Assembly: GCA_013822735.1 (NCBI GenBank)
Contig: PNKZ01000034.1
Coordinates: forward strand, 1-38,396
DNA: 38,396 nt
Source of the DNA: Pirellula sp.
GTDB lineage: Bacteria; Planctomycetota; Planctomycetia; Pirellulales; PNKZ01
Reading direction: 5' to 3'
Part shown: positions 1-38,396 of the stretch, in pieces
Layout: the number at the start of each line of letters is the position of its first letter
How positions within the stretch are numbered: position 1 is the stretch's first letter
Made by a program: the position numbers and the translations under genes
Notes under the pieces: model-generated
Seen by the model: the letters and a program-made list of their open reading frames with translations, nothing else
What the model was told of the DNA's origin: nothing
The model's database searches: none

Positions 1-85
1 CAAACCGCATAGTTGTGTGCTGATTTCCGCGTCTCTAGACTATGAAGCATCCCGCCTCGTCTTCCCACCTTGGAGTTGCCTGCCC

Positions 86-1660
86 ATGTGTGCTTTGCGC
101 TTGGATGTTCCTGGCCGTGCTTGGAGTCGTCGGCGAATCTTGCAAACCGGCGCCGGTTTGATGGCTTGGCCGCTGATCGGCCCGGCCGCTTCGGCGCTCG
201 CGCGACGCAATGTGAGCGGCGGCGATTATCCCTTTACGCTCGGCGTCGCCAGCGGCGATCCGTCGCCCGACGGATTTGTGATTTGGACGCGACTGGCGCC
301 GAAGCCGCTTGAAGGGGGCGGCATGCCGGCGGAGAACGTCGAAGTCCGCTGGTCCGTGGCCGAAGATGAGAAGATGACGAAAGTCGTCGCCAAGGGTACG
401 GCCACGGCCACGCCCGAGTTGGCGCATGCCGTGCATGTGGAAGTGCCGGGCCTGGAGCCGAACCGCTGGTACTTCTATCAGTTTGCCGGGGCCAACGAAC
501 TGAGCCCGATCGGTCGCACGCGCACGGCGCCGCGCGCCGATGAACAGCCCGAGCGACTCCGGTTTGCGTTTGCGTCGTGCCAGCATTTTGAGTCGGGCTA
601 CTTCACCGCTTATAAGCACATGGCGGAGGAAGAGCTCGACCTCGTGGCGCACCTCGGCGACTACATCTACGAGTACCCGGGCAAAGAAAACCAAGTTCGG
701 AAGCATGTCGGGCCGCTGTTGGATTTACTCGTCGACTATCGCAATCGGCATGCGCAGTACAAGACTGACGAACACTTGCAGGCGATGCACGCGAAGTGCC
801 CGTGGCTCGTGACTTGGGACGATCATGAGTTTGCGAACAATTGCGCCGGACTCATTTCCGAGAAGCCGGAAGAGACGACGCCGATGTATGCGCGGCGGCG
901 CGTGAATGCGTATCGCGCCTACTACGAACACATGCCGCTGCGCGTGCGGCAGATTCCGCAGGGGCCCTCGATGCGGCTGTATCGCAACGTGTCGTTCGGC
1001 GGACTCGCGGAGTTTGCCGTGCTCGACACGCGGCAATATCGGACCGATCAACCGTGCGGCGACGGCAACAAGCCCCCGTGCCCTGAGGTGTATTCCAAGC
1101 GAGGCACGATGCTCGGTAAGACGCAGGAAGAGTGGCTCTACAAGACGCTTGATCGTTCGAAAGCGAAATGGAACGTGCTGACGCAGCAAGTGATGATGGG
1201 GCTCGTCGATCGCACGGCCGGCGAAATCAAGGCGTACAGCATGGATCAATGGCCGGGCTACGAAGCGAACCGACAGCGCGTGCTGAAATACTTTGCCGAG
1301 CATCCGGAGCAGAACAATGTGGTCGTTACGGGAGACATTCACACCAACTGGGTGAATGATTTGCAGGTCGATTCGCACGATGAGAAGTCGCCGGTCGTGG
1401 CGACGGAGTTTGTCGGCACTTCCATCAGCTCGAGCGGCGACGGTACTGCAACGCAGAAGAACACGCCGGACCTGCTCAGGGAGAATCCGTTCGTAAAATT
1501 CCACAATGCGGAACGGGGCTATGTGAGTTGCGAACTGACGCCGAAGCAATGGACGAGCTTTTACCGCACGGTGCCGTTTGTTACAAAGCCGGGCGCGCCG
1601 CTGGTGACGCGGCAAGCGTTTGTCGTGGAAGCGGGCAAGCCGGGAGCTGAGAAGATGTAA
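86..1660 (+). CDS. phoD: PhoD-family alkaline phosphatase/phosphodiesterase, Tat-exported
   Basis: A 524-residue protein of the PhoD family, secreted metallo-phosphatases and phosphodiesterases that release phosphate from organic esters outside the cytoplasm. The N-terminus carries a twin-arginine signal (SRRRILQ near residues 14-20, then a hydrophobic stretch ending ASALA). The metallophosphatase core shows the family motifs FAFASCQHF, HLGDYIYEY, TWDDHEFANN and VVTGDIHTNW, which hold the Asp, Asn and His metal ligands. An in-frame GTG at 17 would add 23 residues ahead of the Tat signal; I prefer ATG 86 because GGAG lies about ten bases upstream and the signal then sits near the start. It is the first gene of the window, so its upstream context is not visible. 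Family is certain; the substrate (phosphomonoester or diester) is not. Confidence 0.93.
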   Translation: MCALRLDVPGRAWSRRRILQTGAGLMAWPLIGPAASALARRNVSGGDYPFTLGVASGDPSPDGFVIWTRLAPKPLEGGGMPAENVEVRWSVAEDEKMTKVVAKGTATATPELAHAVHVEVPGLEPNRWYFYQFAGANELSPIGRTRTAPRADEQPERLRFAFASCQHFESGYFTAYKHMAEEELDLVAHLGDYIYEYPGKENQVRKHVGPLLDLLVDYRNRHAQYKTDEHLQAMHAKCPWLVTWDDHEFANNCAGLISEKPEETTPMYARRRVNAYRAYYEHMPLRVRQIPQGPSMRLYRNVSFGGLAEFAVLDTRQYRTDQPCGDGNKPPCPEVYSKRGTMLGKTQEEWLYKTLDRSKAKWNVLTQQVMMGLVDRTAGEIKAYSMDQWPGYEANRQRVLKYFAEHPEQNNVVVTGDIHTNWVNDLQVDSHDEKSPVVATEFVGTSISSSGDGTATQKNTPDLLRENPFVKFHNAERGYVSCELTPKQWTSFYRTVPFVTKPGAPLVTRQAFVVEAGKPGAEKM

Positions 1661-1809
1661 GAGAAAGGCGTCGGGCGCTAGGCGCTAGAGTTAGATTGCT
1701 GGGCACTAGGCATTGCGCCGCTCCGTTCCTACAATTTGTCGGTCATTTCTCCGCGTGCCGGTCGCCTAGAGCCCGGCCGTTTCGAATCACCTCGACTGGT
1801 AGCGATTCC

Positions 1810-2601
1810 ATGGGTTTGCGTGAACGGAAGCCGATTTTTCCCGGCGTCATTGAAATCAACTATCAGGCCGGCGAACGCTTTGGTTGCAACGTCTACCTGG
1901 TGTACGACGGCGGTGAGTGGATCTTGATCGACATCGGCTTCGAAGAATCAGTCGACGAAATCGTCGACCTGATCCGGGGCCTCGACTTTCCGCTGTCGTC
2001 GTGCAAGACGATCGTGGCAACGCATGCCGACGTGGATCACGTGCAAGGTTTGGCGAAGCTCAAGCAAGCGCTGCGCACCACCGTGACGGCTCATCCGTTG
2101 GCGGTCGAAACGCTCGTGCAGGGCGACCCGATCAAGACGTTCTCGGAGATCGCGGCGCAGAAGATCCATATTCCGATGCCGGTGATTCCGAAGGTCGAGC
2201 ACACCGTGGTGGAAGGCGATCGGATCAAGGTCGGATCGCTCGAACTGGAAGTGTGGCACACGCCGGGACATACCGACAGCCAACTCTCGTTTCGACTCGG
2301 CAACCTGCTCATGTGCGGCGACAATATCTACCGCGACGGCTGCGTAGGGGTGATCGACGCACACCACGGCAGCGACATCAGGGCATTCGTCCAATCGCTG
2401 CGGCGCATTCGGGCCTCGAACGTCGAATGGCTGCTGCCGAGCCATGGGCCGATCTTTCGCAAAGACGACGCCGTGCTCGATCGGACGATTGCCCGACTCG
2501 AAGGCTATTTGCACATGGCCGACTTCGGCACCTGCGCGATCGATTGGCCGCTGATGGATGAGTTCGACCGCGAACTCGCCGAAGGGAAGATGCCTAAGTA
2601 G
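1810..2601 (+). CDS. Metallo-beta-lactamase-fold hydrolase with variant HxDxDH motif
   Basis: A 263-residue cytoplasmic metallo-beta-lactamase-fold hydrolase. The fold's metal sites are visible as THADVDH (residues 71-77), HTPGHT (150-155), CGDNIY with Asp171, and PSHG with His212. The first motif normally reads HxHxDH; here the second His is Asp74 (His72-x-Asp74-x-Asp76-His77). The rest of the metal set is intact, so a binuclear or altered metal centre remains plausible. No substrate can be named: the family includes glyoxalase II-like thioesterases, lactonases and phosphodiesterases. ATG 1810 is chosen because family similarity (PGVIEINY, GCNVYLVY) begins just after it; an upstream in-frame start at 1696 would add 38 residues of unrelated sequence that overlaps a repetitive intergenic tract. 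No strong ribosome-binding site is visible. Confidence 0.85.
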   Translation: MGLRERKPIFPGVIEINYQAGERFGCNVYLVYDGGEWILIDIGFEESVDEIVDLIRGLDFPLSSCKTIVATHADVDHVQGLAKLKQALRTTVTAHPLAVETLVQGDPIKTFSEIAAQKIHIPMPVIPKVEHTVVEGDRIKVGSLELEVWHTPGHTDSQLSFRLGNLLMCGDNIYRDGCVGVIDAHHGSDIRAFVQSLRRIRASNVEWLLPSHGPIFRKDDAVLDRTIARLEGYLHMADFGTCAIDWPLMDEFDRELAEGKMPK

Positions 2602-2605
2602 GGCA

Positions 2606-2700
2606 GAAGTAAGAAGCAAAATGCAAAAGTAGGAATGCCTGTGAAGCGTTGCGGCCGTGCCGTTTTGTGTTTTGCATTCTGACGTTTGCCTTTACTTCCG
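2606..2700. repeat. Imperfect inverted repeat, A/T-rich arms
   Basis: The arm GCAAAATGCAAAA at 2616-2628 is nearly complementary to TTTTGCATTCTG at 2670-2681, and GAAGTAA at 2606-2612 pairs with TTTACTTC at 2691-2698. The arms flank a GC-rich centre. It starts five bases after the stop of the hydrolase gene, so it may act as a weak terminator, but its low-complexity arms look more like a degenerate interspersed repeat. The rest of the stretch to 2886 shows no gene. Confidence 0.4.
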
Positions 2701-2886
2701 ATCATGCCGCTTGTGCGGAACATTCCCTCAATACCGGGCGTAGCGGCTGCCGATGGGTACTCATAGACCCAATTCGGCGGACTGCGCAGGCTGTGCATGC
2801 AGCCGGTGAAGCACGATGGCACTCGCTCCCGCGGCGACGGCCTGGTTGCAAGCGTCCGCCCGCAGGAACCTTCAAGGGGATTCACG

Positions 2887-3207
2887 ATGATTCGTCGGAC
2901 GCTCGTATGCGCCTTCCTGGCGCTCGCCGCCCTGAGCACGACGGCCGACATGGCCGAAGCCGGCGCCTACGGCCGGCAGTGGGGCAGCAGCCAAAACACG
3001 ACGGAATGGGAGCGGTTCTACCACTACCCGTATACGTATTATCCGCAGAACTACTGGTCGAAAGACTACTACAAGAGCAGCGAGAGCTTGTACTACCGCT
3101 ATCCGCAAGAAATGCGGATCCCGGTCTACAACCGCGCTTGGCAGAACGAATACCCGCAAGCCCGCCGGTATCACCAAGGGCACCACTTCCAACTGGATGT
3201 GTTTTAA
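2887..3207 (+). CDS. Small secreted Tyr-rich protein
   Basis: A 106-residue protein with a clear signal peptide (MIRR, then a hydrophobic stretch of about 14 residues, likely cleaved near residues 24-27). The mature part of about 80 residues contains 15 tyrosines, many in pairs, together with many Trp, Pro, Gln and Arg residues (WERFYHYPYTYYPQNYW and following). Planctomycete genomes contain small secreted proteins of this composition, often labelled calmodulin-binding protein by automatic annotation. I know no experimental function, and the resemblance is from memory rather than alignment. AAGGGGA at 2874-2880 sits well placed before ATG 2887. It is probably monocistronic, since a repeat lies upstream and a long hairpin downstream. 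A cell-wall or matrix role, for example through tyrosine cross-linking, would be speculation. Confidence 0.75.
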   Translation: MIRRTLVCAFLALAALSTTADMAEAGAYGRQWGSSQNTTEWERFYHYPYTYYPQNYWSKDYYKSSESLYYRYPQEMRIPVYNRAWQNEYPQARRYHQGHHFQLDVF

Positions 3208-3242
3208 GCGGTGCTGCTAGGCATTCGGCGCTGGTGAATCTT

Positions 3243-3306
3243 ACTAGCCCCGATGTGCAAGCCAGGGGACGACGACGAGTCCCCTCGCTTGCGCATCGGG
3301 GCTAGT
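3243..3306. repeat. Long palindromic hairpin (28-bp stem, 8-nt loop)
   Basis: Arms 3243-3270 and 3279-3306 pair at 26 of 28 positions, with one G-T wobble and one C-C mismatch, around the loop GACGACGA. The arm begins ACTAGCCCCGATG and ends AGGGGAC. It lies between convergent genes (the small secreted protein and the M20 peptidase). No T-tract follows on either strand, so it is not a textbook terminator. Its form matches a REP-like interspersed palindrome. Confidence 0.7.
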
Positions 3307-3328
3307 ATTTGTTAGCGAGATCGCTCGC

Positions 3329-4540
3329 CTAACTCCAGCTTCTGCAGAACTCATATAGCACTTCCGCGGCTTGCGGGAGTTCGTCGAGTGGGAGCCATTC
3401 GTCGCAGGTGTGGGCTTGGTCGATGCTGCCGGGCCCGAAGACGACTGACGGTACGTCGGCCGCCGCAATGCGCGAGGCGTCGGTTCCGTACGGCACGCCG
3501 ATCCGCTTGCCCCGGCCGGTGATGCGCTGCGAGACTTCACCGAGCCGCGCGGCCAGTGCGCCATTCTTCTCGTCGGAAAGCGAGAAGCCGGAGATGAACG
3601 CCGGTTCGTGTTCGACGGCGCCGAGGATCGGCTGCAACTCTTCGCGGGCCGAGAGCCAGTCGATGACCTTCTGTCGGGCATCGGCGGCCTTTTCGCCGGG
3701 AAGCACGCGGCGACAGATTTCGATCGTCGAGCGGTCGGGCACCGTGTTGACGCTGATGCCGCCGCGAATGAGGCCGACGCTCAACGTGGCCTTGCCGACC
3801 AGCGGATGGCTGCCGAGCGTCGGGCAAACTTCCTTGGCATATTGTTCGAGCGCGAGCAGCACGCGAGCCATCTTGTAGACGGCGTTATCACCGAGATGCG
3901 GCTGCGAACTGTGCGAAGCGCGGCCGTGCGTATGGATGCGCCAGCGCATGGTTCCTTTGTGGGCCACGACCACGTCGAGGCTTGTCGGTTCGGCGACGAC
4001 GCAGACATCGGGACGCTTGGGGACCAGATCGTCGGGCTTTGCACCTGCTGCCCAAAGCTTGGTGAGGTCCGTTGCTCCGGTGAAGCCGAACTCTTCGTTA
4101 ACGACGCAGGCCAGCACGACGGTCGGCCGGTTGCGAGGCTGTTCTTCCCGCAGCCGGGCCATTGCGCCAAGCATCGCGGTCATGCCCCCTTTGATATCGC
4201 AGGAGCCGCGACCGTAAATGCGGCCGTCGCGCACGGTCGGCGTCCAAGGATCGATGGTCATACCCTCGACCGGCACGGTATCTTGATGCGCTTCCAGCAG
4301 AACCAGCGGGCCCCCCTTTTCCGGCGGCGTCAGGTCGCCGTCGACGCGAATTAAGATATTGTCGCGCTTCGGCGAGACGACATATCGCTTGTAGCGGAAA
4401 CCGTGATTCTGGAATAGCTTTTCCAAATAGTCGGTGACGCGGTATTCAAGATACTCAGGCCCTTCAACGTCGCGCCCCATCGGATTGACGCTCGGGATCG
4501 CGATTAGGTCGGAGAGCGTCGGTACAAGATCGAGCGGCAT
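3329..4540 (-). CDS. M20-family metallopeptidase (ArgE/DapE/CPG2-like deacylase or dipeptidase)
   Basis: A 403-residue zinc hydrolase of family M20, which removes acyl groups or C-terminal residues from amino-acid derivatives in the cytoplasm. The catalytic and metal residues are visible in order: EAHQDTVP (His85, Asp87), GRGSCDIKGG (Asp115, bridging ligand), NEEFG (Glu149 base, Glu150 ligand), AEPT (Glu184) and a C-terminal AHTCDEW (His377). The dimerisation domain lies between, with HGRASHSS near 205-212. ATG 4540 (MPLDLV) is preferred over a TTG seven codons upstream because M20 enzymes typically start just before the DLIAIPSVNP motif. The protein could be an acetylornithine deacetylase, a succinyl-diaminopimelate desuccinylase or a peptidase, and no neighbour gene decides between them. 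It is transcribed away from the nuo operon. Confidence 0.88.
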   Translation of the reverse strand: MPLDLVPTLSDLIAIPSVNPMGRDVEGPEYLEYRVTDYLEKLFQNHGFRYKRYVVSPKRDNILIRVDGDLTPPEKGGPLVLLEAHQDTVPVEGMTIDPWTPTVRDGRIYGRGSCDIKGGMTAMLGAMARLREEQPRNRPTVVLACVVNEEFGFTGATDLTKLWAAGAKPDDLVPKRPDVCVVAEPTSLDVVVAHKGTMRWRIHTHGRASHSSQPHLGDNAVYKMARVLLALEQYAKEVCPTLGSHPLVGKATLSVGLIRGGISVNTVPDRSTIEICRRVLPGEKAADARQKVIDWLSAREELQPILGAVEHEPAFISGFSLSDEKNGALAARLGEVSQRITGRGKRIGVPYGTDASRIAAADVPSVVFGPGSIDQAHTCDEWLPLDELPQAAEVLYEFCRSWS

Positions 4541-4751
4541 GCCAAAGTACCTATTGAGCAATGGGGCGTGCTAAAAATGGTCTACCGGCGACTGCGGCGA
4601 CCTGGGAAATGACCGGCGGGACCGGTAGTCTAACAGCGACGCGCAACTGGGCAAAACATTCGCCGATGATCGGCTCGCCCCGGCACCTTGCAAGGTCGAT
4701 GTTACGTCGCCGCAAGCTTTAGAAAGCTTTCGACTTGCCTCGGTGATTGCC

Positions 4752-4780
4752 TTGACCACCGGCGAAGGGATTCCTACATT
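4752..4780 (+). promoter_or_regulatory. Candidate sigma70-type promoter for the nuo operon
   Basis: TTGACC (4752-4757) and TACATT (4775-4780) are separated by 17 bases, matching the housekeeping consensus at 5/6 and 4/6 positions. Transcription would start near 4787, leaving a leader of about 145 bases that contains the hairpin and the Rex-like operator. Planctomycete promoters are poorly characterised, so this is a pattern match only. Confidence 0.4.
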
Positions 4781-4792
4781 CATTGCTGTCGT

Positions 4793-4825
4793 ACCCGGCA
4801 GGGATGCAGGTCGGGTTTTTCTTTT
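4793..4825 (+). terminator. Terminator-like hairpin in the nuo leader
   Basis: ACCCGGC (4793-4799) pairs with GTCGGGT (4810-4816), with one G-T wobble and a 10-base loop, and is followed by TTTTCTTTT. This is the form of an intrinsic terminator, yet it lies inside the leader of nuoA rather than after a gene. It could be an attenuator or could block transcription arriving from upstream. Confidence 0.4.
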
Positions 4826-4832
4826 GCACCTA

Positions 4833-4852
4833 TTTGTGAAACGATTCACAAA
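4833..4852 (+). promoter_or_regulatory. Candidate Rex operator upstream of nuoA
   Basis: TTTGTGAA (4833-4840), four bases ACGA, then TTCACAAA (4845-4852) form a perfect 8+8 inverted repeat. It fits the published Rex operator form TTGTGAA-N4-TTCACAA. Rex is an NADH/NAD+-sensing repressor known to control nuo operons, for instance in Streptomyces. The site lies 78 bases before the nuoA start. No rex gene is in this window. Confidence 0.65.
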
Positions 4853-4930
4853 GTGTCGTGGCCGGTCAGCGGCGGTGCGGAGAGAAAACGAAGCGGAGCA
4901 TCGTTCTAAATCGTTGGACAGGCTGCTGTT

Positions 4931-5353
4931 ATGCAATCAATCGGACTTACGATTCCGATCTTTCTCTTCATCATCATTGCGACCGCGCAATCGGTGGCGA
5001 TGCTGCTCATGGGGCAGCTGTTCGGCCCCTCGCGAAATACCGCCGTCAAGGAAATGCCGTACGAAAGCGGCATGGATCCGATCCACGACACACGTCGTCG
5101 CTTCGATATCCGCTTTCACTTGGTTGCTATCGCGTTCCTGGTTTTCGACGTGGAAGTACTGTTTATGTACCCCTGGGCCGTCGCCGCCAAACGTGCGACC
5201 GGCGACGAACCGGCCCGCGGCTTCGACCTTGCGGTAGCCCAAAACATGATCGCCGACCGGGGCGTGGTCTTCGGCGTGGTGATGTTCTTTATCGCCTTGT
5301 TCGGCGTCGGCTTCCTCTACGCTCTGAAGAAAGGGATCTTTCGATGGCGATAG
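4931..5353 (+). CDS. nuoA: NADH-quinone oxidoreductase subunit A
   Basis: A 140-residue membrane subunit of complex I and first gene of the nuo operon. Three transmembrane helices are visible, near residues 6-28, 62-84 and 111-132. The family signature YESGMDPI precedes FDIRFHLVAIAFLVFDVEVLFMYPW, which carries the conserved acidic residues of the second helix. NuoA helps enclose the quinone-binding region with NuoH and NuoJ. An AGG-containing ribosome site lies about eight bases before ATG 4931. It overlaps nuoB by ten bases, which implies translational coupling. Length is slightly above the usual 115-130 residues because of an insertion (AKRATGDEPARGFD) between helices 2 and 3. Confidence 0.97.
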   Translation: MQSIGLTIPIFLFIIIATAQSVAMLLMGQLFGPSRNTAVKEMPYESGMDPIHDTRRRFDIRFHLVAIAFLVFDVEVLFMYPWAVAAKRATGDEPARGFDLAVAQNMIADRGVVFGVVMFFIALFGVGFLYALKKGIFRWR

Positions 5354-5931
5354 ATCTGCCGGAAAACGTGGTCATCAGCAAGCTTGACGAGTTGGCAAGC
5401 TGGTGCCGCAAGAACAGCTTGTGGCCCATGCCCTTTGCCACCGCGTGCTGCGGCATCGAGCTCATGGCGACGGGTGCCAGCAAGCACGACATCGCGCGCT
5501 TTGGCGCCGAAGTGTTTCGCTTCAGCCCGCGCCAGTGCGACTTGATGATCGTCGCCGGCCGCGTGGTGATGAAGATGCTTCCCGTGTTACAGCGCATCTG
5601 GCAGCAGATGAACGAGCCGAAGTGGTGCATTTCGATGGGCGCGTGCGCCAGCACCGGCGGCGTGTTCGATACGTATTCCGTCGTGCAAGGCATCGACCGC
5701 TTTATTCCGGTCGACATGTATATTCCCGGCTGCCCGCCGCGTCCTGAGCAGTTGATTCAAGCGATTATCGATCTGCAGGACAAGATTCAGCGCGAAGGAA
5801 CGATGTCGGGCCGCGAGTTCGACACTTCCGAACGTCAACAACGGAAGCGAGCGTTAATCGAGTTGCCCGGCGTATACGGTTCGGGCATGTCGACGCTGGG
5901 TCCCGTCGGTCAGGGGCTGCCGCAGAGTTAG
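5344..5931 (+). CDS. nuoB: NADH-quinone oxidoreductase subunit B
   Basis: A 195-residue hydrophilic subunit that holds cluster N2, the 4Fe-4S centre that reduces quinone. The ligands are visible: adjacent Cys35-Cys36 in FATACCGIE, Cys101 in GACAST and Cys130 in PGCPPRPE. The protein sits at the base of the peripheral arm next to NuoD. ATG 5344 is inside the nuoA reading frame end (ten-base overlap) and gives a normal N-terminus directly before the conserved core; longer in-frame starts would run through all of nuoA. The C-terminal tail beyond about residue 155 is hydrophilic and variable in the family. Confidence 0.97.
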   Translation: MAIDLPENVVISKLDELASWCRKNSLWPMPFATACCGIELMATGASKHDIARFGAEVFRFSPRQCDLMIVAGRVVMKMLPVLQRIWQQMNEPKWCISMGACASTGGVFDTYSVVQGIDRFIPVDMYIPGCPPRPEQLIQAIIDLQDKIQREGTMSGREFDTSERQQRKRALIELPGVYGSGMSTLGPVGQGLPQS

Positions 5932-6003
5932 CCGCGACGTTCGCTTCGTCATTCGTCGTGAATACCGTCGATCATCGTTGAGTTTGCAGAAAGATAGGTC
6001 GTC

Positions 6004-6507
6004 ATGGCTGTCGCCAGTCCGGAAACCTTGCGAGCGTTGGAGTTGTCGATCGGATCGCTCGTGCAGAGCGAATTCCGCGGGCAGACGCGCGTCGTGGTTC
6101 CTCGCGAAAGCTTGGCCGACGTTTTCACGACCTTGCGCGATAAACGCGGCTTTGATCAACTCGTCGACGTGACTTGCGTCGATTATCTCAACTATCGCGA
6201 TGCCGAACATCGCTTCGGCCTCGTGTATTTGCTGACGAGCGTCGCTTCCAACGAACGCGTTACGCTTCGCGTCTACCTCGACGAACCGGATCTCACGGTG
6301 ACGAGCGCCACCGGTTGGTGGGAAGGGGCGAATTGGATGGAGCGCGAAGTGTGGGACATGTTCGGCATTACGTTCGCCGGACATCCGGACCATCGCCGCA
6401 TCCTCTGCCCCGAAGAGTTCACGGCGCATCCGTTGCGAAAAGACTACCCGTTGCAAGGGCGCGGCGAACGTCACAATTTCCCCGTGCTTACGCGCAACCA
6501 GGCATAG
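6004..6507 (+). CDS. nuoC: NADH-quinone oxidoreductase subunit C (30-kDa subunit)
   Basis: A 167-residue peripheral-arm subunit without cofactors that packs against NuoD. The 30-kDa-subunit signature is seen at 113-133 (EREVWDMFGI, then GHPDHRRIL) and the conserved end at 142-156 (HPLRKDYPLQGRGER). It is separate from nuoD, unlike the nuoCD fusion of Escherichia coli. It follows nuoB after 72 bases that contain no obvious signal. Length and domain order are normal. Confidence 0.96.
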   Translation: MAVASPETLRALELSIGSLVQSEFRGQTRVVVPRESLADVFTTLRDKRGFDQLVDVTCVDYLNYRDAEHRFGLVYLLTSVASNERVTLRVYLDEPDLTVTSATGWWEGANWMEREVWDMFGITFAGHPDHRRILCPEEFTAHPLRKDYPLQGRGERHNFPVLTRNQA

Positions 6508-6543
6508 CCCGCTAGACTTCTCCATATTGGGCTTCGACAAATT

Positions 6544-7773
6544 ATGGCATTGGCCGCCTCGAATATTCGTACGCAAGACATTGCTCACGACGAGCAGCAG
6601 GACTACCTGTGGACCTTGAACTTCGGTCCGCAGCATCCGGCTACGCACACGACGCTGCGCATCGTCATGAAGCTCGACGGCGAACGGGTCGTCGACGCCA
6701 TGCCCGACATCGGCTATCTGCACTCGGGCTTTGAAAAAATCGGCGAGTCGCTCGATTACAACCAGTACGTCACGGTCACCGACCGGATGAACTACATCTC
6801 GCCGATGGCCAACAACGTCGCTTGGCACACGGCCGTCGAACGGTTGCTTGGTATCGACATCACGCCCCGCTGCAAATACATCCGCACGATCATCTGCGAA
6901 CTGGCCCGCATTAGCGACCACTTGCTCTGCAACGGCGCCGTCGGGCTTGATAGCGGCGCGTTCACGTTCTTTCTCTACGCCTTCAACAAGCGCGAAGACA
7001 TCTACGATATCTTCGAAACGCTCTGCGGAGCTCGCTTCACCAACAGCTACACGCGCACCGGCGGCCTGTCACAAGACATCACTCCGCTCGTGATTGAGAA
7101 GATTCGCAAGTTTATTCAGACGTTCCCCAAAGTGCTCGAAGACATGGAGCGATTGGTCAATCGCAACCGCATCTTCGTCGACCGCACCAAGGGGGTCGGC
7201 ATTCTCACTCGGGAAGAAGCGCTCTCGCGCAGTGCGACGGGCCCGATCGCCCGCGCCAGCGGCATTACGCGCGACCTGCGTAAAGACGAACCGTATCTCG
7301 CGTACGCGGATTTCGATTTTACGGTCCCTTGCTCGAAGGTCGGGGATTGCTTCGCCCGCTACCTCGTGCGACAAGCCGAGATGCGTGAGAGCCTGAAGAT
7401 CATCACGCAGGCCCTGGAAAACATTCCGGCCGGCCCGATCAACGTCACGCCCGCCGAGCGTACGACGTTGCCGTCGAAGAAAATGGTGTACATGACCATC
7501 GAAGGGACGATTAATCACTTCGAATTGGCGATGACGAACCGCGGCTTTGAAACGCCGCACGAAGAATCGTACTCGGCGATTGAAGCGCCGAACGGGGAAC
7601 TTGGGTTTTATCTCGTCGGCAACGGCACCGACGTCGCCTATCGCGCTCGTTGCCGGCCGCCGTCGTTCATCCACTTCGCCATGTTCCCGCACTTGATTCG
7701 CGGGCACACGCTGTCGGACGTCGTCGCCGTGTTGGGAAGTTTGAACATCATCGCCGCGGAGTTGGACCGCTAA
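6544..7773 (+). CDS. nuoD: NADH-quinone oxidoreductase subunit D (49-kDa subunit)
   Basis: A 409-residue subunit that forms the quinone-binding cavity with NuoB and NuoH; it descends from the large subunit of NiFe hydrogenases. It begins with the motif FGPQHPATHTTLR (His31 and His35) and continues with DAMPDIGYLHSGFEKIGE and DRMNYISPM. His35 and Tyr84 are the likely counterparts of the quinone head-group ligands known in Thermus complex I, by motif position. The C-terminal ISVV-like segment reads LSDVVAVLGSLNIIAAELDR, the normal end of the family. It lies 36 bases after nuoC and two bases before nuoE. Confidence 0.97.
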   Translation: MALAASNIRTQDIAHDEQQDYLWTLNFGPQHPATHTTLRIVMKLDGERVVDAMPDIGYLHSGFEKIGESLDYNQYVTVTDRMNYISPMANNVAWHTAVERLLGIDITPRCKYIRTIICELARISDHLLCNGAVGLDSGAFTFFLYAFNKREDIYDIFETLCGARFTNSYTRTGGLSQDITPLVIEKIRKFIQTFPKVLEDMERLVNRNRIFVDRTKGVGILTREEALSRSATGPIARASGITRDLRKDEPYLAYADFDFTVPCSKVGDCFARYLVRQAEMRESLKIITQALENIPAGPINVTPAERTTLPSKKMVYMTIEGTINHFELAMTNRGFETPHEESYSAIEAPNGELGFYLVGNGTDVAYRARCRPPSFIHFAMFPHLIRGHTLSDVVAVLGSLNIIAAELDR

Positions 7774-7775
7774 CC

Positions 7776-8261
7776 ATGTCGACCGTCGCTCGCGTTCTCA
7801 CCGACGAAATGATCGAGGCCATCAAGGCCTACATTCCGCGCTACCCGTCGAAGCAGGCGGTCACGCTGCCGGCGTTGCATATCGTCAACGATCGGCTGCG
7901 CTACGTGCCGCTGCAGGCGATTGTCGAGATCGCCGAAATCCTCGAGCTTGCTCCGGCACAAGTGCAGGACACGCTGAGCTTCTACGGCTACTTCAAGCAA
8001 GATAAGCCGCACGGCGAAATCCGTGCTTGGGTCTGCCGCTCCGTATCGTGCGCATTGCGTGGCGCCGATGAGTTGCTCGAACATATGTGCCACAAAGCGG
8101 GGCTCAAGCCGGGCGAAACCTCGGCCAACGGCAAGCTGACGATTGAGTTCGGCGAGTGCTTAGGGGCGTGCGAAATGGCTCCCTGCATTCTCGAAGGGGA
8201 AGAACTCGTGGCGGACGTTACTCACGAAAAGGCCGACGCGCTGTTGGCGAAGTACAAGTAA
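7776..8261 (+). CDS. nuoE: NADH-quinone oxidoreductase subunit E (24-kDa, 2Fe-2S)
   Basis: A 161-residue subunit of the NADH-dehydrogenase module carrying the off-pathway 2Fe-2S cluster N1a. All four ligands are present: Cys87 and Cys92 (CRSVSC), Cys128 and Cys132 (ECLGAC). The helical N-terminal domain occupies about residues 1-75 and the thioredoxin-like domain the rest. ATG 7776 is two bases after the nuoD stop; an upstream frame extension to 7650 would overlap nuoD and is not supported. A palindromic repeat separates it from nuoF. Confidence 0.96.
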   Translation: MSTVARVLTDEMIEAIKAYIPRYPSKQAVTLPALHIVNDRLRYVPLQAIVEIAEILELAPAQVQDTLSFYGYFKQDKPHGEIRAWVCRSVSCALRGADELLEHMCHKAGLKPGETSANGKLTIEFGECLGACEMAPCILEGEELVADVTHEKADALLAKYK

Positions 8262-8263
8262 TT

Positions 8264-8322
8264 ATTTAGCCGCGTCGCTTGTCGACGCGCGACGACCGCG
8301 GAGACAAGCTCCGCGGCTAAAT
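8264..8322. repeat. Palindromic repeat inside the nuo operon (nuoE-nuoF)
   Basis: ATTTAGCCGCG (8264-8274) is the exact reverse complement of CGCGGCTAAAT (8312-8322). After a 2x2 mismatch, GCTTGTC (8277-8283) pairs with GACAAGC (8303-8309). The whole forms a two-part stem with a GC-rich loop of 19 bases. It fills nearly all of the nuoE-nuoF gap, starting three bases after the nuoE stop and ending just before the nuoF ribosome site. No T-run follows, so full termination is unlikely. Confidence 0.65.
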
Positions 8323-8337
8323 GAATAGGACACGACT

Positions 8338-9693
8338 GTGGCGAAATTTGAACCGGTCTTGATGGCCAACATGCACAAAGCCGACTCGCACACCCTCAAG
8401 GTGTACGAAGCCGGCGGCGGCTATCGCGGCCTGCGCAAAGCGCTCAAGGAAATGACGCCGGATCAGGTGACGGAAACCGTCAAAGCCAGCGGCCTGCGCG
8501 GTCGTGGCGGCGCCGGTTTTCCGACGGGTCTCAAGTGGACGTTCTTGCCGAAGAACCATCCCGGCCCGATCTACATGTGCATCAACGCCGACGAGAGCGA
8601 GCCGGGCACGTTCAACAATCGCTACCTGATGGAGCTCGATCCGCATCAGGTGATCGAAGGAATTATCCTCAGCTGCTACGCGACGAAGGCCGTCACCGCG
8701 TACCTCTATATTCGCGTCGAGTATCCGCTCTCGCGCCGCCGATTGCAGTCGGCTATCGACGAATGCTACGCCGCAGGACTGCTCGGCAAGAACATTCTCG
8801 GCACCTCGTTCTCGCTCGACATCTTCATCCATGTCGGCGCGGCCGCTTATATTTGCGGCGAAGAAACCGGACTGATCGAGAGCCTCGAGGGGAAGCGCGC
8901 TTGGCCGCGCATTAAGCCGCCGTTCCCGGCCATCGAAGGAGTGTTCCGCAAGCCGACGGTCGTCAATAACATCGAGACGGCCGCCTGCGTGACGCAAATC
9001 ATCGATCGCGGCGCCGACTGGTTTAAGACCATCGGCGTCCCGGCCGACCCCAAGAACCCACGCGATCCCGGCAGCTACGGCCCGAAGCTTTATTGCTTAA
9101 GCGGGCACGTCAACAAGCCCGGCTGCTACGAAGCGCCGCTCGGCATCACTTGCCGCGAGCTCATCAACGAATATGGCGAAGGCATTTGGAAAGGTCGCAA
9201 AGGCAAAGCGGCCATTCCCGGCGGCATCAGCATGGGCCTGCTCACCGAGGCGGAGTTCGACACGCCGCTCGATTTCGCAGGGCCGGGTAAGGTCGGCTGC
9301 CTAGGGCTTGGTACGGCCGCGGTCGTCGTCATGGACGAGACCGTGAACATGGTCGACTTCCTGCACAACAGTTGCCGCTTCTTCGCTCACGAAAGCTGCG
9401 GGCAATGCACGCCGTGTCGCGAAGGAACGCACTGGTCGCTCACGATGCTCGAGCGGATCAAGGCCGGCAAGGGCCGCTTGAAAGATCTCGATTTGTTGCT
9501 CGAGATCGGCGACTCGATCGGCATCATCCCCGGCACCACGATCTGCGGCCTCAGCGACGGCGCGGCCTGGCCGATTAAGAACGCCATCCGCAAGTTCCGC
9601 GGCGATTTCGAAGAGTATATCAAGCGCACGAACCCCAACGGCTACATGGTCACCGAACCGGTGCCAGCGTTGCTTCAGCTCGGCGCGCATTAG
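8338..9693 (+). CDS. nuoF: NADH-quinone oxidoreductase subunit F (51-kDa, FMN/NADH)
   Basis: A 451-residue subunit that binds NADH and FMN and passes electrons to cluster N3. Visible motifs are GRGGAGFPTGLKW (FMN/NADH site), the acidic NADESEPGTF, GAAAYICGEETGLIESLEG, and the N3 ligands Cys354, Cys357, Cys360 (SCGQCTPCREG) plus Cys403 (TTICGL). The start is GTG 8338, with AGGA seven bases upstream at 8327-8330 immediately after the palindromic repeat. About 25 residues precede the conserved core, as is usual. Electron entry for the whole complex depends on this subunit. Confidence 0.97.
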   Translation: MAKFEPVLMANMHKADSHTLKVYEAGGGYRGLRKALKEMTPDQVTETVKASGLRGRGGAGFPTGLKWTFLPKNHPGPIYMCINADESEPGTFNNRYLMELDPHQVIEGIILSCYATKAVTAYLYIRVEYPLSRRRLQSAIDECYAAGLLGKNILGTSFSLDIFIHVGAAAYICGEETGLIESLEGKRAWPRIKPPFPAIEGVFRKPTVVNNIETAACVTQIIDRGADWFKTIGVPADPKNPRDPGSYGPKLYCLSGHVNKPGCYEAPLGITCRELINEYGEGIWKGRKGKAAIPGGISMGLLTEAEFDTPLDFAGPGKVGCLGLGTAAVVVMDETVNMVDFLHNSCRFFAHESCGQCTPCREGTHWSLTMLERIKAGKGRLKDLDLLLEIGDSIGIIPGTTICGLSDGAAWPIKNAIRKFRGDFEEYIKRTNPNGYMVTEPVPALLQLGAH

Positions 9694-9726
9694 TTTCCTG
9701 ACAAAGATTTTCAGACAACGAATTTT

Positions 9727-9757
9727 CACCACAGAGACACGGAGGACACGGAGAAGA
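9727..9757. repeat. Interspersed repeat fragment (CACCACAGAGACACGGAG type)
   Basis: The purine-rich CACCACAGAGACACGGAG, followed by GACACGGAGAAG, contains a near-tandem GACACGGAG. I recognise this kind of sequence as a common intergenic repeat in planctomycete genomes, from memory. It lies in the 116-base nuoF-nuoG gap, which shows nothing else. Confidence 0.45.
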
Positions 9758-9809
9758 AGTTGATTGCGAAGTGCAATCCTCATCGTGACGTCCGTGGTGA
9801 TCGCAAGAT

Positions 9810-11447
9810 ATGGGCACTGTATTAGTCGACGGAATTGAAGTACCGGTAGCCGACAACGAACGCCTCAACGGCATTCAGGCCGCCGAACGCGCGGGCATCG
9901 ACATCCCGCACTATTGCTGGCATGCGGGCCTTTCCGTCGTGGCGAGCTGCCGCATGTGCTTGGTGGAGCAAGGGACGAAAGATCCCGCGACCGGCAAGAT
10001 CACAATGATCCCGAAGGTTGTGCCCGCCTGTCAGACGCCGGCGAAAGACGGCACGGTGTTCATCACCAATAGCGACAAGGTCAAGCAGTGCCGCGCTCAG
10101 GTCGAAGAGGCGTTGTTGATCGACCACCCGATCGACTGCCCCATCTGCGACAAGGCCGGCGAATGCCGCCTGCAAGATTACTACTTCGAACATGGTCAGC
10201 CGGAACGTCGTGCCGACATCCGGCCGTTCCACAGCCCAAAGCGCGAAATGGGGGACACGGTCACCCTGTTCGTCGACCGCTGCGTGATGTGCACGCGTTG
10301 CGTCCGTTTCACGCGTGAGATCACCGGCACCAGCGAACTAATGGTGACCAATCGCGGCAGCCACGAAGAGATCGACGTCTTCCCCGGCTTCCCCTTGGCG
10401 AACAAGATGTCCGGCAACGTCGTCGACCTTTGTCCCGTGGGTGCGCTAGGGGACAAAGACTTCATGTACCAGCAACGCGTTTGGTTTATGAAGTCGCACG
10501 ACGGCATTTGCACCGGCTGCTCGACCGGCTGCAATATCGAAGTCGAGGAGAATCAAGACCGCGTCTACCGCTTGAAGCCGCGCGAGAACGCGCAGGTAAA
10601 TCAATGGTGGATGTGCGACGAAGGCCGATACGGCTATCACCACGTGCACGCGGAGGATCGTCAGGTCGGTCCGCGACGTCGCGAAGGCGACAAGTATGTG
10701 AACATCGAGTGGAACACCGTCACGGCGGAGATGAAGGCCAAACTGACCGCCGCAGGCCGCATCGGTGCCGTGATTTCGCCGCATCTCACGATCGAAGAAG
10801 CGTACCTACTCATCAAGTATGTGCGCTCGATCGATCCTGCCGCGGTGCTCGCGCTCGGGCCGGTGCCGGTCATCGGCACGGACGAACGCTTCCCCAACGG
10901 CTTCACGATCCATGCCGAAAAGGCGCCGAACCGCCGCGGCATTGAGATGTTGCTCGCGCATTTCGGCGGCAAGGTGTTGAGCTTCGTCGATTTCCAAAAG
11001 GAGCTCGACGCCAAGACGCTCCGCGCCGTTTGGGTTTCGGCGGGCTACAAGAAATCCGATTGGAACGACGAAACCACGGCGCGCAAATTTGCCGGCCTCG
11101 ACGTGCTCGTTGTCCAAGATTTGTTTTCGTCGCCGCTGTGGAATATGGCGACGTATCAACTTCCGGGCGGCTCTTTTGCCGAGCGTGAAGGTTCGTACGT
11201 CAATTTCCAAGATCGTCTGCAGACCGCGAAGTTTGCGATTCGCCCGCCGGTGGGCGCTTGGGTCGAAGGGCAGCTTTACTGGCGCTTGCTCGAACGGCCG
11301 GGGCTCTACCAAAGTCGCAAGGTGCTCACCGAAGCCGCGGCCGAAGTTACCGCCTTGCATTTGGCGCTAGGGGGCGTGCCGCCGACGGGGCTCGATCTCC
11401 GTGCGAATCAGCTTGCCGGTGAAAAGAAGGAAGCTGCAACCGTTTAG
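9810..11447 (+). CDS. nuoG: NADH-quinone oxidoreductase subunit G, short form with N7 ligands
   Basis: A 545-residue Fe-S subunit that carries electrons from NuoF towards NuoI. Ligands are visible for N1b (Cys36, Cys47, Cys50, Cys74), N5 (His106, Cys110, Cys113, Cys119) and N4 (Cys158, Cys161, Cys164, Cys208). Cys234, Cys237, Cys241 and Cys269 form CxxCxxxC-x27-C, the pattern of the extra cluster N7 found only in some bacteria. The molybdopterin-oxidoreductase-like region from about 225 is short: bacterial NuoG is commonly 680-900 residues. No frameshift is apparent, because the reading frame ends cleanly and nuoH follows after 53 bases. ATG 9810 gives a normal ferredoxin-like N-terminus. Confidence 0.95.
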   Translation: MGTVLVDGIEVPVADNERLNGIQAAERAGIDIPHYCWHAGLSVVASCRMCLVEQGTKDPATGKITMIPKVVPACQTPAKDGTVFITNSDKVKQCRAQVEEALLIDHPIDCPICDKAGECRLQDYYFEHGQPERRADIRPFHSPKREMGDTVTLFVDRCVMCTRCVRFTREITGTSELMVTNRGSHEEIDVFPGFPLANKMSGNVVDLCPVGALGDKDFMYQQRVWFMKSHDGICTGCSTGCNIEVEENQDRVYRLKPRENAQVNQWWMCDEGRYGYHHVHAEDRQVGPRRREGDKYVNIEWNTVTAEMKAKLTAAGRIGAVISPHLTIEEAYLLIKYVRSIDPAAVLALGPVPVIGTDERFPNGFTIHAEKAPNRRGIEMLLAHFGGKVLSFVDFQKELDAKTLRAVWVSAGYKKSDWNDETTARKFAGLDVLVVQDLFSSPLWNMATYQLPGGSFAEREGSYVNFQDRLQTAKFAIRPPVGAWVEGQLYWRLLERPGLYQSRKVLTEAAAEVTALHLALGGVPPTGLDLRANQLAGEKKEAATV

Positions 11448-11500
11448 TCCGCCTGCGATTCGCAATAGCCGTCCCCAATACATCCCTACAAAGTTTCGCA

Positions 11501-12772
11501 ATGCTCGCTATTTCCATCGAAGCCCTCATTAAGATCGCGCTGCTGGTCGGCGGTTTGATGACCGGGGCGGCGTACTTCGTTCTGCTCGAGCGATGGATCG
11601 CCGCTTGGGTGCAAGACCGCAAAGGCCCGAATCGCGTCGGCATACCGCTTACGAAGATCAAGCTCTTCGGCCTCGGGCAACCGCTGGCCGACGGCCTGAA
11701 GTTCATCTTCAAGGAAGAGGCGACGCCCCGACACGTCGACAAGGTGCTCTTCACGCTCGCGCCGATTTCGATTCTCGCCGCAGCGCTGGCGATCTACGCC
11801 GTGATTCCGTTCGGCAGCGTGTTGCCGAAAGACGGTGTCCCGGGCGTCGATCATCAAATCAATCTCATCGTCGCACCCGGCATCGACGTCGGCATGATCT
11901 ACATGTTCGCCCTGTCGAGCATCGCCGTTTACGGCGTGATTCTCGGCGGTTGGGCCAGCAATAGCAAATACAGCCTCCTCGGCGGATTGCGATCGAGCGC
12001 GCAGCTCATCGCGTATGAGCTTCCGATGGGCTTGGCGATCGTCGGCGTCGTGCTGATGACCGGCTCGATGCGTTTGGAAGAGGTGATCGGCGTGCAGGCC
12101 TCGACCGGCACCTGGTTCGCCTTCTCGCAACCGCTCGGCTTCGTGATTTTCGTCGTCGCCTCGTTTGCCGAAGCGGCGCGCTTGCCCTTCGATCTTCCGG
12201 AAGCGGAACAAGAGCTCGTCGGCGGTTATCACACCGAATACGCCGGCATGCGGCTGATCATGTATCTCATCGCCGAATTCTTGCACATGATCACGGCGTC
12301 GTTCCTTATCGCCATACTCTTCCTCGGCGGTTGGCATTTCTGGGGCATCACCGGCGGCAGCAGCACCGACGTCACTTGGTTCCAAGCGATCGCCCGCATC
12401 GTGGTGCTGAACGTCAAGATTTTCGCGATCATCGTGTTCTTCATGCTCGCTCGCTGGAGCTGGCCGCGGTTCCGCTTCGATCAACTCATGTCGCTGGCCT
12501 GGAAAGTGATGCTGCCGCTCGGCCTGGTGAATCTGGTCGCGGTCGCCTGCCTCGTCGAATACCAGCCTGTGCTCGAATCGAAGCTCGGATCGCTCGGCAT
12601 CACCGCCGCCATGTGGGCCATCGCCTTCGTGGCTTGGATCGCGGCCGGCATTCTCGCTCCGCTCCACTCCGACAATTCCGCTCGCAAAGATAATTTCGTG
12701 CTCGACGCCGAACGCCGCAATCGCGGCCTCCGTCCCGGTATTGCCGGCCCGAGTGCCACAGGACCTTACTAA
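11501..12772 (+). CDS. nuoH: NADH-quinone oxidoreductase subunit H
   Basis: A 423-residue membrane subunit linking the peripheral arm to the proton pumps and forming most of the quinone tunnel. Family motifs are ERWIAAWVQDRKGPNRVG (residues 30-47), QPLADGLKFIFKEE and the loop EAARLPFDLPEAEQELVGGYHTEY near 223-247. Eight or nine transmembrane helices can be traced. It is longer than the 325 residues of the Escherichia coli protein, partly from a hydrophilic C-terminal tail rich in Arg and Asn (from about 385). Its stop codon shares one base with the nuoI start (TAATG), so the two are translationally coupled. Confidence 0.96.
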   Translation: MLAISIEALIKIALLVGGLMTGAAYFVLLERWIAAWVQDRKGPNRVGIPLTKIKLFGLGQPLADGLKFIFKEEATPRHVDKVLFTLAPISILAAALAIYAVIPFGSVLPKDGVPGVDHQINLIVAPGIDVGMIYMFALSSIAVYGVILGGWASNSKYSLLGGLRSSAQLIAYELPMGLAIVGVVLMTGSMRLEEVIGVQASTGTWFAFSQPLGFVIFVVASFAEAARLPFDLPEAEQELVGGYHTEYAGMRLIMYLIAEFLHMITASFLIAILFLGGWHFWGITGGSSTDVTWFQAIARIVVLNVKIFAIIVFFMLARWSWPRFRFDQLMSLAWKVMLPLGLVNLVAVACLVEYQPVLESKLGSLGITAAMWAIAFVAWIAAGILAPLHSDNSARKDNFVLDAERRNRGLRPGIAGPSATGPY

Positions 12773-13305
12773 TGAAACCCGACGACGCCCAAGTGAATTG
12801 GGTCGAAGAGCCGAAGCTGGGGCTGACGGGCAAGATGTACTTGCCTCTCATTTTCAGCGGATTGGCCGTCACGACCAAGCATCTCTTCGGCCCGAAGATG
12901 ACGGTGAGCTTCCCCGAGCAGCGGCCGGAAATCGGCAACCCGCTGATCTATCGCGGCGTGCACCGGCTGAACAAAGACGAGCAAGGGCGCGTGAAGTGCG
13001 TCGCGTGCTTCCTTTGCGCCACGGCCTGCCCCGCGCACTGTATCGACATCATCGCCGCGCCAAGCCCCTGGCCGGATCGCGATAAGTATTGCGAGAGTTT
13101 TACGATCGACGAACTCCGCTGCATCTTTTGCGGCATGTGCGAAGAAGCTTGTCCGGTCGACGCCGTTGAACTCACGAGCTTGTTCGACCTGACGGGCCGC
13201 AGCCGCGAAGAGATGATCTTCGACAAAGAAAAACTACTGAGCGTGTACGACATGACGAAAGACGCCGAGCCGATGAAGTCGCGCGTCATGGGAGCGTCCC
13301 CATGA
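12772..13305 (+). CDS. nuoI: NADH-quinone oxidoreductase subunit I (two 4Fe-4S)
   Basis: A 177-residue ferredoxin-like subunit that carries clusters N6a and N6b and hands electrons to N2 in NuoB. Both binding motifs are complete: Cys76, Cys79, Cys82, Cys86 (CVACFLCATACP) and Cys117, Cys120, Cys123, Cys127 (CIFCGMCEEACP). The Cys ending the second motif completes the first cluster and the reverse, as in all 8Fe ferredoxins. The N-terminal segment FSGLAVTTKHLFG is the usual amphipathic anchor. ATG overlaps the nuoH stop by one base; the gene overlaps nuoJ by four (ATGA). Confidence 0.97.
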   Translation: MKPDDAQVNWVEEPKLGLTGKMYLPLIFSGLAVTTKHLFGPKMTVSFPEQRPEIGNPLIYRGVHRLNKDEQGRVKCVACFLCATACPAHCIDIIAAPSPWPDRDKYCESFTIDELRCIFCGMCEEACPVDAVELTSLFDLTGRSREEMIFDKEKLLSVYDMTKDAEPMKSRVMGASP

Positions 13306-14075
13306 CCGGAATCGACAACATCACTCTCATCGCTTCGCTGCTGTTAGGCCTGGGCCTGTGGATGCTGCTGCCGCGCGGTTCGTCGCGCGGCAAGGCGTTC
13401 GGCCTCGTACTCACGACGGCGGCCATGGGGCTGTTTGCCTATAAGCTCTTTCCGCTCGACGACCTCGTGAGCGACGCCGTGTTCTACGTCATGACGGCCG
13501 TCACGTTGGTGTCGGCCGTTGGCGCCGTCACGATGCGGAGCCCCGTGTATTGTGCCATTTGGTTCGCGCTCACGCTGCTCGGCACCGCAGGCTTGTTCTT
13601 CTTCCAAGGGGCGCAGTTTCTCGGCGTGGCGACCATCGTCGTTTATGCCGGGGCAATCCTCGTCACGTTTCTCTTCGTGCTCATGCTCTGCAATCCCGAG
13701 GGAGACTCGCTCTACGACCGGTTGAGCTTCGAGGCCGGCATCTCGTCGATCACCGGAGCGCTCCTGGTCGGTTTGCTCACTTGGACGGCCGCCGCCACGG
13801 TATTCGGCGACGCTAAGGCTGTCGCTGCCAAGCCCGCCGAAGGCCCGGCGCCGATTGCGTTCGCAAGCTCATACGAAGCGCAAGGCAAGAGCATTCTCAC
13901 GGACCACCACGTCGAGCGGCTCGGCATGGAACTCTTCACGCGGCATCTGCTGGCCGTCGAAGTTGCCGGCACCTTGCTCTTGGTCGCTCTGGTCGGAGCC
14001 GTCGCCATCGTCGCCCACAGTCGTCCTGCCGATGAACTCGGCCCTGCCACGGAGGAGGGCCGCCGCAATGCCTAA
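13302..14075 (+). CDS. nuoJ: NADH-quinone oxidoreductase subunit J
   Basis: A 257-residue membrane subunit that contacts NuoA, NuoH and NuoK. Hydrophobic helices are visible near residues 5-20, 25-42, 53-71, 82-100, 105-125 and 143-165, with one more near 219-240. The conserved region reads RSPVYCAIWFALTLLGTAGLFFFQGAQFLGVATIVVYAGAILVTFLFVLML. A hydrophilic segment of some 50 residues (about 170-218, KAVAAKPAEGPAPIAF and onwards) separates the last helix from the core, making the protein longer than the usual 165-200 residues. It starts on the nuoI stop (ATGA) and overlaps nuoK by eight bases. Confidence 0.95.
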   Translation: MTGIDNITLIASLLLGLGLWMLLPRGSSRGKAFGLVLTTAAMGLFAYKLFPLDDLVSDAVFYVMTAVTLVSAVGAVTMRSPVYCAIWFALTLLGTAGLFFFQGAQFLGVATIVVYAGAILVTFLFVLMLCNPEGDSLYDRLSFEAGISSITGALLVGLLTWTAAATVFGDAKAVAAKPAEGPAPIAFASSYEAQGKSILTDHHVERLGMELFTRHLLAVEVAGTLLLVALVGAVAIVAHSRPADELGPATEEGRRNA

Positions 14076-14535
14076 CGAATTCGATCATGCACTCGCCGAA
14101 ATCCATCTCCTGCAAAACTACCTGCTCATCGGCGCCGTTCTGTTCACCGTCGGGCTAGTCGGCTTCCTCGCGCGGCGGAACATGATCGTCATGTTTCTCG
14201 CCGCCGAAATGATGCTGCAAGGCGTTTCGGTCAGCCTCGTCGGTTGGGGACGTTTCCACAACGACTGGGGCGGCCAGATGCTCGTCATCTTCATTCTCAC
14301 CGTCGCGGCCTGCGAAGCGGCCATCGCGTTGGCGCTGATTCAGATGCTCTTTCAACGCAGCGGCAACCTCGATATCGCCATCTGGCAGCGGCTGCGCGAA
14401 GAAAACCAACCGGCCTACGTCGATCGCGAGATTCCCGAAGATTTCGATCCCAAGCAAGTCTTCCCGACCCTCACGCCGGCCGGCATCGATCCGCATATTC
14501 GCGAAGAAGAAACCATTCACCGGACGCACGTTTAG
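14068..14535 (+). CDS. nuoK: NADH-quinone oxidoreductase subunit K with long C-terminal tail
   Basis: A 155-residue antiporter-like membrane subunit. Three helices lie near residues 17-34, 38-60 and 69-94, and the two proton-channel glutamates are in place: Glu47 (AAEMML) and Glu83 (ACEAA), equivalent to Glu36 and Glu72 of Escherichia coli. Typical NuoK ends near residue 100. Here a hydrophilic tail of about 57 residues follows (98-155), rich in Glu, Asp, Pro and Arg. A strong GGAGGAGGG ribosome site lies inside the end of nuoJ, with an eight-base overlap. The tail continues in frame with normal codon use, so it is not a read-through artefact of a missed stop. Confidence 0.95.
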   Translation: MPNEFDHALAEIHLLQNYLLIGAVLFTVGLVGFLARRNMIVMFLAAEMMLQGVSVSLVGWGRFHNDWGGQMLVIFILTVAACEAAIALALIQMLFQRSGNLDIAIWQRLREENQPAYVDREIPEDFDPKQVFPTLTPAGIDPHIREEETIHRTHV

Positions 14536-14595
14536 TCACTTTCACGCTCCCGGCACTCACACATCGAACCGTCGCTCGCGCGGCGCGGAATTGGA

Positions 14596-16644
14596 ATGTT
14601 CAATAGTATCGAAAAGCTGATGGTGCTCGTCCCGGCGTTGCCCCTCGCGGCCACGTTCGTCACGGCGATCCTCGGCAAACGTTGGTTGAAAGAGCGCAGC
14701 CATTGGCCGGTGCTGATTTGCATCGGTGCGGCGTTTCTCGTGAGCCTCCGGCTACTTTCGCTCGTCGCGACCGAGAGCAACCAGCCCGGCGTGCGAGCGG
14801 TCGAACACACGGTGACGCTCGGCACTTGGGTCCTCGTGGAAGACGCCGCCAAGGTCGACGGCGCCGCTCGCGATTTCGTCGTCGACTTCACGCTCCGCTC
14901 CGATCCGCTTACGGCCATCATGCTCACGATGGTCACCTTCGTGGCCACGCTCGTCGTCGTCTACGCCTCGGGCTACATGCACGGCGACGCCGGCTATTGG
15001 CGGTTCTTCACCTACGTCGGTCTCTTCGTCTTCTCGATGACGATGCTCGTTTCCGTGAGCAACTTTCTCTTGCTCTACGTGTTCTGGGAAGCGGTCGGCG
15101 TTTGTAGCTATTTGCTGATCGGATTTTGGTTTGAAAAGCCCGAAGCGGCCGCGGCCGGCAAGAAGGCGTTTCTCGTCAATCGCATCGGCGACTTCGGCTT
15201 CGCAATCGGCATCTTCTTAATTTTCCTAACGTACGGCACGCTCAATTTTCACGACACTGCCGGTGTCCCGGGCGTGCTGGGCGCCACGCGGTTGGCAAGC
15301 AACGCCTATCTCGCCGGCGCTATCGGCACCGCGATTCCGCTGCTGCTTTTCGTCGGCGCGTGCGGCAAGAGCGCTCAGTTTCCGCTGCATGTCTGGTTGC
15401 CCGATGCGATGGAAGGCCCCACCCCCGTCAGCGCGCTCATCCACGCGGCGACGATGGTCACCGCCGGCGTCTATATGGTCACCCGTTGCACGCCGCTTTA
15501 CGCAGTGTCGGAAGTCGCGCTGATGACGGTCTCGACCGTCGGCGGTTTCACGGCGCTCTTGGCGGGCCTGATCGCGCTCACGCAGAACGATCTCAAGCGC
15601 GTGATGGCGTACTCCACCGTCAGCCAACTCGGTTACATGTTCCTCGGCCTCGGCACGGGCTCGCTCGCCGGCGTCACCGGCGGCATGTTCCACTTGTTCA
15701 CGCACGCCTTCTTCAAGGCCCTCTTGTTCCTCGGGGCCGGCAGCGTGATGCATGCCATGCATCATGTGATCGATATGCGTCGCTTCAGCGGCTTGCGGCA
15801 CATCATGCCCTGGACGCACAAGACGTTTTGGTTCGGCTGTTTGGCGCTAGCGGGCGTGTTTCCGTTCGCCGGCTTCTACAGCAAAGATATGATTCTCGGC
15901 GCCGTGCATGAGAAGGCCCACGGCCACATGAACCTCTACGCGGTTCTGTATTATTCCGGCCTCTTCACGGCGTTCCTTACGGCGTTTTACACCTTCCGTG
16001 CTTTGTTCCTCACGTTCTTCGGCCCCTTGCGCACGCCGCCGGAAGCCCATCACCCGCACGAATCGCCGCGCACGATGACGGTGCCGCTGATCATCCTCGC
16101 CGTGTGCGCCGTGTCGGTCGGCGCGTTCGTCGAACTGAGTCATGTTTACACGCTGCTCTGGCACACGCCTTCGCTTACGACCGGCGTCGTCGGCGCAACG
16201 GCCGCTCCGCTGCTTCAGGATCACCACGGTCTCGAGATGCATTTCGACGTCGCGGCTTTGAGTACCGTCGTTGCGGCGGCGGGCATCGGGTTGGCGGCGT
16301 TTATGTACCTCGGCAAACGTACCGAAGCGCAAACCATCGCCGAGCTCACGAGCACGCGCCGCGGTCTCTGGGGCTATCAGTTGTCGCTCAACAAGTTCTA
16401 CTTCGACGAGATCTATCAGGTCCTGTTTGTCCTGCCGCTCCGCGGCGTGGCGGCCTTGAGCTATCTCGTCGATCGCTACATTATCGACGCGCTCGTCAAC
16501 TTTGTGGGTTGGGTTCCGCGTGCCGTCGGCGGACTGCTCCGCTCGCTGCAAACCGGCATGGTGCAGTTCTATGCACTGGCGATGGTTCTCGGCATGCTCG
16601 TCCTGCTCGGCTCGCTCCGTCTCGCCGCAGTGTTCGGCAACTAA
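14596..16644 (+). CDS. nuoL: NADH-quinone oxidoreductase subunit L
   Basis: A 682-residue antiporter-like proton-pumping subunit at the distal end of the membrane arm. The core Proton_antipo_M region includes FWEAVGVCSYLLIGFWFEKPEAA, KSAQFPLHVWLPDAMEGPTPVSALIHAATMVTAGVYM and QNDLKRVMAYSTVSQLGYM, with the conserved Lys and His residues of the proton path. The C-terminal part contains the amphipathic lateral helix and a final transmembrane anchor near 655-677. Length is somewhat above the Escherichia coli protein (613). ATG 14596 has TTGGA directly upstream. It lies 60 bases after nuoK. Confidence 0.96.
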   Translation: MFNSIEKLMVLVPALPLAATFVTAILGKRWLKERSHWPVLICIGAAFLVSLRLLSLVATESNQPGVRAVEHTVTLGTWVLVEDAAKVDGAARDFVVDFTLRSDPLTAIMLTMVTFVATLVVVYASGYMHGDAGYWRFFTYVGLFVFSMTMLVSVSNFLLLYVFWEAVGVCSYLLIGFWFEKPEAAAAGKKAFLVNRIGDFGFAIGIFLIFLTYGTLNFHDTAGVPGVLGATRLASNAYLAGAIGTAIPLLLFVGACGKSAQFPLHVWLPDAMEGPTPVSALIHAATMVTAGVYMVTRCTPLYAVSEVALMTVSTVGGFTALLAGLIALTQNDLKRVMAYSTVSQLGYMFLGLGTGSLAGVTGGMFHLFTHAFFKALLFLGAGSVMHAMHHVIDMRRFSGLRHIMPWTHKTFWFGCLALAGVFPFAGFYSKDMILGAVHEKAHGHMNLYAVLYYSGLFTAFLTAFYTFRALFLTFFGPLRTPPEAHHPHESPRTMTVPLIILAVCAVSVGAFVELSHVYTLLWHTPSLTTGVVGATAAPLLQDHHGLEMHFDVAALSTVVAAAGIGLAAFMYLGKRTEAQTIAELTSTRRGLWGYQLSLNKFYFDEIYQVLFVLPLRGVAALSYLVDRYIIDALVNFVGWVPRAVGGLLRSLQTGMVQFYALAMVLGMLVLLGSLRLAAVFGN

Positions 16645-16689
16645 CCGTCATAAATCATAACTCCTAACTCATAATTTCCCGGGGTCTTC

Positions 16690-18492
16690 GTGAACGAACT
16701 GGTCGTCGCCATCTTGCTGCCGCTCATCGGCGTGGGGCTCATCTGGGCCTTGGCCGACGGAAGCCGCGTCGTCGCGCGCTGGATCGCGCTGGCCGTCTCG
16801 CTCGTCACGCTCTACTGGGCGGCCAAGTGCGTGCTGGCTAAGACGCTACCCTCATACAACATTCCTTGGTTCACTTCGACCGGCGTCGACATCCGCTTCA
16901 ACCTCGGACTCGACGGGCTCAGCCTCTGGATGTTCGCGCTGAGCGCCCTATTGTCCGTCACGGCAATTCTCGTCAGCTGGGAAGCGATCAAGGAGCGCGG
17001 CCCGCTCTTCTACTCGCTCCTGTTGATCCTCGAGTCCGGCATGCTCGGCGTATTCTCCGCGCGAGACGTCCTGCTTTTCTACGTCTTCTTCGAATTCACG
17101 CTCATTCCGCTCTTCTTCCTGATCGGCGTCTGGGGAAGCGAAGATCGTCGCTATGCCGCGGTGAAGTTCTTTCTCTTCACCCTCGCCGGCAGCATGCTTA
17201 CGTTTCTCGGCATGTTGGCCATCGTGCTACTGCATGCCGACAAAAATCCCGAACTCGGTATCACGTTCAGCATTCCGGAAATCACTGCCGGGCTGGCCAA
17301 GTATCCGCTTTCTGCCACGCAGCAGTTCTGGATTTTTCTGGCGCTCTTCGCCGGCTTTGCCGTGAAGGTGCCGCTGTTTCCTCTGCACACGTGGTTGCCG
17401 CTCGCGCACGTGCAGGCTCCCACGGCCGGCTCCGTGTTGCTGGCCGGCATCCTGCTGAAGATCGGTACCTACGGTTTCCTCCGCTTCAACATGGCGATGC
17501 TTCCGGTCGGCACGGTCACGTGCATGCCGTGGGTTCTCTGGCTCTCCGCCGGCGGCATTCTGTACGGCGCCTTCGTCGCGTTGGCGCAAAGCGACGTCAA
17601 GCGCCTCATCGCCTATTCGTCGGTGAGCCACTTGGGTTACTGCATGCTCGGCCTATTCGCCTTGAACCCGCTCGGCATGCAAGGGGGCGTGTTGCAAATG
17701 ATCAATCACGGCATCAGCACCGGCGGCCTGTTTGCCACGTTCGGCATGATTTACGAACGATATCACACCCGTGAAATCCGCGAACTCGGCGGCCTTGCCC
17801 GACGCATTCCGTTGCTGTCGCTGTTCATGCTGTTGTTTACCTTCTCCAGCATCGGCCTGCCCGGCATGAACGGTTTCGCCGGCGAGTTCTTGATTCTGCT
17901 CGGGATGTTCCAGCGCGGCTATGCTCAGGCTCCCGCCTTCTATCAATGGCAATGGACCGCGATTGCCGTGCTCGCCGTCTTCGGCGTCGTGCTCGGTGCT
18001 TGGTACATGCTCTGGCTCTACCAACGCGTGTTTTTCGGCCCGCTCAAAGAGCCGGCAGATCACGGTGCCGATGATCACGGCGCCCACGACCATGCGGCCG
18101 CCGATGCGCACGCCGCTCACGGCCACGATGCGCATGGTCATGACGCCCATGGCCACGATGCTTCCGGGCACGACGACCACGGTCACGGCGTCGCCGCTCT
18201 TCCGCCGTCGTCGGTGCGCGACATGAACGCGCGCGAATTCTGGGCCTTGGCTCCGCTCGTGGTGCTCGTGTTTTGGATCGGCGTCTTCCCGCAAACTTTC
18301 TTAGCGCCGATGCAGGCCGACATCAATGCAGTGTCGACGACCGTCGAATCCGCCTACGCCGCGCATGAGTGGCCGGTGAAGGATTCCGCCGTCGTCGCCG
18401 GTTCCCTCCCTTCCCCGTCCGTCGCCCAACCGCAGCCGGCCGCGCTCGATGCCGTCGCCGCCGAGACTTTGGAGTTTGCCCGTGTCGAGTGA
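16690..18492 (+). CDS. nuoM: NADH-quinone oxidoreductase subunit M with His-rich loop
   Basis: A 600-residue antiporter-like proton-pumping subunit. Family motifs include FNLGLDGLSLWM, FYVFFEFTLIPLFFLIGVWG, KVPLFPLHTWLPLAHVQAPTAGSVLLAG and QSDVKRLIAYSSVSHLGYC. The start is GTG 16690, with GGGG before it. Between GPLKEPAD and the last helices (ALAPLVVLVFWIGVFP) lies a 43-residue insertion, residues 458-500, holding 14 His with many Asp and Gly in a HGHDA-like repeat. The DNA shows the same as a 30-base direct repeat (GGCCACGATGC at 18121 and 18151). A C-terminal tail of about 55 residues is Ala- and Val-rich. The gene overlaps nuoN by 11 bases. Confidence 0.96.
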   Translation: MNELVVAILLPLIGVGLIWALADGSRVVARWIALAVSLVTLYWAAKCVLAKTLPSYNIPWFTSTGVDIRFNLGLDGLSLWMFALSALLSVTAILVSWEAIKERGPLFYSLLLILESGMLGVFSARDVLLFYVFFEFTLIPLFFLIGVWGSEDRRYAAVKFFLFTLAGSMLTFLGMLAIVLLHADKNPELGITFSIPEITAGLAKYPLSATQQFWIFLALFAGFAVKVPLFPLHTWLPLAHVQAPTAGSVLLAGILLKIGTYGFLRFNMAMLPVGTVTCMPWVLWLSAGGILYGAFVALAQSDVKRLIAYSSVSHLGYCMLGLFALNPLGMQGGVLQMINHGISTGGLFATFGMIYERYHTREIRELGGLARRIPLLSLFMLLFTFSSIGLPGMNGFAGEFLILLGMFQRGYAQAPAFYQWQWTAIAVLAVFGVVLGAWYMLWLYQRVFFGPLKEPADHGADDHGAHDHAAADAHAAHGHDAHGHDAHGHDASGHDDHGHGVAALPPSSVRDMNAREFWALAPLVVLVFWIGVFPQTFLAPMQADINAVSTTVESAYAAHEWPVKDSAVVAGSLPSPSVAQPQPAALDAVAAETLEFARVE

Positions 18493-20065
18493 TACCGTAT
18501 CCATTCTCCTCCCCGAGCTGATTGTCGTTCTCACGGCGACGTTCATCTACGTCGCCGGTGCGTTCCTGCCGGGCAAGAAGTTCTGGGGCGCGCTGGCCTT
18601 GGTCGGCGTCGCCGCCGCGGGCTTCGTGCTGGCCGGGCAGTCGGAAAAGGCCGCCGCCGTCGTCGCCGCGAATGAAGCAGGCCCGTTGGCCGTCGATCTT
18701 ATGGGCCGCTACGTTCGCGGGCTTGCGCTCTTGGTCGGAGCAATTTTCGTGCTGGCCGCCGCTCGTCCGCAGAACGAATCGCTCATTCCGGAATACGTCG
18801 GCACGGTTCTTATGGCGGTCGCCGGGCTGATGTTGGTCGGGGGTGCGCGTGAGCTGACTTTGCTCTTCCTCGGCTTGGAACTCATCTCCATTCCGACGTA
18901 CATCTTGCTCTACCTCGGGCGTCGCGACGGCGCGAGCGCCGAATCGGCCGCGAAGTATTTCTTCCTCAGCGTGCTTTCCTCCGCGATCACGCTCTACGGC
19001 TTCAGCTATCTCTACGGCGTCGGCGGTTCCACGCGGCTCGACATCATCCAGGCCGCCATGGCGAAAGCGCTAGTCACTCCGGCGACGACCGGGGCGCTCT
19101 TTGCCCAATTGGCCCTGGTTTTGGTTTTCGCCGGCCTCGGCTTCAAGATCGCCGCGGTGCCGTTTCACTTTTATGCGCCCGACGTTTATCAAGGCACGAC
19201 CCACACCAACGCGGGACTCTTGGCCGTGCTTCCCAAGATCGCGGGCATCGCCGCTTTGGTGCGCATCGCGTCGATCGCGATGCCGGGGGTCGAAGAAACC
19301 GGTCTACGCGTGACGATGATCCTCGCCCTGCTCACCATGACGCTCGGTAACGTCGTGGCCCTCTGGCAAGACAATATCCGTCGGATGCTGGCCTATTCGT
19401 CGATTGCCCACGCCGGCTACATGCTCGTCGGCCTCGCGGTCGACTTTGCGGCGCACAAAAGCGACGACCCGGCGTTGCAGGACGTCGACGGCATCGGCGC
19501 GGCGCTCTTCTACGTCGCCGTCTATTCGTTGGCGACTGCAGGATCGTTCGCCGCCTTCGCCTACCTCGGCAGCCGCGACAAGCAAGTCGACACGATCGAC
19601 GACCTCGCCGGCGTCGGCGGCAAGTTTCCGGCCGTCGCGTTGGCCATTGCGGTGTTCATGTTCAGCCTGACCGGTCTTCCTCCCTTGGCCGGATTTTGGG
19701 GTAAGTTTGCCCTTTTCTCCGGCGCAGTGAAAGTTGGACTTGCCGGCGCCGAGTCGGTGAAGCTCTCCAGTTGGTTCATCGTGTTGTCGATCGTCGGCGT
19801 GCTGAACGCGGCGGTATCCGCGGCGTACTATTTGCGAATCATCGGCGTGATGTACTTCCGCGAGTCGTCGACTTCGGCCGCGCGCGGCGAAGGTGGATCC
19901 GGCGCACGTTTGGCTGCTTTCTCGTGTGCGCTGCTGGTGATTGCCGTCGGCCTCGCACCAAGCCGGTTGTCGCAAGATTCGCAGGATGCGGCGACTTCCG
20001 CCCGTGCGCCGGCGAAGGTGAGCGCAGCCGTTGCCGCCGTCGCGCAAGTCGGCGACGCACGATAG
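18482..20065 (+). CDS. nuoN: NADH-quinone oxidoreductase subunit N
   Basis: A 527-residue antiporter-like proton-pumping subunit, last gene of the operon. The core shows YFFLSVLSSAITLYGFSYLYG, FKIAAVPFHFYAPDVYQGTTHTNAGLLAVLPK and QDNIRRMLAYSSIAHAGYM, typical of NuoN. GTG 18482 is chosen because GGAG at 18471-18474 is seven bases upstream and the first helix (TVSILLPELIVVLTATFIYVAG) follows at once; an upstream ATG at 18449 would add 11 residues and lies deeper in nuoM. The C-terminal 50 residues are Ala-, Ser- and Gln-rich and not conserved. No terminator is obvious in the 53 bases to the next gene. Confidence 0.96.
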   Translation: MSSDTVSILLPELIVVLTATFIYVAGAFLPGKKFWGALALVGVAAAGFVLAGQSEKAAAVVAANEAGPLAVDLMGRYVRGLALLVGAIFVLAAARPQNESLIPEYVGTVLMAVAGLMLVGGARELTLLFLGLELISIPTYILLYLGRRDGASAESAAKYFFLSVLSSAITLYGFSYLYGVGGSTRLDIIQAAMAKALVTPATTGALFAQLALVLVFAGLGFKIAAVPFHFYAPDVYQGTTHTNAGLLAVLPKIAGIAALVRIASIAMPGVEETGLRVTMILALLTMTLGNVVALWQDNIRRMLAYSSIAHAGYMLVGLAVDFAAHKSDDPALQDVDGIGAALFYVAVYSLATAGSFAAFAYLGSRDKQVDTIDDLAGVGGKFPAVALAIAVFMFSLTGLPPLAGFWGKFALFSGAVKVGLAGAESVKLSSWFIVLSIVGVLNAAVSAAYYLRIIGVMYFRESSTSAARGEGGSGARLAAFSCALLVIAVGLAPSRLSQDSQDAATSARAPAKVSAAVAAVAQVGDAR

Positions 20066-20118
20066 TAGCGGGCGGATTCTTTCGCGCATCGGCCGGTCTT
20101 GAGGCGTAAACTGAATCC

Positions 20119-21579
20119 ATGCCTCCACGTCCAGGAATTGCGGAACTTGCTCGTTTACTAGCCGCCGTCGCCGACCCGCTCTATGTCGTCGACGAGCGTC
20201 GACGCCTTGTTTACGTCAACGAAGCTTGTGGTCGCTGGCTGAATTGCAAGCCGGAAGAGTTGCTCGGCCGCGAATGTCGTTACGCCCCGGCAGAGTCGAC
20301 CGATGTTTTGAATGCCCTGGCGACGAGCCTTTGTCCGCCGCCGGCGGCGTTTGCCGGCGAGCAGATCACCGCGGAGATCGTTCCCCCGCGAGAAGATTCC
20401 GATGCCGGGTGCGCGCCGCGTCGTGCGATGTTCCTGCCGTGGCGTCTGTCCGCTCCGGATACGTTTGTCGTCGCCGTGTGGCTTCCGCCGTCGGAGATAA
20501 TGGAGCGCGACGCCGCGCTCCGAAGCACGACTGCCGAAGAAGCGACGAAGCTGCACGCTCTCACGGCGCGGCTCCGTCGTGAGGCGGCCGGCCGTTATGC
20601 GCTCGATCGGCTCGTCGGCGTCGGACCAAGCATGCAGCGGATTCGGGCCCAGATCGGCGTCGCCGCGGCTTGTTCGGCGCCGCTGTCGATCGTCGGACGG
20701 CCCGGCACCGGTCGCTCGCGCATTGCAAGGGCCGTGCATTACGCGCAGGCGGCGTCCGCGACTAAAGCAACGGGCTCCGCAGAGGCGTTTCCGCTGGTGC
20801 CGCTCGAGTCGGGGGTGTTGAACGCCGAACTCCTGCAAAGCACCATTCGGGGCATGATCCGCGCCGCCCGAAGTGCCGGACGGCCCTCCGGCGGAACATT
20901 GCTCTTAGCCGATGCGGATTTGTTGCCGACCGACGCCCAGGCCGAGTTGGCGGGCTTCCTCAAGCTCGTCGAACTTCCGCTGCGCATCATGACCACAAGC
21001 GCCGTTTCGTTGGAGCGACACGCCGAGGTCGGCCGCTTTCGTGCGGATCTCGCGGCTTGGCTTGCGGTCATGGTGATCGAAGTGCCTCCCCTCGCTTCGC
21101 GGCCGGAAGACATCGCTCCTTTAGCACAGTACTTCGTGGAAGAGCAGAACGCCGCGGGCGACAGACAAATCGGCGGCTTCGCTTCGGACGCGCTCGATCG
21201 ACTCGCGGCGTATGCGTGGCCGGGCGAGACGGTCGAACTGGCCGAAGTCGTACGCGCCGCGTATGCGCGTGCGGAGGGGCCTTTGATCAATGCCGCCGAT
21301 CTTCCCGCCCGGCTCGCGTACGCCGACGACGCGCAGCGATACGCTCCCGCGCCGCCCGAGGCGATCGACCTCGATCAGTTTCTCGGCGATATGGAACGCG
21401 AGCTTCTGCAGCGGGCCCTCGCTCAAGCGAAGGGGAACAAGACGACGGCCGCGCGGCTGCTCGGACTCTCGCGTCCGCGTCTCTATCGGCGGCTCGTACA
21501 GTTGGGCTTGGAATCCGAGGCGATCGTCTTTGAAGAAGTGGAACCGACCGAAAGCGACGGCGAAAGCCCTAAATCCTAG
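20119..21579 (+). CDS. Degenerate NtrC-like regulator (PAS, AAA+-like, Fis HTH)
   Basis: A 486-residue regulator. An N-terminal PAS domain (about 10-125; PLYVVDERRRLVYVNEACGRWL) is followed by an AAA+ module related to sigma54 activators (about 163-400) and a Fis-type helix-turn-helix (about 427-464; GNKTTAARLLGLSRPRLYRRLVQLGL). The AAA+ module is altered. Walker A reads GRPGTGRS (193-200), with Arg for the catalytic Lys. The Walker B region reads GGTLLLADADLL instead of GGTLFLDEI. The GAFTGA loop that contacts sigma54 is not found. The later motifs VPPLASRPEDIAPLAQYF and LAAYAWPGETVELAEVV still match the family. It therefore probably binds DNA and senses a signal but may not hydrolyse ATP or activate sigma54 promoters. 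It lies 53 bases after nuoN on the same strand. Confidence 0.8.
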   Translation: MPPRPGIAELARLLAAVADPLYVVDERRRLVYVNEACGRWLNCKPEELLGRECRYAPAESTDVLNALATSLCPPPAAFAGEQITAEIVPPREDSDAGCAPRRAMFLPWRLSAPDTFVVAVWLPPSEIMERDAALRSTTAEEATKLHALTARLRREAAGRYALDRLVGVGPSMQRIRAQIGVAAACSAPLSIVGRPGTGRSRIARAVHYAQAASATKATGSAEAFPLVPLESGVLNAELLQSTIRGMIRAARSAGRPSGGTLLLADADLLPTDAQAELAGFLKLVELPLRIMTTSAVSLERHAEVGRFRADLAAWLAVMVIEVPPLASRPEDIAPLAQYFVEEQNAAGDRQIGGFASDALDRLAAYAWPGETVELAEVVRAAYARAEGPLINAADLPARLAYADDAQRYAPAPPEAIDLDQFLGDMERELLQRALAQAKGNKTTAARLLGLSRPRLYRRLVQLGLESEAIVFEEVEPTESDGESPKS

Positions 21580-21674
21580 CGATTCGTAAGCCGCGGCCGG
21601 CTAAGTCGGCCCTGGCGACCGACGTGTGTTCCGCCTAGAATCACCGGTTCGCAGATTGTTGTGGGAGGCTTTGT

Positions 21675-22166
21675 ATGCCGCTGCCGTCGCTCATGGTTTA
21701 TGAACGGACGGGGGCGTGGGCTCGAGCGATCACGCGAGAGGTCGTTAGGGCCGGTTTCGCGCCGGTTCCGAGAGTTCTCGAGTGCCGTTCGTCGGCCGAG
21801 TGCCGAAGCTTTTTCTCCGGTGCTGCCGGCGCCGGGGAAGCGTCTCGGGCGATGTTCGTCGTCGAATCCGACCCCGACGACGCGAGCGACGTCTGCGAAC
21901 TTTTGCACGACCATCAGCGACGACTTCCTCGCGTGCCGAGAATCGTCGTCGGTGTGCCGTCGAACGTCGATTACGAACCGCTGTACCGTGAGTGGGGGGC
22001 CTTGGCGATGTTGACTTCGCCTCGCGCCCTGCAACCGCTCGTCGACGTATACCGCCGTTATTGCGAGTTGCCGCCGACGATCTCATCCGCCGCCGATTCC
22101 GAAGAACCGCGATCCCTTACCGAACAGTTCCAGGCGACCCTCCCTTGGGGTCGCGTCACTCGCTAA
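21675..22166 (+). CDS. Hypothetical protein, possible degenerate receiver-like fold
   Basis: A 163-residue cytoplasmic protein I do not recognise. GGGAGG lies eight bases before ATG 21675, so the start is well supported. The segment AMFVVESDPDDASDVCELLHDH, then RIVVGVPSNVD, reads like alternating beta strands and helices of a receiver or Rossmann-type domain, but no phosphorylation triad is clear. No signal peptide, membrane helix or metal motif is seen. It sits between the degenerate NtrC-like regulator and the Mrp ATPase on the same strand, 95 bases after the former and 22 before the latter. A partner role for the regulator is possible but unproven. A TAGAAT hexamer near 21636 could be a promoter element. 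Confidence 0.6.
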   Translation: MPLPSLMVYERTGAWARAITREVVRAGFAPVPRVLECRSSAECRSFFSGAAGAGEASRAMFVVESDPDDASDVCELLHDHQRRLPRVPRIVVGVPSNVDYEPLYREWGALAMLTSPRALQPLVDVYRRYCELPPTISSAADSEEPRSLTEQFQATLPWGRVTR

Positions 22167-22188
22167 CCCCTTCGTCAATTACATATTC

Positions 22189-23271
22189 ATGAGTTCCGCT
22201 CCTTCCTCCGCCGACGTTCTGGCCGCCTTGGCCGACTTTCAAGATCCCGAAACCGGCCGCAACGCCGTGCAACAAGGACAGATTCGCGACGTCGAGGCCT
22301 CGGCCGACGGCGTGCGACTGACGCTTGCCCTTACCACACATTCTTCGCCGTTGCGCGCCGAAACTCAGCGCGAGTTGGAGCAGGTGCTGCGCGCCAAGTT
22401 TCCCGCGCTCGGCAACGTTGAAATCCGTTCCGCCGTGCACGAGCGTCCGCCGGTTCCCATGGGAGAAATCGGGCTCTTGACCAAGAGCGTGATTGCGGTC
22501 GGTAGCGGCAAGGGAGGCGTCGGCAAGAGCACGATCGCCGCGGGCATCGCTTACGGGCTGTTGCGAGCCGGTTGCAAGGTCGGCATTCTCGATGCCGACA
22601 TCTACGGCCCCAGCATTCCGCATTTGCTCGGCCTGCGCGGCCGCGCCGACATCACCGAAGACAAAAAGATCCGGCCGTACGATCTCGACGGACTCAAGGT
22701 CATGTCGGTCGGCTTCATGGTCGACCCCGATCAACCGGTGATCTTGCGCGGCCCGATGTTGCACGGCGCCATATCGCAAATGCTCCGCGATACGGCCTGG
22801 GGCCCGCTCGATTACCTCATTATCGACATGCCTCCCGGCACCGGCGATATCGCGCTATCGCTCTCGCAAATTTTGCCGCTTACGGGCGCCGTCGTCGTTT
22901 GCACGCCGCAAGACGTTGCGCTGCTCGATGCCGTGAAGGCCATCGCCATGTTCCGCCGCGTCAACATCCCGGTGCTCGGGATGGTGGAAAACATGAGCTA
23001 CTTCCTCTGCCCTGACAACGGCAAGCGATACGACATTTTCGGCAGCGGCGGCGCACAGCGCAAGGCGGCGGAACTGAACGTGCCGTTCCTCGGCGAAGTG
23101 CCGATCAACATTCAGATTCGCGTGAACGGCGACGAAGGAAAGCTCGCGGGCAACTTCAGCAACACGGAAACCGCACCGTATTTTGAAGGCGTCGTCGCGG
23201 CCCTGGCGCGACAACTTCGCCAGACGATGCGGACGACGAAGCCGCTGCCGACGTTGAGCATCATGAAGTAA
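22189..23271 (+). CDS. mrp: Mrp/NBP35-family P-loop ATPase (Fe-S carrier), ApbC/Ind1-like
   Basis: A 360-residue protein with an N-terminal MIP18-like domain (about 8-85) and a Mrp P-loop ATPase domain (about 98-350). The deviant Walker A reads GSGKGGVGKST (105-115), followed by ILDADIYGPSIPHLLG and IIDMPPGTGD. The family carries and delivers 4Fe-4S clusters, and its mitochondrial relative Ind1/NUBPL is dedicated to complex I. The cluster-bridging CxxC near the C-terminus is changed here: the motif reads SYFLCPDNGKRYDIFG, so Cys274 is kept and the second Cys is Asn277. Its place about 2.1 kb after nuoN on the same strand makes a complex I role attractive but unproven. No ribosome-binding site is evident before ATG 22189. 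Confidence 0.92.
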   Translation: MSSAPSSADVLAALADFQDPETGRNAVQQGQIRDVEASADGVRLTLALTTHSSPLRAETQRELEQVLRAKFPALGNVEIRSAVHERPPVPMGEIGLLTKSVIAVGSGKGGVGKSTIAAGIAYGLLRAGCKVGILDADIYGPSIPHLLGLRGRADITEDKKIRPYDLDGLKVMSVGFMVDPDQPVILRGPMLHGAISQMLRDTAWGPLDYLIIDMPPGTGDIALSLSQILPLTGAVVVCTPQDVALLDAVKAIAMFRRVNIPVLGMVENMSYFLCPDNGKRYDIFGSGGAQRKAAELNVPFLGEVPINIQIRVNGDEGKLAGNFSNTETAPYFEGVVAALARQLRQTMRTTKPLPTLSIMK

Positions 23272-23288
23272 ACGGGGGTCGGTTCGCC

Positions 23289-25277
23289 TCACCGGGCCGA
23301 CAGCGCGGCGTAGATCATCATCGCCGCCGCGCCGCGCGAGATCGGCGCCGTTCCCTCCCGGATTCCCGCAGGGGTTCGTCCGAACAGCCGTCTAAACTCC
23401 GCCGCCGTTACGGGTTTCTCCGGCGCGGCGTTGGATTCCGCGGCAACCGCTGCAATGCGCCGAGCTAGGGCATTGCCGTCGTGTTTGCCGGTGCTCACGC
23501 TCATGAGCCCTTCGGCCCACAGTTCGGCAATCTCGCGCGAAAGCGGCGCGTTCGGCCGGGCGTCGTAGTCGGCGAAAAAGCCCTTCGTGCCGAGGTACTG
23601 AATCGCCGGAATCCATGCGTCGCCGGCGTTCACCTCGAAATCGTTGAAGAAGCTCACGAGGTGCCGCTTGTCGGCCAGCGCACGCGTCAGTTCATCGCCG
23701 CTCAGTTCGCCCGGCGTCGTTTGCTTGCGCTTAGCCAATGCCGCCGCGACACCCGCCGCCTCGCCCGTCTGCATCCAAACCGGTTCGAGACGAACCGCAC
23801 CCCAGGCGATGTGTGTCGCCGAAAGACAAAGCGGCACGATCAGGTTGTCGATATCTTTCGGCAGCAGCGCCCGATACGGAATCTGTCCCGGCCGGGATTC
23901 TTCCGTGAGGATCAGCTTCCCTTCGTAGTGAAAGCCGGGGCGGCTCTCGGTCGTGCACGAATGCGAATCCATGTACCAATCGGTCACGGCCACCGAGTCG
24001 CCGTGGATCGGCGCGCGTGCGAAGCCCGGCGCTTGTGAGTTGTCGTGCTCCGTGTAGACGTGACGCCCGACCAGCCGACGCGTTTCGCGCACGTACATCT
24101 CATACGGCAGGTAGCCGTTGTCGAGATATTCGTCTTTCGGCAGTCCCCAGCGGCGAAAGTCTTTCTGCTTTGCCGCCGGCACCGATGCGTCGTTCTGCAA
24201 AAACCAGATCAGGCCCAACGCGAAATCGAGATGCCGCTTCGTGATCCGCTCACGTGTCGGCCAATCGGCTTCGGGGTACGCATGGTTCTCTCCCGGCAAG
24301 ATCGGGCTGTTCATGTGCGACTTATGGTTCGGTCCATTGTTCGTCGCGATGCTTTTACGTTCGTAGTCGACGTATTCCGCACGATCGTAGCCCTCGGGCG
24401 GCGACGCCAGCATCACGCGGTTGGCCGGATCGCTGGAAACGCAAAGCCGCATATTGAAGGCCTGGATCGCCCCGTCGGCCGTGAACGGGCTCGTCGGATC
24501 GATCGAGCCTTGCTTCTGAGAATACGGGCGAATGTTCAGTTTGCCGTCGACGGCAAGTTGCGGCGCCGGGCCTTTGCCGATGTTGGTGAATATTTTTCCC
24601 GCATGCGGCTCGTCGTATTCCGAGCGGGCTTCACGGCCGACCCGATATTCGGCCTTCGCCAAGGCCATCAAATCTCCTTCGTACATCGCATCGACGAACG
24701 TATCGCCTGCGACGGTCGCTTGCTTGTCGCCTGAATACTCCCCCAACGTGACGCTCTGCAGAATGGCTCCCTCGCGCTTCACCGCAGCGGGATAATAGCC
24801 GAGCAAGGTCGTGATCTTCGGCTCCGCCGTCACGAGCCGGCAAAACTCCCGCTCCGCGATGTGCGGCTCCACCCAACCGATCGGATAGTGCGTTTGCGAG
24901 TAATGCACGGTCTTGAAATCGGGCGAATCCTCGCCGTAGGTGGTGCGATAATGCTCTTCGATGTTTTGCAGCAGTTCGCTGAAAAGCGGCGCTCGAGGGC
25001 CGCCGTAGAGGGCGTCCCATTGCATGAGTCCGTTGGTCATCATGCCGCCGAGGTGTTGTGTGTGTTGCACCAGCAACACGCTGCACCCGTCACGCGCGGC
25101 ACGCACCGCGCACGCAATGCCTGCGGGAGTTCCGCCGATGACGACGACGTCGAACCGTTGACCGTCGACCGCTTCCACGGCAGCCGACTTGAGCTCCGCA
25201 CCCCGCGCCGGCGGAAGCAAGACCAGCAACGCACCGATCACGAGGGCAAAGCGACTTGAGAAACCGCTCGTACGCAT
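23289..25277 (-). CDS. Secreted FAD-dependent oxidoreductase (FAD_oxidored family) 1
   Basis: A 662-residue exported flavoprotein, last gene of the sialidase cluster. Residues 1-27 form a signal peptide. FDVVVIGGTPAGIACAVRAARDG (42-64) is the dinucleotide-binding fold with GGTPAG at 48-53, and HLGGMMTNGLMQWDALYGG is the second FAD contact typical of this family (Pfam FAD_oxidored). A FVDAMYEGDLM segment and a C-terminal CLSATHIAWGAVRLEPVWMQTGEAAGVAAALA complete the FAD site. The last 120 residues resemble an S-layer-homology-like or helical appendage (ISRGAAAMMIYAAL). The reaction is unknown; family members are often mislabelled xanthan lyase. A good AGGGAG site precedes ATG 25277. It begins 21 bases after the second flavoprotein and ends 17 bases from the convergent mrp stop. 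Confidence 0.85.
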   Translation of the reverse strand: MRTSGFSSRFALVIGALLVLLPPARGAELKSAAVEAVDGQRFDVVVIGGTPAGIACAVRAARDGCSVLLVQHTQHLGGMMTNGLMQWDALYGGPRAPLFSELLQNIEEHYRTTYGEDSPDFKTVHYSQTHYPIGWVEPHIAEREFCRLVTAEPKITTLLGYYPAAVKREGAILQSVTLGEYSGDKQATVAGDTFVDAMYEGDLMALAKAEYRVGREARSEYDEPHAGKIFTNIGKGPAPQLAVDGKLNIRPYSQKQGSIDPTSPFTADGAIQAFNMRLCVSSDPANRVMLASPPEGYDRAEYVDYERKSIATNNGPNHKSHMNSPILPGENHAYPEADWPTRERITKRHLDFALGLIWFLQNDASVPAAKQKDFRRWGLPKDEYLDNGYLPYEMYVRETRRLVGRHVYTEHDNSQAPGFARAPIHGDSVAVTDWYMDSHSCTTESRPGFHYEGKLILTEESRPGQIPYRALLPKDIDNLIVPLCLSATHIAWGAVRLEPVWMQTGEAAGVAAALAKRKQTTPGELSGDELTRALADKRHLVSFFNDFEVNAGDAWIPAIQYLGTKGFFADYDARPNAPLSREIAELWAEGLMSVSTGKHDGNALARRIAAVAAESNAAPEKPVTAAEFRRLFGRTPAGIREGTAPISRGAAAMMIYAALSAR

Positions 25278-25298
25278 CGCACATCTCCCTAATCGATA

Positions 25299-27011
25299 CT
25301 ATTGCTTCGAAGCCGCTTCCGATTTCCATTCGAGCACTTGGCCGTCGTCGAGCAGGCGACGGCGCAGTTTTTCGTAGTCGACCTTCTGCACGGGGCACGC
25401 GTCGTCGATCGCATGGCACGCCGCCGTGGCAGCCGATTGGCTGCTCGCCATGAAGACCGGCTCCATCCGGATGCTGCTGAAGGCCGTGTGACTGGCCGAC
25501 AAGGCGAACGTGACGAACAGGTTCTCGCACTCCGCGGCCTTCGGGACGATCGCTTCATAGCCGATGCCGTACGGCGGCGCTCCGTCTCGACCGCCGGCCG
25601 TTTTTCCCTCGCGCGTGACGACGCCGTCCTTGACGATTCGGCGAATCTCATGCGTGTCGGTGCCGTACGAGCCCAAGGAAACGGGCTTCGCCGCCTTGGC
25701 GCGACCGAACGTGTGATGCTCCGTCAACACGAGGTCCGACACCATGCGCCGACCTTCACGGATATAGAGCTGATGCGGCCAGCCGCCGGTATCGGGGAAC
25801 TCGTCGCGCGGCAGCCCGAACCGGCGCATCTCGTCGCGCACGCGACTCGGCACCCGTTCGTCGGTCGCGAGGAAATGCAGCAAGCCGCGATGGTAGTTCT
25901 CGTGCTGCTTGGCGATTTCCGCGCGACGGGCGTGGCCTGCCTCGGGCCATTCCCAGTTTTCGCCCGGCAGGTTGCCGCCGAACGTCGCCGTGTTGAAATC
26001 CCACTTGTCGTTCGGCAGCGCGTCGTATTTGGAGAACCAACGCAAGTCGACATCGTCCCCCATCGCTTGGCAGGCGGCGATGAAACGGGCCACGATTTCG
26101 TAACGGCCGGCGTCGTAGTCGGCCGGCGGCGCAATCGGCAGCCGATCGGCGGCGGTCGTCAAGCAAAGTCGATAGCAGTAGGCTTGAATGCCCGGCGCAG
26201 GATCGCCGGGCGTGCCGGGTTCGCCGGCATTGATCAGCGGCAGTAGCCCGCTCTTCGGATCGCCGGGCACACGGAACGGATCGAGCGGCAAGTCGCGATC
26301 CCAAACGCCTTGCCCTCCCGCAACGCGGCCGCTCGGGCCGGGCGTGAGGTGCCCGACGCGCGGGCGGTACTTTGCGTCGTAGTAGATGCCGTTGTAGGTT
26401 TCGCCGTACTTGGCGTTCCCTTCGCGAGCGACGGTATACGTCACTCCGGCGGCTCCCATCAGGTCCCCTTCGTACGTCGCGTCGATGAACATCTTGGCGC
26501 GGATCACGCGCCCGTTGGCCGTGTGTAGTTCGGTGATTCGCGCACCGTTCTTCACTGTCTTAGTGAGCTGCGCTTCGCGAACGACCGTGATGCCCGCTTC
26601 ACGCACCATTTCGTCAAACACCGCTTCGGCCGTATGCGGCTCAATCGAATAAGCGCCGCCGGTGGCAGGTCCGCCGGCTTTACTCACAAATGGTTTGTCC
26701 CAGGCAAGTTCCTTGCCGTAGCGCTTCACCAAGCGCGTGAAGTATTCCCGAGCCAAGCCGCCGACGGACCGCGGATCGCCGATATCGACGGCGCTCAACC
26801 CTCCGGAGGTCATGCCCCCCAGGTGACGACCCGGCTCGACCAACACCGCCTTTTTCCCCAGGCGCGCGGCTTGCACCGCCGCGACCACGCCGCCGGACGT
26901 TCCGCCGTAAACGCAAATGTCGGCCTCGATCATTTGCTCGGCGGCGAACAGCGGTGCGGTACAGGCGAACCACGAACTGAGCAGGCTTAAGACTATGGTT
27001 TGGCGAAGCAT
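25299..27011 (-). CDS. Secreted FAD-dependent oxidoreductase (FAD_oxidored family) 2
   Basis: A 570-residue exported flavoprotein, paralogous to its downstream neighbour. A signal peptide occupies about residues 1-24. ADICVYGGTSGGVVAAVQAARLG (30-52) is the FAD-binding fold, and HLGGMTSGGLSAVDIG (63-78) the second FAD contact. FIDATYEGDLMGAAGV and the C-terminal FVTFALSASHTAFSSIRMEPVFMASSQSAATAACHAI are the matching conserved segments. It lacks the C-terminal extension of the other copy. Sequence resemblance along the whole length (GENHAYPE or GENWEWPEA, then RFGLPRDEF, then YEMYVRE or LYIREGRR) shows an old duplication. The electron acceptor and the substrate are unknown; polyols or sugar derivatives freed by the adjacent sialidases are a guess. 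The gap to the sialidase gene is 31 bases. Confidence 0.85.
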   Translation of the reverse strand: MLRQTIVLSLLSSWFACTAPLFAAEQMIEADICVYGGTSGGVVAAVQAARLGKKAVLVEPGRHLGGMTSGGLSAVDIGDPRSVGGLAREYFTRLVKRYGKELAWDKPFVSKAGGPATGGAYSIEPHTAEAVFDEMVREAGITVVREAQLTKTVKNGARITELHTANGRVIRAKMFIDATYEGDLMGAAGVTYTVAREGNAKYGETYNGIYYDAKYRPRVGHLTPGPSGRVAGGQGVWDRDLPLDPFRVPGDPKSGLLPLINAGEPGTPGDPAPGIQAYCYRLCLTTAADRLPIAPPADYDAGRYEIVARFIAACQAMGDDVDLRWFSKYDALPNDKWDFNTATFGGNLPGENWEWPEAGHARRAEIAKQHENYHRGLLHFLATDERVPSRVRDEMRRFGLPRDEFPDTGGWPHQLYIREGRRMVSDLVLTEHHTFGRAKAAKPVSLGSYGTDTHEIRRIVKDGVVTREGKTAGGRDGAPPYGIGYEAIVPKAAECENLFVTFALSASHTAFSSIRMEPVFMASSQSAATAACHAIDDACPVQKVDYEKLRRRLLDDGQVLEWKSEAASKQ

Positions 27012-27042
27012 CGGCAGCTCTCGGGTGATGTTCGTGGAGGTG

Positions 27043-29442
27043 TTACTTCGTTCTTACGGCGGCGGCGCGACGGTCGGTGTCGTCTAAGCGAAACCGTATG
27101 GCCACCACCGATTGTTTCTCATTGCCCGGATGCAGCTTGATGTACGTCGTGGCAACCAGCTCGCCGTCGGGCAAAACTTCGAGGCCCGGGTAGCCGCAAT
27201 CGCGTCCGCCGTAGCTATGCAGCAGCTTGATGCGATAGTCGCCGTCGCGTCCGGCGACAATGTCTTCGTATCGTCCGACCCAAGCGACGAAATGATCACG
27301 CGTGGGGCTGCCGCCGCCGGTATCGCGAAAGCAAACAACAAGACGGCCGTCGGCGGTCGTCTGCGCCATGTGGCGATCTCCCCATAAGCCGCGCGGCAAT
27401 TCCTTCTCGGTCGACCAGGTCTTGCCTTCGTCGTCGCTTGTGAGATAGAGAGCCCGTCGAGTGGCGTTCTCGCGCAGCAGGCACAGCAGCTGCTTGCCGT
27501 CGGGCGAACGGACAACCGCCGGTTCACAAGGCTTCTTGTCCGCGATGTCGAGAATGATTTCCCAGGGCGACCAAGTCAGCCCGCCGTCTGCGGAGATGCT
27601 TTGCGCGACGATGTTCGACTTTTTGTCTTTCACGTCGTGGGGGCGACGAATATTGGAAAGCCCCAGCAAGCGACGGCCGCCGTCGATCGGCACGATCGTG
27701 CAAAACGGCATCACGCCGGCCAGGCCCGTCGATTGCATCTCCGACCAAGTACGTCCCTCGTCGAGCGAGTGCGAAGCTTGCATCGTGCCGTCGATGCCTT
27801 GGCCGGCGAACACAAACAGTCGCGCCGTCCCTTGCGGGTCGCTCAAGCGATACAGGCTCGGGCAGTTCTTCACCTTGGCCCAACTCTCCGGCACCGCAAG
27901 AAGTTCGCTCCAGATGCGGCCGGCGTCGTCGCTCCGTTTGAGCGGCCCGCAACCGCCGCCGTGGCCGTAGGTCCACGTGCAGAACATGGTCTTGCCGTCG
28001 GGCAGTAACAGCGTCGTCGGATGTCCTTGGTAGACGGTCGCCGTGCCTTGCGCGATGACGGTCTGCCGTTCGGTTTCTGCGGAAAGGTCCACGGTCGGCG
28101 GGTACGTAGAAGCATCGCTCGCGGCAGCCGACGTAGCAACCGCGGCGGCCGATTCGCCGGCGCCGCCTAAGTCGGGCGCTTCGTCTTTGTTCGACGATTC
28201 CTTAATTGATGCGAGCTGATCGCGGCCGAACGTCAGCCATTCCAGATTGAAACGGGCGAAATGGAGTTCGTCCCAGTAGTGCGTGGTTCCCTTCGCGCCG
28301 CGTTCGTAGATGTAGCCGATCGTGCCGTCGCCGAAGACTACCATGTCGGAATACGATCCCGGATGCGGCCAGATTGTGCGGCCGGCGCTCCATGTCTCTC
28401 CTTCGTCGTAGCTGAGGCGCACCGTGAGGTTGTACCGGCCGTACGGGTGTTCCTCTTCGCGATGCGGCGACGCCGGGCTGGAAAACAGCAGCCGATTGAC
28501 TTCCCCTTGCGACGCCAGCGACAACCGTTCGACGCTGCCATGACAGCGCGGCGTGATCAGTTCTTCGGCCCGCCGAGGAGGCGTCCAGCTGACGCCGGCA
28601 TCGGAGCTATACGAGACGAGATGCCGGAGATTGTCGGGCGCATCGGTGTTGCTCTCGTTGCGGGCGATCGCCATCACGCGACCATCGGCCAGCTCCGTGA
28701 ATTGGCACTCGCTCGTATGCATGCCGAGCGTGCCGCCGAGTTGCCAACTCTTGCCGTGATCGTCGGTGTAGAAGCAATGCGTAAAGCTGCGGAGTCGACC
28801 ACCGCCGACGTCCTCACGATGCCGGGCCGGCACGAGCAGGCGACCTTTCTTTGCTCCGGCGCTGATTTGCACGACCCCGTTGCCCGGGCCGACGCCGTAG
28901 CGTTGTGCCCAACCGTGTTCCCAAGCCGCGCCGATGCCGCGCGGTTTCACAAGCCCGTCGTCCTTGGTCTCCTTGCTTTTGAGACGATCCCATTCCGGCC
29001 GAACGACTTGGTCGTGGATGCTCGTCGGCCCTTGCCACGTGCGGCCATGATCATCGCTGGTCATCGTCGCAAATTGCTTCTTATCGCGTAGGAAGAAGAT
29101 CCAGAGGCGATCGTTCGTAGCGTCGCGCGTCACGGTGAGGTCGGTCGACGTCCGATGTTCGTCGTCGAGGACGACTTGTTCTTTACTCCAAGTGCGCCCC
29201 TGATCCCGGCTGCGCTTGAGAACGATGTCGTGATCTCCGATATCCCCCGGCCCGGTGTTGCGCTTTTCGACGATGGCCAATAGCGCACCGTCGCCGGCAA
29301 GCAGTAGCGACGGAATGCGGTAGTTCGGCTTGTTTTCCGGCGTCAATTTGAAGACCGGCGTCGTTTCGAACAACGGCGCCGCCGCGCCGGCGTGAGTCGC
29401 CAACCCGTAGGTAAGTGCCGTAGCTAGGAGAACGCGTAGCAT
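27043..29442 (-). CDS. Secreted double-domain sialidase-like protein
   Basis: A 799-residue exported protein with two BNR/sialidase-like propellers in one chain. The signal peptide is about residues 1-20. Domain 1 (about 30-408) has the RIP motif (Arg42 in YRIP) and Asp boxes at 78-85, 129-136, 226-233, 279-286 and 344-351. It also has ARNE (Arg261) and PGSYSD with Tyr364, a candidate nucleophile. An Ala/Ser/Glu-rich linker (about 412-450) leads to domain 2 (about 455-790), with Asp-box-like repeats near 504-511, 559-566, 618-624 and 669-676 but no YRIP motif. Domain 2 does contain candidate arginines (LLREN, CFRDT). ATG 29442 has GAGGG five bases upstream; a TTG nine codons earlier is rejected. 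It belongs between the GH33-type gene and the flavoproteins. Confidence 0.85.
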   Translation of the reverse strand: MLRVLLATALTYGLATHAGAAAPLFETTPVFKLTPENKPNYRIPSLLLAGDGALLAIVEKRNTGPGDIGDHDIVLKRSRDQGRTWSKEQVVLDDEHRTSTDLTVTRDATNDRLWIFFLRDKKQFATMTSDDHGRTWQGPTSIHDQVVRPEWDRLKSKETKDDGLVKPRGIGAAWEHGWAQRYGVGPGNGVVQISAGAKKGRLLVPARHREDVGGGRLRSFTHCFYTDDHGKSWQLGGTLGMHTSECQFTELADGRVMAIARNESNTDAPDNLRHLVSYSSDAGVSWTPPRRAEELITPRCHGSVERLSLASQGEVNRLLFSSPASPHREEEHPYGRYNLTVRLSYDEGETWSAGRTIWPHPGSYSDMVVFGDGTIGYIYERGAKGTTHYWDELHFARFNLEWLTFGRDQLASIKESSNKDEAPDLGGAGESAAAVATSAAASDASTYPPTVDLSAETERQTVIAQGTATVYQGHPTTLLLPDGKTMFCTWTYGHGGGCGPLKRSDDAGRIWSELLAVPESWAKVKNCPSLYRLSDPQGTARLFVFAGQGIDGTMQASHSLDEGRTWSEMQSTGLAGVMPFCTIVPIDGGRRLLGLSNIRRPHDVKDKKSNIVAQSISADGGLTWSPWEIILDIADKKPCEPAVVRSPDGKQLLCLLRENATRRALYLTSDDEGKTWSTEKELPRGLWGDRHMAQTTADGRLVVCFRDTGGGSPTRDHFVAWVGRYEDIVAGRDGDYRIKLLHSYGGRDCGYPGLEVLPDGELVATTYIKLHPGNEKQSVVAIRFRLDDTDRRAAAVRTK

Positions 29443-29495
29443 GGAACCCTCGGGCCATCTGCGAAACAAGAATTGCTAACTGCTTGGCGGTGCAA

Positions 29496-30785
29496 TTACT
29501 TTTGCGAAGGCGGGGTTGCAGGCGACAGTTGTGGAACGTCGCGGCCGTCGGTGAGCCATTCCATGTTGAAGCGTGCCAGCGTAAGGCCGGCGTAGCTGGT
29601 CGACTTCTTCTTTTCCTTGTCGCTTTTGCGGCCGGTTTCATAAAGGCAGAGAATCGTGCCGTCGGGAAGTACGGCGAGGTCGCTGTACGCGCTGTAGCTC
29701 GGTTCGAGCACTTTGTTTACCTCCCATGTTTGGCCTTCGTCGTAGCTGACCTTGATCGAAATGTTCTTCCGGTCGCGCGACTTGCCTGCGTCTTCCTTGC
29801 CGTCGAGGCGAGAAAGGTTATGCGGGTTGGCAAACACGATGCGATTCTTATCCCCCGTCGGTTGCGCCGAAAAGCGGACGATGCTCGCCATGCAGATCGG
29901 TTCGAGGAGCGCGTCGTCGAACTTCGGCTTCGACCAGCCGGTGGCGCCGTCGGGACTGACGGTCACCAGGCGGCGGTGGTTTAAGGATTCGCTACGGACG
30001 TTGAGCATGACCCGGCCGTCGGCGAGTTCGACGATCACCGTTTCGTTCGGATTGACCCATTCTTCGGTGTTGGGGACGGCGACATCGCCGGCCTTCCAGG
30101 TGCGGCCGTGGTCGTCGCTGTAGATGGTCGACGTGACGGACGGACGATGGGCATGGCCGCCGGTGCCGGTGGAGAGCCAAATCGGTACGACGAGCCGGCC
30201 GGTGCGGAGTTGAATGCCGTGAGCGGGGCCGGTTGCCAGGACCTTCCAATCGTAGTCGGAGCGGAATTTTTCAAACGCGCCGGTGATTTCGACCGGCGCG
30301 GAGAACGTTTGGCCGTCGTCGTCGCTGCGAATGTAGAAGCAGCGGCTGTATTCGAGGCAGAAGAGGAAATGCACCGAGCCGTCGCGATCGGCGAACCCGA
30401 CGGCGTTGTTGTAGGTGATGTCGGTGGGCTCGGCGAGCTTTTGGGCCAACGCGACGGGGTTCTTGATGTGCGGGCCCGGCACGTCGGCGATTTTTTGCCG
30501 CGGCGAGAAGGTTTTGCCGCCGTCGGTCGAGCGACGGAGCATGATGTCGATGGTATCCCAATCGCTCTTGCCGGTACGGCGCGCTTCGCAATAGGCGAGC
30601 ACCGTGCCCTTGGCGGTGACGATGAGGCCGGGAATGCGATAGATCGCGTAGTCTTCCTTGCCGCTCTCGAACATGGGGATTTGCTCCAGCAGCGGTTCGG
30701 CGGCGCGAAGCGTGGTGCAAACGCTTGCGATCGCCAGACAAGCGGCCGGCAAGAGGGCCGAGATCGTGCGACGGATTGTGAGCAT
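29496..30785 (-). CDS. Secreted GH33-type exo-alpha-sialidase
   Basis: A 429-residue exported glycosidase, likely hydrolysing terminal sialic acids. The signal peptide is about residues 1-28. Diagnostic features are the YRIP motif with Arg50, Asp boxes at 86-93, 154-161, 223-230 and 347-354, Glu248 in NPNET, Arg264 in NVRSE and the nucleophile region SAYSDL with Tyr367. The candidate acid/base Asp lies in the KSDWDTID segment (72-80). These fit the six-bladed propeller and arginine triad of family GH33. ATG 30785 follows GAGGAG, whereas the frame extends upstream without any conserved sequence. It begins 40 bases after the regulator stop. The true substrate could be another alpha-keto acid sugar. 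Confidence 0.9.
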   Translation of the reverse strand: MLTIRRTISALLPAACLAIASVCTTLRAAEPLLEQIPMFESGKEDYAIYRIPGLIVTAKGTVLAYCEARRTGKSDWDTIDIMLRRSTDGGKTFSPRQKIADVPGPHIKNPVALAQKLAEPTDITYNNAVGFADRDGSVHFLFCLEYSRCFYIRSDDDGQTFSAPVEITGAFEKFRSDYDWKVLATGPAHGIQLRTGRLVVPIWLSTGTGGHAHRPSVTSTIYSDDHGRTWKAGDVAVPNTEEWVNPNETVIVELADGRVMLNVRSESLNHRRLVTVSPDGATGWSKPKFDDALLEPICMASIVRFSAQPTGDKNRIVFANPHNLSRLDGKEDAGKSRDRKNISIKVSYDEGQTWEVNKVLEPSYSAYSDLAVLPDGTILCLYETGRKSDKEKKKSTSYAGLTLARFNMEWLTDGRDVPQLSPATPPSQK

Positions 30786-30825
30786 GGGAGAGACTCCTCG
30801 TTGAGTGGATGAGCGAGTTGGCGAG

Positions 30826-31917
30826 TTAGCGGGAGGGGGCGGAGCGGGATCGTTTGCCCGTCGGTAAGCGGAGGCAAACGGGAATGATGCGTCGATCAGG
30901 ATCGGGGCGGCTGCCGCGCGCGGCGGCCGCGAGCACGCGACCAAGTTCGGCGCCGTATTCCAATGGCGTAATCGTGGTTTGCGTACAGGCATAGGGAGAC
31001 GGAACGTCGGCTGAGTGCGCCACGTCGGCGACGGCGATGACGGGCCGACGCTTGGTTGGAATGCGGAGTGATTTGGTCGCCGTCTCGACCCCTTGCGCGA
31101 GAGGAACCGAACGGCACAGGCAGCCGAGGCGATCGGTCGATTTTGCGAGCTGCGCGGCCGCTTCGGCCGCGATGGCTTGTTCATCGGTCGGCAGGCAGCG
31201 AAGCGCGACGTCGGCCAACGGAATGCCGGCGGCGGCAAGCGCGGCGTGTGCGCCGTCGAGCATGGCGTGATCGCCGGCGGTGATGCGGTCGCGGAGGAGG
31301 ATAAGGAACTGTCGGCAGCCCTGCTTGAGCAGATGCTCGGCCAGCAGCGTGCCGATCTGCTGCTGATCGCGTTCGACGCTCGGCAAGCCGTTGACCGAGG
31401 GGTGCAGCGTACCGCTGACGACGGCGGGCAAGCCGCTGGCGACGACGAGCCGTTGCGCGGCGACGCTGGCGCGAATCAAGACGAACCCCGCGGTTTGGCG
31501 AGCCCGCAGGACGTCGTCGATGAGTCGTTCGACGTATTCCGCTTCTTCGGATTGCGGACGAAAGTTGAATTGGACATCGACGCCCGGCAGCGCGCTTTGC
31601 AGGCCGAACAAGACGCCGTCGGCCCAAAGTCCTTCGGTGCGCAGGTGGTCTTCGCGAATGACGATATGCACGCGCCGCAACGTCGATTGGGCTTCGTCGG
31701 CGGCGATGAGCGTTCCTTGCCGCTGCCGGCGGCGAATGACGCCGCGTTGGGCCAGCAATTGCAGCGCGCGATTGACGGTCGATCCGCTGACGCGGAGGAG
31801 CTGAGCCGTTTCCGCCGTGTTGAGATAGGGATCGCCCGGCCGCAAATTACGGCGACGGATATCGTCGATGATCTGTTGCGCGACGGCGGCGATCTTGGGT
31901 CCGGCGACGGTGGCCAT
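30826..31917 (-). CDS. GntR-type regulator with LacI-like sugar-binding domain
   Basis: A 363-residue transcription factor. A GntR winged helix-turn-helix (about 10-72; DPYLNTAETAQLLRVSGSTVNRALQLLAQRGVIRRRQRQGT) is followed by a periplasmic-binding-protein-like effector domain (about 82-355; VHIVIREDHLRTEG, GFVLIRASVAAQRL, VIAVADVAHSADVPSPYACTQTTITPLEYGAELGRVL). This is the AraR-like hybrid of a GntR head and a LacI-type sensor, normally a repressor released by a sugar. The start ATG 31917 is preferred; an upstream TTG at 31965 would add 16 residues and would place the start inside the palindromic operator. It is the first gene of the cluster, so it probably regulates itself, the sialidases, the flavoproteins and the divergent sulfatase. 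Confidence 0.85.
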   Translation of the reverse strand: MATVAGPKIAAVAQQIIDDIRRRNLRPGDPYLNTAETAQLLRVSGSTVNRALQLLAQRGVIRRRQRQGTLIAADEAQSTLRRVHIVIREDHLRTEGLWADGVLFGLQSALPGVDVQFNFRPQSEEAEYVERLIDDVLRARQTAGFVLIRASVAAQRLVVASGLPAVVSGTLHPSVNGLPSVERDQQQIGTLLAEHLLKQGCRQFLILLRDRITAGDHAMLDGAHAALAAAGIPLADVALRCLPTDEQAIAAEAAAQLAKSTDRLGCLCRSVPLAQGVETATKSLRIPTKRRPVIAVADVAHSADVPSPYACTQTTITPLEYGAELGRVLAAAARGSRPDPDRRIIPVCLRLPTGKRSRSAPSR

Positions 31918-31959
31918 GCGAGGCGTTCGGCTTGGTGAGGAAGGATGGTTCCGGCGGGG

Positions 31960-31976
31960 CGTCAATATTATTGACG
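31960..31976. promoter_or_regulatory. Perfect 17-bp palindrome, candidate operator of the GntR/LacI-type regulator
   Basis: CGTCAATA-T-TATTGACG is symmetric at all eight base pairs around one central base. It lies 43 bases upstream of the regulator start (minus strand) and about 197 bases upstream of the divergent sulfatase start. Its A/T-rich core and TTGAC half-sites suit a dimeric winged-helix repressor. Confidence 0.65.
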
Positions 31977-32172
31977 TGGCGATAAGATAAGCGAGCGGCC
32001 GGCCATGTCAAGCTTTTTTCGAGGAAACCGCAGTCGGCAACAGGCTGACGGGTATCAGGTTAGGCCGCACAGGCAAATAATGTGCGCCGGCAAGCCGTCG
32101 TACTGTCCAGCAGTTGCACACCTGACGCTGCGAACGCTTCACCCATGTCTCCATTGCTATCGAGAACTGACC

Positions 32173-33549
32173 ATGTCGGCCGCACGACGCATCACGATCG
32201 CCTTGCTCGTTCTGAATTCCTGGATGGCTCTTGGGGCGGCAGTTTCTGCGGCCGATGCTCCCCGGCCCAACGTGTTGATCTTCTACGCGGACGATCTCGG
32301 CTATGGGGAGTTGGCCGTTCAGGGTTTCACGAAGGAAATCCCGACGCCGAATATCGACTCGATCGCCCGCAACGGCGTGCGGTTCACACAAGGCTACGTG
32401 GCCGCGACCTATTGCAGCCCGTCGCGAGCAGGCTTGATGACCGGTCGCTACCCGACGCGATTTGGACATGAGTTCAACGCCGTCGCCCGCCACAGCGGTC
32501 TTTCGTTGCAGGAAACGACGATGGCCCAGCGCTTGAAGTCGCTCGGTTACGCAACGTCCGCCGTCGGCAAGTGGCACCTCGGCGGCGATGCCTCGCGCGA
32601 CTACTACCCGACGAACCGCGGATTCGACGAGTTCTACGGCACGTTGAGCAACACGCCGTTTTACCACCCGACGCATTTCGTCGATTCGCGCAAGTCGCTT
32701 GACTTTGAGAATGTCGACGACAAGGACTTCTACACCACCGACGCCTATGCCGCCCGAGCGGTCGATTGGCTCGGTAAGCAAGGCGACAAGTCTTGGTTCT
32801 TGTACTTGCCGTTCAACGCCCAACACGCGCCGCTTCAGGCGCCGCAGAAATATCTGGATCGCTTTCCGAACATCACCGACGAGAAGCGCCGCATCTTTGC
32901 AGCCATGTTGTCGTCGATGGATGATGCCGTCGGTGTAGTCATGGAGAAGGTGCGAGCGTTGGGGCAGGAGGACAATACCATCGTCTTTTACATCGCCGAC
33001 AACGGCGGACCGACCCAAAGCACGACTTCCGGCAACGGCCCCTTGCGCGGCTTCAAGATGACGACCTTCGAAGGGGGAACGCGGGTTCCCTTTCTGATGC
33101 AGTGGAAGGGAAAGCTCCCCGGCGGAAAAGTGGAGACGCGGCCGGTCATGAACCTCGACGTCCTGCCGACTGTTGTCACGGCGGCAGGCGGCAAAATTGA
33201 CCCCTCTTGGAAGCTTGACGGCGTAGACCTGATCCCCTACCTCCTCGGCGACAATTCCGCGCGACCTCACGAGAACATGTTCTGGCGCTTCGGAGATCAG
33301 TGGGCGGTTCGGCAAGGCGACTGGAAACTGGTCGTCAGCCGCGGCGGTTCGGGCCAACCGGAACTTTACGACCTCGCCACGGACATCGGCGAGGCCCGCG
33401 ACTTGGCGAGCGCCGAACCTGCCCGCGTTGCCGAACTTCAGAAGGTCTACGGCCGCTGGAATGCCGAACAGTCGGCACCGACAGCCGCCGATTCTGACAA
33501 CCCCAAAAAGAAGGCGAAGCGTGGCAAGAAAGGTGCCTCCGCGTCTTAG
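32173..33549 (+). CDS. Secreted Cys-type sulfatase (family S1)
   Basis: A 458-residue exported type I sulfatase. A signal peptide (about 1-27) precedes RPNVLIFYADDLGYGE, which provides metal ligands Asp40 and Asp41. The signature YCSPSRAGLMTGRYPTRFG places Cys81, which a formylglycine-generating enzyme must convert for activity. KWHLGG and YIADNGGPTQ complete the active site. The C-terminal tail is Lys-rich (KKKAKRGKKG). ATG 32173 is chosen because the signal peptide begins there; an in-frame ATG at 32005 would add 56 residues without family similarity and runs close to the operator. It is transcribed away from the sialidase cluster and shares its control region. Which sulfated sugar it attacks cannot be read from the sequence. 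Confidence 0.92.
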   Translation: MSAARRITIALLVLNSWMALGAAVSAADAPRPNVLIFYADDLGYGELAVQGFTKEIPTPNIDSIARNGVRFTQGYVAATYCSPSRAGLMTGRYPTRFGHEFNAVARHSGLSLQETTMAQRLKSLGYATSAVGKWHLGGDASRDYYPTNRGFDEFYGTLSNTPFYHPTHFVDSRKSLDFENVDDKDFYTTDAYAARAVDWLGKQGDKSWFLYLPFNAQHAPLQAPQKYLDRFPNITDEKRRIFAAMLSSMDDAVGVVMEKVRALGQEDNTIVFYIADNGGPTQSTTSGNGPLRGFKMTTFEGGTRVPFLMQWKGKLPGGKVETRPVMNLDVLPTVVTAAGGKIDPSWKLDGVDLIPYLLGDNSARPHENMFWRFGDQWAVRQGDWKLVVSRGGSGQPELYDLATDIGEARDLASAEPARVAELQKVYGRWNAEQSAPTAADSDNPKKKAKRGKKGASAS

Positions 33550-33757
33550 TCGCACAGGACTCACCGAGCCGTTTTAAGCACCTTCGGTAGCATCTTAAGA
33601 AAATGTGTGAAAAATATGTCCATTCATGCGGTTTCCCGATCTCCCTTCATCGGCGATCGTCGCAATAATAGCGGCTATTGAATTCAGCGCCGGGTCGGCA
33701 CGCCTTTCATGGCGCTGAGGTTTATTGCCGTGTCGGGTGTTCGGGAAGGGCTGGTGG

Positions 33758-34399
33758 TTGTTGGTGGAAGCTGGTCCGGTCTCAGTTATTGATGACGATC
33801 CGTCGGTTCGGGCGTTAACAGCCCAAATCCTTGCGGATTCCGGTATCCCTACGCAGTCGTTCCGTTCGGCAGCCGAGTTTCTGGCCTCGAACGCGCCGCA
33901 ACTTTCGGCCTGTGTCGTGACGGACCTTCGCATGCCGGAAATGGACGGCGCCGAATTGCTCGGTCGATTAAGATCGGACGGTAACGTCGTGTCCGTCGTT
34001 TTCGTTACCGGTTTCGCAGATATTCGCACGGCGGTCCGGCTCATGGCCGATGGGGCCCTATCGCTGCTGGAAAAGCCGTACAATCCCGACGAACTGGTCC
34101 AGGTCGTCCGCGTCGCGATGGAGCGTACGGAGAAGCAGCGCGACGAGCGACGCATCGTCCTCGACGCTCAACGTCGTTTCGGGCAATTGAGTGACGAGTC
34201 GCGCAGCGTCGCGGAGTGCATGTTGGCGGGGATGTCGAACAAGCTGATCGTCTCCAAGCTCGATATTAGCCCGCGCACGCTCGATCGGCGCAAGCAGATG
34301 GTCTTTGCCACGCTAGGCGTTTCGACGGTTTCCGAGCTTATCGCCTTGGCCTCTCGTGCCGGCGTATCCGGCGTCCATTCGCTGCCGCTAGCGGAATAG
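33758..34399 (+). CDS. FixJ-like response regulator
   Basis: A 213-residue two-component response regulator: a receiver domain (about 5-125) and a LuxR-type helix-turn-helix (about 144-200). The acid pocket VIDDD, phosphorylation site Asp56 (CVVTDLRMPEMDG), Thr84 (FVTG) and Lys106 (LEKPY) are all present, so phosphorylation is expected. The HTH reads GMSNKLIVSKLDISPRTLDRRKQMVFATLGV. The start is uncertain: TTG 33758 is seven bases after GGGAAGGG; TTG 33761 or GTG 33764 are also possible, and a TTG at 33725 would add 11 residues. No cognate kinase is visible in the window. The sulfatase lies upstream on the same strand, about 208 bases away. Confidence 0.85.
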   Translation: MLVEAGPVSVIDDDPSVRALTAQILADSGIPTQSFRSAAEFLASNAPQLSACVVTDLRMPEMDGAELLGRLRSDGNVVSVVFVTGFADIRTAVRLMADGALSLLEKPYNPDELVQVVRVAMERTEKQRDERRIVLDAQRRFGQLSDESRSVAECMLAGMSNKLIVSKLDISPRTLDRRKQMVFATLGVSTVSELIALASRAGVSGVHSLPLAE

Positions 34400-34729
34400 C
34401 CCTTCTTGCGCGAATTCGCTAAGCGAGCCGAGTTCGCGGCCTCTCAGCCGCCCGTCGCGTGGCTGCGCGGCAACTCTTTTCCGCGGCCGCCTTCTTCGTT
34501 CATGCGCTGCACAAACCCGCATGTCAGCGGGGCGTTAACGCATGTTTGGATGGGGGCATGCCGTGCGAAGCGTATTGAATTACCAGCGATTTACAGGCAA
34601 TTCGTGTTTGACGTTCCCCCAAAAGATTGGCGTACGTTCGCCACATCAAACTGCGGCCGGCATCCGATGTAAGTCACTGGATGGTCAAATTTCGTTCAGC
34701 CGTTTGGCTGCAGCGGTGAAAGGTGAGCT
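34400..34729. other. Intergenic region without a recognised gene
   Basis: This 330-base stretch between the two regulators holds a perfect 10-bp palindrome GCGTTAACGC (34532-34541) and three GCATG repeats near 34519, 34540 and 34556. A TTGACG at 34608-34613 has no good -10 partner. An 88-codon reading frame across it resembles nothing and is not called. Confidence 0.5.
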
Positions 34730-35425
34730 ATGTCCGATTCCAGACTCGTCGCATTTTGCATAGGCCTCGATATCGCCGTGTCTGCTGAAGCAACCTCGCT
34801 CTTTTCCCGGTACGCCGTCGATATGGTGCCGTTGGCGTCCTGGGAGGCCCTGCTGGCCCGGGCCGACGTAACTCGGGCCGGCTGCATTCTGGCGACCCTC
34901 AATTCCCAGTCCGACTCCGGTGTCGTCCAGGCGATCGCGGACCTGCAGAACCGTTCCCCGCTTAGCACAATTTTCCTGGCAGCCTCGCCCGCGACGCGTC
35001 TGATCGTCCAGTTGCTCCGCATGGCGCCTGTGGAAGTTCTCGATTGGCCTGTGGAAGCCCACCGTCTCGAGTCGGTCGTTGCGGAAGCTTGTCGCGACTC
35101 GATCGCGCGGCAAACCGAAGCTGCCCAGTCGAACGCCATGGCCGTGCGCGTCTCCCAGTTGCGACGCGAAGAGCTCGACGTGCTCGACTTGATGCTCCGC
35201 GGCAAGCTCAATAAGAATATTGCCTCGACACTCAATATCGCTCTCCGCACCGTCGAAGCGCGACGCAAGCGGATCTTCACGAAGCTCGGCACGCGCAGCG
35301 TCGCCGAAATCGCCGTGATCATGCGGCAATTCCGCGAAGGCGCCCCGCGCAAGCCGCACTTCCTTTCGCGGCAGGCGACTACTCCGTCCGCGCAACCAGT
35401 CGTTACGCAACGCAAATTCGTATAA
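34730..35425 (+). CDS. FixJ/LuxR-like regulator with a pseudo-receiver
   Basis: A 231-residue regulator with a FixJ-like layout: receiver-like region (about 5-125) and LuxR-type helix-turn-helix (about 146-200; LDVLDLMLRGKLNKNIASTLNIALRTVEARRKRIFTKLG). The receiver has lost its active residues. The phosphorylation Asp position is Thr56 (GCILATLNSQSDSG), the Thr/Ser position reads FLAASP, and Lys is replaced by Trp106 (LDWPVEAHRL). It should act without phosphorylation, by another signal or by oligomerisation. ATG 34730 follows AAAGGTGAG, a clear ribosome site. It is convergent with the lut operon and 331 bases after the intact FixJ-like regulator. Confidence 0.8.
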   Translation: MSDSRLVAFCIGLDIAVSAEATSLFSRYAVDMVPLASWEALLARADVTRAGCILATLNSQSDSGVVQAIADLQNRSPLSTIFLAASPATRLIVQLLRMAPVEVLDWPVEAHRLESVVAEACRDSIARQTEAAQSNAMAVRVSQLRREELDVLDLMLRGKLNKNIASTLNIALRTVEARRKRIFTKLGTRSVAEIAVIMRQFREGAPRKPHFLSRQATTPSAQPVVTQRKFV

Positions 35426-35450
35426 GCCCGCTCTGCTGTCGCTCGTCGCT

Positions 35451-36044
35451 TCAATCGCCGACGCAGAACACCGTCATCGATCGCGGCCCGTGCGCGCCGA
35501 TCACGAGCGATTGCTCGATGTCGGCCGTTTTCGACGGACCGGAGAGAAACGCTCCGTAGCCCGGGCCCGTGAACTGCAGCCGCTCGTACGCCTGCGGCAT
35601 GTTGTCGACCAGCGCCGAGGCCGGCACCACCAACACCAAGTGTTGCGTGATGAAGTACAACGCTCGATGCCGTACGCCCGCGTCGGTCACCCACACGGCT
35701 CCGTTCTCCGCCACGGCGATCTCGCCGCGCAAGATCGCGAAGTCGACGTCTTCCAGTGCATGTGGATCGCCAATCGTCGCCAAGTCCACGTTCCCCCGCG
35801 TGATCTCCGGCACGAACGATGCCACGCGTTTCGCGGCATCGTAGGCTGGATGCTCCATAAGTTTGCGGGCCGCCTCCGCGCCGTCGGCCACGAATTCGCA
35901 GCGTCCGCCCACTCCGGCCAGCACCGTCGCAAATTGCGTGCGGCGATCGTCGTAACGGATCCACTGCTGATCCAAGCTTGGCGCCGGTTTATCCGGCAAC
36001 GTCTGAGCGCGCACCGCACGTAAGATGTCGTCTCTACTTCCCAT
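35451..36044 (-). CDS. lutC: Lactate utilisation protein C (LUD domain)
   Basis: A 197-residue LUD-domain protein, third gene of the lactate-oxidation complex LutABC. Typical segments are SRDDILRAVR at the N-terminus, AVAENGAVWVTD, HLVLVVPASALVDNMPQAYER and the C-terminal GPSKTADIEQSLVIGAHGPRSMTVFCV. The exact chemistry of the LUD domain is not settled; together with LutA and LutB it is needed for L-lactate oxidation to pyruvate. ATG 36044 overlaps the lutB stop by 11 bases, so translation is coupled. An upstream extension inside lutB is not supported. Confidence 0.92.
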   Translation of the reverse strand: MGSRDDILRAVRAQTLPDKPAPSLDQQWIRYDDRRTQFATVLAGVGGRCEFVADGAEAARKLMEHPAYDAAKRVASFVPEITRGNVDLATIGDPHALEDVDFAILRGEIAVAENGAVWVTDAGVRHRALYFITQHLVLVVPASALVDNMPQAYERLQFTGPGYGAFLSGPSKTADIEQSLVIGAHGPRSMTVFCVGD

Positions 36045-37398
36045 GGCGCCGCTCAAATTGCTCTCGGAAACTCTCGCGGGGAAACTCCGGCAACTCGCGG
36101 CGTTTACCCCAGGCATTCAACGGGTTGTAAATCATAAATCTCGGCAGCTTCGGCACCACCTTCCGTGCCAGCCAGCCCGACGCCGCATACAGCCTCGGGC
36201 TGCGCAGCACCCGGCTCATTACTTTCATTCCCCAACTCTTCGAACGCGGCAGCAGCCCCCGATGCGCGATCTCCTTGCGCCACGTAAGCAGCTGATGATG
36301 AATGTCGATCTTCACCGGGCAGACGTCGGTACACGATCCGCACAGGCTGCACGCAAACGGCAAGCTGCCGTGTTTCTTCGCATCGCGCGACGGCGCCAGA
36401 ATCGACCCGATCGGGCCCGGCACCGTCGATTCGTAACTGTGCCCGCCGCTCCGCCGATACACGGGGCACGTGTTCATGCAGGCCCCGCACCGAATGCAAT
36501 TCAGCGATCGGCGGAAGTCGTCGCTCCCGAGCAAGTCCGTCCGGCCGTTATCGACGAGCACGATGTGCATCTCGCCCCCCGGCATCGGGCCGTGAAAATG
36601 TGACGAGTACGTCGTGATCGGCTGCCCCGTGGCGCTCCGGGCCAGCAGGCGGAGAAACACGCTCAGGTCGGCGGCCCGCGGAATCAGCTTCTCGATTCCC
36701 ATGCAAGCGATATGAATCTTCGGCAGCGAGACCCCCAGATCGGCGTTCCCCTCGTTCGTGCAAATCACGATGCCGCCGGTTTCGGCCACGGCGAAGTTCA
36801 CGCCCGTTAGTGCCGCGTCGGCCTGCATAAACTTGTCGCGCAGGTGTTGTCGCGCCGCTTCTGCCAGGAAGAGCGGATCCGACATCCCCTCAGGCGTATG
36901 CAAATGCTCGTGAAAGATCGCGCCGACGTCTTCCTTCTTCTTATGGATTGCAGGCAGCACGATATGGCTCGGCGATTCGCCGGCCAGTTGCACGATGCGC
37001 TCGCCGAGATCCGTATCGACCACTTCGATCCCGTGCCGCTCCAAGTACGGATTCAGATGGCATTCTTCCGTGAGCATCGACTTGCTCTTCACAAGCTTCC
37101 GCACGCCGCGCTCTCGCAGGATACCGTGTACAATCGCGTTGTGCTCCGCAGCATCGTTGGCCCAATGCACTTTCACGCCGAGCTTCTGCGCCTGGCTTTC
37201 AAACTGCTCCAGGTAGTCGGCCAGATGCGACATCGTGTGCGCCTTGATCGCCGCCGCCGTCTCACGCAGGAGCTCCCATTCAGGCAGTTGCCAAGCCGCC
37301 TTGTCGCGCTTGCTTCGCACAAACCAAAGCGTCTCGTCGTGCCATTTGGCCCGCGGCTTATCGGCGATAAATGCCAGGGCAAGGTCCGGGTGGTTCAT
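36034..37398 (-). CDS. lutB: Lactate utilisation Fe-S protein B
   Basis: A 454-residue iron-sulfur oxidoreductase, the central subunit of LutABC. An N-terminal LUD domain (about 60-290; FAVAETGGIVICTNEGNADL) leads to two 4Fe-4S motifs: Cys301, Cys304, Cys307, Cys311 (CIRCGACMNTCP) and Cys350, Cys353, Cys356, Cys360 (CSLCGSCTDVCP). The C-terminal LutB-specific domain follows (PRLYAASGWLARKVVPKLPRF). Length and order are normal for the family. Its start overlaps the lutA stop by four bases (ATGA), and its end overlaps lutC. Confidence 0.95.
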   Translation of the reverse strand: MNHPDLALAFIADKPRAKWHDETLWFVRSKRDKAAWQLPEWELLRETAAAIKAHTMSHLADYLEQFESQAQKLGVKVHWANDAAEHNAIVHGILRERGVRKLVKSKSMLTEECHLNPYLERHGIEVVDTDLGERIVQLAGESPSHIVLPAIHKKKEDVGAIFHEHLHTPEGMSDPLFLAEAARQHLRDKFMQADAALTGVNFAVAETGGIVICTNEGNADLGVSLPKIHIACMGIEKLIPRAADLSVFLRLLARSATGQPITTYSSHFHGPMPGGEMHIVLVDNGRTDLLGSDDFRRSLNCIRCGACMNTCPVYRRSGGHSYESTVPGPIGSILAPSRDAKKHGSLPFACSLCGSCTDVCPVKIDIHHQLLTWRKEIAHRGLLPRSKSWGMKVMSRVLRSPRLYAASGWLARKVVPKLPRFMIYNPLNAWGKRRELPEFPRESFREQFERRHGK

Positions 37399-38138
37399 GC
37401 CTTATCTCCCGCCAATATCTCGGCGACATGCATCACGCGGATCGGCTTCTTGTCGCGACGAATGATTCCTTGCAGGTGCATCAAGCACGACATGTCGTTG
37501 GCCGTGAGCACTTGGGTGCCGGCCTGTTCATGGTCGAACACGCGATCTTCTCCCATCATGCACGACACCGCCTCTTCCGCGACGGCAAACGTGCCGCCGA
37601 AGCCGCAGCATTCGTCCGGCCGCTTGAGAGTCGTCAGTTGCAATCCTTCGACGAGCTCCAAAAGCTGCTGAGCCTTACCGAACGATTTGCCGACAAGTTC
37701 GCTGGCGCTGCCGAGCCGCAGTTCGCGCAAGCCGTGGCAACTCTGATGCAGGCCGACCTTATGTGGGAACCGCACGTCGAGTTGTTTTAGGCCGACCACG
37801 TCGACCAGAAACTCGCACAGCTCAAACGTCTTCGCTTTCAACTCCGCGAAGCCCGGCTTACCGGCCAGGTACTCTTCGTAGTGATGCCGAACCATGGCGA
37901 CGCAGCTTCCTGACGGAGCCACCACGTATTCATAAGGCGCGAAGATCTCGAGGAATCTCTCCGCCAACGGCCGCGTTTCTTCCGTGCAGCCGGTGTTCGC
38001 CATCGGCTGGCCGCAACATGTCTGCAGGCGAGGAAACTCGACCCGACAACCGACCCGCTCCAAAATCTCGACGGTCGCCATGCCGACGCGCGGAAAGAGC
38101 TGGTCGACATAACAAGGAATAAACAGACCGACTTGCAT
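37395..38138 (-). CDS. lutA: Lactate utilisation Fe-S protein A (CCG domains)
   Basis: A 247-residue cysteine-rich oxidoreductase, first gene of the lut operon, related to the GlcF/HdrB-type CCG proteins. The two CCG domains appear as TCCGQP (41-45) with SGSCVAMVRHHY, and SCHGLREL with ECCGFGGTFAV. ATG 38138 (MQVGLFIPCYVDQLFP) is the normal start of the family; the longer frame to 38264 adds 42 residues without similarity. Together with LutB and LutC it oxidises L-lactate, as known from Bacillus subtilis and Shewanella relatives. No lactate permease or LldR-like regulator is in the window. Confidence 0.95.
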   Translation of the reverse strand: MQVGLFIPCYVDQLFPRVGMATVEILERVGCRVEFPRLQTCCGQPMANTGCTEETRPLAERFLEIFAPYEYVVAPSGSCVAMVRHHYEEYLAGKPGFAELKAKTFELCEFLVDVVGLKQLDVRFPHKVGLHQSCHGLRELRLGSASELVGKSFGKAQQLLELVEGLQLTTLKRPDECCGFGGTFAVAEEAVSCMMGEDRVFDHEQAGTQVLTANDMSCLMHLQGIIRRDKKPIRVMHVAEILAGDKA

Positions 38139-38195
38139 CAGGCGTCGTGCGGGTAAGAGGACGTGGAGCGTTGGTAATTGGTCAGACCGCTTTGC

Positions 38196-38201
38196 ATTAT
38201 A
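38196..38201 (-). promoter_or_regulatory. Candidate -10 element for lutABC
   Basis: On the minus strand the hexamer reads TATAAT, a perfect -10 match, 58 bases before the lutA start. At 17 bases upstream the -35 region reads TCTCTT, which is poor, so the promoter would need an activator or another sigma factor. The stretch 38139-38396 shows no gene; it also holds three tandem CCGATC units (38297-38314). Confidence 0.35.
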
Positions 38202-38396
38202 GTCACAACCACCGATTGAAGAGAGGGGGGCGGCCGAACGGAAAATACAGCGAAAATCGTCCACCGCTCCCGATCGAAAAAACGCGTACTGCCCGACCGA
38301 TCCCGATCCCGATCGCCATCGGACAAGCCGTCGCAGCCCCTCTTCCGCCGCGAACCGGCGGACTACATTGTCTCCACTCCGCGAAGCGGCGGTTTA

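Follow-up and report, generated by a model that had tools for sequence, protein, structure and literature searches.

The complex I (nuo) operon of Pirellula sp. is preceded by a perfect Rex-type operator that is conserved before nuoA in relatives and stands behind a predicted promoter and a terminator-like hairpin. We read this arrangement as belonging to a small Rex regulon, with an operator at nuo where Rex may gate transcription termination, and put the probability of the combined reading at roughly 0.55, a figure that gives credit to its Rex part. Its parts differ in strength. Rex very probably controls nuo in this group, where it would bind the operator and respond to NADH. The further idea that Rex, reading the NADH/NAD+ ratio, acts as a roadblock gating a promoter-proximal intrinsic terminator is put forward tentatively, with odds somewhat short of even, as a termination event that the layout suggests.

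The stretch of Pirellula sp. DNA that was analysed (38,396 nucleotides, hereafter the window) has the following features around the operator:

3329 to 4561, minus strand: ArgE/DapE-family deacylase gene, divergent from nuo (profile scan)
4752 to 4757, plus strand: -35 element TTGACC of a predicted sigma-70-type promoter (9 of 12 matches, spacer of 17)
4775 to 4780, plus strand: -10 element TACATT of the predicted promoter, with an inferred transcription start at about 4787
4793 to 4816, plus strand: GC-rich, terminator-like hairpin ACCCGGC-(10)-GTCGGGT (relaxed test and folding)
4817 to 4825, plus strand: T-run of the terminator-like element (TTTTCTTTT), read in the sequence
4833 to 4852, no strand assigned: Rex-type operator TTTGTGAA-ACGA-TTCACAAA, with an 18-base core at 4834 to 4851
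4931 to 5353, plus strand: nuoA, first gene of the complex I operon (NCBIfam NF005839)
5344 to 5931, plus strand: nuoB (start read by eye; residues 164–323 of the ORF at 4858–5931 match NuoB models)
6004 to 6507, plus strand: nuoC (profile scan)
6544 to 7773, plus strand: nuoD (profile scan)
9810 to 20065, plus strand: nuoG, nuoH, nuoI, nuoJ and three proton-pump (antiporter-type) subunits (profile scan)

The initial annotation had noticed an 8+8 perfect inverted repeat 78 bases before nuoA, and the sequence confirms its coordinates: the arms occupy 4833–4840 and 4845–4852 around a spacer at 4841–4844, and 78 bases (4853–4930) separate the repeat from the nuoA ATG at 4931. The operator is the sole match to TTGTGAANNNNTTCACAA with fewer than three mismatches in the window, and the AGT right after its core (4852–4854) is conserved in relatives. 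The nuoA product matches NF005839 with an E value of 2.2e-23 and 82.8 bits, under the model cut-off of 163, and the three proton-pump subunits occupy the nuoL-nuoM-nuoN position of the operon. Directly after the operon lies a gene for a sigma-54-type activator (PAS, Sigma54_activat and Fis HTH domains; 20119–21579). A NUBPL-type iron-sulfur P-loop gene follows at 22189–23271, and we presume that it may encode a complex I assembly factor.

The operator is widely conserved before nuoA. We sampled 57 genomes of the same order, in 55 of which a NuoA match was found, and obtained 45 regions upstream of nuo1-type nuoA from 44 genomes. An operator with at most three mismatches was present in 41 of the 45 regions versus 1 of 420 equal-length, mostly coding windows of the same loci; 16 of these operators had no mismatch, 18 had one, 5 had two and 2 had three. 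Among the named planctomycete loci, which are the best 80 of a longer list less two without upstream sequence (L198 and L260), 72 of 78 carried the operator versus 1 of 517 control windows, again mostly coding DNA, and some of these loci come from the same genomes as the order sample. A further locus without upstream sequence (L009) was dropped, its genome being represented by L112. Dinucleotide shuffles of the 78 regions yielded a site with at most three mismatches in 9 of 1,560 cases. The operator is absent from six of the 78 loci drawn from the best 80 (L220, L251, L257, L263, L270 and L276). Across the 57 genomes, TTGTGAN6TCACAA occurs at 96 sites versus 1 for the reversed control. In relatives the nuo operator extends to ACTTTGTGA-N6-TCACAAAGT (for example, L024 1430–1455), and 79 aligned nuoA upstream regions show that the right-hand AGT (96–97%) is more conserved than the left-hand ACT (86–90%), that operator position 7 is mostly C and that position 12 is always T. 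A chance palindrome without function is not a credible source of this operator, and we give it a negligible probability, as the counts in the order sample and in the loci drawn from the best 80, set against their controls, already contradict it.

A single gene in the genome carries PF06971, and its product combines this domain with CoA_binding (winged helix and NAD-binding domain, respectively). The protein scores 251 bits against the NCBIfam Rex model NF003995 (cut-off of 126) and aligns with solved Rex structures over nearly its full length. In the Rex-DNA structure from T. maritima, as described in the part of the report used here, 12 residues contact DNA (PMC8836258). Eight of the 12 are identical in the Pirellula protein, including the base-reading Arg48 and Lys49, and these contacts are kept in the Rex proteins of 29–30 of 30 genomes, the window genome included (R12, S33, Q46, R48, G58, G61 and Y64 are invariant in all 30, and K49 is present in 29). 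At the remaining four contacts the Pirellula protein departs from T. maritima Rex (K43 to T, R60 to P, E34 to K and S52 to A); the Lys43 position is T or S in all 30 proteins, and the position of Arg60, a minor-groove contact, is P in 29. The glycines of the NAD site are invariant in 30 of 30 proteins, all but one of the 30 have Asn92 and Tyr100, and Asp191 is retained in the window genome's Rex when aligned with the solved structures. Autoregulation of rex was considered and rejected, since none of the 30 rex loci has an operator with three or fewer mismatches from -300 to +200 of the frame. Reading the repeat as a Rex site, as the initial annotation proposed, is supported by the presence of this one rex gene, by the conservation of the repeat upstream of nuoA in relatives and by the same motif upstream of other respiratory genes.

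The motif alone cannot decide between Rex and the CRP/FNR family, because the consensus of HcpR and CRP, as stated in the part of the study consulted (PMC545781), is TTGTGAN6TCACAA and identical to the operator motif. Rex therefore needed to be separated from CRP/FNR regulators, a point that the initial annotation had not raised; these were searched by the PF13545 profile only. We found rex in 34 of the 40 genomes with the nuoA site versus one of the four nuo1 genomes without it. These four same-order genomes form one family (f17: G022, G038, G046 and G056); rex is missing in three of them, and the fourth has a divergent rex with 39% identity. All four have a PF13545 match over the cut-off, which argues against a CRP/FNR regulator as the reader of the site. 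So does the lack of a PF13545 match over the cut-off in 22 of the 40 site-bearing genomes, including G025, which has nine perfect sites and no PF13545 match at all. Outside the order, 149 genomes were sampled from the phylum and their 20 highest-scoring NuoA places were used. The palindrome TYGTG-N8-CACRA, a criterion set after the sites had been seen, precedes nuoA in both rex-bearing genomes (G173 and G185), is absent from all 18 without rex, and occurs in 4 of 1,000 shuffles of these regions. When mismatches alone are counted and up to three allowed, the site is found in one of the two rex-bearing genomes and in two of the 18 rex-less ones (one-sided, G105 and G177).

The main result against Rex is the group of six site-bearing draft genomes (G019, G028, G035, G039, G041 and G047) in which neither the profile nor the full-length protein detected rex. 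These drafts are 73–98% complete and include the only two sampled members of one family. We attribute this to missing contigs or, in that family, perhaps to another regulator. A CRP/FNR match over the cut-off is present in five of the six, compared with 13 of the 34 rex-bearing genomes with the site. This pattern, the 18 of 40 site-bearing genomes with PF13545 over the cut-off, the shared consensus and a CRP/FNR gene in G019 with its own TTGTGAGCTAGCTCACAA upstream would fit a CRP/FNR-family regulator of HcpR type that reads the site instead of Rex and answers a signal other than NADH. We consider such a regulator improbable given the distribution of rex and of PF13545 within the order and the co-occurrence of rex and palindrome outside it. 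The G019 gene is at L164 2104–2961 on the minus strand (G019:C297), with the palindrome 39 bases upstream (site 3001); the palindrome TTGTGAGCTAGCTCACAA is also found 161 bases before a gene without a Pfam match in L165.

Proceeding with Rex as the reader, we turn to the DNA between the promoter and the operator. The analysis used 100 operator-bearing regions with at least 150 bases before the operator; some genomes are represented twice, leaving 79 non-redundant regions. A sigma-70-type promoter was recognised in 51 of the 100 regions versus 56 of 1,000 shuffles, and for 34 of the 51 the end of the -10 element falls between -44 and -48 relative to the operator. In another lineage the element is TGTATAA (23 of the 79 non-redundant regions versus 4 of 1,580 shuffles). 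The promoter signal is enriched in front of the operator (19 of 66 versus 2 of 330 shuffles) and not behind it (1 of 66 versus 4 of 330). A -10 element inside the operator was also considered and rejected, as positions 7 and 8 are unfit (C or A at the first, and A in only 51–68% at the second). The predicted promoter would place the start of the window's operator about 48 bases into the transcript, behind the hairpin, which the initial annotation had not noticed; in the group as read here the operator would begin some 40–50 bases after the start and occupy about bases 40–65 of the inferred transcript.

The segment between the two elements is occupied by the hairpin and its T-run. In the window the hairpin folds at -12.5 kcal/mol (z of -1.89), and 9 of 200 shuffles fold equally well. 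Its loop of 10 bases lets it pass the relaxed test alone; the terminator scan and the strict hairpin test are both limited to loops of 8, and the scan lists the hairpin in L024 and L015 but not in the window. A hairpin followed by a T-run passes the strict test in 52 of 100 regions versus 31 of 2,000 shuffles and the relaxed test in 72 of 100 versus 47 of 1,000. About two thirds of the non-redundant regions (52 of 79) have the hairpin, and it is missing by the same criteria in 27. Within the window's genus, G000 and G001 pass the hairpin test, G002 falls just short and G003 fails. The median folding z of the segment is -2.12, compared with +0.18 and -0.36 in two control windows. Furthermore, the 52 hairpins have 49 different 5' arms with pairing retained, and T occupies positions -16 to -11 from the operator in 71–89% of the 79 aligned regions. 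Counted from the operator, the 52 stems end at -16 with a standard deviation (sd) of 1.22, whereas the distance to the operator varies with an sd of 9.5 for the -10 element of 29 TTGAC-type promoters, 8.4 for 22 TATAA-type promoters (plain text match) and 25 for nuoA.

The hairpin is peculiar to nuo among the sites compared, being absent at all 16 other Rex-type sites examined. At these the promoter, where recognisable, adjoins the operator: a TATAAT ends 3 bases before the mqnA operator, and TTGACA with a -10-like element ending 10–13 bases before the operator is found at the Rieske operon. A search of 4300–5100 returned no Rfam match at gathering level; a known RNA family at the leader was rejected because the seven matches were all far below the gathering score. 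Nor is the hairpin simply the terminator of a co-directional upstream gene, since it also stands beside divergent ones. It was found in 17 of 29 regions whose longest upstream ORF, a crude measure, is on the minus strand and in 27 of 38 with a plus-strand ORF, as well as in 10 of 19 regions with a divergent argE-like gene. In the window, the ArgE/DapE-family gene is divergent and so feeds no transcription into the promoter-hairpin unit. An RNA antiterminator formed by the operator palindrome was also rejected, because the operator is transcribed after the hairpin; in addition, changes in its left flank are unmatched on the right.

The order of promoter, hairpin with U-run, and operator leads us to propose a roadblock near the U-run rather than competition for the promoter. 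The operator, transcribed after the hairpin, cannot alter it through RNA, but a protein bound there could stop the polymerase. In an oxidised cell, NAD+-bound Rex would sit on the nuo operator and keep complex I low. Instead of denying RNA polymerase the promoter, it would stop the elongating enzyme next to the U-run, and the hairpin might then release the polymerase held there, a redox-gated premature termination. At low NADH, Rex would in this way make a weak intrinsic terminator effective; NADH would free the operator of Rex and allow nuo to be made. In bacterial RNA polymerase the leading edge is about 15 base pairs ahead of the active site. An enzyme positioned at the U-run would therefore be in contact with the operator, which fits the proposal but is no proof of it. 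If true, this would be an attenuator built on a protein roadblock, without an RNA-binding protein, riboswitch or ribosome, and complex I would be switched by termination and not by promoter access.

Roadblock repression is known for CcpA, CodY, PurR, GalR and LacI from the parts of two reports drawn on here (PMC10310618, PMC4132739). In those systems a repressor bound downstream of the start would stop the elongating polymerase, as we propose for Rex; unlike in them, the block at nuo would follow a terminator-like hairpin at constant spacing. Words starting with "intrinsic terminat" are absent from the main text of PMC10310618, as are words starting with "intrinsic" from that of PMC4132739. 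A repressor roadblock acting via an intrinsic terminator was likewise absent from the titles and abstract openings among the matches listed in full-text literature searches. The layout suggests a link between the two processes.

A serious competitor to gated termination, which we hold possible at about one chance in three, is ordinary Rex control in which the hairpin serves only as an insulator or is the relic of a terminator, transcription passes constitutively through the leader, and Rex blocks from its place on early transcribed DNA. The mqnA and Rieske sites, with the promoter right before the operator, fit this simpler scheme, as do the 27 of 79 regions without a hairpin by the criteria used and four loci (L210, L226, L228 and L231) in which TGTATAA starts 18–28 bases before the operator and no hairpin is present. 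An insulator or relic does not, however, lead one to expect a hairpin held at a fixed distance from the operator while promoter and gene move, pairing preserved by covariation, its absence from every other site examined or its occurrence beside divergent upstream genes, those next to argE-like genes included. It is unlikely, though less remote than a CRP/FNR reader, that a separate small RNA arises from the promoter-hairpin unit while nuoA is transcribed from a non-consensus promoter of its own, within the operator or beyond it. A transcript ended by the hairpin and U-run would be only about 30–45 bases long, the spacing from T-run to operator core is 17 bases, like that of -35 and -10 elements, and the stronger conservation of the right-hand AGT would also suit a promoter. 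Yet the sigma-70 signal downstream of the operator does not exceed that of shuffles, operator positions 7 and 8 make a poor -10 element, the four hairpin-less lineages carry TGTATAA right before the operator, and the search of 4300–5100 against Rfam gave no match at gathering level. Rex-gated termination, as part of the reading that we prefer, is the more tentative half of a proposal whose Rex half is well supported.

Comparison with characterised systems sets the planctomycete layout apart. In Streptomyces avermitilis, Rex represses nuoA1-N1 according to EMSA, ChIP and a rex deletion, as reported in the part of the paper used here (PMC5355995). That operon likewise has a Rex-type palindrome before it with the same asymmetry (TTGTGACCTGCTTCACAT), and the region protected by Rex at nuoA1 spans -42 to -16, over the promoter (PMC5355995, same part). 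The planctomycete layout therefore differs: its nuo operator, flanked by the conserved AGT, lies inside the inferred transcript and is preceded by a terminator-like hairpin. The Staphylococcus aureus Rex consensus TTGTGAAW4TTCACAA, from the portion of that study consulted, shares the same 14 fixed bases, but its targets there are anaerobically induced genes (PMC2883068), whereas here they are respiratory chain and menaquinone genes. The Desulfovibrio HcpR regulon has the same TTGTGAN6TCACAA consensus and energy-metabolism targets, but HcpR is described in the cited excerpt as CRP/FNR-type (PMC545781), in contrast to the 22 of 40 site-bearing genomes here without PF13545 over the cut-off.

A scan of the whole Pirellula sp. 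genome (6.88 Mb, 38 contigs, 99% complete) with TTGTGN8CACAA returned five sites versus one for the reversed control pattern, all five at respiratory or electron-transfer genes:

Site 1: the nuo operon of the window, before nuoA
Site 2: a CBS-domain gene, followed by korAB, a two-gene 2-oxoacid:ferredoxin oxidoreductase (POR_N/POR and TPP domains)
Site 3: a menaquinone pair, VitK2_biosynth (MqnA-type) and a CofH/MqnC-type radical SAM enzyme
Site 4: the Rieske-cytochrome b operon
Site 5: a second nuo operon, between nuoA2 and nuoC2 and directly before the nuoC2 start

These sites predict a planctomycete redox regulon that comprises two complex I operons, Rieske/cytochrome b, menaquinone synthesis and 2-oxoacid:ferredoxin oxidoreductase. 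The longer pattern TTGTGAAN4TTCACAA has three exact matches in the genome and four with one mismatch. At up to three mismatches there are 144 matches versus 103 for the control, a small excess indicating that the weak matches are mostly noise. Matches with two or three mismatches were considered as regulon members and left out, because 10 of the 11 fetched loci have the match inside a predicted ORF and the count hardly exceeds the control. A one-mismatch site before moaC-polyprenyl synthase and another about 500 bases before a PrkA-like gene (named from its translation by eye) are leads only. Among the matches listed in literature searches we found no description of a planctomycete Rex regulon, the one listed paper with a planctomycete term being on Micromonospora; Ravcheev et al. 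2012, who reportedly compared Rex regulons across genomes, may have included planctomycetes.

For the other targets in relatives, we examined 46 loci at perfect sites away from nuoA, taken from among the matches listed. Within these matches, the Rieske operon has a site in eight genomes (G000, G003, G004, G006, G010, G014, G016 and G028), mqnA in two genomes of one family and the CBS-kor genes in two genomes of one genus, the second recognised by eye. A third genome among them has a CBS-domain gene beside a site, and the PrkA-like gene has one in two of the genomes, judged by eye. Many single sites without such neighbours may be chance or lineage-specific. The nuoC2 site, checked in 25 genomes, is restricted to the four members of the genus (with three mismatches in G003) and one member of the family; the second nuo operon is divergent and found at locus L004 (G000:C7:30000-40000). 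Finally, sites of the TTGTGATTTTTTTCACAA kind lie 360–440 bases before homologous genes in three genomes (L152 3001, L155 596 and L048 3025); the G000 site has three mismatches, and DUF4912 is present in both of the proteins scanned.
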